From Planctomycetota bacterium (GTDB lineage Bacteria > Planctomycetota > UBA8108 > UBA1146), in NCBI GenBank assembly GCA_012960845.1, contig DUAN01000207.1, positions 1 to 50,293 of the forward strand: a stretch of DNA of 50,293 bases. Reading direction: 5' to 3'. Both the position numbers and the translations under genes were made by a program. Every line of letters begins with the position of its first letter. Position 1 is the stretch's first letter. The notes below the pieces were generated by a model. It was not told the DNA's origin and made no database searches. It saw only the letters and a program-made list of their open reading frames with translations. Below, one piece after another: positions 1 through 50,293 of this stretch.

Positions 1-228
1 GCAGCCTCTCAGCACCGCAAGATCTTCAGCGGTTTTCAACAACTCTTCGAGGTCTTGATCCTGGCAAGCTTGGATCAGTGCGAGTGTGTGGCGACGAGTA
101 GCAGGCAAGTTGCCACTGGCCTCGGCAGTGACCAGTTCTCGATAGGCGCTTCGGATGGCTTCGCTGACATCAACCGTTGAACTCGGTGTTGTGAGCAAGG
201 CTACCGACAACAATAGAGACAGGCTCAT
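1..228 (-). CDS. Secreted hypothetical protein, N-terminal part (runs off window)
   Basis: The reading frame is open from an ATG at 228 to the left edge of the window (76 codons), so only the N-terminus is visible. An AGGAG-type ribosome site lies just upstream (232-238 on the complementary strand). The first 15-20 residues (MSLSLLLSVALLTTPSS) look like a signal peptide. The remainder is helical and charged, with no domain I recognise. It is the last of three minus-strand genes (SGNH enzyme, HhH protein, this one), 80 bp downstream of the HhH gene, and could be co-transcribed with it. Function unknown. Reality of the gene is supported by start, ribosome site and signal peptide, but the missing C-terminus limits the call. 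Confidence 0.65.
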   Translation of the reverse strand, partial: MSLSLLLSVALLTTPSSTVDVSEAIRSAYRELVTAEASGNLPATRRHTLALIQACQDQDLEELLKTAEDLAVLRGC

Positions 229-308
229 CGATCCTCCTGATCATGGCTGGAAACCACGGGCGACATCCAAGGATACTACAATCGGGTGAGTCGGTGCCAG
301 AAACGCTC

Positions 309-842
309 CTAGGTTATCCGGCGAACAGATCTTTGATGATCCTTGGAGTATTGCCACAGCGCTTGATCCAGTGATCGCATGTCGAGATTCGCTTCCTTTG
401 CCAGTGATCGGCAGAACTTCGTGTAACTCCACCAGAAGGTGAAGTTGTATTGAGACGGTTCTTCCATCGAAAGGGACCAGAGTGCCCTGAAATCGAGAAT
501 CGGATAAGAACCCTGGTGGAAGAAATGCAGCAGCACCGAAGCGGTGGGCCACTGGACTCCGTCCAGTAACGTCAATGCTGAAATCCTGGCGCGTTCATCC
601 GCACTCGATAAGGCAAAACTGGAAATCGCACCGATGAAATCTTCAGAGTTCTTTTCAATGTGCCGTTTACTACGAGGAGATTTCCAATCGGCCACCACCC
701 GAAGTTCATCCTTGGTCATATATCCACGAGACTGAATTCCGGTGATCAAACTGCACAAGGCAGCATCCTTCTCCTTATGATTCACATTGTACTTCAGAAT
801 GTACTTTGCCAGTTGGGATTTACTGAATCGAAGCTTGTACAC
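309..842 (-). CDS. Small HhH-GPD-like (DNA glycosylase-fold) protein
   Basis: A 177-residue protein starting at GTG (842) with AGGAGG four bases upstream. Residues 93-102 (LDGVQWPTAS) followed by YPILDFRALWSL at 113-124 match the helix-hairpin-helix plus catalytic-Asp signature of HhH-GPD base-excision glycosylases (LPGVG..TA ... PxxD). Asp117 sits where the catalytic Asp would be. The Lys of bifunctional enzymes is replaced by Trp-Pro, and no C-terminal Fe-S cysteines are present. Known family members usually exceed 200 residues, so this is a reduced version. The gene lies between two secreted proteins on the same strand, with no repair gene nearby. The fold assignment comes from the motif only; it could equally be a non-enzymatic DNA-binding relative. 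Confidence 0.75.
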   Translation of the reverse strand: MYKLRFSKSQLAKYILKYNVNHKEKDAALCSLITGIQSRGYMTKDELRVVADWKSPRSKRHIEKNSEDFIGAISSFALSSADERARISALTLLDGVQWPTASVLLHFFHQGSYPILDFRALWSLSMEEPSQYNFTFWWSYTKFCRSLAKEANLDMRSLDQALWQYSKDHQRSVRRIT

Positions 843-956
843 CGGGCCTCCTATGGTTGCTAACGCGGATATTCTTGAGATTATTAGTCAGCGAAGATCG
901 CCCATGAATGTGTCAGCACGAATGATCACTGCGAGGCCGAGCAAAACTAATTTAAT

Positions 957-2441
957 TCAGTTCCTGTTTTTCTTCTGATCAGTCAGCAACTGGACCATAC
1001 CGTTGCCGAGAGAGTCTCCGACCAACATGTAGGTCTCGGCATTCTGGTTGTAGTGGAACCCCTGATTTCGCGGGGAGATTGCCGCATCTTTCCAGAAATC
1101 ACGAGTTTCCACGGTGAGAACATTGCCGGAGAACTCGGGATACTTGCCCGTTTCGCCACTGACCGCAAGTTGGGCGCTGGCAACGGTCACATGAGGACCT
1201 GCCATTTCCCAGCCGTTGAATCCGATGGTGGCAATCACAAAGGGAGCCTCGGGTGCCTTGAACTCGGCCCGGATGCTGCGGATGTAGTGAACCAGATTCA
1301 ACTCGTAGCGGCTGGCGTGCGCCGGATTTCCATCCTTGTGTCCCTGCCACCAGACAAATCCAGCGATTTCATAACCCTGATCCTTGTACTGGGGAAAGTG
1401 AGTCGAAAAATTATCGAGTACTGCATGAGTTTCTCTGACGAAATCGTCGTATTGCTTGCCTGCGTACCAGTCGACTTCTTTACCCGGGTCCTCCTCGGTC
1501 CATGACGGGATCGAGTCGTTGTATCCGGCATAGGTTCTACCTTCGTGGGTAAACCTCTCGCTTCCGGGGGGAAGGATATCCCAGCCAAGACTTCTGTTGC
1601 CCTGGGAAGCCTTCAAGATGATGACCGGCTCGTCGTGGTAGTCACCCATGATGTGACCAAACTGTAGTTCTGGACCGATGGTGTGGCTCCCGGAACCACA
1701 ACCGACAGTGAGCCACTTGTTTGCGGTGGCCGTGACCACGCCCTTGTACCAGACATCGTTTCGAACCGTCCAGTTTCCCGCATCATCCACCAGGTGAGGG
1801 AACTTCCCATCGTTGTGAACGACCGTGTGCAGGGTTCCTGGAACATCGATCCTTCCGAACCAGCCGAGACCATCGGCTGCCGCGGTCAAGAAGGTCAGCT
1901 TGAAGGAGTACTTCTTGCCAGCACTGGTCTGGAAATCGTTGAAAAAGGGTTCTTTCCCCACTTCCCTTCGATAAACCTCGACGCCATCCAGTTCCATGAT
2001 GCAGAAAGTACTGGCTTGATAGCCCGGTTTGAAACGGAAGAGACCGGCGTCTTTTATATTCATCCATCCCCGGACAACTTGCACTCCGCCACCTGGAAAG
2101 GGAGTGGGATTCACGCCGCCGTACTCGGGCAGATCTTTGGTCTTGATCGGTGTCGATTGGTCGTAATCTGTCGTTGCGGAGTAGGTCCCTTGATAGACGG
2201 AAACGGTGAGATCGGAGAAGTCAGACCAGCGTGAGAATCCGCCATTGACCTGACCGATCCCGACCATGTTCGATTGGCCTGACAGTATGTAGACCTTGAC
2301 CGGTGGGTCGGAGACGGCTGTTTTACCGCTGGGATCTGCCAGTTGAAGTGGAATCTCCTGGGCCATTGCCGGATGGGTTAAGAACGCCAATGCTACAGCA
2401 ACGGCGACCAGGTAGAGGTGGGTTCGAGCGGTTGTAGTCAT
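957..2441 (-). CDS. Secreted SGNH-family carbohydrate esterase (SASA/DUF303-like)
   Basis: Predicted extracytoplasmic acetylesterase acting on carbohydrate acetyl groups (sialate or xylan type). I place the start at the ATG at 2441 (494 residues) because AAGGAG lies five bases upstream; the GTG at 2447 overlaps that ribosome site. A signal peptide ends at AMA27. The SGNH block I motif GQSNM carries the nucleophile Ser57. The second block is GPELQFG near 257-263, followed by FVWWQGHKDG and a C-terminal GFHYN that should hold the catalytic His. Between blocks I and II, about residues 80-205 form an inserted Gly/aromatic-rich segment not typical of the core domain, possibly carbohydrate-binding. 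The gene is divergent from the redox cluster starting at 2561. Substrate is not deducible. Confidence 0.85.
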   Translation of the reverse strand: MTTTARTHLYLVAVAVALAFLTHPAMAQEIPLQLADPSGKTAVSDPPVKVYILSGQSNMVGIGQVNGGFSRWSDFSDLTVSVYQGTYSATTDYDQSTPIKTKDLPEYGGVNPTPFPGGGVQVVRGWMNIKDAGLFRFKPGYQASTFCIMELDGVEVYRREVGKEPFFNDFQTSAGKKYSFKLTFLTAAADGLGWFGRIDVPGTLHTVVHNDGKFPHLVDDAGNWTVRNDVWYKGVVTATANKWLTVGCGSGSHTIGPELQFGHIMGDYHDEPVIILKASQGNRSLGWDILPPGSERFTHEGRTYAGYNDSIPSWTEEDPGKEVDWYAGKQYDDFVRETHAVLDNFSTHFPQYKDQGYEIAGFVWWQGHKDGNPAHASRYELNLVHYIRSIRAEFKAPEAPFVIATIGFNGWEMAGPHVTVASAQLAVSGETGKYPEFSGNVLTVETRDFWKDAAISPRNQGFHYNQNAETYMLVGDSLGNGMVQLLTDQKKNRN

Positions 2442-2560
2442 CTGCACTCCTTAGAAATCCATTCGGATGCCGGATCATATCCGCAGATCGTCCTCGGTTG
2501 TACCCGGTGAGGCCGCGGGAGTAGACTGTTGCCACCTACGTGAATGACTGTGGAGGATAG

Positions 2561-3724
2561 ATGGCGAGGAAGGGCAAGATCTTCAATCGATTGGGGCGTC
2601 CAAAGCTCCTTCGAAAGGTGATCTCTCGAACCGAAACGGTGGTCGGGGTGGTTCTTCTGCTGTCCATCGTCGCAATGGCAGCCTGGCTGATCGAACAGCG
2701 AGACCACTACGATCCGGGCGAGCGAGATATCGAGACCTCCCTGCTGGTTGCGCAATCGGTCGAGGACAACCTCTACAAGACCTCTCTCAAGAGATGGCGA
2801 GATCCGACACTGGTCGAGAACGGTACCGTTGTCGTTCGCCTGGGGCCCTTCGATCCATCTCTTCTCTCTGGTGGTTGGCGAGCCAATGGAGATCCACAAG
2901 TTTTCGATCGGGATCACCTGTTCGAGAAGATCAATGGTCAGGCGGAGCAGTACCTGAAGTTTGGCTTCGAGAAGTTGCAAGTACTACAACTCGAACATCC
3001 GGCATCGGGTCGCTATGTGGATGTTTACCTCTACGACCAGGGCACCTTTGAGGGAGGGCTGGGAGTTTACCAGGAGATGCGTGGTAACAAGCCGGTCAAA
3101 CAGGAGGGGAGTGTTCAGTACACGGCGAACTCGCTGGGAGCGATTGGAATCTGTGGTTCCCTCTTCTTCCAGATCACCGCCGATGAACCGGGTGCCATGG
3201 TGGAAGAGATGACTGCACGAGTGGTGGCGGCACTTTCACAGCGAAACATCGGTGGACCTCTTCCGGCAGGGTATGTGACTCTTCATCAAGGGATGCAGAT
3301 CGGGTTCGATCGTATCGCCTACCAGCCAACCAATGTCTTCCAGTATCGATTTGCCAGTAACTTCTGGTTTGCCAGCATCGAGGGCGCTAAAGATGCACGG
3401 ATCTTCATGCACTCGGCTGTTTCTGACGCTGCTGCACAGCAGTTGTTTGAGCAGTTGCACCGTGAACTTCTGGAGGATTACCATGTCATCGATTCATCGC
3501 CGGGGCAGTTACTGCTGAAACACCAGTTCCTGGAGACTTTTTTCGGGTTGGCGCAGGAAGGTGTGCATCTCTTTGGCATCGAGCGGCAGCCGGACCGCTC
3601 CGCCGCTGAGGCTCAGTTGGCTTCGCTACGCCTGCGACTCACTGGCACCGCACCAACACAGGACTGGGAGGCAGACGGTGGAGATGCGCCGGGCTACGAT
3701 ACCGAGGAGGAGGGGGAGAACTGA
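2561..3724 (+). CDS. Membrane-anchored DUF6599-like protein
   Basis: A 387-residue protein starting at ATG with GGAGG eight bases upstream. Residues 27-45 form one transmembrane helix, placing the rest probably outside the membrane. The segment around residues 110-210 (FEKINGQAEQYLKFGF, VDVYLYDQG, GLGVYQEM) resembles the DUF6599 family as I know it. The C-terminal half repeats a similar alpha/beta pattern (QIGFDRIAY, FWFASIEGAKDARIF), so it may hold two related domains. No catalytic residues are apparent. Its stop overlaps the next start (TGATG), coupling it to the DUF362 and polyferredoxin genes, so it is likely an accessory subunit of that redox system. Role in the complex is inferred from context only. 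Confidence 0.8.
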   Translation: MARKGKIFNRLGRPKLLRKVISRTETVVGVVLLLSIVAMAAWLIEQRDHYDPGERDIETSLLVAQSVEDNLYKTSLKRWRDPTLVENGTVVVRLGPFDPSLLSGGWRANGDPQVFDRDHLFEKINGQAEQYLKFGFEKLQVLQLEHPASGRYVDVYLYDQGTFEGGLGVYQEMRGNKPVKQEGSVQYTANSLGAIGICGSLFFQITADEPGAMVEEMTARVVAALSQRNIGGPLPAGYVTLHQGMQIGFDRIAYQPTNVFQYRFASNFWFASIEGAKDARIFMHSAVSDAAAQQLFEQLHRELLEDYHVIDSSPGQLLLKHQFLETFFGLAQEGVHLFGIERQPDRSAAEAQLASLRLRLTGTAPTQDWEADGGDAPGYDTEEEGEN

Positions 3725-4818
3725 TGAATGATGCTGAAACTCCGAACCAACCCTCGAACTCCGGTGCCAGCAGCTCACCCCGGAAGAAGCCGATCCAGCA
3801 TCCCGAATACCAGAAGGCGCCGATGGAGCGACGCGTTTTCCTTGGCCGCCTCGGAGCGGCTGCCGGGTTGCTCGGTACAGCAGGTTACCTGAGTCTCGCT
3901 CCAGAAAAGTGGCCGCTTTCGCTCAGGGACAGCACCGGGCTTCTCAGCAAGCCGGTGCTGAAGCCAGTTCGGCTCGACGATTTCCGAGTGGCCAAGCCGA
4001 TCGGCCAGACTGCTGACGTTGGTATCGGTCGAGGAGGGACGCCCGACCAGATGCTTCGAAAGGCTCTCGATGCCGTGGGGGGAGTGAAGCACTACATCCA
4101 GCCCGGGGACATCGTGCTGGTGAAACCTAATGTGGCGTTTGATCGGGCCCCGGCTCTCGGGGCCACCAGCCAGCCGGCTCTCATCGAGGCGTTGATCCAG
4201 ATGTTGCTGGTCGATTGTCGAGCTCAAGAAGTGAGAGTTTGCGACAACCCCATCGAGTCACCGTCCGATTGCTTCATGAAGACGGGGCTTCGCAAGGCCA
4301 CCGAGAAAGCGGGTGGTCGCGTCTACCTGCCCGATCCCAATTCTTTCAAGCAACTCAACACACCGGGCGCCACCTTGATCGAGGAATGGGCCTTCTTCCA
4401 CCGCCCCTTCACCAATGTGGATAAGGTGATCGGAGTCGCTCCGGTCAAGGATCACAACCTCTGCTTCGCATCGATGGGAATCAAGAACTGGTACGGATTG
4501 CTCGGAGGACGTAGAAATCAGTTTCACCAGGACATTCATGAGATCGTTTCCGATCTGTCCATCATGATTCGGCCGACCTTGACGATTCTCGATGGAACCA
4601 AGGTGCTGATGGAGAACGGACCGACCGGCGGGGATCCTTCCAATGTCGTGACCCGCGATGTGGTGATGGCATCTCTCGATCCTGTGGCCCAGGACGCCTG
4701 GGCTTTCCAGCATCTCTTGCAGAGAGATCCACATCAGTTGCCAGAGTATCTCCACAAGGCAGAGCTGAAGGGTGCAGGCAGGGTAGATTTTGAGGGTCGG
4801 CTCCGGGAGATCACTTGA
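3724..4818 (+). CDS. Tat-exported DUF362 domain protein
   Basis: A 364-residue protein. A twin-arginine motif (RRVFLGRL, Arg36-Arg37) precedes a hydrophobic stretch [12 protein letters not shown], so export by the Tat route as a folded protein is likely, usually with a cofactor. The DUF362 signature is seen in [29 protein letters not shown] and [17 protein letters not shown]. No CxxCxxC ferredoxin motif is fused here, unlike many DUF362 proteins; the cluster-binding function may be supplied by the next gene. The start overlaps the previous stop by one base, and the stop overlaps the next gene by four. The reaction is unknown for the family; an oxidoreductase or electron-carrier role is inferred from the neighbours. 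Confidence 0.85.
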
Positions 4819-6479
4819 ACACTGCTTCTGAGATTCCTGAACCAGAAAAAACTCTACCTTCATCTACGGTGAAGATGTTTCCGCCTCCTGTACGAAAGAA
4901 GTTGCGGCTGACCAATGTGAGAATCGTCTCGCAGGTCTTTTTCTTCACCGCCTTCCTGGTTTTGTGCTGGCTGACCTGGACATCGAGGCTGGAGGGGTAT
5001 CCGGTCTCTCGAATTCTCGAGATGGATCCGTTGGTGATGATCTCCACCATGCTGTCTACCGGATATGTGTACCGGTATCTGGGCTGGGGATTGCTGGTGC
5101 TGGGATTGACGCTGCTGGCGGGGAGAGTCTTCTGCAACTGGATCTGCCCCTATGGCACGCTGCATCAGTTTGTCGGCTGGCTCTTCAACGTACACAAGGC
5201 CAAGGAAAATTTCGACCGCAATCGATACCGGGATATGTACTTCTTCAAGTACGCAGTCGTGACGGTCTTGCTGATCATGGCGGCGATGGGCGCTCTTCAG
5301 ATCGGATTGCTCGATCCCATCTGCCTGATGTATCGCACCGTGGCCACGGTGGTCGCCCCGATGGTTGACATGTCGATCGATGCGATTCCTGGAATCGACC
5401 CGCTATGGGTCGACCAGATCAAGTTTGCCCCAGGGGTGCCGAGCCGTATTTTTGTCGGGTCCTTCTGGATCGGCCTTTTCATGCTGGTTCTGGTGGGGGC
5501 CAATCTCTACGTGCCGAGATTCTTCTGCCGGGTGTTGTGTCCGCTGGGAGCTCTCCTGGGAGCGGTCTCGCGATTTTCGCTGGTTCGAATCAATCGTGAC
5601 GTTCACAAGTGCACCGATTGCAACATGTGCATGAACCGTTGCGAGGGGGCGGCGGATCCGCAGGCTGCCATCCGGGTCAGCGAGTGCTTCTCATGCTTGA
5701 ATTGCATCGATGATTGCCCGGAAGACGCTCTTTCTTTCACCATGGTTGGACTCGATACAAAGCAGGTAAAATTGCTTCCCGATGTATCCAAGCGAAGGAT
5801 GTTCTTCGCAGGAGTCGTCGGCGCGCTCGGCTATCCGTTTCTCAAGATCCACGGCACCAATACCGATGCGAACTTCTCACCGGACTTGATTCGACCACCG
5901 GGCTCGGTCGAAGAGTCGGAGTTTCTCGAGAAGTGCATCAAGTGTGATCAGTGCATCAACTCCTGTCCAACCAATGTCCTGCAGCCTGCAACCTGGGCAG
6001 AGGGAGGTCTTGAGGGGCTGTGGACCCCGGTCATGAACTTCAACATCGCGCATTGTCAGTTGAAGTGCACGCTTTGCTCCGAGGTGTGTCCTACCGGTGC
6101 GATCCGCAAGATCACCGTCGAGGAAAAGCTGGGAAAGGGAGACTTCGTCGAACAGGGTCCGATCGTCCTGGGAACCGCTTTCTTCGACAAGGGACGCTGC
6201 TTACCTCACGCGATGGATATTCCCTGTGTCGTTTGCGAAGAGGTTTGTCCGGTTTCGCCGAAAGCGATTCAGACTCACGATGAAGAGGTGAAGACGGTTT
6301 TCAATCAGGTGGTTGTACTGAACAAGCCGTTCATCGTGCCAGATCTTTGCATCGGCTGTGGAATCTGCCAGGCGGAGTGCCCCGTGCGAGATGATCGGGC
6401 GGTTTACGTCACTGCTGTTGGAGAGAGTCGATCGTCGGAACGCAGTTTGCTGCTGAAAAAGCGCTCAGGTTCAGGGTAG
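4815..6479 (+). CDS. NapH/MauN-like membrane polyferredoxin (4Fe-4S protein)
   Basis: A 554-residue integral membrane iron-sulfur protein that probably passes electrons between the quinone pool and extracytoplasmic partners. About four to five hydrophobic helices are visible (near 35-52, 82-103, 146-170, 214-235 and a short one near 333). Two CxxxCP motifs follow helices, at Cys107/111 and Cys238/242, as in NapH. Ferredoxin-type clusters start at Cys266, near Cys291, at Cys374, Cys414, a looser C-x8-CxxCxxxCP block near 460-475, and Cys512. The start is TTG overlapping the DUF362 stop (TTGA), with GGGAG six bases upstream; an ATG 20 codons later is an alternative. It is translationally coupled to DUF6599 and DUF362. 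Partners are inferred. Confidence 0.88.
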
Positions 6480-6511
6480 GATCATCTACCTACCAGAGCC
6501 CAGGAGGAATG

Positions 6512-7747
6512 ATGGAGCAAAACGAAGTAGGTCGACGCGACTTCCTCAAGAAGAGCCTGGTCGCAGGGGCGAGCCTGTCGGCAATCGGTGGCATGGCGGG
6601 CGCCCAGGATCCTCCGAAGGATACGGACAAGAAGACCGATCAAGATCCAGAAGGTGTCAAACTGCTGCCCAAGGTTCCTCGTCGGGAACTGGGTGGTACC
6701 GGCAAGAAGATTCCGATCCTGCTCTTCGGTTGCTCGCAGGTGTTCGATCCCAAGTATGACAAGATGCTCCATCGTGGTTTCAAGGAGGGTGTCGATTATC
6801 TCGACACCGCACTGGTCTATGCAAGAGGCGAGAGCCACAAGACACTGGCCCCATTCGTCAAGCAGGTCGGACGCGAAAACCTCTGGATCACATCGAAAGC
6901 GCCACCACGAAACAACCGAGCGACCGTCGAAACTTACACACGAGACCTCGGTACTTGCCTCGAGCAACTTGAGGTGAAACACCTCGATCTCTTCTTCATG
7001 CACTATGTTTCCGATCCGAAGTACCTCGAGAAGGAATACATCGAGATGGGGGATCGATTGAAGAAGCAGAACAAGACTGACTTCTTCGGGTTTTCCTGCC
7101 ACGACGGTAATGTCGTCGAACTGATGAACAAGGCGGCCAAGGTTGGCGGCATCGATGCCATCATGTTCCGTTACAGTTTTGGCCAGTACGGCGACAAGGA
7201 ACTCAATAAAGCGATCGACAACTGCAAGAAGGCAAAGATCGGCCTGATCGCGATGAAGACCCAGAAGTCGGTGCCCGCTGAGCAGGAAGAAGTGATCAAG
7301 TTCAAGTCGAAGAGCTTCACTCTTGGTCAGGCAAAGCTGAAGGCGGTATGGGCCGACGAGCGCATCGATTCCGCCGTTTCACATATGGACAGCCTCGAAC
7401 TTCTCAAGGAGAACGTTGCTGCGGCCAAGTCGCCGATCAAACTGGGGATGAGCGATTTTCATCAACTCAACCGACTGGCAGCCTGTACCAGCGGTTTCTC
7501 CTGCATGGGATGCAATCATCACTGTCAGCCGAAGATCCTGGCGGACACGCGAGTTTCCGATGCTCTTCGTTATCTGATGTACTACGAGTGCTACGACGAG
7601 CCGGAACGGGCGAAGGAACTCTATCGCAGCATGTCTTCGGCCGAGCGACAGATCGATGGAGTAGACTTCGTCGATGCAATGCATGCATGCCCCGAAGGAG
7701 TCGACATTGCGACTCGACTGAAGCTGGCCCAGCAGTTACTCGCGTAG
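6512..7747 (+). CDS. Tat-exported aldo/keto reductase with Cys-rich C-terminus
   Basis: A protein of 411 residues. A Tat motif (GRRDFLKKSLVAGAS) near residue 8 marks it for folded export. The AKR barrel is recognisable from VDYLDTALVYARGE (the Asp/Tyr catalytic region), LWITSKAP, LDLFFMHYV and FFGFSCHDG. The C-terminus has C-x5-CMGCNHHC and a further ACPEGVDI about 65 residues later, resembling a split ferredoxin motif. I prefer the ATG at 6512 over the ATG at 6509, because AGGAGG ends four bases before it. It follows the polyferredoxin by about 30 bp on the same strand and may receive electrons from it. The substrate is unknown. It ends 27 bp from the convergent efflux operon. Confidence 0.85.
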   Translation: MEQNEVGRRDFLKKSLVAGASLSAIGGMAGAQDPPKDTDKKTDQDPEGVKLLPKVPRRELGGTGKKIPILLFGCSQVFDPKYDKMLHRGFKEGVDYLDTALVYARGESHKTLAPFVKQVGRENLWITSKAPPRNNRATVETYTRDLGTCLEQLEVKHLDLFFMHYVSDPKYLEKEYIEMGDRLKKQNKTDFFGFSCHDGNVVELMNKAAKVGGIDAIMFRYSFGQYGDKELNKAIDNCKKAKIGLIAMKTQKSVPAEQEEVIKFKSKSFTLGQAKLKAVWADERIDSAVSHMDSLELLKENVAAAKSPIKLGMSDFHQLNRLAACTSGFSCMGCNHHCQPKILADTRVSDALRYLMYYECYDEPERAKELYRSMSSAERQIDGVDFVDAMHACPEGVDIATRLKLAQQLLA

Positions 7748-7774
7748 CGAGAGTGCTGGATGTCATCGAGGTGA

Positions 7775-10700
7775 TCACGCAGTTTCTGTGCGACCTGAAA
7801 ACCAGCGGTACAGCGCCGGCAGCACCAGTAGCGTGAGTACCGTGGAGGTCACCAGTCCACCGACGACGACGGTCGCCAACGGCCTTTGAACCTCGCTTCC
7901 ACTTCCGGTAGCAAACAGCAGTGGAATCAAACCGAGTCCGGTCGTCAGTGCCGTCATCAGCACCGGGCGAAGTCTCATCGAAGCTCCCTGGATCGATGCT
8001 TCATCGATTCCAAGGCCTTTCTTGACCAGTTGGTCGAGGCATGTGATCAGCACCATGCCATTTTCCAGTGCGATTCCAAACAATGCGATGAAACCGACCG
8101 ATGCCGGAACTGATAAGTTCTGTCCGGTGATCATCAACGCGACCACTCCACCGACCAGAGCCAGCGGTATGTTGAGCAAGATGAGCAGTGTGTTTCCCAG
8201 CGAGTTGAAGTTTCCGAACAGCAGCAGGAAGACCCCGAGCAGTGTCATCGGAATGACCAGTAGTAGTCTCTTGTTCGCCTCCTGTTGCAATCGGAACTGC
8301 CCTCCCCAGGTCACGAGATACCCCGGAGGGAGATCGATCCGTTGATCCAGTTCGGCTTGTGCTTGCTTGACGAAGGAACCGATGTCTCGTCCCTGAACAT
8401 TGCACTGGATCGAGATGAATCGTTGATTCTGTTCCCTGGTGATCTGGCGCGGCCCGACAATCTCCTTCATTTCCACCAGCTCTGAGAGCGGCACCTTCAC
8501 ACCGTTGGGAGCGTCGATCAGGATCGCAGAGATCGATTCCCGGGTATCTCGATACTGCTGCTGGTAACGGACCACGATATCGAATCTTCGAATACCCTCG
8601 AAGATCTGCCCGGCCACATGGCCGCCGACCGCTGCGCGAATCACATTTTGCACCTGGGAAACGTTGATTCCGTAACGAGCGATGGCCCCGCGGTTGACGC
8701 GGATGAGGAGTTGAGGAGTTCCACTGACCTGGTCCACCTGGATATCGACGGCACCTTCAACGGTGCTGACTACCGAGGCGATCCTGTCGGCCTCTCGTTT
8801 CAACACATCGAGATCTTCACCGAACAACTTGATTGCCAGCTCGGCACGAACACCTTCCAGTAGTTCATCGACATTCATCTCGATGGGCTGGGTGAAGTTC
8901 ACGACCACCCCAGGGATGCCTTGCAGTGCATCGCGCATCGAGTGTTCAAGATCTTCGAGACTTTCTTTCGAGTCCGGGTCCAACAATACGAAAACCTCGG
9001 CGCTATTGATGGGGTCGGCGTGCGCTCCCACTTCGCCACGGCCAATTCGGCTCACGACTTCGGTGACATCAGGAAGTGCGATCAAGCGCTTTTCTGCAAG
9101 AAGGGTGATCCGCTTGCTTTCATCGATGGCGATCGAGGGAGCCATCGTCAGTCTGACGACAATCGTCCCCTCATTGAGTTTTGGTGTGAATTCAGATCCG
9201 AGCTGAGGGAATGTGACGATTCCAATCGACAGCAGTCCCAGAGCGAGTAGGGCGGACAACGAACGGTGATTCACGAAGAAGCCCAGGAGCGGTCTGTATC
9301 CTCTCAGTAGTGCCCGAACCAGAGGAGTTTCTTTCGCGGTCGATCCAGGAGCCGACTTTTTCATGATGATGGCGCTCAGAACCGGAGCCAGTGTCAGTGC
9401 ATAGAGCAGAGAACCTGCCATCGCCAGAGCCACGGTATAAGCCAGTGGCCTGAACATCTTTCCTTCCACACCCTGAAGAGTGAAGAGGGGCAGGAAGACA
9501 AGGATGATGATGGCGATGGCGAAGGCGATGGGACGACCCACCTCGCAACATGCAGTGAGTACGGCGTCCTTCTTTGAAAGGGCAGAATCTCTGAATCGCC
9601 GATCGACATTTTCAACCATGACGATGGCACCATCGACCAGCATGCCGATGGCTATGGCAAGTCCGCCCAGCGACATCAGGTTGGCAGAGATCCCGAAGTA
9701 TCTCATCAGTACGAATGCAAAGAGGACAGAGAAGGGTACCGAGAGCGCGACGACGATGCTTGGCCGTAATCCACCCATGAAGATCAGTAGTACCAGTATC
9801 ACCAGACCGATTCCCTGGAACAGAGCGGTTTGAACCGTGTTCACACACGCTTCGACGAGGCTCTTCTGTTCGTAGTAAGGAACGATGCGCACTCCGGTCG
9901 GAAGGATGGTTTGGATCTCCTTGAGTTTTTCCTCTACTCGTTCGATGACGGTGGAGGAATTGGTCCCGTACAGTTTGACGACCATTCCGGAGACCACTTC
10001 ACCTTCCCCGTTGTGTGTCTGGAGTCCTCGACGGATGGTCGAACCGACGCCAACCTCGGCCAGGTCATGGAGATAAATTGGACGGCCATCGACGGATTTC
10101 ACCACGATGCTCTGAAGGTCCTCGATCGAGGCCGTGAGCCCGATCGAACGCACCACGAATTCCTCGTCGTTCTTCTCGATGAACTGAGCACCGACATTGA
10201 GATTGTTCGCCTCGACCTGTTCGATGAGTTCCTGTAGAGAAACTCCGTAGCGAAGAAGCGCTTGTGGCTGGACGCGCACCTGGAACTGCTTCTCGTCGCC
10301 TCCGATCCCCAGAACCTCTGTTACACCAGGTACCGATTGAAGATGTCGTTTGACGATCCAGTCCTGGATCGATCGAAGCTCCTCCAGTGAGTGAGTGCCG
10401 CTGGAATCCTCGAGGTAGTAGAAGAGGATCAGACCCATGCCGGTGGAGATGGGGCCCATCTGGGGTACACCGAAGCCGGCAGGGATCTCCTCACGAGCTT
10501 CTTGCAGTCTTTCCCCGACCAACCTCCTGGCGAAATAGGTATCCATCCCGTCCTCGAAGTAGACGTTGACGACGGACAGTCCAAAGTTTGAGACCGATCG
10601 GATCTTTTCCGTGCCAGGGAGACCGCTGAGAGATGCTTCGATGGGATAGGTGACGAATTTCTCGATCTCCTCGGGGGCCAGTCCCTCGGTGATGGTGAAC

Positions 10701-10846
10701 ACCTGGACGAGATTCGGAGAGACATCCGGAAAAGCGTCGACCGGAATCTTCTGGAAACTGAAGTACCCGGCGGCCATCACGATGATGCCGATTACCAGCA
10801 CCATCAGAGGAGACCGAAGGCAGAAACGGATCAGTGGCTCCAGCAT
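7775..10846 (-). CDS. czcA: CzcA-type heavy-metal efflux RND pump
   Basis: A 1023-residue inner-membrane proton/metal antiporter, the normal length for HME-RND pumps. It starts with a hydrophobic helix after LIRFCLRSPL. The VDGAIVMVENVDRR motif in the fourth helix carries the proton-relay Asp405. The porter domain has FTQPIEMNVDEL near residue 650, which is the CzcA/CnrA pattern rather than the Met-triad pattern of copper-exporting CusA, so Zn/Co/Cd/Ni is more likely than Cu or Ag. It lies 12 bp after the adaptor gene and is the last gene of a four-gene minus-strand operon. The family is certain; the metal is inferred from motif similarity. Confidence 0.93.
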   Translation of the reverse strand: MLEPLIRFCLRSPLMVLVIGIIVMAAGYFSFQKIPVDAFPDVSPNLVQVFTITEGLAPEEIEKFVTYPIEASLSGLPGTEKIRSVSNFGLSVVNVYFEDGMDTYFARRLVGERLQEAREEIPAGFGVPQMGPISTGMGLILFYYLEDSSGTHSLEELRSIQDWIVKRHLQSVPGVTEVLGIGGDEKQFQVRVQPQALLRYGVSLQELIEQVEANNLNVGAQFIEKNDEEFVVRSIGLTASIEDLQSIVVKSVDGRPIYLHDLAEVGVGSTIRRGLQTHNGEGEVVSGMVVKLYGTNSSTVIERVEEKLKEIQTILPTGVRIVPYYEQKSLVEACVNTVQTALFQGIGLVILVLLIFMGGLRPSIVVALSVPFSVLFAFVLMRYFGISANLMSLGGLAIAIGMLVDGAIVMVENVDRRFRDSALSKKDAVLTACCEVGRPIAFAIAIIILVFLPLFTLQGVEGKMFRPLAYTVALAMAGSLLYALTLAPVLSAIIMKKSAPGSTAKETPLVRALLRGYRPLLGFFVNHRSLSALLALGLLSIGIVTFPQLGSEFTPKLNEGTIVVRLTMAPSIAIDESKRITLLAEKRLIALPDVTEVVSRIGRGEVGAHADPINSAEVFVLLDPDSKESLEDLEHSMRDALQGIPGVVVNFTQPIEMNVDELLEGVRAELAIKLFGEDLDVLKREADRIASVVSTVEGAVDIQVDQVSGTPQLLIRVNRGAIARYGINVSQVQNVIRAAVGGHVAGQIFEGIRRFDIVVRYQQQYRDTRESISAILIDAPNGVKVPLSELVEMKEIVGPRQITREQNQRFISIQCNVQGRDIGSFVKQAQAELDQRIDLPPGYLVTWGGQFRLQQEANKRLLLVIPMTLLGVFLLLFGNFNSLGNTLLILLNIPLALVGGVVALMITGQNLSVPASVGFIALFGIALENGMVLITCLDQLVKKGLGIDEASIQGASMRLRPVLMTALTTGLGLIPLLFATGSGSEVQRPLATVVVGGLVTSTVLTLLVLPALYRWFSGRTETA

Positions 10847-10858
10847 CTTCTTTTCCTC

Positions 10859-12085
10859 CTAGTGTGAGTGGCCGTGGCCACTGCCAAAGTCTTCTTTTTG
10901 CATTTCTGACTTGATCGAGAACACGCCTTCTGAGGCGTAGGTCTCTGCGACGGCCAATCCGTCGGTGATCTCTACCAGAACTCCATCCGATCGGCCCGTC
11001 TCCACTTCCCTGGGAATGAACCCATGATCAGACTGGATGAAGATCACAGTTTTGCCTGAGACCTCGGTGATCGCATTCCTTGAAACAGCCACGGCAACAT
11101 CCAGATTTCCGGTGGAGATGACTGCGGTGACGAAAAGTCCTGGCCGAAGTAATCCACCCTGATTCCCCAGCACCACACGTGCAGTGGCGGTACGAGTGGC
11201 TTCTTCGATGATGGGGCTGATGTAACTGAGCGTGCCGTTGTGCTGCTGCTCACCGGTCCCCGGTGAAACGACAACCTTTTGGCCGACCTGGATCGAAGGA
11301 AGGTACTTCTGGTAGACCGCAAGATTGACCCAGACTTCGCTGAGGTCAGCGATGATGAAGGCGTGAGAATCTTCCTGAAGCAACTCTCCCTGAACCAGGT
11401 GGCGAGAGATGATTTCTCCGGCGAATGGCGCCCTCATCTCGAATCGCGTCAACTCGGTGTCCGGTTCAGCGGGCAGTTTGACTACGTCAGATTCAGAGAG
11501 CCCGATCGCGTGGAGTGTTTGTTTTGCATTTCGCAGTTCGATCCTGGATTCCTCGAGACCTGCCTTGGCTTCCAGGTAGTCCTGCTCCGATCCGATCTGC
11601 TGATTCCATAGATTCTCTTCCCGTGTGAAAGTGGATCTTGCGAGTTCTACCCGTGCAGCACAGGCGAGATATTGCGACTTCGACTTCGCCAGTTCCCTGC
11701 TATCGAGGATCGCCAGCACTTCACCTGCGGTGACCCGATCGCCGATGCTCTTCTGGACCTCGCTGACCACGCCTGGGACCTTCGGTCCGATATGGACCAG
11801 TTTGTCGGCATTGGCGACGATTTCACCCGGCAGTTGAAATTCTAGTGAAATGGTCGCGGCCGCCGCTTCCTTCACGACAATTCCGAACTCCTTCATCTGA
11901 GCAGCGGTGATGTGAACATCTGCTGGATGAACCGGTTCCGGAGGATCCTCCGGGGGTGCTGTGAGTGCGTCCATGAAAGTTGGGAGAGGAGATGGCTGGA
12001 CCACTTCTACAGGCTCCTCGAAATTGCATCCGGTAACTCCGCAGAAGTAGAACAGTAGGAAAGTCATCTTCAGAGCGATTTTCAT
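10859..12085 (-). CDS. Efflux RND periplasmic adaptor lipoprotein (CzcB/CusB family)
   Basis: A 408-residue membrane-fusion protein linking the RND pump to the outer-membrane factor. The N-terminus is a lipoprotein signal with lipobox VTGC (Cys20). Barrel-sandwich and hairpin segments are recognisable: VHIGPKVPGVVSEVQKSIGD, then the coiled region around LACAARVELARSTFTREE, then RFEMRAPFAGEIISRHLVQG, and VGQKVVVSPG. The C-terminus ends in SGHGHSH, a likely metal-binding tail. Its ATG overlaps the outer-membrane factor stop by four bases (12082-12085), with AAGGAGG upstream, so the genes are translationally coupled. It would capture metal in the periplasm, perhaps from the Cys/His-rich protein encoded first in the operon. 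Confidence 0.92.
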   Translation of the reverse strand: MKIALKMTFLLFYFCGVTGCNFEEPVEVVQPSPLPTFMDALTAPPEDPPEPVHPADVHITAAQMKEFGIVVKEAAAATISLEFQLPGEIVANADKLVHIGPKVPGVVSEVQKSIGDRVTAGEVLAILDSRELAKSKSQYLACAARVELARSTFTREENLWNQQIGSEQDYLEAKAGLEESRIELRNAKQTLHAIGLSESDVVKLPAEPDTELTRFEMRAPFAGEIISRHLVQGELLQEDSHAFIIADLSEVWVNLAVYQKYLPSIQVGQKVVVSPGTGEQQHNGTLSYISPIIEEATRTATARVVLGNQGGLLRPGLFVTAVISTGNLDVAVAVSRNAITEVSGKTVIFIQSDHGFIPREVETGRSDGVLVEITDGLAVAETYASEGVFSIKSEMQKEDFGSGHGHSH

Positions 12086-13467
12086 CGGGAGCCTCCTTTC
12101 TTCAGTTCAGTGATGGGCTTTCCGAGCAGCCCTTCGACCTGTGAACGTGCACGGTGATAGTCAGTGAGTGCTCGTGTGTATTGATCCCTGACCTCGAAGA
12201 GGGTCTTCTGGGAGTCGAGTACATCGAGTTGGGCCAGTTTTCCCTGGCGGTAAGACTCTCGAACTCCATCGTAGGCCGATTTCGCGGCGGGAATCACCTC
12301 GTCACGAAGGGCGGTCACTTCTCGGTATGCCGACAGTAACTGCTGGTAGGAATCGTGTAGGTTTGCGAACAGTTGAACTCGCACTGCCCTTTGCTTCTCG
12401 GTGGCGATGGACAGGTTGTATTCTGCTTCTCTCCGCAGCCCCTGATTGCGATGGAAGACCGGGATCGGCAGCGAGACACCCACGACCAGGGCGGTCTCGT
12501 CGGTACCCTGGAAAAGACGGGCCCCGCCACTGACAGTGATATCCGGAACCGCCTCGGCCGCCGCCAACTCGATGCGAGCCCGGCGCTCGGAGATCTCCAG
12601 ATCCCATCGAGACACGGTTGGATTATCATCCAGGGATGAGGTTAGCAGGTCAAATTCCGGGACCTCGTGGATTTGCTCCAGCGATCCTCGCACCGACGGG
12701 AACTGGGCGACTTCTTTTCCCCAGCAGGATGCCAGCAGCACACGAGACGATTCGAGCGATCGTTTTGCCTGCTCGAGAGAGATTTTACCCTGCGCGACCA
12801 CCACCTCAGCTCTGGTCCTTTCGAGGGGAGAACTCTTGCCCGCTTCGATTCGTGCCGAGACCCCATTCATCACTTCGAGGGCAAGATCGAGGCTGGCGCT
12901 CTTCAGTTCCACCTGACGTTGACCGGCAAGGACATCGATGAAGTGCATGGAGGTCCGGGTGAGGACCTCGAGTCGCTGGCTCTGGTATTTCCATGCGGCG
13001 AGACCCGTGCCCAATTGGGCCACTCGAACTCGTAGCGCTTTCTTGCCCCCCAGTTCAATCAACTGGCTGATCGAGATGGTCGATTCCGCCTCGTCAAATC
13101 CACCCAGGGTGTCGCTACCGGCGAAGTTCTCGATTTCTGCTTCGAACTCCGGGTTGGGCGATAGACCTTCTTGCAAGGCGACCGCTTCACGGGCACGGAT
13201 TTGCCAGGAGAAGGAAGCGAGTTCGGGGTTATGGAGCAGGGTCAGTGACAGGACATCCCTCAGAGAGAGGACTCCAGCAGGATCGACCACCGATTCGGAA
13301 CCGATGGGATCGACGGAAGTCATCGAGATGGCCGTTGGCGGTGGATCCGCCAGATGATGAGCCGCAGGGGGGGTACTGCAACCGGGCAGAAGCCACAGCA
13401 TCATCGCCGTGGCAGTCATCTTGACAAGGGAGCGAGGGATTCGCTCGGCTGGTGGATTCGTTTTCAT
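12082..13467 (-). CDS. TolC-family outer-membrane efflux lipoprotein (CzcC/CusC-like)
   Basis: An outer-membrane channel of 461 residues. The open frame extends upstream to 13548, but the ATG at 13467 has AGAGGA four bases upstream and puts a proper lipoprotein signal at the N-terminus, with lipobox LLPGC (Cys30). The TolC-type repeats are visible as NPELASFSWQIRAREAVALQ, followed by SISQLIELGGKKALR, and a second copy beginning NPTVSRWDLEISERRARIELA. Long amphipathic helices (RTRAEVVVAQGKISLEQAKR) fit the periplasmic tunnel. It precedes the adaptor and pump genes, giving C-B-A order, and follows the Cys/His-rich gene by about 108 bp. Confidence 0.92.
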   Translation of the reverse strand: MKTNPPAERIPRSLVKMTATAMMLWLLPGCSTPPAAHHLADPPPTAISMTSVDPIGSESVVDPAGVLSLRDVLSLTLLHNPELASFSWQIRAREAVALQEGLSPNPEFEAEIENFAGSDTLGGFDEAESTISISQLIELGGKKALRVRVAQLGTGLAAWKYQSQRLEVLTRTSMHFIDVLAGQRQVELKSASLDLALEVMNGVSARIEAGKSSPLERTRAEVVVAQGKISLEQAKRSLESSRVLLASCWGKEVAQFPSVRGSLEQIHEVPEFDLLTSSLDDNPTVSRWDLEISERRARIELAAAEAVPDITVSGGARLFQGTDETALVVGVSLPIPVFHRNQGLRREAEYNLSIATEKQRAVRVQLFANLHDSYQQLLSAYREVTALRDEVIPAAKSAYDGVRESYRQGKLAQLDVLDSQKTLFEVRDQYTRALTDYHRARSQVEGLLGKPITELKKGGSR

Positions 13468-13575
13468 TCGGTCCTCTGATCTCTGACTCGGTTCGTGAAC
13501 ATCGTCGAGTGCCACGGTGCCCATCGGGTCACCGGATCCACACGACATGAAATGTGTTGGGAACGGAGCGAGAGA

Positions 13576-14088
13576 TCAGGAGCGAAGAGGTCGGTCCGAC
13601 GAGAAATAGGGCAGCTTCGGACCGACGAGGGGTCTCAAGAAGCGCTGCCAGATCAAGCACTGAATTGCAGAATCAGCAGTGGAGAGGTGGAGCGGAATCT
13701 TCGCCGGTGAATCTCCATCGTAGGAGATCTTTTCGTGGCGATGCTGCTGGACCAGCACTGCAAGAAGGCAGGGATCACTTCCACAGGAGTCGTGAGAGCA
13801 AGCATCATGAGAGCAAGCATCATGAGAGCAAGCATCATGAGAGCAAGCATCGTGCGAACAGTGATCGTCCGGGTGGAGAGCAGTGAGACAGGATCGGTGC
13901 GAGTGATCTACATCTTCGCCGTTGCAACCATCTTCATGATGGTCAGGCCCGTGCTCATCATCGCAGCTGTCATCACAGCTTGCAAAGACGAATACTTCGC
14001 AAGCATGCGCCAGCAATCCGGCGGTGCATAGTGATGGCGCCATCGACAACCAGAAGAACGCAGTGATGGCCAGGGCAGTTCTGAGCAT
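13576..14088 (-). CDS. Exported Cys/His-rich protein with CSHDA pentapeptide repeats
   Basis: A 170-residue protein when started at the ATG at 14088; the longer frame from 14175 would bury the signal peptide. MLRTALAITAFFWLSMAPSL is a signal peptide. The mature part is rich in Cys, His and Asp: FASCDDSCDDEH, DHHEDGCNGEDVDHSH, then a run of five CSHD(A/S) units encoded by a 15-bp tandem repeat (13791-13865). The C-terminal 70 residues lack this bias. No family is recognised. Position as first gene of the heavy-metal efflux operon and residue content suggest a periplasmic metal buffer or donor for the pump. No Shine-Dalgarno is seen, but a promoter ends seven bases before the ATG, suggesting a leaderless message. 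Confidence 0.72.
   Translation of the reverse strand: MLRTALAITAFFWLSMAPSLCTAGLLAHACEVFVFASCDDSCDDEHGPDHHEDGCNGEDVDHSHRSCLTALHPDDHCSHDACSHDACSHDACSHDACSHDSCGSDPCLLAVLVQQHRHEKISYDGDSPAKIPLHLSTADSAIQCLIWQRFLRPLVGPKLPYFSSDRPLRS
13791..13865 (-). repeat. 15-bp tandem repeat encoding CSHDA units
   Basis: Three exact copies of a 15-bp unit (13806-13850) plus one copy with a single mismatch (13791-13805) and a degenerate copy (13851-13865). In frame on the minus strand each unit encodes five residues, D-A-C-S-H in register. The near-identity suggests recent expansion, so copy number may vary between strains. Confidence 0.95.
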
Positions 14089-14095
14089 GAAGTAG

Positions 14096-14124
14096 ATCTT
14101 ATCAGATGGGGCTTGAGAATTCAA
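14096..14124 (-). promoter_or_regulatory. Predicted sigma70-type promoter of metal-efflux operon
   Basis: On the minus strand TTGAAT (14124-14119) and TAAGAT (14101-14096) are separated by 17 bp. The expected transcription start, about seven bases downstream, falls at the ATG at 14088, so the first message of the operon may be leaderless. Prediction by eye only; no metal-sensor operator is recognised in the spacer. Confidence 0.5.
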
Positions 14125-14375
14125 AATGGCCGCAGGTGTCTCGGCCACGGCTCTTTCGTCGCAGGGGATCGACACCAGTCAATTCGGGAGTAATCCGACC
14201 GCTAAATTCTATCGCAAAATCCTGCCGGGTCTCTCGACAATTTATGTCCGAGCTCAGGACACGCTCCTGTTGGACATACTGGCGCTTATAGCCGGGAATA
14301 TTGGGATACCACGCCACCGCAGCCGGCGGTTAGGCGGCTCTTCACAGCAGAGTTCTGGATCGAGAATGGCGAAAG

Positions 14376-14449
14376 CGTCCCCGGCAGGATTCGAACCTGC
14401 GACCTCCGGATTAGGAATCCGATGCTCTATCCAGCTGAGCTACGGGGAC
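14376..14449 (-). tRNA. tRNA-Arg (anticodon CCU)
   Basis: A 74-nt cloverleaf on the minus strand. The acceptor stem GTCCCCG pairs with CGGGGAC, followed by discriminator G. The D-arm has GCTC/GAGC. The anticodon stem TCGGA/TCCGG encloses loop TTCCTAA with anticodon CCU. The T-arm GCAGG/CCTGC encloses TTCGAAT. The 3' CCA is not encoded. It decodes AGG and stands alone, with no adjacent integrase or repeated 3' end that would mark an attachment site. Confidence 0.97.
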
Positions 14450-14639
14450 AGTGGCCTGATGGTGGACGTCTCGATCGGATTCTCATCGTGTACGTCATCG
14501 ATGGAAGCGGCGCAGCCTAGCGTGTTGAGCGGCGCTGGTCGAGAGCAGCCACCGATTGCGGATCAGTATTCGGGACTATTGGAACAAATCGGACTCCAAC
14601 TGGACATCCGTTGGTTTAGTGACAAATGGCACATGATTA

Positions 14640-14674
14640 TTGCCTGAAACTAACAATCCAATACATTTGTTAGT
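14640..14674 (+). promoter_or_regulatory. Possible promoter with overlapping inverted repeat before giant HYR gene
   Basis: An 8-bp perfect inverted repeat, ACTAACAA (14649-14656) and TTGTTAGT (14667-14674), has a 10-bp spacer. It overlaps a possible promoter, TTGCCT (14640-14645), 16 bp, TACATT (14662-14667). The arrangement would suit an operator, or an RNA hairpin if transcription starts further upstream. The downstream gene starts at 14725. Confidence 0.35.
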
Positions 14675-14724
14675 ACCAGCGTTTCTATTTCGAGTAGCAG
14701 GTGGAGTACATGGGGAGGGTTTTC

Positions 14725-17700
14725 ATGTCTCGTGATTCAAGAACTCTGATGGACGATCCGCAGTGGATCTCCGTCATTTCGGCGATCCGATGGTGGAGTT
14801 TGATGGTGGTGATGACGGTGGGAATCGTCGACATCACGCCGGCACAATGTGTCATCGATGCCGAGCCGATGGGTCTCTCCTTGACCGACACTCATGTGGT
14901 CATGGATGGAAACTGGGCTGCGATCAGCGATGGAATTACCATCGAGGTGCTCAACCGAGACACCGGAGCCTGGCTCAGTCACCAGTCCATCGATTTGCTA
15001 GGCGCCACCCTTGGATCGATCTCTCTCGATGGAAATGACCTGGTGGTCGGCCTCGCGGGTGAGATCTGGTTCTTCTCCTTCGATGGTCTCAGCTGGAACC
15101 AGAGCAGTATCATCTCGGGTGTAGGTACGGGGCTTGCCGATCCGAGCTGGGGATCTGTGCTCGATCACTCGGGAGATCTTCTCGCCGTGGGAGCCGCTGC
15201 CACCGACGAGGTCTATTTCTACACCAGAGTCTTCGATGGAGTAGGAGCCTCGAGCTGGATTTCTTCGGGGACAGTCGCTGGTACCCTCGGTTCGGGACTC
15301 GGAACCACCGTCTCGCTGAGCGGTAATTTTGTCAGCGTCACGGCTCCGGCTGTGTCCGAGGTGCTGACCTACGAGTATCAGGGTATTGCCACCAATCAGT
15401 GGCTGTTGGATGTGACCCACCCGCTGGCGGGTGGCTCGGGAACCTCGATCAGTCTCGATCAGAGTACCGGGGAATTGCGGTTGCTCTTGCCGTCAGGTCT
15501 GGGAGCCAACATCTTTCTTCGAGGAGCCACAGGATGGGCTCCTGAATCTACATTCATTTTCACCGCTCTGGTGGATCGAAGGATGGAGCTGTCGGGTGAT
15601 CATGCCCTGGTCACGACCGACTGCGGGCTGCGTCTATTCAGCAGGAGCGTAGCGGGGTGGAATTCCGGATTTCGCATAGAAACGGTCAATGCCGTCGATC
15701 CGTGCCTGTTGGTACCGGGAGGTAGCAACGTCCAGCCACTCGCTCTCACCGCTTCTTCAGCGATGTTTGTCTCGCAAGCGGGGACCCAATTTCTGGCCAG
15801 CCTGGTCTTCACTGATTGCAACGGTAATGGTGTTCTCGACAGCTGTGATCTTGCTGTGGGAATTCCAGACTGTGATGGAAATGGGATTCCTGACAGCTGT
15901 GATTTCGCTACCGGCCTGGTGGACTGCAACAACAACAATATCCTGGATCCATGTGAAATCGTTCAAGGGTTCTCGGTCGATTGCAATGGCAATGGTGTGC
16001 CGGATAGTTGCGATCTAGCCGCTGGAATGGACTGCAATGGAAACAGCCTGGTGGATAGTTGCGAGATCGATGCGGGTGATGTTTCGGACTGCAATCTGAA
16101 CAGTATCCCGGATACTTGTGATGCACTGGCCGGAACTCCCTATGACACCACGCCTCCGGTGATTGCCGGAATGCCAGCAGACATCACCATCACCATCGGT
16201 AGTGGCCAGTGTGATTCTGCTGCCAACTGGACTGCTCCCACGGCATCGGATACTTGCTCCTTGACCACGATCAGTAGCAGCCACAATTCTGGTGATCTGT
16301 TCGCCTCGGGGGTGACCACCGTCATCTACACTGCGACAGATGAAGTGGGCAATGTCACTGAACTGAGTTTCCTGGTCACAGTCCTCGAACCGGATGCACC
16401 ATTCTTCATCTCGGTTCCGGGTACCATCATTGCGGCGGCCGATCCCTTGAGTTGTTCCACGGCAGTTACCTGGACTCCGCCCTTCGCTCTGGATACCAAT
16501 AACTGCTCGTTCCCGACCATCACCTCGGACCTTCTGCCTGGAGACATCTTTCAGATGGGGGCCACCACGGTCACCGTGACTGCCACGGATGCCTCGGGAA
16601 ATGCTGTCCAGTCCTCCTTTGTCGTCAATGTCGTCGACAGCAGTGCGCCGATCATCGAGCAGTTGCCTGACATGGTGATCAGTACCCAGCCAACCACCTG
16701 TCTCGGCGCTGCAATCTGGGCCGAGCCACAGGTCACGGATTGCTCCTCTTTCTTCGTGACCTCGACGAGTTCATCTCCTTCACTGGTCACCTTTGCAGGC
16801 CGGGTAGTCACCTACGTTGCGGTGGATGTCCTGGGAAGTTCATCTCAGATGAGCTTTTCGATCACCATCGTCGATGACACTCCTCCAACCCTCACGGGAG
16901 TGCCTGGAAGTGTGACCATGGTTCCGCCCGTGGGAACCTGTGGTGCGACTCTCGACTGGACCCTTCCGGTAGCATTTGACGGTTGTGGTGTGGTGAGTCT
17001 GGTCAGTGGTTTCGAACCTCCTGCAACTTTTGGAGTTGGATCCACGACCGTTACATATACCGCAACGGACACCAGTGGAAACGAGACGACACAGAGCTTT
17101 ACAGTGGATGTGTTGGACATTGACTTCCCGGTATTCACATCTTCCCCGGGATTGATTGAGGTGGTGGCATCGGGAACCGAGTGTAGTGCTGTGGTGACCT
17201 GGGTAGAGCCTGTGGCAGTGGATTGCACGAGTGTGACGATGACTTCTTCCCACTTGCCTGGATCGGTTTTTCCGATTGGATCTCACCAGGTGACCTATAC
17301 AGCCACGGATCCACTGGGAAGGGCGTCGACGATAGCCTTCACGGTTTCAGTGGTCGATGTGACCGCGCCAACGCTGGTGGGAGCCCCGGCAGACATGACA
17401 GTCACCACCAATCCCACCGAATGTACGGCGATCGCCACCTGGCCGCAGCCGACCGCTGCGGATAGTTGTAGCATTGCGGTTCTCACGACCAATGTTGAAC
17501 CCGGCACTGCACTTCCAGTGGGGGTGACCGCAGTGACCTATACGGTCACTGACGAGTCGTTGAACACGGTCCTTCACACCTTTTTTGTCACGGTGACGGA
17601 TGCCGCTGCACCGGTCTTTGACATCACGATGGCCGACGTCCAGTCCGGTACCGACCTCGGGATCTGTGCGGCTCAGGTGTTCTGGACCGAACCCGTGATC

Positions 17701-20700
17701 AGTGACGACTGCACTGCTCCTACGGTGGTCAAGAGTCATCCTCAGGGAGCCTTTTTCGACCTGGGAACCACGACAGTGACCTACACCGCGACCGATGGGG
17801 GTGGCAATAGCACCTCGCAATCATTCAACGTCACCGTCACCGATGTCGAGGCTCCAGGGTTCTTCCAGATGCCAGCAAATCAGATCCAGGCTTGCTTGCC
17901 AGGGGATTGCACCGCTGCAGTGACCTGGACTCATCCATTGGTTCTCGACCATTGCGAAGCGGTGACCTTTCAGGTCAGTAATAATCCGGGAGACATTTTC
18001 CCGCTCGGCGATACGGTCGTGACATACACCAGTGCCGACTCCCTGCTGAACGAGAGTTCTCAGAGTTTCACAGTGACGGTGGTGGACCAGGAAGTTCCTT
18101 TCTTCACTTCGACCCTGCCAGACATCAATCTTCCGATAGAAGCAGGATTATGCACGGCACAAGCGACATGGGTGGATCCCACCGCCGAGGATTTTTGTGG
18201 AACTGTGACTCTTGGATCTAGCCATCCTTCTGGATTTCTCTTCAACATCGGCACAACTCCGGTGATCTACACCTGTATCGATGAGTCGGGAAATTCCTCT
18301 ACCTTGTCTTTCAATGTGACCGTTGCAGACATCGAGAATCCGCAGATCCTGACGATGCCGCAGAGTTTCTCGATCGGCACACAGGCAGATTCCTGTACGG
18401 GAATCCCGACCTGGGCCGAACCATCGGTTGTCGATTGCGACTCGGTCACCCTGGTCAGTACTCATGACAGCGGAGCCGCACTTCCTCTCGGCGATACCGT
18501 GGTGACCTACACTGCTACTGACTTCACCGGTAATCAGACGAACATGTCCTTTACCGTGACGGTGACAGATGGAGTGTCTCCTCAGTTCACCTCGGTACCG
18601 GCAAACCTCATCGTAACGACTCAACCAGGAAGTTGCGGTGCGGGAGTGAGTTGGGCGGAAGCGGTGGCATTGGATCACTGCTCTTTGGTGGCGATCAGTT
18701 ATGATCCTCCACAGGGGGCGACCTTCCCACTAGGAATCAGTGTGGTGACAGTCACGGCTCTCGATCAGGATCTCAACAGTAGTTCAGCGACCTTCACGGT
18801 CGAAATCGTTGATAACGAGAATCCCGTTCAGGTGTCGGGTCCGCCGGCGCAGGTCATTCTTGCAAATCCCGCTGGAACCTGTCAGGTGGCAGGGGCATGG
18901 GAGGTCCCTGCATTTGCAGATAATTGCACTACCAATCTGTCGGTGACCTCGACCCATCAACCCGGGGATATGCTACCCATCGGAGAGACTCTCGTGACCT
19001 ACACCTGTCAGGATGAAGGTCTCAATCAGGTCGAGACCAGTTTTTCTGTAGTGGTCGTCGATACCACCGCACCGACGATTGATTCGATGCCGTTCGATGT
19101 TGAAGTGGTCACAGCATTCGATGCATGCCAAGCGGTAGCGACGTGGGGGCTCCCTCAAGCGAGCGATTGCAGTGAGTTCATCATGGAGTCAGATGTGGCC
19201 AGTGGATCGATACTGGAGATTGGCATTCACATCATCAACTTCAACTTCACGGATGTGCATGGCAATGTTTCTTCCGATAGCATTCTGGTTCGAATCCTGG
19301 ACGGGGAAATTCCCCTCATCCATGGTTCCTTGCCCGATATCACCATCGATACCGCAGTTGGTACTTGTTCGGTGGTTGCGATCTGGCCTGAACCGACCAC
19401 CACCGATTGCACGGCCAGTGCACTCGAATCCAATCTGGCCAGCGGCTCATCTTTCTCGGTCGGAACCACGACGGTGGTGTACACCGCCAGCGATAGTGCC
19501 GGAAACCAGAGTAGCACCAGTTTCGATGTCACTGTTCTCGATGCGACTCCACCGGTGATCGTCACCATGCCACCAGACATGACCCTGGATTCTCCAGTGG
19601 GTGCTTGCCAGGTGGTCGCTACCTGGGCCGAACCGCAAGCGACGGATTGCGTCTCTTATCTGTTCAGTAGTGACGTACCCAGCGGGTCGCTGTTCCCCAT
19701 CGGGACCACGCCCGTCACCTACACAGCCACCGATCCGGTCGGGAATTCGAGTTCAGCCAGTTTCACGGTGACGGTGCTTGATGTCGAAGCTCCTCAGATC
19801 GTTACGATGCCTGCCAGTATCACTGTCGACTCGACGCTTGGATCGTGTACCGGTCTGGCGAGTTGGGAGCCCGCAACTGCCAGCGATTGCTCGACGATCT
19901 CTACCATCGAGGCGAGTCATGTCAGCGGCTCGGCGTTTTCTCTCGGGACGACGACCGTCACGTACACCGCCACAGATGTGTACGGGAATTCCTCCAGTGC
20001 CGATTTCCAGGTCACGGTTCTCGACGTCGAAACGCCAATCATCACGGATTTGCCTGCTCCAGTTGAAGTCGATAACACCCCGGGACTGTGCTCTGCTCCA
20101 GCGACCTGGTTGGCCCCAAGCTCCAACGATTGTTCCAGCGTCTTGATGACCAGCGACTTCTCCAGTGGGTCGACCTTTCCTGTCGGAACCTCACTGGTGA
20201 CCTACACCGCTGTCGATAGCAATGGGAACTCGTCACAGGCCAGCTTCGAGGTGATCGTGGCGGATGTGGAGGCACCCTTCTTTGTCAATGTCGCCTCTCA
20301 ACTGACCTTCTTCACCTCTGCTGGCGAATGCGTCGGTGTCGCGAGCTGGGATCCAGCTCAGGCGGGCGATTTATGTGGTTTTGCTACCGTTACCAGTAGT
20401 CATTCACCGGGCATGGTGTTTCCACTTGGAGACTCTCAGGTCACTCATACGGCAACCGATGAATCGGGCAATTCGATCACCCAGATCACCCAGATCACGA
20501 TGGTCGATGGGGAGGCCCCGGTCATCAGTGGCATGCCGCTCGACATCGTCCTCGAGGCACCCACCGGGGAGTGTTCAATTGCGGTGACCTGGGCCGCTCC
20601 CAGCACCACTGACTGTACTGCAGTCACACTGGTGGGAAGCGAAACTCCAGGGGCCCTGTTCCCGATCGGGGTGCATCCAGTGACCTACACCGCAACCGAC

Positions 20701-21756
20701 GTGCAAGGCAACATCGCCGAGCAGGACTTCACGATCACCGTGCTCGATATCGATGGGCCGACGATTGCCGACTTGCCGCTGGATCAACTACTCAGCAACG
20801 ATCCGGGTAGTTGCGGTGCGATGGCCAGTTGGATCGAACCGACCGCCAGTGATTGCAGTGATCTCGATCCTCTGGTCAGTTCTATCGCCAACGGTTCTTT
20901 CCTGGCTCCGGGACTGACGATAGTGACCTACACCGTCATCGATGTGCACGGCAATCAATCTCAGGCGAGTTTCAACATCGAAGTCGTCGATGATGTTGGG
21001 CCAATCATCAGTGGATTGCAGCGACTGGTTTCCAGTAATTCGAGTGCAGGACAGTGTGGAACCTCGGTCTTCTGGCCCGAGCCTACCACCGCGGATGATT
21101 GCGGCGTGGCCTCGGTCCAGTCGAGCGCGCCTGCTGGATCCTTCTTCCCGGTGGGAGAGAGCGTGGTCACTTACACCGCCATCGATGTCCACGGAAACTC
21201 CACATCCGCAGAGATGCTGGTGGTCGTTTCTGATGTGGAACCTCCGCAGGTGGTCAATCTTCCGGGACCGATCGTGACCAATCCAGATCCTGCAACTTGC
21301 ACTGCAACGGTGATCTGGGGAGTGATCAATTACATCGACAACTGCTCCGATGTCACCGTCAGTACCTCGCTACCTTCTGGTTCGATCATTCAGGTGGGTG
21401 TCACTGAAGTGCTGGTGACCGCAACAGATGCCTCGGGAAATACAACTACCGACATCTTCACGATCACCGTAGAAGAGTGCACGTCCGATTTCGTTCGAGG
21501 AGATGCAAATGATGATGGAACGATCGATATCACCGATGCAGTCGTGATCATCGGTTACATATTCCAGGGACTACAGTTCACCTGTCTCGATGCGCTGGAT
21601 GACAATGACGATGGTGTGGTCGACATTTCGGACGCCATCTATCACTTCGGTGTTCTGTTCACAGGAGGTCTACCACCACCTCCGCCATTTGATCAGTGTG
21701 GTATCGATCCGACAGAAGACTCACTGATCTGTGACCTGTATCAGAGCTGTCCCTGA
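14725..21756 (+). CDS. Giant secreted protein: beta-propeller-like, calcium-type repeats, 22 HYR domains, dockerin-like end
   Basis: A 2343-residue exoprotein. The frame is open from GTG 14701, but the ATG at 14725 has GGGAGGG five bases upstream and precedes a signal peptide ending near ITPAQC. Residues 40-360 are a Gly-rich repeat region resembling FG-GAP/propeller blades (SISLDGNDLVVGLAG). Residues 364-470 hold six DCNxNxxxDxC repeats. Residues 475-2251 hold 22 HYR repeats of about 80 residues, each with TATD.xGN and usually a Cys pair. The last 92 residues (FVRGDANDDGTIDITDAV, then a second DDNDDGVVDISDAI loop) are a paired EF-hand/dockerin-like module. HYR domains are known adhesive, immunoglobulin-like folds. 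The role is probably cell surface or matrix. It is a paralogue of the gene at 44007. Confidence 0.9.
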   Translation: MSRDSRTLMDDPQWISVISAIRWWSLMVVMTVGIVDITPAQCVIDAEPMGLSLTDTHVVMDGNWAAISDGITIEVLNRDTGAWLSHQSIDLLGATLGSISLDGNDLVVGLAGEIWFFSFDGLSWNQSSIISGVGTGLADPSWGSVLDHSGDLLAVGAAATDEVYFYTRVFDGVGASSWISSGTVAGTLGSGLGTTVSLSGNFVSVTAPAVSEVLTYEYQGIATNQWLLDVTHPLAGGSGTSISLDQSTGELRLLLPSGLGANIFLRGATGWAPESTFIFTALVDRRMELSGDHALVTTDCGLRLFSRSVAGWNSGFRIETVNAVDPCLLVPGGSNVQPLALTASSAMFVSQAGTQFLASLVFTDCNGNGVLDSCDLAVGIPDCDGNGIPDSCDFATGLVDCNNNNILDPCEIVQGFSVDCNGNGVPDSCDLAAGMDCNGNSLVDSCEIDAGDVSDCNLNSIPDTCDALAGTPYDTTPPVIAGMPADITITIGSGQCDSAANWTAPTASDTCSLTTISSSHNSGDLFASGVTTVIYTATDEVGNVTELSFLVTVLEPDAPFFISVPGTIIAAADPLSCSTAVTWTPPFALDTNNCSFPTITSDLLPGDIFQMGATTVTVTATDASGNAVQSSFVVNVVDSSAPIIEQLPDMVISTQPTTCLGAAIWAEPQVTDCSSFFVTSTSSSPSLVTFAGRVVTYVAVDVLGSSSQMSFSITIVDDTPPTLTGVPGSVTMVPPVGTCGATLDWTLPVAFDGCGVVSLVSGFEPPATFGVGSTTVTYTATDTSGNETTQSFTVDVLDIDFPVFTSSPGLIEVVASGTECSAVVTWVEPVAVDCTSVTMTSSHLPGSVFPIGSHQVTYTATDPLGRASTIAFTVSVVDVTAPTLVGAPADMTVTTNPTECTAIATWPQPTAADSCSIAVLTTNVEPGTALPVGVTAVTYTVTDESLNTVLHTFFVTVTDAAAPVFDITMADVQSGTDLGICAAQVFWTEPVISDDCTAPTVVKSHPQGAFFDLGTTTVTYTATDGGGNSTSQSFNVTVTDVEAPGFFQMPANQIQACLPGDCTAAVTWTHPLVLDHCEAVTFQVSNNPGDIFPLGDTVVTYTSADSLLNESSQSFTVTVVDQEVPFFTSTLPDINLPIEAGLCTAQATWVDPTAEDFCGTVTLGSSHPSGFLFNIGTTPVIYTCIDESGNSSTLSFNVTVADIENPQILTMPQSFSIGTQADSCTGIPTWAEPSVVDCDSVTLVSTHDSGAALPLGDTVVTYTATDFTGNQTNMSFTVTVTDGVSPQFTSVPANLIVTTQPGSCGAGVSWAEAVALDHCSLVAISYDPPQGATFPLGISVVTVTALDQDLNSSSATFTVEIVDNENPVQVSGPPAQVILANPAGTCQVAGAWEVPAFADNCTTNLSVTSTHQPGDMLPIGETLVTYTCQDEGLNQVETSFSVVVVDTTAPTIDSMPFDVEVVTAFDACQAVATWGLPQASDCSEFIMESDVASGSILEIGIHIINFNFTDVHGNVSSDSILVRILDGEIPLIHGSLPDITIDTAVGTCSVVAIWPEPTTTDCTASALESNLASGSSFSVGTTTVVYTASDSAGNQSSTSFDVTVLDATPPVIVTMPPDMTLDSPVGACQVVATWAEPQATDCVSYLFSSDVPSGSLFPIGTTPVTYTATDPVGNSSSASFTVTVLDVEAPQIVTMPASITVDSTLGSCTGLASWEPATASDCSTISTIEASHVSGSAFSLGTTTVTYTATDVYGNSSSADFQVTVLDVETPIITDLPAPVEVDNTPGLCSAPATWLAPSSNDCSSVLMTSDFSSGSTFPVGTSLVTYTAVDSNGNSSQASFEVIVADVEAPFFVNVASQLTFFTSAGECVGVASWDPAQAGDLCGFATVTSSHSPGMVFPLGDSQVTHTATDESGNSITQITQITMVDGEAPVISGMPLDIVLEAPTGECSIAVTWAAPSTTDCTAVTLVGSETPGALFPIGVHPVTYTATDVQGNIAEQDFTITVLDIDGPTIADLPLDQLLSNDPGSCGAMASWIEPTASDCSDLDPLVSSIANGSFLAPGLTIVTYTVIDVHGNQSQASFNIEVVDDVGPIISGLQRLVSSNSSAGQCGTSVFWPEPTTADDCGVASVQSSAPAGSFFPVGESVVTYTAIDVHGNSTSAEMLVVVSDVEPPQVVNLPGPIVTNPDPATCTATVIWGVINYIDNCSDVTVSTSLPSGSIIQVGVTEVLVTATDASGNTTTDIFTITVEECTSDFVRGDANDDGTIDITDAVVIIGYIFQGLQFTCLDALDDNDDGVVDISDAIYHFGVLFTGGLPPPPPFDQCGIDPTEDSLICDLYQSCP
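15814..16133 (+). repeat. Six DCNxNGxxDxC calcium-type repeats (coding)
   Basis: Six tandem units of about 17-20 residues with the pattern DCN-G-N-G-x-x-D-S-C-D/E. The spacing of Asp/Asn resembles thrombospondin type 3 calcium-binding loops, and the two Cys could form a disulfide in each unit. The same unit occurs 18 times in the paralogue at 44007. Confidence 0.85.
16147..21477 (+). repeat. Array of 22 HYR domains (coding)
   Basis: The array covers 5331 bp, i.e. 22 modules of about 81 residues. Module starts follow (T/E/N)xP at each boundary, and ends follow VTV(L/V/T)D. Most modules have a first Cys near residue 20 (e.g. GSC, GTC) and a second near residue 36 (SDCS, TDCT, DHC). Sequence between modules is diverged at DNA level, so the array is old rather than newly amplified. 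Confidence 0.9.
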
Positions 21757-21785
21757 TCTGCTTGGACCACAATTTCGATTCTAGT

Positions 21786-21820
21786 CAGCCCTGTCGGTTT
21801 CCACCGGCAGGGCTGTTCTC
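21786..21820 (+). terminator. Rho-independent-type terminator after giant HYR gene
   Basis: A 13-bp stem (CAGCCCTGTCGGT, 21786-21798, with 21803-21815; one G-T wobble) and a TTCC loop, followed by TTCTCTT. It lies 30 bp after the stop codon and separates this gene from the PVC-type cytochrome gene. Confidence 0.85.
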
Positions 21821-21863
21821 TTGGAGGTGCAGCATCGAAAGACCTCAAAGAAGTGGTTAAGCA

Positions 21864-21872
21864 CCCCCCCCC
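21864..21872. repeat. C9 homopolymer tract
   Basis: Nine consecutive C residues directly abut the -35 element of the promoter at 21873. Such tracts are prone to slippage, which could change the sequence immediately upstream of the promoter but not its spacer. Confidence 0.8.
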
Positions 21873-21901
21873 TTGACGGGAGGGAAGTAGAAACCTATGA
21901 A
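21873..21901 (+). promoter_or_regulatory. Predicted sigma70-type promoter of PVC-type cytochrome gene
   Basis: TTGACG (21873-21878) and TATGAA (21896-21901) are 17 bp apart. The predicted start of transcription, about 21908, leaves a leader near 40 nt with AGGAGG before the ATG at 21947. This supports that ATG over the upstream in-frame start at 21821. Confidence 0.6.
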
Positions 21902-21946
21902 AGAGATCTCTACTCGTTGTCTGGATCCCGAGGTCAGGAGGTGCCG

Positions 21947-24900
21947 ATGTTCGCTCGTATCCACCGTAATCTATCGCTGGTGATGTCCTTCATGGTGTTG
22001 CTCTGCTGGGTGACCTCGAACCCGTTGGATGCTCAGGAGCCGCAGCCGGCGCCCGCCGACTCGCAGCAGATTCAGTGGCCCGATGAGGCGAGTGATGCAC
22101 TCGATCTTCTCGAAATCCCGGCTGGATATCTGAAAAGACTGGTTGCAGCAGAGCCGCTGGTGAGAGATCCGGTCGCCTTCGGCATCGATGAGCATGGACG
22201 CGCCTACATCTGTGAATCTGCGCGGCAAGAGGATGGCGTGGAGGACAATCGATCGAGTGCATTCTGGCTGCTCGATGATCTGGCACTCCAAACTGTCGAT
22301 GACCGGCTGGCGATGTACGAGAAGCACAAGGATCGTCGACAGGGAGGAATGGACTACTACAGCGCACATGATGATCGACTGGCTCGGCTGATCGACACCG
22401 ATGGCGACGGTATCCTCGATTCCCGAAATCTGTTCACTACAGGATATACTGCGCCCCTCGATGGAACCCTGGCGGGCGTGCTGGTCGAAGATGGCAAGGC
22501 CTGGATCACCAATATTCCGCACCTGTGGCTGGCGACCGATGCGGATGACGATGGTGTGGCGGAGCAGCACGTCTCGTTGCAACGTGGATTTGGCATTCGA
22601 ATCGCGTTGCGTGGTCACGACATGCATGGCCTGGTTCGGGGGCCCGATGGCAGGATCTACTGGTCCATCGGAGACCGGGGTTATCACCTCACCACCGCAG
22701 ACGGCAGATTGCTGGCCGATCCTGGATCGGGTGCAGTGTTTCGCTGTGAACCCGATGGCAGCGACCTGGAAGTGGTCCATGTCGGATTGAGGAACCCGCA
22801 GGAACTGGCGTTCAACGACCAGGGCGATCTGTTCACCGGGGATAACAACTCCGATGCAGGAGACAAAGCACGACTGGTGCAGATCGTCTGGGGCGGAGAA
22901 ACCGGCTGGCGAATGGAGTACCAGACGCTGGAAGGTGCCAATCGACGGGGTCCGTGGAATCAGGAGGGGATCTGGCAACTCGATCATCCAGTGCGGCCGG
23001 CGTGGGCGTTGGCTCCCATCGCTCATCTGACCAGTGGACCCTCGGGGTTTGTCCACTATCCAGGTACCGGGTTGCCGGAACACAATCGCGATTGCTTCTT
23101 CCTCTGTGATTTTCGCGGCACTCCAGGGAGTTCTGCGGTGTGGAGATTCGAGCTCGAGCAGGATGGAGCCGGATTCGAGCTTTCTAGCCCGGAAATTTTC
23201 GTCAACAAGGTGCTCTGTACCGATGTGGATTTCACTCCCGATGGCAAGATGTGGATCTCTGCCTGGGGAGGCGGCTGGGTGTCGACTGACCGTGGTCGTT
23301 TGATGGAGGTGTGGCATCCCGAAAGCCAGAAGCAGAGTCAGCAACACCGTGTCGGGCACTGGCTCACCACCGATCTCGAGAAACTCAAGCCCTCGCAGTT
23401 GAGCAGTCTACTGGGACATCCAGATCGGAGAGTGCGCCAGCGGGTGCAGTTTCATCTCGCCGGGGGCACTGCTGACTCCATCCAGTTGTTGCTCGATGCG
23501 GCACTCGACGGAGAGAACCTGAGAGTCCGGCGCCACGGTATCTGGGGAGTGGGGCAGTGGGCCAGGGTCCATCAAGAAGGCTCCTCCAGGGCAGTACAGG
23601 CGCTGGCACGCCTCTGCGATGACGAGGAGGCAGAAGTGCGCGAACAACTGGCCAGAGTACTGGGAGAACTGCGAGGTGGGCCGATCAGCCCGCTGGTTCG
23701 CCTGCTCGATGACCCTGCTCCTCGCGTCAAGTTTCATGCGGCACTGGCGATCGGACGCATCGGAGTGCCGGAAGCGGTCGAGCGATTGGTGGAGATGGCG
23801 GCCATCGATGGCCCGCTGGATCCGCTGTTGCGTCATGCCGCAGTGATGGGCCTGGCAGGTTCAGCCAATGACGTGGATCTCTTTCTTCGAAGCAACGATG
23901 AGGATCGAGAAGTCCGCCTCGCGGTATTGCTGGCACAGCGCAAGCGAGGTCATCCCGGTTTCCACTTTCCCAGAAGATCGAGTGATGCCCCGTCAGTCTC
24001 GCCGCAGGTCGATCCGTATCTGAAGTATTTCTTGCTCGATGAAGATCCCGAAATTCGTACCGAGGCGGCGCGAGCGATTCACGACCTGCCGATCCCCGGG
24101 TCCCTCAGCATGCTGGCCGATCAAGTCCTGAGTGTGGCGGCCGCTCCAGATGGCGCACTGGAATCGATGGGGGAGTACCGGATGCCGTTTCTCAGGCGCG
24201 CCATCGATGCGGCTCTGCGCCACGGAGAACCAGTTCATGCGGCGGGGCTGGCTCGCCTTGCCGGTCGCTCCGACGTGCCAGCGGAAGCGAAACGAGAGGC
24301 GCTGAGAGCGCTGGCCCAGTGGTACCAACCAGACCCCCGTGATCGGGTTTCAGGCAAGATTCGCCCCTATCAGGGAGCTCCAAGGAAACGCCTCGAGGTG
24401 GCTCCATTGCTCCGGTCCGGATTGCTGGAGGTGATGCAGTCGGCAGGAGATCTGGCTGGGGAGGCGCAGAGGGTCGCCAGTATTCACGGAGTGGTCTTGC
24501 CGCTCGAAGTCAACCAGCGGATTCTCGCCGATGGTTCACAGAAGACGAGGTTTCGCATCCAGGCGTTGCAACAGATCGTCAGCGGTCATCCTGCTCAGGC
24601 GGATGCCGGTCGCATGCTGGCGCGCAAGAGTGGCGACCCCCACCTCCAGGTCGAGGTGGAGAAGCTGGATTCGGATCGTGACAGGAGGGTCCAGGCGCTG
24701 ATTCAGCTGGCCACCGAGGGGCCAGACATGGAACTGCAGCAGCAGGCGATCCGGGCGCTGGGAGACGATCTCGACCAGCCCCAGGCGCTGGATCAGGTGC
24801 GACTCTGGCTCGATTCCCTGGAAGCAGGAACACTGGCCCCAGAACTGGCGCTGGATGTGATGGTGGCCGCCTCGAAGGCTGGTGAAGCTGCGCTAGTGGA

Positions 24901-25258
24901 GCGGGCGGTTCAATTGAAGGAGGGGAAGGGGGAGGATCGCCTGGCAGACCATCAGTGGGCGCTGGTGGGCGGCCATCGGGAACGTGGCCGCGCCATCTTC
25001 CTCGATCATCCTGCGGCTCAGTGCCAGAGGTGCCACTCGGTGAGAGGACAGGGAGGAGTGGCAGGTCCGGCGCTGGACGGGGTGGGCTCGAGACTTCAGG
25101 CGGATCAGATTCTTCGCAGCCTGGTCGATCCGTCGGCAGAATTGGTCGAAGGATATGAAACGGGGACTGGAGTCTCGGCGATGCCGGAGTTCCACTGGGC
25201 ACTCAGCGGGGATGAAATACGCAATTTACAGGCATATGTTAGCGGGCTAACAGATTGA
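21947..25258 (+). CDS. PVC-type dehydrogenase/HEAT/cytochrome c fusion protein
   Basis: A 1103-residue exported heme protein of a type abundant in planctomycetes and verrucomicrobia. The start is ATG 21947 with AGGAGG upstream, giving signal peptide MFARIHRNLSLVMSFMVLLC. Residues about 50-470 form a beta-propeller related to sugar (sorbosone/glucose) dehydrogenases (LKRLVAAEPLVRDPVAFGID, LRGHDMHGLVRGPDGRIYW, FTGDNNSDAGDKARLV). Residues about 480-1000 are HEAT-like helical repeats (VRRHGIWGVGQWA, VKFHAALAIGRIG). The C-terminal cytochrome c has CQRCH (1026-1030) and a likely axial Met1079 in SAMPEF. The segment between them is much shorter than usual for this family. Oxidation of a sugar or alcohol is inferred from the family; the substrate is unknown. 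Confidence 0.88.
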   Translation: MFARIHRNLSLVMSFMVLLCWVTSNPLDAQEPQPAPADSQQIQWPDEASDALDLLEIPAGYLKRLVAAEPLVRDPVAFGIDEHGRAYICESARQEDGVEDNRSSAFWLLDDLALQTVDDRLAMYEKHKDRRQGGMDYYSAHDDRLARLIDTDGDGILDSRNLFTTGYTAPLDGTLAGVLVEDGKAWITNIPHLWLATDADDDGVAEQHVSLQRGFGIRIALRGHDMHGLVRGPDGRIYWSIGDRGYHLTTADGRLLADPGSGAVFRCEPDGSDLEVVHVGLRNPQELAFNDQGDLFTGDNNSDAGDKARLVQIVWGGETGWRMEYQTLEGANRRGPWNQEGIWQLDHPVRPAWALAPIAHLTSGPSGFVHYPGTGLPEHNRDCFFLCDFRGTPGSSAVWRFELEQDGAGFELSSPEIFVNKVLCTDVDFTPDGKMWISAWGGGWVSTDRGRLMEVWHPESQKQSQQHRVGHWLTTDLEKLKPSQLSSLLGHPDRRVRQRVQFHLAGGTADSIQLLLDAALDGENLRVRRHGIWGVGQWARVHQEGSSRAVQALARLCDDEEAEVREQLARVLGELRGGPISPLVRLLDDPAPRVKFHAALAIGRIGVPEAVERLVEMAAIDGPLDPLLRHAAVMGLAGSANDVDLFLRSNDEDREVRLAVLLAQRKRGHPGFHFPRRSSDAPSVSPQVDPYLKYFLLDEDPEIRTEAARAIHDLPIPGSLSMLADQVLSVAAAPDGALESMGEYRMPFLRRAIDAALRHGEPVHAAGLARLAGRSDVPAEAKREALRALAQWYQPDPRDRVSGKIRPYQGAPRKRLEVAPLLRSGLLEVMQSAGDLAGEAQRVASIHGVVLPLEVNQRILADGSQKTRFRIQALQQIVSGHPAQADAGRMLARKSGDPHLQVEVEKLDSDRDRRVQALIQLATEGPDMELQQQAIRALGDDLDQPQALDQVRLWLDSLEAGTLAPELALDVMVAASKAGEAALVERAVQLKEGKGEDRLADHQWALVGGHRERGRAIFLDHPAAQCQRCHSVRGQGGVAGPALDGVGSRLQADQILRSLVDPSAELVEGYETGTGVSAMPEFHWALSGDEIRNLQAYVSGLTD

Positions 25259-25504
25259 CACGGCATTGTTTACACGGTCAGATGGAGGTCATTCAGGATT
25301 TTGAGGAGCCTGCTGATTCACGCTCTAAATTGTTTCCTGTTCACTGTTTGTGAGAACGGCCGTGTATCTTGAGGGTTCAGAGGGCCTGGTTTGCTCCTCA
25401 CTCCTCACTCCTTTCCGGATAGGTCCTGTGGCTGTCAGTACGCGGTCGTCCTCACCAACAGTGCCCCACCTGACTGAACCTGAATTCACCGCCATGGTCG
25501 GTAC

Positions 25505-25532
25505 TTGGCAACGACCGATAATTCGATATACT
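25505..25532 (+). promoter_or_regulatory. Predicted sigma70-type promoter in the 744-bp gap
   Basis: TTGGCA (25505-25510) and TATACT (25527-25532) are separated by 16 bp. If used, transcription would start near 25539 and give the cohesin-like gene at 26003 a leader of about 460 nt, or drive a separate RNA. Confidence 0.45.
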
Positions 25533-25896
25533 CGGGGATGCTTGGGCTCTTTTCAGTTCGGAATCATAGATGGGCACTGTCGGTCAAGATGGCCGATATT
25601 ACCTCTGAATGGTCGCTGATATTGCCTGTGAGTTCATGGTGTGCCGGATCGGGTGCGAATGAACTTCGAGGAGGTGGGTCAGGTGTGTGCGACTGAACTC
25701 GGGTCCGACTGAGTTCCAGTGCGAGTCGTTCCTCTCTCACCACGGCTTTGCCGAGGATTTGCAAACTCATTGGGCAGAGCATTGAACAGAAATCTTGATA
25801 CGAGGCGACAGATACGGCCACTCTGGAGAAGTTTGGTTCTTGTCGTCACTCGGAGTGCTTTCAACCAGCACGTGGCTTGGTTGGGCCGATGGCAGT

Positions 25897-25918
25897 TGGA
25901 TCAACGGGTGTTGATCCA
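25897..25918 (+). repeat. Perfect inverted repeat (8-bp arms) in leader region
   Basis: TGGATCAA (25897-25904) and TTGATCCA (25911-25918) enclose CGGGTG. There is no following T-run, so it is not a terminator. It could be an operator or an RNA stem. Confidence 0.6.
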
Positions 25919-25956
25919 GCAATACTGAAAATCATCTGTGTAGGGGTGTGTGAATT

Positions 25957-25975
25957 TTGGGTGTATTTCACCCAA
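25957..25975 (+). repeat. Stem-loop just upstream of ribosome site of cohesin-like gene
   Basis: TTGGGTG (25957-25963) and CACCCAA (25969-25975) enclose TATTT. The stem ends 12 bp before the AAAGGA ribosome site. A comparable stem-loop precedes the ribosome site of the HYR gene at 44007. Confidence 0.55.
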
Positions 25976-26002
25976 GGAGTGACAGCGAAAGGAACTTTGC
26001 AA

Positions 26003-27256
26003 ATGCTTCGCAAAATCATGACTAGCCTGATGGCACTGACCATCGCTTTTTCTATCCAAGCAACAGCGAATGCTGGTGGATCTGATTATACGTTTACCAT
26101 GACTGGTGGATCAGGATCTACTGGAGACAGTTTTACTGCTGCGGCTCTGCTGGACAATGTCGGCGCTGACATCCAGGGGTGGTCTTTGGGGGTCTGCGTT
26201 GATCCCGCTGCACTGACCGTCGATGGTGCTGCCTCTGGTGCAGATACCGCGACTTCAAATGACGGTGATACACCCGACTTCGACCAGATCGGAGTCTTCA
26301 CGACCGGTGCTACGCAGGGCGTCGTGCTCTGCTTTATTGGTTGTTCAGTGATCGGAATCGTATCCGACTTCGAGATGATGACGATGGATGTGACCATCGC
26401 TGGATCCTCCGACACCACCATCAGCTTCTGTGACACCAATGGTACTCCACCGGTGTCCACCGTGGTGGTCAGCGGCGGTGCCAGCATTCCTCCGAATCAG
26501 AACTCTGGTTCGGTGGACGTGATCAACCCCAACCAGATCACTGCGTCCTCTTCGACCGCCGTCCTCGGTGGACCCGCTTCGACGACCGTCAGCCTGGTCA
26601 ATGTCACCATGCCGGCCATCGATGCGGTGCAGGCCAACATGACCTACGATCCTTCGATTGGCATGTTGACCGGTATTGTTCCTGATTTCGCATTCGAGTT
26701 CTGGGCCATCCAGGATCCGACCACGACCCCGGGCTTCATCGTCTTCGGTGGAATTGCGGACCTCGGAGGAGACGGAACCCTCGACAACCTGATCCCAGCG
26801 GCTGCCACCACTGCCCTCTTTACCGTGGGTTGGCAGACGATGGCCGAAGGATCGATGGCCAATGACTTCGTCGACGGCCAGGGAAATCCAGCTCAGGACA
26901 ATGCAGTATGGGCTGGACAGGCCTTCATCGATCAACCGACCCTGGTGGGTGGAACCTTGAGCGTGGTGAACTTCAACCCGTTCACCCGTGGTGACTGCAA
27001 CTCCGACTCGGTGGTCAACATCGCAGACGGAATTAACCTGATCAACTGGCTGTTCCAGCCGGGTTCTCCTGAGCCCCTCTGCAATGACGCATGTGATTCG
27101 AATGACGATGGCATGCTGGATGCCTCGGATGCGATCTACTGCTTCAACTACAGATTCCTTGACGGACCCGCTCCCCTTGCGCCGTTCCCGGGTTCGGATC
27201 TCGATCCGACCCCCGGCGATGGTCTGGGATGCAACGGAGACGCTGACGATCTGTAA
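26003..27256 (+). CDS. Secreted cohesin-like protein with C-terminal dockerin-like module
   Basis: A 417-residue exoprotein. The frame is open upstream to 25877, but the ATG at 26003, preceded by AAAGGA, begins a clean signal peptide ending in SIQATANA. Two beta-rich modules follow, about residues 25-190 (GDSFTAAALLDNVGADIQGW, GVCVDPAAL) and 195-350 (STTVSLVNVTMPAIDAVQAN, MTYDPSIGM); their layout recalls cohesin domains. The last 80 residues (FTRGDCNSDSVVNIADGINL, then DACDSNDDGMLDASDAI) are a two-loop dockerin-like module of the kind that ends the HYR giant at 14725. Likely a surface or extracellular scaffold protein. Cohesin assignment is by pattern only; no enzyme motif is present. A strong terminator follows. 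Confidence 0.8.
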   Translation: MLRKIMTSLMALTIAFSIQATANAGGSDYTFTMTGGSGSTGDSFTAAALLDNVGADIQGWSLGVCVDPAALTVDGAASGADTATSNDGDTPDFDQIGVFTTGATQGVVLCFIGCSVIGIVSDFEMMTMDVTIAGSSDTTISFCDTNGTPPVSTVVVSGGASIPPNQNSGSVDVINPNQITASSSTAVLGGPASTTVSLVNVTMPAIDAVQANMTYDPSIGMLTGIVPDFAFEFWAIQDPTTTPGFIVFGGIADLGGDGTLDNLIPAAATTALFTVGWQTMAEGSMANDFVDGQGNPAQDNAVWAGQAFIDQPTLVGGTLSVVNFNPFTRGDCNSDSVVNIADGINLINWLFQPGSPEPLCNDACDSNDDGMLDASDAIYCFNYRFLDGPAPLAPFPGSDLDPTPGDGLGCNGDADDL

Positions 27257-27283
27257 AGATCATCTGCTGAGATAGAAGATCAT

Positions 27284-27322
27284 GGGCCTTCCGATCAACT
27301 GGATCGGGAGGCCCTTTTTCTT
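27284..27322 (+). terminator. Rho-independent terminator after cohesin-like gene
   Basis: A 13-bp stem (GGGCCTTCCGATC, 27284-27296, with 27302-27314; one G-T wobble) and a 5-base loop, followed by TTTTTCTTT. It is placed 28 bp after the stop codon and before the convergent hemL end. Confidence 0.92.
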
Positions 27323-27349
27323 TCGACCATCTGTCGATCGGGTAATCTC

Positions 27350-28630
27350 TCACATTTGCAGCGAGGAGACCGCTTCAATCGACCGATCGATATCGTCATC
27401 GGAATGAGCCATCGAGAGGAATCCCGCCTCGAAAGGTGAGGGGGCGATCGAAACTCCCGCTTCCAGTAGTCCGTGAAAGAAACGCCGGAAGGCTTGCGAA
27501 TCGGAAGCGGATGCTTCGGCGAAGTTGGTGACCGGTCCTGCTGTGAAGAAGAGACCGAACATCGATCCGACTCGATTCCAGCAGTGTTCGATTCCATGCT
27601 GATCGAGCGCACTCTTCCAGCCCGCCTGAAGGCGCTCACCCTTGGCATCCAGTGCCGGGTAGATCTGCTCCGCACCCACTTTCAACAGGCTCAGAAGGGC
27701 GATCCCCGCGGCCACAGAGAGCGGATTGCCGCTGAGGGTCCCGGCCTGATAAATCGGGCCTACCGGGGACAGCTGCTCCATCTTCGAGGCGGGGCCACAG
27801 ACCACTCCCATCGGCATTCCGCCACCAACAATCTTGCCAAGGGTGGTGAGATCAGGCTCAACCCCGTACAGCCCCTGGGCGCTACTGGGCCCGACCCTGA
27901 AACCAGTCATCACTTCATCAAAGATCAGCAGGGCGCCATGACGAGTACATTGTTCTCTCAAACCTTCTAGAAATCCCGGGGCAGGGAGTACACAACCCAT
28001 GTTGCCAGCGACCGGTTCAACGATGATCGCAGCGACTCGATCTCCCATCTCTTCCATGCGGTTTTGAACTGCTGCGAGATCGTTGTAGGGAACTACGGTG
28101 GTGAGGTTGGCGATCGCTTCCGGGACTCCGGGGCTCGACGGATGTCCATGGGTGGCCGCTCCTGATCCGGCGGCGACCAGGAACGAATCTCCATGACCGT
28201 GATAGCAGCCTTCAAACTTGAGGCACAGATCCCGACCGGTGATTCCTCGTGCCAGCCTCAATGCAGACATCGTGGCTTCGGTTCCGCTGGAGGTGAGTCT
28301 GGCCATCTCGGCACTGGGGACCAGGTCCACGATCAACGAGGCCAACTCGATTTCCCTGGTAGTCGGTGCACCAAAGGAAGTGCCATCCTTGAGTGCCTTC
28401 TCGATCGCCTCGAGGATCACCGGGTGAGCGTGCCCCAGAATCATCGGTCCCCAGGATCCGACAAAATCGATGTACTGCTTTCCCTCGGTATCCCGGATAC
28501 GACAACCGCTGGCACTGTCGATGAATCGAGGAGTTCCTCCAACCGATCCATAAGCCCTGACAGGGCTGTTGACCCCACCAGGAATCACCTGGCACGCTCG
28601 ATCGAACAATTCTGGCTGGGTTACCTTCAT
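27350..28630 (-). CDS. hemL: Glutamate-1-semialdehyde 2,1-aminomutase
   Basis: A PLP enzyme that converts glutamate-1-semialdehyde to 5-aminolevulinate, the second step of the C5 heme pathway. It is cytoplasmic. With the ATG at 28630 (AAGGAG nine bases upstream) it is 426 residues, the normal size. The ATG at 28690 would add 20 residues, and the open frame to 29068 is non-coding. Motifs: VIPGGVNSPVRAYG at the N-terminus, CYHGHGDSFL in the PLP site, LIFDEVMTGFR, and LGKIVGGGMPMG with Schiff-base Lys266. It is separated from the main heme operon (36-43.7 kb) by about 7.5 kb and lies divergent to ggt. It supplies the product needed by HemB. Confidence 0.96.
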   Translation of the reverse strand: MKVTQPELFDRACQVIPGGVNSPVRAYGSVGGTPRFIDSASGCRIRDTEGKQYIDFVGSWGPMILGHAHPVILEAIEKALKDGTSFGAPTTREIELASLIVDLVPSAEMARLTSSGTEATMSALRLARGITGRDLCLKFEGCYHGHGDSFLVAAGSGAATHGHPSSPGVPEAIANLTTVVPYNDLAAVQNRMEEMGDRVAAIIVEPVAGNMGCVLPAPGFLEGLREQCTRHGALLIFDEVMTGFRVGPSSAQGLYGVEPDLTTLGKIVGGGMPMGVVCGPASKMEQLSPVGPIYQAGTLSGNPLSVAAGIALLSLLKVGAEQIYPALDAKGERLQAGWKSALDQHGIEHCWNRVGSMFGLFFTAGPVTNFAEASASDSQAFRRFFHGLLEAGVSIAPSPFEAGFLSMAHSDDDIDRSIEAVSSLQM

Positions 28631-28799
28631 CGCTACCGACTCCTTGAGGGTTTTGAGTGCTGGTGGGAGGGTAATCGACTGTGGGGTCATGAGCCATTCT
28701 CTTCCTTCATTCGCAGTGCGAAGATAGGATGAACAGCCTCTCATCCGGAGGAGAACTTGTATCGATATTGATGTTGAGCAAGGGAAGAGGAGAAGCGCG

Positions 28800-30506
28800 A
28801 TGAAACTGATGATCTTTGTACTTTTGATGATCTCCATCACGGCACGAATTTCCGGGGGAGATCGAATCACCGGACAGCCATTTGCGACTCGGTCAGAGGT
28901 TTTCTCTGTGCACGGAATGGCTGCAACTAGCCATCCGCTGGCGACGGAAGCGGCACTTGAAATACTACGTGCAGGTGGGAGTGCAGTGGATGCTGCAATC
29001 GCTGCCAACGCGTGTCTGGGTCTGATGGAGCCGACCGGCAATGGAGTCGGCGGAGATCTGTTTGCCATCGTGTGGGATCAGGAGAGCCAGAAGCTGCATG
29101 GCTACAATGGTTCAGGACGTTCGCCTCGATCGCTTTCACTGGAGAAGTTACGGTCCGAAGTCGATGCGCTCGGGAGGAAAGACATTCCTCCACACGGGAC
29201 CCTGCCCATCTCGGTTCCTGGATGTGTCGATGGCTGGACAGCCTTGCATGAACGATTTGGAAAACTACCTCTCGGTGGAGTTCTGGCTCCTGCAATTCGC
29301 CACGCCAAAGATGGCTTTCCTGTGACAGAATTGATCGCTCACTACTGGAAGATCAGTGGCCGGATTCTGGCAGAGCAGCCGGGCTTCACGGCCACCTTCA
29401 CCCGCGATGGAAAAACTCCAGAGAAAGGTGAATTGTGGAGCAACCCTGATCTGGCAAAAACCCTCGAGCAGATCGCCAATCAGGGACGAGATGGATTCTA
29501 CAAGGGACCTGTTGCAGAGCAGATCGCAACCTTCGTCCAGCATCATGGCGGATACCTGACGGTCGCTGATCTTGAATCTCACAAGGGCGAGTGGGTCGAG
29601 CCTGTGAGCACTCGTTACCGTGATATTGAAGTGTGGCAATTGCCTCCCAATGGTCAGGGCATCGCAGTGCTGGAACTGCTCAACATCATGGAGGGGTTCC
29701 CGGTTCAGGAGTGGGGCTTCGGCAGTGCGAAGCTGCTTCACCACTTCATCGAAGCCAAGAAACTGGTGTTCGAGGATCGAGCTCGCGAGTACGCAGATAT
29801 GGAGTTTTACGATGTGCCGGTGGCTCATCTCATCTCCAAGAAGTATGCCACCCAGTTGCGCGACTTGATCGATCCGGAGAAAGCGATGGTGCGGGTCGAT
29901 ACCGGAAGGAGCCAGACAGACCAAGGGGATACGGTCTATCTCTCGGTGGCGGATTCTGCTGGTAACATGGTGTCGCTGATCCAGAGCAACTACCGAGGAA
30001 TCGGCAGTGGTGTTTGTCCCACCGGACTCGGATTTGGATTGCAAGATCGTGGAGAATTGTTCTGCCTGCAGGACGGTCATGCCAACATCTATGCTCCAGG
30101 GAAAAGACCTTTTCACACCATCATTCCAGGATTTGCAACTCGAGATGGAAAGCCCTGGCTCTCCTTCGGAGTGATGGGAGGGGCCACACAACCGCAGGCG
30201 CAGGCATGGGTCCTGATGAATCTCATCGACTTCGGCATGAACTTGCAGGAAGCCGGAGACGCTCCCCGCGTGATTCATGTCGGATCCTCTCAGCCTACCG
30301 GCTCCATCATGAGTGACGGGGGGGAAGTGGCTCTCGAGTCGGGGTTCGATGAAAAAGTGGTCGATCAGTTGCGTAAGATGGGACACAACATCGGAACTCG
30401 AAGCGGATTGTTTGGTGGCTATCAGGCAGTGATGAGGGATTTCCGCCATGGGGTCTGGGTCGGCGCCAGTGAGTCGAGGAAGGATGGCCATGCTGCAGGT
30501 TATTGA
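28800..30506 (+). CDS. ggt: Gamma-glutamyltransferase (glutathione hydrolase)
   Basis: A 568-residue exported N-terminal nucleophile hydrolase that cleaves gamma-glutamyl bonds, e.g. of glutathione, in the periplasm. The signal peptide is MKLMIFVLLMISITARIS. The family block MAATSHPLATEAALEILRAG starts the large subunit, and GNGVGGDLFAIVWD is the Gly-rich substrate region. Autocleavage should occur before Thr378 in QGDTVYLSVADSAGN, a variant of the usual DTTH context. The C-terminal MGGATQPQAQAW matches the family. The start has GAGGAG eight bases upstream. The next gene overlaps its 3' end by about 17-23 bp, so the two are likely co-translated. Clear family member; substrate range unknown. 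Confidence 0.93.
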   Translation: MKLMIFVLLMISITARISGGDRITGQPFATRSEVFSVHGMAATSHPLATEAALEILRAGGSAVDAAIAANACLGLMEPTGNGVGGDLFAIVWDQESQKLHGYNGSGRSPRSLSLEKLRSEVDALGRKDIPPHGTLPISVPGCVDGWTALHERFGKLPLGGVLAPAIRHAKDGFPVTELIAHYWKISGRILAEQPGFTATFTRDGKTPEKGELWSNPDLAKTLEQIANQGRDGFYKGPVAEQIATFVQHHGGYLTVADLESHKGEWVEPVSTRYRDIEVWQLPPNGQGIAVLELLNIMEGFPVQEWGFGSAKLLHHFIEAKKLVFEDRAREYADMEFYDVPVAHLISKKYATQLRDLIDPEKAMVRVDTGRSQTDQGDTVYLSVADSAGNMVSLIQSNYRGIGSGVCPTGLGFGLQDRGELFCLQDGHANIYAPGKRPFHTIIPGFATRDGKPWLSFGVMGGATQPQAQAWVLMNLIDFGMNLQEAGDAPRVIHVGSSQPTGSIMSDGGEVALESGFDEKVVDQLRKMGHNIGTRSGLFGGYQAVMRDFRHGVWVGASESRKDGHAAGY

Positions 30507-31797
30507 TCGGGTGTCGCTGATTCTGATTTTATGTTCCCTGTCGAGTTTCCTGGGCGCTCAATCCCCTCCCGCGGGATCCGTGAAGGAGGGAGCGGGATTG
30601 CAAGAAGCATCCCTGCGGATCGAACCGCTGCTGCTGAAGACTGCCAAGGGTTCAGCATTACCCAACCTGACCAACTCTGCCGATGGCTCTGCACTGCTCA
30701 GCTGGGTCGAGCCTGCTGCCGATGGAAAGGGAGTCTGTTTGCGTCTCTCGACCCTCGGGGAAAATGGTTGGGGAGAAGCGGTGACGGCGGCTCAAGGATC
30801 TGGCTGGTTCGTCAACTGGGCAGACTTCCCTTCCGCTGCGGTGCTTCTCGATGGAACCATGGCGGTCCACTGGCTCGACCGTATCTCTCAGAAGACCTAC
30901 GCCTATGGCGTCAAGGTGAGCATCTCCAGCGATCAAGGGAAGACCTGGAGTGATCCCATCATTCCCCACCGTGATGACTCACAGACCGAGCATGGATTCG
31001 TGGCACTGAGGTCGATGGGAGATCATTTTTTCCTGGCCTGGCTCGATGGCAGAGCGATGGCGGATGGAGAAGGGAAGCCGATGACGCTTCGCGCGACCAC
31101 AATTTCGGCGAAAGGAACCCGAGGAATCGACCGGTTGCTCGATGATCGTGTTTGCGACTGCTGTCCTCTCGACGCTCTGGTCGATGGGGAAGATGTGACC
31201 CTCGTCTATCGCGATCGTGATTTCCTCGGTGTTCGGGATATTTCCTGGCTTCAGGTTGGAGCCGAGAAGATTCATCAGCAGGGGCTGGTGCGTGAAGATG
31301 GATGGGTGCAGGAGGGTTGTCCTGTCAATGGACCATCGATGGCATCCTCGGGCAGCACCAGAGCGGTCGCCTGGTATACCGGCGTGGATCGCGTACTCGA
31401 TCAGCCAGCTCCGGAAGGAGCGGTGCTGGCGACGCTTCTCGATCCAGCCATCGAGGGCGAGAAAAGCAGTGCGGTTCGGATCGATGATGGCCGTCCGGTG
31501 GGGAGGGTGGACATCGCAGGTCTCGGCGATGGGTCCTACCTGTTGTGCTGGCTCGAGCGCCAGGGAGACGGTGGAGAGGTTCGGGTTCGCCGCTGGACCC
31601 CGGGATCGGCCAGGGGGAGTTCTCATCGGATCGGTTCGACCTCTCCTGGTCGAAGGAGCGGATATCCGAGGATCGTTGCGCTGAAGGATGGATCTGCGGT
31701 GGTCGCATGGACCGAGACCGAGGTGGACGGTGGGACTGCAGTTCGCACCGTCAAGATTCCGGGGCTTGCCAGATCTACGACCCCATCATCCCGCTAA
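30490..31797 (+). CDS. Secreted sialidase-fold (BNR-like) protein with CDCC motif
   Basis: A 435-residue protein. ATG codons at 30484 and 30490 are possible; AGGAAGG is six bases before the second. A signal peptide ends near SSFLGAQS. The body is a beta-propeller with Asp-box-like elements (SSDQGKTWSDP), and repeated xLxWxE blade ends (ALLSWVEP, YLLCWLERQ, AVVAWTETE). Residues 222-225 are CDCC, followed by VTLVYRDRDFLGVRDI, a signature I associate with uncharacterised exo-alpha-sialidase-like proteins. True sialidase catalytic residues cannot be confirmed. It starts inside the end of ggt, implying coupling. Role unknown, probably a periplasmic or outer-membrane propeller, possibly metal- or cofactor-binding through the Cys cluster. 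Confidence 0.8.
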   Translation: MLQVIDRVSLILILCSLSSFLGAQSPPAGSVKEGAGLQEASLRIEPLLLKTAKGSALPNLTNSADGSALLSWVEPAADGKGVCLRLSTLGENGWGEAVTAAQGSGWFVNWADFPSAAVLLDGTMAVHWLDRISQKTYAYGVKVSISSDQGKTWSDPIIPHRDDSQTEHGFVALRSMGDHFFLAWLDGRAMADGEGKPMTLRATTISAKGTRGIDRLLDDRVCDCCPLDALVDGEDVTLVYRDRDFLGVRDISWLQVGAEKIHQQGLVREDGWVQEGCPVNGPSMASSGSTRAVAWYTGVDRVLDQPAPEGAVLATLLDPAIEGEKSSAVRIDDGRPVGRVDIAGLGDGSYLLCWLERQGDGGEVRVRRWTPGSARGSSHRIGSTSPGRRSGYPRIVALKDGSAVVAWTETEVDGGTAVRTVKIPGLARSTTPSSR

Positions 31798-31970
31798 CTC
31801 GTCATCTCGCTCACTCAACATCTCGCCAACTCAACTTCCCGCTCATCTTCCTTCCAATTCGGACTCTGATCTTGCGAACAGCGACTCTCCGATCGGGGAC
31901 TTGAGTGGGATCGACGGACCTGTAGCCTGGGAGTGACCACAGTGCCAGGGCCCAGCGGAAGGAATCGCGG

Positions 31971-32954
31971 ATGTCATCCGAGCAGTTCTCGATCACCCCT
32001 GAGGATCGCTTCATCGATCGGCGCACCATCATCCGCGGAATGGGCCTTGGAATGGCAGGGCTCTCCACTCTTGGAGTCACCCACTTTCTCCACGGGATCT
32101 CTGGCAGCTGGATGCCACAGGATGGGAGTCGGTCGGCCATCGAGCCTGCAATTGGCGAACTGTGCAAAGATGTCTTCCCAGGCCAGCGATCTACCAGGTT
32201 CGACATTGCACCGAGAACTCTCACTCCAGAGAAGATCTCCTCGGTCTATAACAACTTCTACGAGTTCACCACGCAGAAGAATCGGGTCTGGCAGATGGCC
32301 CGCAACTTCAAGGTCGATCCGTGGAAGATCGAGGTCGCAGGTGCTGTCGAAAAACCATTCACTCTCGATATCGAAGATCTGATCAAACTGGCTCCGCTGG
32401 AGGAGAGACTTTACAGGTTTCGTTGTGTCGAGACCTGGGCCATGCAAGTTCCCTGGGTCGGTTATCCCCTGAGTAAGTTGATCGATCGGTGCAAGCCACT
32501 CGGTAAGGCCAAGTACATCCGATTTGTTTCCATTCTCGATGAGGACCGGCTCCCGGGGCAGAAAGACAAGCAGTGGCCCTGGCCATACTTCGAAGCATTG
32601 CGACTCGATGAAGCCAGGAACGATCTGGCGATGGTGGGAGTAGGAATCTACGGCCACGGACTTCCGATGCAACATGGCGCACCGTGGCGTGTGGTCGTGC
32701 CGTGGAAGTATGGCTACAAGTCGCCCAAGTCGATCGTGAAGATTGAATTTACCGAGGAGAAACCCCCGACCTTCTGGAATCAGGCGCTGCCCGATGAATA
32801 CGGGTTCTTTTCCAACGTCGATCCATCCAAACCTCATCCTCGGTGGAGCCAATCGATGGAAAGAGATATTGGCACCGGAATGAGGCGACCCACTTTGCTG
32901 TACAACGGGTATGCAGAGCAGGTGGCGAAACTCTATACCGGCAAGGAACACTGA
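31971..32954 (+). CDS. msrP: Protein-methionine-sulfoxide reductase catalytic subunit MsrP
   Basis: A molybdopterin enzyme of 327 residues that repairs methionine sulfoxide in periplasmic proteins. An N-terminal twin-Arg motif (DRRTIIRGMG, Arg17-Arg18) with a hydrophobic stretch gives Tat export. The YedY/MsrP signature is clear: YNNFYEFTTQKNRVW, WKIEVAGAVEKPF, and RFRCVETWAM with the Mo ligand Cys152, then GLPMQHGAPWRVVVPWKYGYK. Length and motifs are typical. The start has GGAAGGA seven bases upstream. The usual heme membrane partner MsrQ is not adjacent; the polyferredoxin cluster or a distant msrQ could supply electrons. The 3' end is duplicated in tandem beyond the stop codon. Confidence 0.95.
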   Translation: MSSEQFSITPEDRFIDRRTIIRGMGLGMAGLSTLGVTHFLHGISGSWMPQDGSRSAIEPAIGELCKDVFPGQRSTRFDIAPRTLTPEKISSVYNNFYEFTTQKNRVWQMARNFKVDPWKIEVAGAVEKPFTLDIEDLIKLAPLEERLYRFRCVETWAMQVPWVGYPLSKLIDRCKPLGKAKYIRFVSILDEDRLPGQKDKQWPWPYFEALRLDEARNDLAMVGVGIYGHGLPMQHGAPWRVVVPWKYGYKSPKSIVKIEFTEEKPPTFWNQALPDEYGFFSNVDPSKPHPRWSQSMERDIGTGMRRPTLLYNGYAEQVAKLYTGKEH

Positions 32955-32970
32955 CGGCAAGGAACACTGA
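32939..32970 (+). repeat. 16-bp tandem duplication spanning msrP stop codon
   Basis: CGGCAAGGAACACTGA occurs twice, head to tail, at 32939-32954 and 32955-32970. The first copy ends with the msrP stop codon. The perfect identity suggests a recent slippage duplication. Confidence 0.95.
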
Positions 32971-33007
32971 TCTCGAGGATCAGAGCTTCGTCAGGAAGTC
33001 ACGACCA

Positions 33008-33031
33008 CTCCTGACCTCCTGACCTCCTGAC
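33008..33031. repeat. Three tandem copies of CTCCTGAC
   Basis: Three exact 8-bp units lie between the convergent msrP and HAD genes, directly next to the HAD stop codon at 33032. Together with the 16-bp duplication, it makes this short convergent gap repeat-rich. Confidence 0.9.
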
Positions 33032-33865
33032 CTATTGAATCCACAGTTCATCGATGAGGTCTGCGATCGCATCGGTGTCATTGGCCCCGATGACACGGTC
33101 GGCGACCTTCTTCAATTCGTCCATGGCATTTCCCATCGCGACTCCGAGTCCAGCCAGTTTCACCATCGGGCTATCGTTGGTCGCATCTCCGACTGCGACG
33201 CAGCGCTCGGGTGAGATTCCATGATGTTGTTGAAGAAACCGAAGAGCTTCTCTCTTTCCTTCGCATGGAGGTTGGACATCCACGACCAGCAGGGAACTGT
33301 CCCGATGAGAAGGCAGGAGGTTGAGGGGGAACCAGGTGAAATAGGCCTCCGAATCGGAGATGGCTCTGATTTCGTCGGCGAATTGCTGGGTATCTTGATG
33401 CCGCTCAGAAAAGAGAGAGAGGCGTATGGGTCGATCGATTCGCATCTGATCGGGGGACACGATCTCGATGGCTTTCATGTCGTGGAGCGCATAGTTCAGT
33501 GCCTCTGACCTGGGGGACAATGCTCGTTTCGAGCCGGCACACATCACCACCGGTAGCAGGTCATGAGTTTCTGCGTAATCGAGTAACTGATCGAGATGTA
33601 TCAAGTCGAGGTTTCTCTCCTCGATCAAGGAGCGACTGGTGGGGCAATAGACGGCGGCTCCGTTGTAGATGACCATCGGGTTGAGGATCTGGAGATCTTC
33701 GATGGCTGGAGCCGCGGACTGTTCTGATCTGCCAGTTGCGACCATCACATGAACGCCCGCATCTGAGATCCGGTGCAAAGCACGTCGAACTCGGGGGCGA
33801 ATCCCTCCGCCGTCCTCGATCAGGGTGCCGTCGAGATCCAGGATGATGGCTTCAAACTCGTGCAA
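33032..33865 (-). CDS. Cof-type HAD-IIB hydrolase (phosphatase)
   Basis: A 277-residue cytoplasmic phosphatase of the Cof subfamily. The nucleophile motif is ILDLDGTL with Asp10/Asp12, motif II is MVATGRS, and the C-terminal AVGDATNDSPMVKLAG holds the Mg-binding Asp residues. The cap domain of type IIB lies between. The start is TTG at 33865, supported by AAGGAG seven bases upstream; there is no in-frame ATG nearby that keeps motif I. Such enzymes dephosphorylate sugar phosphates or cofactors; the substrate cannot be told. It is convergent with msrP and divergent from the small gene at 34072, so it is probably a single-gene unit. Confidence 0.9.
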   Translation of the reverse strand: MHEFEAIILDLDGTLIEDGGGIRPRVRRALHRISDAGVHVMVATGRSEQSAAPAIEDLQILNPMVIYNGAAVYCPTSRSLIEERNLDLIHLDQLLDYAETHDLLPVVMCAGSKRALSPRSEALNYALHDMKAIEIVSPDQMRIDRPIRLSLFSERHQDTQQFADEIRAISDSEAYFTWFPLNLLPSHRDSSLLVVDVQPPCEGKREALRFLQQHHGISPERCVAVGDATNDSPMVKLAGLGVAMGNAMDELKKVADRVIGANDTDAIADLIDELWIQ

Positions 33866-34071
33866 GAAAGCACTCCTTTTTCAACGTCTCCGGTAGTGAC
33901 TCAGGGCTGATGAAATGGTGGGGGTCACCACACATGGTAGCAAGGACTCGAAGGAAATGGTTCCGCACCAGTGAGCCATTGATTACCATGGAGAGCGAGC
34001 GGGTCAGCGGACGAACTCACCCCGTCTGAATGAGATATCTTGAATCGGATCCAGTAGGAGGAATAGAGCAG

Positions 34072-34317
34072 ATGACGAGTCATGCAGAGCAAGGCATCAA
34101 GGTGACATTAGTTTCCCTGGGAAAGGGAGAGGTGGCCTGGAAGGTCGATTTCCCGCCGGTCGGACGCAAGGATCCACAACTCACTGGGCAGTGGAAATCT
34201 CTCGATCAGGCGCTGGAGATGATCAAGAAGGTCAGCAGCAGGGAACTGGTCGATGATGCCACTGCACAACTGGCCGATGAGAGGTGCCCGGATTCGCCCT
34301 GGGGTGGCGAGAACTAG
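34072..34317 (+). CDS. Small conserved-looking hypothetical protein
   Basis: An 81-residue soluble protein with no signal peptide or membrane helix. The ATG at 34072 is preceded by AGGAGG ten bases upstream; the in-frame ATG at 34030 has no ribosome site. The sequence has a beta-rich start (IKVTLVSLGKGEVAWKVDF) and a helical middle (SLDQALEMIKKVSSRELV), ending in a Pro/Trp-rich tail. I do not recognise a family. It sits alone between the HAD gene and pckA, with about 190 bp before pckA. The ribosome site and balanced composition support it as real. Confidence 0.6.
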   Translation: MTSHAEQGIKVTLVSLGKGEVAWKVDFPPVGRKDPQLTGQWKSLDQALEMIKKVSSRELVDDATAQLADERCPDSPWGGEN

Positions 34318-34373
34318 CGTATCCGGGTCGAATAGCGGACTCGGATCCTTCGAATTTTGCAGGAGAATCGCAA

Positions 34374-34389
34374 GTTGGACTTTTCCAAC
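34374..34389 (+). repeat. Short hairpin in pckA leader region
   Basis: GTTGGA (34374-34379) and TCCAAC (34384-34389) enclose CTTT. No T-run follows, so it is a weak terminator candidate at best for the small gene. It could be leader structure for pckA. Confidence 0.3.
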
Positions 34390-34503
34390 CACTTTGGGGT
34401 GCGCCTGAAAGCCTCGATGGTAGCCTGATGCTTGAATTGGACCTTTTGATCCGTCAAATCCAGCCCTTGAGAGTACCTTCCAGTGGTATCAGTAAGGAGA
34501 GGC

Positions 34504-36063
34504 ATGGCAACCTTGAATCGCTTCAAGATCGAGCCTAAAAACACCATCTTCCGTCCCACAGCAGAGAAATTGAGGGAACTCAGTTTCGAGATGTCCAATG
34601 CTCAAGTGACATGCTTCGACAATCTCAATGTGCAGACCGAGGTGGATGCCCGTTCCAAGAAATCCACATACATCATCGATGACGATCCAAGCAAGCACAG
34701 CGATCAGTGTATGACCCGTATTGAAGCGGATCGCCTCGCAGGGATTCAGGACGAGTTCATTCGATCCGCTGAGATGATCTGTGTCGATGGCTACATCGGA
34801 AATGATCCGGCATACAGGACTTCTGCAAGGCTCTGGATGGAACGAGCGTATGCCAACATCGCAGCAATGCAAAATCTGCTTTACTACCCACTCGAGGGTA
34901 ATGAAGGAGATGACTGGGAGCCGGAGCTCACGATTGTATACACCCCGAGTGTGACCGCCGAAGGCTACCCGAATAGTCGCTGCATCACCGTCGACCTGGA
35001 AGCCGGAATCACTCGGGTGATGAACTCCGACTACTTCGGAGAATCGAAAAAGGGTGGGCTGAGAATGTGGAACTCTCTTGTATTCAACAAGGGGGGGCTG
35101 GCGCTCCATGCTGGTTGCAAGCAGATCCCGGTCGGCGACATGAAGAAGACCGCGTTGATCGTGGGCTTGAGTGGCACCGGTAAGACGACTACCACCTTCA
35201 CCCGCCAGAATGATTCGGGACCTGTTCAGGATGACTTTGTCGCCATGATGGCGGATGGCTCGATTCAGGCGACCGAGAATGGCTGCTTTGCCAAGACTTT
35301 TGGGTTATCCGTCAAGGATGAGCCGACCATTCATGCTGCCGTCTGTCGAAACGTCTCTTACCTCGAAAATGTCGCACAGAACGAGGACAGTTCTCTCGAC
35401 TTTTTCGATGAGGCCTACACCCAGAATGGCCGTGCGGTGATCCGGATGGAGGACATCGATGGAGCCATCGATGCCAGAGAGGTTCCGAAGGCAGATTTCC
35501 TGCTGATCTTGAACCGCAACGAGAACATCATTCCAGGAGTTTGCAAACTTGATGCGAGTCAGGCTGCGGCATATTTCATGCTCGGTGAAACCCAAGGTAC
35601 CAGTGCTGGTGGCAAGGAAGAGGCGGGCAAGTTCCTGCGTGTTCCGGGGACGAATCCATTCTTCCCATTACTTCACTCGCAACAGGGCAACCGCTTCCTG
35701 GAACTGTTGAAGTCACATCCGATGGAGGTTTACCTTCTCAACACAGGAAGAGTTGGCGGACCGGATGCCGATGACCGATCAAAGAAGGTCAAGATTCAGC
35801 ACTCGAGTGCCATCGTCAAAGGGATCGCCGAGGACAGCATCCAATGGGAACTGGACCCGGACTTCGGTTACGAAGTGGCTTCAGAGATTCCAGGAATCAG
35901 TTCCGGAGATCTCGGCATTCTGCAACCGCGAATGCTCTATCAGGCTCAGGGAAGAACTGAAGAGTATCGGGTTCATGTCGATCGAATTCGTCAGGAGCGG
36001 ATAGAATTTCTCAATTCCTTCCCCGGTTTGGATGAGGAAATTACCCAAGCGCTTGGCGTGTAG
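34504..36063 (+). CDS. pckA: Phosphoenolpyruvate carboxykinase (ATP)
   Basis: A 519-residue gluconeogenic enzyme converting oxaloacetate plus ATP to phosphoenolpyruvate and CO2. The start at ATG 34504 has AAGGAG four bases upstream; the open frame begins 21 bp earlier. The kinase-1a P-loop is GLSGTGKTT (221-229, Lys227), and the kinase-2 Asp pair is in VQDDFVAMM. The adenine/Arg region near RSKKVKIQHSSAI is altered from common forms. After the P-loop the usual LSAD is replaced by TTFT, so it belongs to a divergent branch of the ATP-type family. It ends 15 bp before the CcsA-like gene, so it may be transcribed with the heme operon. Confidence 0.88.
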   Translation: MATLNRFKIEPKNTIFRPTAEKLRELSFEMSNAQVTCFDNLNVQTEVDARSKKSTYIIDDDPSKHSDQCMTRIEADRLAGIQDEFIRSAEMICVDGYIGNDPAYRTSARLWMERAYANIAAMQNLLYYPLEGNEGDDWEPELTIVYTPSVTAEGYPNSRCITVDLEAGITRVMNSDYFGESKKGGLRMWNSLVFNKGGLALHAGCKQIPVGDMKKTALIVGLSGTGKTTTTFTRQNDSGPVQDDFVAMMADGSIQATENGCFAKTFGLSVKDEPTIHAAVCRNVSYLENVAQNEDSSLDFFDEAYTQNGRAVIRMEDIDGAIDAREVPKADFLLILNRNENIIPGVCKLDASQAAAYFMLGETQGTSAGGKEEAGKFLRVPGTNPFFPLLHSQQGNRFLELLKSHPMEVYLLNTGRVGGPDADDRSKKVKIQHSSAIVKGIAEDSIQWELDPDFGYEVASEIPGISSGDLGILQPRMLYQAQGRTEEYRVHVDRIRQERIEFLNSFPGLDEEITQALGV

Positions 36064-36078
36064 TCGTCAGGAGAGCAC

Positions 36079-36879
36079 TTGCTGGAGATCATCACTAATG
36101 GTGTTGGGATCACCCTGACGGTGCTTTACGGGGTTCTTTTTTCTGGTGAGTTCCGGTCGATTGGGGTGGCACGGACTTCACCCATTTCTCCGTGGACCTG
36201 GCTGGTCGTCGTGGTTCATCTGGCGGCTCTGATTTTTCGTGGAATACAAATTGGAGCATGCCCGGTCGGTAGCCACTGGGAAACACTGTCACTACTGGCT
36301 CTTCTCATCGTCACAATGCACCTGTTGCTGGCCAGTGTTTCTGGAGATCGCTGTACACTCATCTTTGGGCTGGGATTGACCTTTGTTCTGCAACTGGCAG
36401 GCGCAAGTTTCTCGCTCGGGGATCAGGTTCAGGCACAATCGCCGATCGGATCGATCAGTTCCCTTCACGCATTTACCGCCTGGATCGGTGTTGCAGGAGT
36501 CACCACCGCAGGAGTCCACGGGATACTGTGGCTACTTCTCAAGCGGTCCATCAAGACGGGCCAGTTCGGACTTCTATTCACTCGGTTATCTTCATTGGAA
36601 TCACTCTCTCGGTTGATCCGGATGGCTACTGGTATCGCGGCAGGATCTCTTGCGATCACCGTCGGGACTTCAATATTTCTTGGAAGTGGGGTCGAGGCAT
36701 CCACCGGTCCAGTCACTCCCATCTCGTTGGCGCTGATGGGACTTTTTGTAATTCTGGCGCTGGTTCCGCGCTCCACAGGCACCGTCACTGAGTGGCGGGC
36801 ATGGTGCTCCGTGGTGGGCCTGGCTTCGGTGGTCTTCATCAGCGCATGGGTGATCCAGTTTGGACCTCATAGCCGATGA
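36079..36879 (+). CDS. CcsA/HemX-like cytochrome c assembly membrane protein
   Basis: A 266-residue integral membrane protein with about eight hydrophobic helices. The start is TTG, with AGGAG five bases upstream. The motif GACPVGSHWETLSLLALL resembles the conserved loop of CcsA/HemX proteins, and SISSLHAFTAWIGVAGVTTA gives a following conserved His region. Proteins of this kind either handle heme for cytochrome c maturation (CcsA) or, as HemX in Bacillus, influence glutamyl-tRNA reductase level. The second is favoured by its position: the stop overlaps the hemA start by four bases. No tryptophan-rich WWD motif is evident, which argues against a full CcsA. Function is therefore by analogy to HemX. 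Confidence 0.78.
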   Translation: MLEIITNGVGITLTVLYGVLFSGEFRSIGVARTSPISPWTWLVVVVHLAALIFRGIQIGACPVGSHWETLSLLALLIVTMHLLLASVSGDRCTLIFGLGLTFVLQLAGASFSLGDQVQAQSPIGSISSLHAFTAWIGVAGVTTAGVHGILWLLLKRSIKTGQFGLLFTRLSSLESLSRLIRMATGIAAGSLAITVGTSIFLGSGVEASTGPVTPISLALMGLFVILALVPRSTGTVTEWRAWCSVVGLASVVFISAWVIQFGPHSR

Positions 36880-38153
36880 GGATCAGCAGCCTCACACTGA
36901 GTCATGCCGTTTTTCCCATCGAAACCAGGGAGAAGATTGCCATTTCTCGAGAGCAAGCAGTGGGCTTTCTGTCCAACCTGCGCTTCAAGATGGAAATTGA
37001 GAATGCACTGCTGGTGTCCACCTGCAACAGGACTGAACTGTTCCTGGCGACAGAAAAGCAGGAGCGAGGACGAGAGATCCTCGAACAGACCTTGAGGCAG
37101 TGGATGCGAGAACGACAGTTCGTGATTCCCGGTGAAGTTGAAGAACTGATTCTGGAGCATCAGGACTCGGTCACACGATTGCTCAGGGTATCTTCTGGCC
37201 TCGAGAGTCAGTTGCTTGGAGAGAGTGAGATCCTCGGTCAGGTCCGATCCGCCATCGAATTGTCGGAAGAGGCTCAGGTGGCGGGTACTGTGATCCGAAA
37301 ACTCTGGGAGAAGGCGTTGAGATGCGGAAAGCGAGTCCGCTCCGAGACGTCGATCGGAGACGGCGCCCTGTCGTTGGCTTACGGTGCGCTCAAGGTGGCA
37401 AAAAAAATCCATGGCAAGGTGTCGGGTTTACACTATTGCATCATCGGTGCCGGCGAAGTGGCAGAACTGGTCCTCACTCACTTGCAAGGGATCGAAGATG
37501 CCAGGATCACGGTCCTGAACCGGAGCCAAGAACACGCAGAGAAAATCGCCAGTGTCTATGGTGCTGCGCAAGGCTCCCTCGATGACCTCCCCGAAGTGAT
37601 CGTGAATACAGATGTGTTGATCAGTTCGACCGCTTCCCCTCATCCCATCATCGATGCCGACCTGATTCGAAAGTCGTTGGTGGGTCGTCCAAAGGGATTG
37701 TTGCTGGTGGACCTGGGTGTCCCGAGAGACATCGATTCCCGAGTGAAGGAACTTCCACAGGTCTTCCTTTACAACCTCGACGATCTGGCTCGCCTGATCG
37801 AGGAGAATCTGGACTCCAGGCAGGAAGCAATTCCAGGTGCTGAAGAGATCGTGGAACACGAGAGACAGCAGTTCCAGAACTGGACAGTGAACCAGCAACT
37901 GGACCCGATCATCCGGGCGTTGAGAAAATCGATCGAAGATGCCAGTGAGCAGGAACTGGAACTGTTGCGAGACGAGGTCGATGGCGAGTTGCACACTATA
38001 CTCACCGATCTGGTCAGGAGTTTGCTGAAACGTGCCCTTCATCGACCGCTCAAGGAGTTCCGGGCAGCAGGTTCGCAGTTGAATGGATCATTCTTGAATC
38101 GATTGGAGTCTCTCTTTCAGCAGGAGAGTGTGGATGAAGAGGACCAGAGATGA
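36876..38153 (+). CDS. hemA: Glutamyl-tRNA reductase
   Basis: A 425-residue NADPH enzyme that reduces glutamyl-tRNA to glutamate-1-semialdehyde, the committed step of the C5 pathway. The catalytic Cys50 is in STCNRTE, and the substrate loop SSGLESQLLGESEILGQV is typical. The NADPH domain has YCIIGAGEVAELV, followed by the coiled C-terminal dimerisation domain ending near residue 410. The start overlaps the upstream stop (ATGA), and the hemC start overlaps its stop in the same way, so translation is coupled. HemL, encoded at 27350, takes its unstable product. Unmistakable. Confidence 0.97.
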   Translation: MRISSLTLSHAVFPIETREKIAISREQAVGFLSNLRFKMEIENALLVSTCNRTELFLATEKQERGREILEQTLRQWMRERQFVIPGEVEELILEHQDSVTRLLRVSSGLESQLLGESEILGQVRSAIELSEEAQVAGTVIRKLWEKALRCGKRVRSETSIGDGALSLAYGALKVAKKIHGKVSGLHYCIIGAGEVAELVLTHLQGIEDARITVLNRSQEHAEKIASVYGAAQGSLDDLPEVIVNTDVLISSTASPHPIIDADLIRKSLVGRPKGLLLVDLGVPRDIDSRVKELPQVFLYNLDDLARLIEENLDSRQEAIPGAEEIVEHERQQFQNWTVNQQLDPIIRALRKSIEDASEQELELLRDEVDGELHTILTDLVRSLLKRALHRPLKEFRAAGSQLNGSFLNRLESLFQQESVDEEDQR

Positions 38154-39082
38154 AAATCCGATTGGGAACACGGGCCAGTACCCTTGCACGGACACAATCA
38201 GGCTGGGTCGCTGACCAGATTCAACAGATGCATCCGGAAGTCAGCGTCGAGCAAGTGTTGATCGAGACCGTTGGCGATCAGGATCAGGAAACGCCGCTGC
38301 ACGAGGTCGGGGCTCCAGGTGTCTTCACCGTCGAGGTGGAACGTGCGCTCGCTGAGGGGAAAGTCGATCTCGCAGTCCATTCTCTCAAAGATCTTCCCAT
38401 CGTACAGCCGCCAGAACTGGTGATTGCTGCCATTCCTCCACGTGAAGACCCCAGAGATGCGTGGGTTTCAGCTCGCTACCCTGGCCTCGTCGATGTGCCT
38501 CCTGGCGCAACGGTGGCCACCGGTTCGTTGAGGAGGAGTTGTCAAATTCTTCATCGATATCCTCACCTGGTGGTGGAGGGGATCCGAGGGAATGTCGAAA
38601 CTCGGCTGAGAGTTCACGAGGAGCGTGGAGATGCGGGAGTGGTACTCGCCTGTGCGGGCCTTCATCGATTAGCGCTGAAGGACTCGATTCGCTGCGCCAT
38701 CTCGACCACGGAAGTGACTCCTGCTCCAGCGCAAGGAGCTCTCGCTGTCGAGATTCGAAGCGATGACACTGCTCTCGCACAGGTGGTTCGATTCCTCGAC
38801 GATCCGATCACCCGGATCTGCGTCGAAGCGGAGCGGGAATTACTGGGGGCTCTCGGTGGTGGTTGCCATCTACCGGTGGGAGCCTTGGGAGTGGTCTCCG
38901 GTGAACACCTGAGTCTTTGCGGTGTTCTCGGTCTCCCCGATGGCTCCCGCCTTGTTCGGTTAGGGCTCGAGGGATCAGTCACTTCCTCTCGAGAAATAGG
39001 CCAGCAATTGGCGAAGATGATTCGCAAAGCTGGCGGAGATGAAATCCTTCAAATTCTCGATGAGTCACTGGGCATCGGATGA
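38150..39082 (+). CDS. hemC: Hydroxymethylbilane synthase (porphobilinogen deaminase)
   Basis: A 310-residue cytoplasmic enzyme that joins four porphobilinogens into hydroxymethylbilane. It starts with IRLGTRASTLARTQ. Substrate Arg motifs are GSLRRSCQ and IRGNVETRL, and the dipyrromethane cofactor is attached at Cys239 in GGGCHLPVGA. HSLKDLP is the catalytic Asp region. Normal length. The start overlaps hemA by four bases and the stop overlaps hemD by four. Confidence 0.97.
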   Translation: MKIRLGTRASTLARTQSGWVADQIQQMHPEVSVEQVLIETVGDQDQETPLHEVGAPGVFTVEVERALAEGKVDLAVHSLKDLPIVQPPELVIAAIPPREDPRDAWVSARYPGLVDVPPGATVATGSLRRSCQILHRYPHLVVEGIRGNVETRLRVHEERGDAGVVLACAGLHRLALKDSIRCAISTTEVTPAPAQGALAVEIRSDDTALAQVVRFLDDPITRICVEAERELLGALGGGCHLPVGALGVVSGEHLSLCGVLGLPDGSRLVRLGLEGSVTSSREIGQQLAKMIRKAGGDEILQILDESLGIG

Positions 39083-39858
39083 GCGGTTCCGAATTGAGGG
39101 GTTCTCGCTGGATCCTGACCCGTCCCCGAGATCGAGCCGGCTCCTGGAGAGATGCTCTCACTGAACTCGGAGCAGAAGTGATGGTGGAACCGGCGATCCT
39201 ATTGAGTGCTCTCGAGCCTGCAGCTGTGATTTCCTCGCTGGCATCTCTACCTCCCGAGAGTTTGTTGATCTTCACCAGTGCTACCACGGTGCGACATCTG
39301 ATCGAGATGCTGGCAGCCGAGGATCGAACCCTCCTGCAAAAGATGTACTGGATTGCCGTGGGACCTCAAACAGCAGCAGCAATTCGTGACGCTGGGTTCG
39401 AGGTGCGGATCGAGGGGGATGGGCGCGGAGCAGAGGCGCTGACAGCGCAGGTGATCGACTCCTTGCCGTGTCGACGGGCGCTCCATTTCACCAGCGACAT
39501 CGGGCTTCCCATTGTCAAGGATCGGCTGGTCGCTGCTGGCTTCGAGGTGATTCGAGTCGAGGTTTCCAGGACCGAGGAGGAGAAGAGTCTTGACCCTGTC
39601 CGCTGGTCTTCAGAATTTCCAGAGGCTACCGGCATCATCTTCTCGAGCCCGTCTGCGGTGCGAGCGGTCTGTCGTCGATCAGGGGACTGTTTCAAGGAAT
39701 TGCAGGGAATACCGGCAATCGCTGCAGGAGAAGCCACAGCTCAAGAACTACGCCAGTGGGGCTGGAAACAGATTGAAATGGCGGTACGGTCAACAGTGGA
39801 AGAGATGATTCAAGCTTGCATCCGGGTGGTGGCAGGCGATTCGAATCCCCAGAATTGA
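39079..39858 (+). CDS. hemD: Uroporphyrinogen-III synthase
   Basis: A 259-residue enzyme that closes and inverts ring D of hydroxymethylbilane to give uroporphyrinogen III. The fold is two alternating alpha/beta halves; family marks include WILTRPRDRAGSW at the start, LLIFTSATTVRHLIEML and WIAVGPQTAAAIRDAG in the first half, and GIIFSSPSAVRAV with IPAIAAGEATAQELRQWG near the end. HemD proteins are poorly conserved, but this pattern plus its position directly after hemC (4-bp overlap) makes the call secure. Confidence 0.93.
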   Translation: MSGSELRGSRWILTRPRDRAGSWRDALTELGAEVMVEPAILLSALEPAAVISSLASLPPESLLIFTSATTVRHLIEMLAAEDRTLLQKMYWIAVGPQTAAAIRDAGFEVRIEGDGRGAEALTAQVIDSLPCRRALHFTSDIGLPIVKDRLVAAGFEVIRVEVSRTEEEKSLDPVRWSSEFPEATGIIFSSPSAVRAVCRRSGDCFKELQGIPAIAAGEATAQELRQWGWKQIEMAVRSTVEEMIQACIRVVAGDSNPQN

Positions 39859-39903
39859 GACCATCGACTGGACCGGCAGATTCATCGAGGAAAAGAGGAA
39901 CCG

Positions 39904-40902
39904 ATGGCCAGTTTTCCGATCCGCAGGATGCGGCGCCGGCGACGGAATCCCGCAATCCGCGAGTTCCTCGCTGAATCGCACCTGACCAGGCACGACTTGG
40001 TGCAACCGCTATTTGTCTGCGACGGGGTTGGGATCGATCGTCCCATCGATTCGCTGGCCGGACAGCATCATCACTCGACCGATCGAATCGGAGATCGGGC
40101 TCTCGAGGTCGAGGAAGCAGGAGTTTCTGCAGTGCTCCTGTTCGGAGTTCCAGATCAGAAGGACTCCAGAGGCTCCAGTTCCGTCGATCCCGCCGGAGTG
40201 ATTCCCCGGGCAATTCGGGAGATCCGGAAGAGAGCGCCAGATCTTCTCATCATCGCAGATGTTTGCCTCTGCGAATTCACCGACCATGGTCACTGTGGGA
40301 TCATCACCGATACTCGCGAAGAGGGTTTCCAGGTCGACAATGATGCCACTCTCGAAGTGCTGGCCGAGCAGGCGGTTGTTTTTGCGGAAGCAGGCTGTGA
40401 TATCGTCGCTCCCTCTGCGATGGCCGATGGCCAGGTGGGTGCGATTCGAACCGCGCTCGATGGGGCAGGACATGACGAGGTGATGATTCTCTCCTACGCG
40501 GCAAAATACGCCTCAGCGTTTTATGGCCCCTTCCGGGATGCCGCGGGCAGCACTCCGGCAGGTGGGGATCGATTGGGCTATCAGATGGATCCCAGGAACT
40601 CACGGGAAGCACTTCAGGAGGTGGCCCTCGATCTCGAAGAAGGGGCGGACATCGTGATGGTCAAACCAGGACTGCCCTATCTCGACATCATCTCGAAGGT
40701 ACAGGATACTTTCGACATCCCGATCGCTTCATACCATGTCAGCGGTGAGTGGGCGCAACTCAATGCCGCTGCCGATCGAGGTTGGATCGATCTGGATCGG
40801 GCCTACATCGAATCCTTGCAGTCCCTTCGCCGAGCGGGTGCATCCATCATCATCACTTACGGAGCAGAACGGGCCGCCCGTCTTCTGGGTGTTCGTAACT
40901 GA
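39904..40902 (+). CDS. hemB: Porphobilinogen synthase (5-aminolevulinate dehydratase)
   Basis: A 332-residue enzyme condensing two 5-aminolevulinates to porphobilinogen. The Schiff-base lysines are Lys201 (SYAAKYAS) and Lys254 (VMVKPGLPYLD). The zinc site is of the Cys type: DVCLCEFTDHGHCG with Cys121, Cys123 and Cys131, so activity should be zinc-dependent rather than magnesium-only. The start has GAGGA upstream. There is a 45-bp gap after hemD and a 13-bp gap before hemE, so it stays within the operon. Confidence 0.97.
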   Translation: MASFPIRRMRRRRRNPAIREFLAESHLTRHDLVQPLFVCDGVGIDRPIDSLAGQHHHSTDRIGDRALEVEEAGVSAVLLFGVPDQKDSRGSSSVDPAGVIPRAIREIRKRAPDLLIIADVCLCEFTDHGHCGIITDTREEGFQVDNDATLEVLAEQAVVFAEAGCDIVAPSAMADGQVGAIRTALDGAGHDEVMILSYAAKYASAFYGPFRDAAGSTPAGGDRLGYQMDPRNSREALQEVALDLEEGADIVMVKPGLPYLDIISKVQDTFDIPIASYHVSGEWAQLNAAADRGWIDLDRAYIESLQSLRRAGASIIITYGAERAARLLGVRN

Positions 40903-40915
40903 GAAAGGCACTAGC

Positions 40916-41956
40916 GTGAATTTACAGGACTCACGGCTCATCCGAGCTCTCAGGAGAGAACCTACCGACCGAACTCCTGTTTGGTTCATGAGACAGGCGG
41001 GTCGATACCTGCCGGGGTATCAGAGAATTCGTGCGGGCATGGAGTTTCTCGAACTCTGCAAGAATCCGGAACTGGCATCCGAGGTGACGGTGGAACCTCT
41101 CGCGGTCCTCGATGTCGATGCGGTGATCATCTTCAGCGACATCCTGGTGCCGCTGGAGGCGATGGGGCTGCCTGTGGAGTTTGGAGATCGAGGTCCCTGC
41201 ATGTCGCAGCCGTTGACCGATCGGGCTGGAATTGATCGTCTTTCGATCCCCGATCCGGTCGAGGAGACAGGATTCGTGATGGATGTGATCCGGGCGACTC
41301 ATCAGCGTGTACAGGGGAAGGTCCCGGTGCTGGGTTTTGCCGGTGCACCCTGGACACTCGCCTGCTATGCCCTCGAAGGATCTCCCAGTCGAACCTTTGC
41401 TGCGGCTCAGAGGATGGTTTACGAGAGTCCGGCAGACCTCCATCGCCTGATGGAGAAATTGGCGGACACGGTGACCTCCTATCTGCGAGCCCAGGTCGAG
41501 GCGGGAGCCAATGCGATCCAGCTGTTCGATTCCTGGGGTGGGATGCTCGGTCATCAGGCCTTCGAGGAGTTTTCCCTGAGATACTGCCGGAGGATCATGG
41601 AAGGACTCGACGGTTGTGGGGTTCCGCGGATCCTCTTCATCCGTGGTGCGGCCAGTCACCTGAAGCAGATTTCCAGGATGGTCGATGAAGTCGGAATCGA
41701 GGCGGTCAGTCTGGATGAGATGACGAGGCCGCAGCAGGCCCTGGATATCTTTGGCGATCGCTGTGCTCTGCAGGGCAACATGCCACCGCAGGCACTCTTC
41801 GCTCCAGAAGAGTCGATTCGACAGCGGGTCAGGGACCTGCTCGATGTCTTTGGTGATCATCCAGGACACGTCTTTAACCTGGGTCATGGTATTTTGCCCC
41901 CGACACCGGTGGATAGTCTGCGAGCCGTGGTGGATGAGATCCGTGCCCCCCGTTGA
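40916..41956 (+). CDS. hemE: Uroporphyrinogen decarboxylase
   Basis: A 346-residue enzyme that decarboxylates the four acetate side chains of uroporphyrinogen III to coproporphyrinogen III. The GTG at 40916 is the likely start: GAGAAAGG lies seven bases upstream and the length is then typical. The open frame reaches back to 40736 inside hemB. Signature PVWFMRQAGRYLPGY includes the substrate Arg residues, and GFAGAPWTLACY is the second family block. The C-terminus GHVFNLGHGILPPTPV is classical. The hemG start lies inside its last codons. Confidence 0.96.
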   Translation: MNLQDSRLIRALRREPTDRTPVWFMRQAGRYLPGYQRIRAGMEFLELCKNPELASEVTVEPLAVLDVDAVIIFSDILVPLEAMGLPVEFGDRGPCMSQPLTDRAGIDRLSIPDPVEETGFVMDVIRATHQRVQGKVPVLGFAGAPWTLACYALEGSPSRTFAAAQRMVYESPADLHRLMEKLADTVTSYLRAQVEAGANAIQLFDSWGGMLGHQAFEEFSLRYCRRIMEGLDGCGVPRILFIRGAASHLKQISRMVDEVGIEAVSLDEMTRPQQALDIFGDRCALQGNMPPQALFAPEESIRQRVRDLLDVFGDHPGHVFNLGHGILPPTPVDSLRAVVDEIRAPR

Positions 41957-43331
41957 TGAGGGACCTGCCAAGATCGCGGTGATCGGAGCAGGGATCAGTG
42001 GCCTATCGGCTGCGATTCATGCTCGCAAGCTGGGAGCAGATGTTCATCTGTTCGAGGCGAGCCCTCGCGTGGGTGGCTGGATTCGCACCTCGAGGAGTGA
42101 CTCCTGGACCCTGGAGTGGGGGCCCAATTCGATCCTTCCTTCCAGCCACTGCCTGATCGATCTGGCCAGGCGGGTCGGATTGGAGTCGCAGTGGCAAAAC
42201 GCCGAGCGATGCGCACGGAAGAGATTCATCTGGAAGGATGGAGCGCTTCGTGCACTACCCAGCTCTCCTTTGACGATACCCTTTTCCCGGGCGCTGTCTC
42301 CGGCGGGATGGTGCCGCTTCCTGATGGAGCCGTGGATCGGCCGAGGGGGTTGTGAAGAGGAGTCGGTCAGCACTTTTTTCCGCCGTAGATTTGGCAGTGA
42401 GGCTGCACGGGTGCTGGCGGATGTGATGGTATCGGGGGTTTCCGGAGGACGAGCAGAGTGGCTCGAGATCGATTCGTTTCAGCCGAAACTGCGGCAATGG
42501 GAAAAACAGTACGGAAGTGTCATCTCGGGCCTATTGAGGAGCCGCTCTGCTCCGTCGGCACCCCTGCGTCGCACCGCGACACTTGCCGAGGGATTGGAAC
42601 AATTGCCGCGTGCGCTGGCGGCAGAACTGGCCGATCGATGCCATCTCGAATCACCGGTAGTCGCCCTGGAGCCACACAACGGTGGCTGGAGACTCCAGCA
42701 GGGGGGGGCGTATTCCTCCGATACGGTCGATGTGGATGGCGTCATCTTGGCGATTCCAGCGACCCCGGCGGCGACCTTGCTGCAACCTCTTTCGAGCCGT
42801 GCAGGGGAGATGCTGCAATCGATACCGTACGCATCCCTGACGGTCGTACAGATCGGTTACGATGCGAGTAAATGCCGGATACGCCCCGAAGGGTTCGGTT
42901 TCCTGGTTCCCTCGAGCGAATCCTTGGGGATCCTCGGGACCATCTGGAGTTCCTCGCTCTTTCCCTCCCGTTGCCCGGCAGGAGCGTCGCTGGCGACCGT
43001 ATTCATCGGGGGAAGCCGTCAGCCCGAGCAGATCGACGAGTCCGATACAATGCTGCAGGATCGGGCGATTGGAGCTCTCCGAACGGCCCAGGGAATCGAC
43101 CTGGATCCTCACATGGTGCAACTGAGACGAGCTCCCCGGTCGATTCCACAGCCTCACCGAGGGCACCGTAGAAAGGTCGCAGCGTTGCGTGATGAACTCA
43201 AACGATGGCCTGCGTTGGCAATGGCAGGTAGCCATCTCGATGGTCTCTCACTGGAGTCTTGTGCTCGATCGGGAAGAGATGCCGCCTACCAGGTGTACTC
43301 GGTACTGAACCGTGAGGAAGGATCGCCATGA
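41934..43331 (+). CDS. hemG: Protoporphyrinogen oxidase, FAD-dependent (HemY type)
   Basis: A protein of 465 residues from the ATG at 41934, overlapping hemE by 23 bp; the GTG at 41943 is also possible, and neither has a strong ribosome site. The FAD dinucleotide motif KIAVIGAGISGLSAAIHARK is followed by LFEASPRVGGWIRT, the HemY-type signature. Further matches are WGPNSIL, SGVSGGRAEWL, and the C-terminal LDGLSLESCARSGRDAA. This oxygen-dependent type removes six electrons from protoporphyrinogen IX. The family also includes bacterial coproporphyrinogen oxidases of Gram-positives (HemY/CgoX), so substrate could be coproporphyrinogen III. HemF/HemN and ferrochelatase are not in the window. Confidence 0.92.
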   Translation: MRSVPPVDEGPAKIAVIGAGISGLSAAIHARKLGADVHLFEASPRVGGWIRTSRSDSWTLEWGPNSILPSSHCLIDLARRVGLESQWQNAERCARKRFIWKDGALRALPSSPLTIPFSRALSPAGWCRFLMEPWIGRGGCEEESVSTFFRRRFGSEAARVLADVMVSGVSGGRAEWLEIDSFQPKLRQWEKQYGSVISGLLRSRSAPSAPLRRTATLAEGLEQLPRALAAELADRCHLESPVVALEPHNGGWRLQQGGAYSSDTVDVDGVILAIPATPAATLLQPLSSRAGEMLQSIPYASLTVVQIGYDASKCRIRPEGFGFLVPSSESLGILGTIWSSSLFPSRCPAGASLATVFIGGSRQPEQIDESDTMLQDRAIGALRTAQGIDLDPHMVQLRRAPRSIPQPHRGHRRKVAALRDELKRWPALAMAGSHLDGLSLESCARSGRDAAYQVYSVLNREEGSP

Positions 43332-43702
43332 TGTCATCGATGGATTCAGATTCCAGCCAACCAGAGCCGAACCCACCAGAGCCGATCCAGCCGCTCGACC
43401 ATGCCGTATGGAACCAGAATAAAATGGGTAAAAGCACCATCTATCAGTCAGAGCGTCTGCTGGTGGGAGTCAATGCACTGGAACCAGGCCAGCAACACGC
43501 TCTCCACGCCCACTCAGGGACAGACAAGGTTTATCTTGTGGTCTCGGGGCGCGGTCAGTTCCTGCTCGAGAAGGAACAGTTCTCGATGGGGCCAGGGGAG
43601 ATGCTCGTCGCGCCTGCAGACGTGCCTCACGGGGTCAAGAATGACGGCGAAGAACGATTGATGGTTCTCACCTTTCTGGCACCGGGTCCTCCATTGAAGT
43701 GA
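43328..43702 (+). CDS. Cupin-domain protein
   Basis: A 124-residue small beta-barrel protein. The ATG overlaps the hemG stop by four bases (ATGA), making it the last gene of the heme operon before a terminator. The first cupin motif is present as HALHAHSGTDKVYLVVSG with two His, but the usual metal-binding Glu is missing. The second is PADVPHGVKN with the third His. About 35 Pro/Ser-rich residues precede the barrel. Three His could still bind a metal. Function is not known; operon position suggests a link to heme metabolism. Confidence 0.82.
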   Translation: MMSSMDSDSSQPEPNPPEPIQPLDHAVWNQNKMGKSTIYQSERLLVGVNALEPGQQHALHAHSGTDKVYLVVSGRGQFLLEKEQFSMGPGEMLVAPADVPHGVKNDGEERLMVLTFLAPGPPLK

Positions 43703-43706
43703 CTCG

Positions 43707-43729
43707 TCGGCAAGCTTTGCCGAGGTTTT
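43707..43729 (+). terminator. Terminator of heme operon
   Basis: TCGGCAA (43707-43713) and TTGCCGA (43717-43723) form a 7-bp stem with a 3-base loop, followed by GGTTTT. It begins 4 bp after the cupin stop codon and probably ends the operon that starts at 36079 or at pckA. Confidence 0.75.
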
Positions 43730-43970
43730 CGATGGTGATCACAGCCCGAGATATTTTTCTTCAGCACCATTATTTTGAGCATGGTGAGGAATCTCGGGTA
43801 GTCAGGAATGCCAGGAACGCTAAATTAGGTGTCCTGACCCTTCCATCCACAGCAAAGGAAATAGAACTGACGAGCCTTACAGGTAGGTCATTCATTTCCT
43901 GATCAAGATACATGTTGAAACCCTGTTCCCGGGAAGAGGTGTGCCCTCTCCCCGATCGATCAATTCCCCA
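43730..43970. other. Intergenic region before second HYR gene, nothing recognised
   Basis: Between the heme terminator and the leader hairpin of the next gene I see no convincing promoter, gene or repeat. The short frame 43699-43902 runs through the terminator and is rejected. Confidence 0.5.
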
Positions 43971-43987
43971 CCCGTGAGAATCACGGG
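43971..43987 (+). promoter_or_regulatory. Leader hairpin directly before ribosome site of second HYR gene
   Basis: CCCGTGA (43971-43977) and TCACGGG (43981-43987) form a perfect 7-bp stem with a GAA loop. The ribosome site GGAGGT begins at 43994, seven bases later. There is no T-run, so it is more likely a translation or stability element, or an operator, than a terminator. Confidence 0.5.
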
Positions 43988-44006
43988 AGTACTGGAGGTC
44001 CAGATC

Positions 44007-47000
44007 ATGAAGACGCTACCCCTCGCCTTCCTGGTTGTTCTGTTGAGTGTGATTTTAAGTTCCGGTTCCCAGGTCATCGCCCAGTGCGAGCCTGGATTGG
44101 ACTGTAACGCAAATGGAACCGCTGATAGTTGTGATATAGCCGACAACACCAGCAGCGATTGTGATGGAAATGGTGTGCCTGACGAATGTCAGATCGCTCT
44201 CATTCCATCGCTGGATTGCAACCAGGACCAGATCCTGGATGCGTGTGAAGGAATCCTTGAGGATCTTCTCACCGTTGCCGCACCAGGTGTGAACTATGGC
44301 TCGTCATCCGATATCTCGGGTGACCGTATGGCCATCGGTGCACCGGATGGGACCTCAGCAGGTGTGATCACCGGAGCCGTTTACATGTACCGCAACACCG
44401 GATCGCGGTGGGTACAGGAAACGACGATTGTGCCACCCGATTCGACAGCAAGTGCCCTGTTCGGCTGGAGCGTGGCCATCGATGGAGACCTTCTCATCGT
44501 TGGATCGCCTGGAGCAACAGGAGGATCACTCGGTCAGGATAGCGGAGCAGCGTACATCTACAGGCACGATGGCACCAACTGGATCTTTGAGGTCAAACTC
44601 GAAGCATCCAATGGAGTGTCCAATGACGAGTTCGGGATCTCGGTCGGGGTATCGGGTGAAAGAGCCGTGGTGGGTGCATGGAGAGCATTGACTGGGGTCA
44701 TGCCCGGGTCTGCATACGTGTTCAGTAACAATGGTTTTTCCTGGAACCAGGACCAGATCTTCGAGTCGAACGATCCTACCCCGGCGAAACGATTTGGTGG
44801 GGCAGTTGCGATCGATGGAAATACCATCGCAATCAGTGACCAGAGATCGGATCTCGGTTTCCTTCAGCAAGTCGGTGGCGTGTTCCTCTACACGAGCATT
44901 TCTCAGACCAGCTGGCTATTCACTCAGAAGGTCACTGCCCAGGATCCACAAGAAGGAGCCCAGTTTGGTAGATCCCTCGATCTGTCAGGGGATCAACTAC
45001 TGATCGGAGCCCCGATCACAGATAGTCAAATTGGTGCGGCTTACTTGTTCGATCGTGCCGGGTTCGTGTTCACTCAGAGCCATAAGTTCTCGGTGCCAGC
45101 GAGCATTCATGGGCAACTGGGCAACGATGTCGCCATCAGTGGTGAGGTCTTGATTTCTGGTTCTTGGCGGGCAGACGGCAGCACCGGCATGCTGTACTTG
45201 CATCAGCCGGATGGAGCGGGTGGTTACACCACAAGCGCCTTCACCCCGACCAATGCCCTTCAGGGAGACCGCTTCGGTTGGAGCGTCGCCGCAGGCGGCC
45301 GCTGGGTCGTCGGAACCTCATCTTCCACAGAATTCGCGGTGATCGATCGCATGATCGACGCACCGGATTGCAACTCGAATGGAATTGATGACCCCTGCGA
45401 TATCTTCCAGGCGATCAGCCAGGACTGTGATCTGGATGGAATTCCAGATGCATGCCAGATTGCTAGCGGGGTTTCTTCTGACTGTGATCTGGACGGGATT
45501 CCAGATCATTGTGAGATTGCAGACGGCACCGAGCTCGACTGTAACCTCAACGATGTCATCGATAGTTGTGATATTGCTGGAGCGACCAGCCAGGACTGCA
45601 ACATCAACGGTATTCCGGATGATTGTGAAGCAGACTGCAACTTGAATAACATCGCAGATGAGTGCGAGTTGAGTTCTGGAGCCGCCACCGACTGCAATGC
45701 CAATGGATTCCTTGATTCTTGTGATTTGCAGTTCGGTTTCGCCATCGATTGCAACGCGAATCAGATTCCTGACAGTTGCGACATAGCGAGTGGTACAGCG
45801 GTTGATTGCAACAATAACAATGCACTCGATATCTGTGAAATCACCATCGGGATTGCCGATGACTGCAACTTGAATCTGATGATTGACCAGTGCGAACTCG
45901 ATTCAGGATTGACTGAAGATTGCAATTTCAACTCAGTTCCTGACATCTGCGACATCGCATATGGCCTTTCGATGGACTGTAACGGCAACATGAATCCTGA
46001 TGAGTGCGAACTGATGACTGGTGCGCAGCAAGACTGCAACCAGAACGGTACCATCGATGACTGCGAGCTGTTGGCCGGATCGTCCTTTGACTGTGATTCA
46101 AATGGTGCTCCTGACGAGTGTGATCTCGCAGCTGGTGCACTGGACTGCAATGGAAATGCAATTCCAGACAGTTGCGAAGTGAATGCTGATCCCAACCCTC
46201 CGGTGATCTCTGGACTTCCGGTTGAGGTGGTGGTCCTTGCGGACCTGCAAGGGTGTAGCGCCGTGGCGACATGGGATCCGGCGGTAATCACCGATGACTG
46301 TGGTATTTCCAGCTCATTCTCAACTCACACCTCTGGCAGCGTCTTCGCTGTGGGTTCGACAGCAGTGCTGGTTTCCGCAACAGACGTCAGCGGAAACACC
46401 ACTGAACAGTTATTCAATGTCGTCGTTCTCGATGATCAGTTGCCAGTTCTTTCCAATGTTCCGAACAATCTCAGTGTGGAAAATGATCCAGGACTGTGCA
46501 CAGCACAGGTGATATGGGCGGAGCCGCTGACAGCGGACAACTGTCTCAGTGTCACTCTCGTTTCTGACCACAACTCCGGAGATGCTTTCCCAGTCGGCAC
46601 GACCCTCGTGACCTACACTGCGACTGACGGTAATGGAAACATCAGCCAAGACGTTTTCGAAGTGACTGTCCAGGATGTGGATCTGCCCTCAATCGTTGGA
46701 TTGCCTGGCAGCGTGATCGTGAACTCGAACCCAGGACTGTGTACTGCACTCGTTTCCTGGGCTTCACCGAGTATCGTGGACAACTGCCCAGGATCGACCT
46801 TCAGTTCCGATCACCAGCCTGGTGATCAGTTCCCGGTAGGAACGACGCAGATCAACTACCTGGCTACCGATGCGAATGGAAACACCTCGGCTGCGACCTT
46901 CGACCTGACAGTGGTCGATAACGAGATGCCCATCGTGTCCGGTATTCCGAGTACGGTCTCACTTCCCAATGATCCAGGTAGTTGCGGCGCAACTCATGCA

Positions 47001-50000
47001 TGGGCGAATCCGACCGTAACGGACAACTGTGGTAACCCGGTGATGACTTCTTCGCACAACTCGGGTGATCAGTTCCCGATCGGTTCCACGACCGTCTCCA
47101 TCCACATCGACGATGGACATGGAAATACCCTCGACTTCGCCTTCGATGTCAATATCACTGACACGGAACTTCCAGTGATCTCAGGAATGCCCGTCAGCAT
47201 GACACTATCGAACTCTCCAGGTCTGTGCAGTCAGAGCATCGAGTGGGCACTGCCGACTGTTTCCGACAATTGCTCCGGCTCTGAACTGGTGGGAAGCGCA
47301 CTCTCTGGCAGTTCCTTCCCGGTGGGCGACACTGAAGTGGTCTACACCGCCAATGACATCCATGGAAACATCATCCAGGAGTCGTTCGTCATCACGGTGA
47401 TCGACGATGAACTGCCGGTTCTGATCGGCGTTCCGTCCAACATGACCGTCGACAGCACTCCGGACGTATGTGGTTCAGTCGTAGCCTGGTCAGATCCCCT
47501 GGCCAGTGATAACTGTGGTACTTCTCAGTTCACCACCTCCCATGCTCCGGGTTCTACTTTTGATGTCGGAACCACAATGGTCACCTACGAGGTGGCGGAT
47601 GTGAACGGAAACCTGGCTACCCAGTCCTTCGATGTGACGGTGTTGGATGTCCAACAGCCAGCCATCGCAGACATGCCGCAGGATATCCTGCTGACCAATG
47701 AGCTCGGTTCCTGCACCGCTGCGGCTTCCTGGAATCTGCCGACCGCTTCCGATAACTGCAGTGTCAGCACATTGCTGTCAGATCGCCAATCGGGCGAGCA
47801 GTTCGATGTTGGAACTACTTCTGTGACCTACACCGCTACCGATGCCGCTGGTCTTCAGTCCACGGCTTCTTTCTCGGTGATCGTCGAGGATACGGAACTC
47901 CCGACCATCGATGGCCTGGTTCCAGCAGTATCCGTCACCAACATTGTAGGAAGTTGCGAGGCTCTCGCGACCTGGACTGCTCCAACCAGCACCGACAACT
48001 GTGGATCGCCGACACTGGTCTCCACTCATGAGCCCGGTTGGCTCTTCACTGTGGGTGATACGGTTGTGACCTACACCGCGACCGATCTTCACGGAAATCA
48101 GACTTCGGCTCAGATCATGGTTTCGGTGCTCGATGAGGAACTGCCGATCATCTCCGCCGCGCCGGTAGAGATCGCACTTTCCTCCGAGCCGGGACAGTGT
48201 TCTGCTGCTGCAACCTGGACAGATCCGACAGTGACCGACAACTGCGAAGTGCAGCTGGTCGAGACCTCTCATCTGTCAGGTACGATTTTCCCGGTGGGAA
48301 CCACCTTGGTGACCTACACTGCAACGGATATTCATTCCAACAGTTCGCAGCACTCCTTCTCTGTCATCGTTTCTGACATGGAGTTGCCGCAGATCCTCGA
48401 TCTTCCGGCCACCGTCGAGATCCTCGCTGAGCTGGACATGTGTTCAGCCATGGCGACCTGGGTTGCACCGACCGCTTCGGATAACTGCGAAATGCTCGAC
48501 CTTCTGAGCAGTCATGCCCCAGGAGATACTTTCCCCGTGGGAACGACTACCGTGACCTTGACTGCGACCGATGTGCATGCCAACAGTGCCACCGCTGCCT
48601 TTGACGTGGTGGTCACGGATACTCAAGCGCCATTACTGGTCCAGATGCCTGCAGACATCCAGCTGAACTCCGAAGCGGGACTCTGTTCCGCCTTGGCGAG
48701 CTGGATTGATCCTACAGGCGAAGACAACTGTGGTATCGAGGGACTGGCTACCAGTCATCTCTCTGGAACTGCATTCGACGTTGGAACGACTGACGTCATC
48801 TTCACCCTGACCGATATCCACGGCAATGAGACGCAAGCGACGATGCTGGTCACCGTGTCCGATGTCGAAGCTCCTCAGATCACCAATCTCCCCGAGCGAA
48901 CCACCGTTGAGACGGTTGCAGGAACCTGTGAAGGTACAACCTCCTGGATCGACCCCGATACTTCGGATAACTGTGGCGTCGCCAGCCTCGAGACGGATAT
49001 TGCCAGCGGAGCGATCTTGCCGGTCGGTGAGACGGTCGTGACCTACACCGTCACCGACCTCAGTGGCAACACCAGTAGCCAGAGTTTCATCGTCACCGTG
49101 GCGGATCAGGAACTGCCCGAGTTGAGCGGTGTTCCGACCGATATGGTGATTCCGACTGACCTTGAACTTTGCTCTGCAACTGCACCTTGGACTGCGCCAA
49201 CCGCTCAGGACAACTGCGGAATCGACACTCTTGTAGCCAGCCACCAGCCGGGTGAAGCGCTTCCCAAGGGAGTCACTCAGGTATCGATCACTGCTACGGA
49301 TATTCACGGTAATGTTCAGACCGAATCTTTCCTCGTCACCGTACATGATGATGAGGATCCAGAGATCGAGAACATGCCTCTCGATATCACCATGACCGCG
49401 GAAGCTGGACTTTGCGGAGCGTCAGTTACATGGGTTGCTCCGACTGCCGATGATAACTGCGATAACGTGATCCTGACCTCAACGCATCAGCCCGGTGATT
49501 TCTTCGCCGTGGGAATGACAGAGGTCACCTACACCGCCGCGGATGACGATGACAACACCTCGTCGGCTTCCTTCCTCATCACGATTACCGATGATGAGGC
49601 TCCAGCGTTGTTGGGTCTGTCTTCTGATCTCAGTCTGCCTGCAGAAGCTGGACTTTGCTCCGCGGCCGCCACATGGGCTGCTCCGACTACCAGTGATAAC
49701 TGCCAGGTCAGTACTCTCACCTCGTCACACACCCCAGGTGATGTCTTCGTCGTGGGTAGTACAGAGGTGTCCTACACCGTCAGCGATATCCATGGCAACG
49801 AGACCACTGCCAGCTTCCTGGTCACCGTCAGTGATCAGCAGGCACCACAGTTCATCGGTCTTCCAGAGCGGGTCACCGTTCCCAGTGAGGCCGGACTGTG
49901 CACCGCTATGGTTTCCTGGAGTGCTCCGACTGCCACCGATAACTGTGAAGTTGCGGGAATCACCCTGACTCATGCTTCCGGGGATCAGTTCCCGGTGGGT

Positions 50001-50293
50001 GATACACAGGTGGATCTGACCGCTACTGACATCCACGGAAATGAGACTCTGACCGGTTTCATCGTCACGGTGGAAGATCTGGAAAGCCCGCTGATCCTCG
50101 ATACTCCGGCCGATATCGCTCTCGCGAACGATGCGGGATCTTGTGGAGCCGTCGCCAGCTGGATCGACGCCACTGCCACTGATAACTGTGATATCGACAC
50201 GCTGACCTCGAGTCATACCAGCGGCGACTTCTTCGACGTCGGAACCACCGAGGTGACCATCACCGCGCTCGATATCCATGGCAACTCGTCCAC
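44007..50293 (+). CDS. Giant secreted HYR-repeat protein, C-terminus beyond window
   Basis: The frame is open from ATG 44007 (GGAGGT seven bases upstream) to the window end, at least 2095 residues. A signal peptide ends near SSGSQVIAQC. Three DCNxN repeats (44100-44249) are followed by a seven-blade-like FG-GAP region, residues about 88-450 (FGWSVAIDGDLLIVGSPG; FGGAVAIDGNTIAISD). Then come 15 more DCNxNGxxDxC repeats and at least 16 complete HYR repeats plus part of a 17th. Every HYR here carries TDNC/SDNC-type second cysteines. It is a paralogue of the 14725 gene with the same module order plus the extra N-terminal repeats. The C-terminal module, perhaps dockerin-like, lies outside. Likely a surface or matrix protein. 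Confidence 0.9.
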   Translation, partial: MKTLPLAFLVVLLSVILSSGSQVIAQCEPGLDCNANGTADSCDIADNTSSDCDGNGVPDECQIALIPSLDCNQDQILDACEGILEDLLTVAAPGVNYGSSSDISGDRMAIGAPDGTSAGVITGAVYMYRNTGSRWVQETTIVPPDSTASALFGWSVAIDGDLLIVGSPGATGGSLGQDSGAAYIYRHDGTNWIFEVKLEASNGVSNDEFGISVGVSGERAVVGAWRALTGVMPGSAYVFSNNGFSWNQDQIFESNDPTPAKRFGGAVAIDGNTIAISDQRSDLGFLQQVGGVFLYTSISQTSWLFTQKVTAQDPQEGAQFGRSLDLSGDQLLIGAPITDSQIGAAYLFDRAGFVFTQSHKFSVPASIHGQLGNDVAISGEVLISGSWRADGSTGMLYLHQPDGAGGYTTSAFTPTNALQGDRFGWSVAAGGRWVVGTSSSTEFAVIDRMIDAPDCNSNGIDDPCDIFQAISQDCDLDGIPDACQIASGVSSDCDLDGIPDHCEIADGTELDCNLNDVIDSCDIAGATSQDCNINGIPDDCEADCNLNNIADECELSSGAATDCNANGFLDSCDLQFGFAIDCNANQIPDSCDIASGTAVDCNNNNALDICEITIGIADDCNLNLMIDQCELDSGLTEDCNFNSVPDICDIAYGLSMDCNGNMNPDECELMTGAQQDCNQNGTIDDCELLAGSSFDCDSNGAPDECDLAAGALDCNGNAIPDSCEVNADPNPPVISGLPVEVVVLADLQGCSAVATWDPAVITDDCGISSSFSTHTSGSVFAVGSTAVLVSATDVSGNTTEQLFNVVVLDDQLPVLSNVPNNLSVENDPGLCTAQVIWAEPLTADNCLSVTLVSDHNSGDAFPVGTTLVTYTATDGNGNISQDVFEVTVQDVDLPSIVGLPGSVIVNSNPGLCTALVSWASPSIVDNCPGSTFSSDHQPGDQFPVGTTQINYLATDANGNTSAATFDLTVVDNEMPIVSGIPSTVSLPNDPGSCGATHAWANPTVTDNCGNPVMTSSHNSGDQFPIGSTTVSIHIDDGHGNTLDFAFDVNITDTELPVISGMPVSMTLSNSPGLCSQSIEWALPTVSDNCSGSELVGSALSGSSFPVGDTEVVYTANDIHGNIIQESFVITVIDDELPVLIGVPSNMTVDSTPDVCGSVVAWSDPLASDNCGTSQFTTSHAPGSTFDVGTTMVTYEVADVNGNLATQSFDVTVLDVQQPAIADMPQDILLTNELGSCTAAASWNLPTASDNCSVSTLLSDRQSGEQFDVGTTSVTYTATDAAGLQSTASFSVIVEDTELPTIDGLVPAVSVTNIVGSCEALATWTAPTSTDNCGSPTLVSTHEPGWLFTVGDTVVTYTATDLHGNQTSAQIMVSVLDEELPIISAAPVEIALSSEPGQCSAAATWTDPTVTDNCEVQLVETSHLSGTIFPVGTTLVTYTATDIHSNSSQHSFSVIVSDMELPQILDLPATVEILAELDMCSAMATWVAPTASDNCEMLDLLSSHAPGDTFPVGTTTVTLTATDVHANSATAAFDVVVTDTQAPLLVQMPADIQLNSEAGLCSALASWIDPTGEDNCGIEGLATSHLSGTAFDVGTTDVIFTLTDIHGNETQATMLVTVSDVEAPQITNLPERTTVETVAGTCEGTTSWIDPDTSDNCGVASLETDIASGAILPVGETVVTYTVTDLSGNTSSQSFIVTVADQELPELSGVPTDMVIPTDLELCSATAPWTAPTAQDNCGIDTLVASHQPGEALPKGVTQVSITATDIHGNVQTESFLVTVHDDEDPEIENMPLDITMTAEAGLCGASVTWVAPTADDNCDNVILTSTHQPGDFFAVGMTEVTYTAADDDDNTSSASFLITITDDEAPALLGLSSDLSLPAEAGLCSAAATWAAPTTSDNCQVSTLTSSHTPGDVFVVGSTEVSYTVSDIHGNETTASFLVTVSDQQAPQFIGLPERVTVPSEAGLCTAMVSWSAPTATDNCEVAGITLTHASGDQFPVGDTQVDLTATDIHGNETLTGFIVTVEDLESPLILDTPADIALANDAGSCGAVASWIDATATDNCDIDTLTSSHTSGDFFDVGTTEVTITALDIHGNSS
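45366..46190 (+). repeat. Fifteen DCNxNGxxDxC calcium-type repeats (coding)
   Basis: Fifteen consecutive units of 15-20 residues, each opening with DCN or DCD and carrying a second Cys after (P/I)D. They lie between the propeller region and the HYR array. Repeats of this kind usually bind calcium and stiffen a stalk; that function is inferred here. Confidence 0.85.
46191..50293 (+). repeat. Array of at least 17 HYR domains (coding, runs off window)
   Basis: Sixteen complete modules of about 81 residues and one partial. Nearly all contain PGLC/GSC at the first Cys and DNC at the second, followed by FPVGTT or FDVGTT and TATDIHGN. The uniformity exceeds that of the 22-module array at 16147. Confidence 0.9.

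Follow-up and report, generated by a model that had tools for sequence, protein, structure and literature searches.

The window, by which we mean the whole stretch of 50,293 nucleotides analysed here, a contig from a Planctomycetota metagenome-assembled genome, carries at 2561-7747 on the + strand a cassette of four genes: a DUF6599 gene (2561-3724, 387 aa; Pfam PF20244, E 2e-16), a DUF362 gene (3724-4818, 364 aa; PF04015, E 9e-39), a polyferredoxin gene with a TTG start (4815-6479, 554 aa; many Fer4 Pfam models) and an aldo-keto reductase (AKR) gene (6509-7747, 412 aa; PF00248, Aldo_ket_red, E 4e-16). The Pfam matches of all four proteins exceed the curated cut-offs. The DUF6599 and DUF362 genes overlap stop to start in TGATG, the DUF362 and polyferredoxin genes in TTGA, and the AKR gene follows after a gap of 29 bp with a purine-rich aggagga ahead of its start; an earlier note on this DNA had described three genes overlapping in this way with an AKR gene close behind, and that is the arrangement found. 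Both flanking genes, which encode a SASA-family esterase (957-2447) and an efflux-pump-like protein (7775-10846), lie on the - strand, so the four-gene operon stands alone. Elsewhere in the window, the + strand encodes MsrP, the Tat-exported catalytic subunit of a methionine sulfoxide reductase (31971-32954, 396 bits), beside which no MsrQ gene was recognised, and two giant genes of more than 2000 codons, one with 19 HYR domains (14701-21756) and one open at its end (43941-50291).

The query for a scan of public genome contigs was an alignment made up solely of DUF362 proteins from cassettes, with a peptide pattern that fixes the KN..G motif, and the best-matching 80 loci, i.e. those closest to the query, were taken. 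Neighbours were tallied by HMMs built from clean sequences, the AKR HMM being trained on cassette AKRs; a model made from the single sequence of the window AKR gave at least 110 bits for most cassette AKRs. Among these 80 loci, chosen by DUF362 similarity, DUF6599 adjoins DUF362 in 72 of the 76 that are testable and the polyferredoxin adjoins it in 71/77, and an AKR gene lies within 5.5 kb on the same strand as DUF362 in 55/61. AKR frames of at least 100 bits, counted over 835 kb, number 62 on the + strand vs 1 on the - strand. One locus (L139) is near-identical to the window cassette. The earlier note had made its proposal depend on frequent adjacency of the first three families and on a linked AKR, both of which these counts bear out. 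Going by the phyla named in record titles, the cassette is spread over at least 12 phyla, its hosts being Planctomycetota, Acidobacteriota, SAR324, Gammaproteobacteria, Desulfobacterota, Verrucomicrobiota, Hydrogenedentota, Sumerlaeota, Armatimonadota, Poribacteria, Schekmanbacteria, Wallbacteria and UBP4. DUF6599-DUF362 pairs with no adjoining polyferredoxin came mostly from Desulfobacterota (L189, L190, L195, L218). Beyond lineage-local neighbours, no extra conserved genes were found around the cassette in the loci surveyed.

The arrangement is not invariant. First, in most Verrucomicrobiota loci that have an AKR gene, this gene lies upstream of DUF6599. Second, the AKR is missing from 6 of 61 loci (L181, L183, L187, L190, L202 and L210) and the polyferredoxin from 6 of 77 DUF362 loci. 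Because some loci do without one or the other, parts of the cassette can work separately, which counts against a single unit.

Across the 48 loci having all four genes, pairwise distances computed for one protein correlate with those computed for another at 0.86-0.94, with a maximum of 0.21 after permutation (999 permutations): the four cassette proteins diverged together. A chance neighbourhood is ruled out by this co-divergence, together with recurrence in many phyla and the 62 vs 1 strand bias. DUF362 and the polyferredoxin are 59-78% identical between phyla with little regard to host phylum, and the block therefore appears to have moved by horizontal transfer. A genome of another family than that of the window (G030) has the cassette, with 76-85% identity in the three best-conserved proteins. 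In Planctomycetota, DUF6599 is present in 51 of 246 genomes, and the polyferredoxin family occurs in 37 of these 51 genomes vs 14 of the 195 that lack DUF6599.

Residues 1-310 of the polyferredoxin match NapH and the remainder matches NapG. Hydrophobic segments at 32-59, 88-112, 140-172 and 207-251 form four clear membrane helices, CxxxCP motifs stand at 107 and 238, and four-Cys clusters at 266 and 291, the cysteines of these motifs and clusters being 100% conserved. Two clusters precede and four follow an internal twin-arginine motif. Each of the 28 cysteines in the clusters and CxxxCP motifs is conserved at 98-100% across 60 homologs, and the total of two CxxxCP motifs plus six groups of four cysteines agrees with the two motifs and about six clusters reported earlier. 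RR or KR is found ahead of segment 5 in nearly all homolog rows shown, and the 20-residue stretch after cluster 2 falls below the hydrophobicity cut-off, as a weakly hydrophobic TMD5. The protein thus has the features of dual Sec-Tat NapH-NapG polyferredoxins: a NapH half, and RR before TMD5 followed by four clusters predicted to be periplasmic. In the polyferredoxin of deltaproteobacterium MLMS-1 (Q1NSB0), NapH and NapG are likewise fused and RR stands ahead of TMD5, and reporter fusions showed that Tat is needed for its C-terminal domain (PMC5449189). Judged from its sequence, the cassette polyferredoxin is a new member of this described family. The same paper, in which NapGH is a quinol dehydrogenase passing electrons from quinol to the periplasm, makes no mention of DUF362 (PMC5449189). 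The earlier reading had recognised the Cys motifs of the polyferredoxin but had overlooked the NapH-NapG fusion and the internal Tat motif, as well as the LarA-like fold of DUF362 discussed below.

DUF6599 and polyferredoxin matches lie in a single open frame of 743-859 aa at 14 places in the 246 Planctomycetota genomes, mostly in families f46 and f75. At one of these loci (L114, 8789-11248), Pfam confirms one protein with both parts, and DUF362 adjoins it. As DUF6599 is fused to the C-terminal NapG-like end, it is expected outside the cytoplasm, beside the NapG-like domain. These natural fusions and the adjacency counts support one functional unit in the envelope; the earlier note had read the tight gene coupling as one complex.

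The AF2 model of DUF6599 (pLDDT 88) has a membrane helix at residues 23-46 and a two-part alpha-beta domain; this single N-terminal hydrophobic helix makes it the membrane-anchored protein that had been noticed. No fold match was obtained for the model in the PDB at E<1e-3, and no conserved Cys or His was found in DUF6599. Without conserved Cys or His residues or a solved relative, a scaffold or docking role is likelier than catalysis, and we propose that DUF6599 is a scaffold or docking subunit with a predicted extracytoplasmic domain. Outside the cassette, DUF6599 was found directly after an AKR gene three times (L119, L120 and L121), with no DUF362 or polyferredoxin nearby. In L119 (375-3731), AKR, DUF6599 and L-lactate permease genes stand in a row on a short contig without DUF362, which gives a hint of a substrate class. 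At another locus (L133, 8480-12998), RnfB-, RnfC- and RnfD-like genes are followed by a DUF6599 gene, so DUF6599 may also pair with another redox complex.

In the AKR, the tetrad D99, Y104, K130 and H165 and the signal-peptide residues R9 and R10 are 100% conserved among 53 relatives, and the C-terminal motif of four cysteines (C332, C335, C339 and C394) is 87-100% conserved in the same set. Four conserved cysteines are enough for one [4Fe-4S] cluster, and the AKR appears from its sequence to be a Tat-exported enzyme with a predicted Fe-S motif. An N-terminal RR is present in DUF362 as well, and it is conserved among relatives in both proteins, which upholds the identification of two Tat proteins. 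AKRs normally depend on NAD(P)H, which is not expected in free form in the periplasm, and an Fe-S cluster would have to feed the AKR without a flavin, two points that count against the unit proposed below.

Of the 16 PDB fold matches at E<1e-3 to the AF2 model of DUF362 (pLDDT 84), 15 bear descriptions of LarA-type enzymes (racemases of lactate or malate, and their relatives); the remaining one is a Thermotoga maritima protein with no annotation. The LarA matches, with E values of 1e-5 to 2e-4 and TM scores (query) of 0.34-0.43, predict a LarA-like fold for DUF362. K242, H244, K254, H268, D290 and D324 are invariant in relatives; a set of 25 DUF362 proteins collected by family score, and mainly from elsewhere than the cassette, keeps K242, H244, K254 and N255 throughout and H268 almost throughout. 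In the best local alignment of profiles, H244, K254 and H268 stand opposite a His, a Lys and a His of LarA. Its support is weak (probability 8.6%, E 0.004 for one comparison), and the register comes solely from this local alignment with the deeper sequence set, homology with LarA not being detected in the whole-domain, first profile and global comparisons. In this same weak alignment H244 falls on LarA His174, and the invariant Asp174 of DUF362 was placed by eye at the position of LarA His108, for which there is no obvious match. In LarA, the cofactor is tethered on Lys184 and the nickel bound by His200. His108 and His174 are the catalytic pair of the L. plantarum enzyme, a further His completes nickel coordination, and there are LarA homologs with a single catalytic His (PMC12611868). 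Pfam groups DUF362 with the LarA family in clan CL0471 (PMC11770544). The cassette DUF362 protein matches DUF362 only in Pfam, Lar_N (PF09861) not being found in it.

In the window genome, LarB, LarC and LarE score above cut-off, and no Lar_N match, hence no LarA, was found anywhere. About 15% of genomes are reported to have larB, larC and larE without larA (PMC11796402). Among Planctomycetota lacking LarA, LarC is present in 39/44 genomes with DUF362 vs 52/90 without it (Fisher p 3e-4, kinship ignored); in Desulfobacterota it is equally common with DUF6599 (27/33) and without (68/80). All 25 sampled planctomycetes with LarC, without LarA and DUF362, match LarB and LarE, nearly all above cut-off. 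We rejected LarC co-occurrence as proof of a nickel-pincer cofactor, because there is no difference in Desulfobacterota and the pathway is retained in many genomes that lack both proteins; the Planctomycetota enrichment is a lead only. In the family of the window genome, several genomes (G015, G043, G083 and others) keep LarB, LarC and LarE with neither LarA nor DUF362, and a further nickel-pincer user may thus exist there.

DUF362, by its predicted fold and the register of its key residues, is a concrete candidate for one user of the nickel-pincer cofactor. We hold it as a tentative and rather doubtful possibility that DUF362 represents a second nickel-pincer-type class, a client of larBCE in the absence of larA, through which the cassette would exchange hydride with the quinone pool via a NapGH-like wire, where LarA enzymes return it to their substrate. 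If so, it would be a respiratory, extracytoplasmic nickel-pincer oxidoreductase, and DUF362 would be among the missing larBCE clients in larA-less genomes.

Our preferred interpretation, which we consider probable, is that the products of the four genes work as a single functional unit on the outer side of the cytoplasmic membrane, in which a wire resembling NapGH leads from quinol to the periplasm and supplies two Tat enzymes. Electrons would be exchanged with the quinone pool by the NapH-like half of the polyferredoxin. Its NapG-like half, exported by the internal Tat motif, would pass them along four periplasmic [4Fe-4S] clusters to the Fe-S AKR and to the LarA-fold DUF362, both Tat-exported, with the membrane-anchored DUF6599 docking on the NapG half as a tether. 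Outside the cytoplasm, the electrons of quinol would most likely go into the reduction of a carbonyl, a 2-oxo acid or a sugar-type compound, and DUF362 might carry out hydride transfer with the help of a firmly bound cofactor, which may be a nickel-pincer nucleotide attached to K254. Not all parts of this scheme are equally firm. The cluster chain, the export motifs and the fusion of the putative wire can be read in the sequence. The direction from quinol to periplasm is the most likely one by analogy with NapGH; a physical complex with the AKR as final acceptor is what we infer from the whole, and the cofactors are guesses. A hydroxy- or oxo-acid substrate is likewise a guess, weakly pointed to by the LarA fold and by the one lactate permease neighbour in L119.

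Electrons could also flow in reverse: DUF362 or the AKR would oxidise a sugar or 2-hydroxy acid in the periplasm, and the quinone pool would receive the electrons by way of the polyferredoxin. The first step of LarA catalysis does take a hydride off a 2-hydroxy acid (PMC12611868), and the permease gene after an AKR-DUF6599 pair would suit such an oxidation; but this neighbour is a single case and the known NapGH runs from quinol to the periplasm (PMC5449189), and we regard reverse flow as unlikely. Alternatively, DUF6599, DUF362 and the polyferredoxin might form the redox unit, the AKR being a separate exported enzyme of the same pathway that takes no electrons from it. The six AKR-less cassettes, the upstream position of the gene in Verrucomicrobiota and the AKR-DUF6599 pairs that stand apart from DUF362 and the polyferredoxin are consistent with a separate AKR; the same-strand AKR in 55/61 loci, the 62 vs 1 bias and the conservation of the AKR Fe-S cysteines all argue for its membership, and make a separate enzyme rather improbable. 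A system of envelope repair or maturation, in which quinol electrons repair or modify exported proteins or cofactors, would fit the lack of a recurring transporter or pathway gene around the cassette (housekeeping over catabolism) and has a precedent in MsrPQ acting on methionine sulfoxide (PMC5449189), but two catalytic-type proteins with metabolic folds and a patchy spread by horizontal transfer, unusual for core repair, make it very improbable.

In conclusion, the cassette is one known electron-transfer module with new partners, and as a unit it is undescribed in the literature searched: none of the DUF362 papers appears to describe the four genes together, and no mention of DUF6599 was found. 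The novelty claimed in the earlier note thus holds for the cassette but not for the polyferredoxin, whose family had already been described (PMC5449189). Present in at least 12 phyla, cultivated sulfate reducers included, and carried by the isolate Desulfosarcina alkanivorans PL12 (L204), the cassette seems to be without a described function, and it gives the DUF362 and DUF6599 families a testable context.

Each component can be set beside a known system. The AKR resembles aldo-keto reductases by its Pfam match and intact D-Y-K-H tetrad and differs from them by Tat export and the extra C-terminal four-Cys motif. DUF362 resembles the LarA superfamily in predicted fold and in Pfam clan, and the weak alignment would put H244, K254 and H268 in register with the catalytic His, the cofactor-tethering Lys and a nickel-ligand His. 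It differs by its Tat export, the lack of a Lar_N match and of an obvious His108 equivalent, and by its link to a protein of electron transfer; a racemase can do without electrons from outside. As proposed for the cassette, MsrPQ delivers quinol electrons to a Tat-exported enzyme, but it does so with a haem membrane partner and a Mo enzyme that have no sequence relation to the cassette proteins. The polyferredoxin shares with the MLMS-1 protein and NapGH a NapH-like membrane part with two CxxxCP motifs and cytoplasmic clusters, a twin-arginine before the fifth membrane segment and a NapG-like, putatively periplasmic part with four clusters. Three cytoplasmic clusters are counted in the published family (PMC5449189), compared with two four-Cys groups and two CxxxCP motifs in the cassette protein. 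Finally, unlike NapGH of nitrate respiration, the cassette comes without nitrate reductase genes, the partners of its polyferredoxin being DUF362, DUF6599 and an Fe-S AKR.
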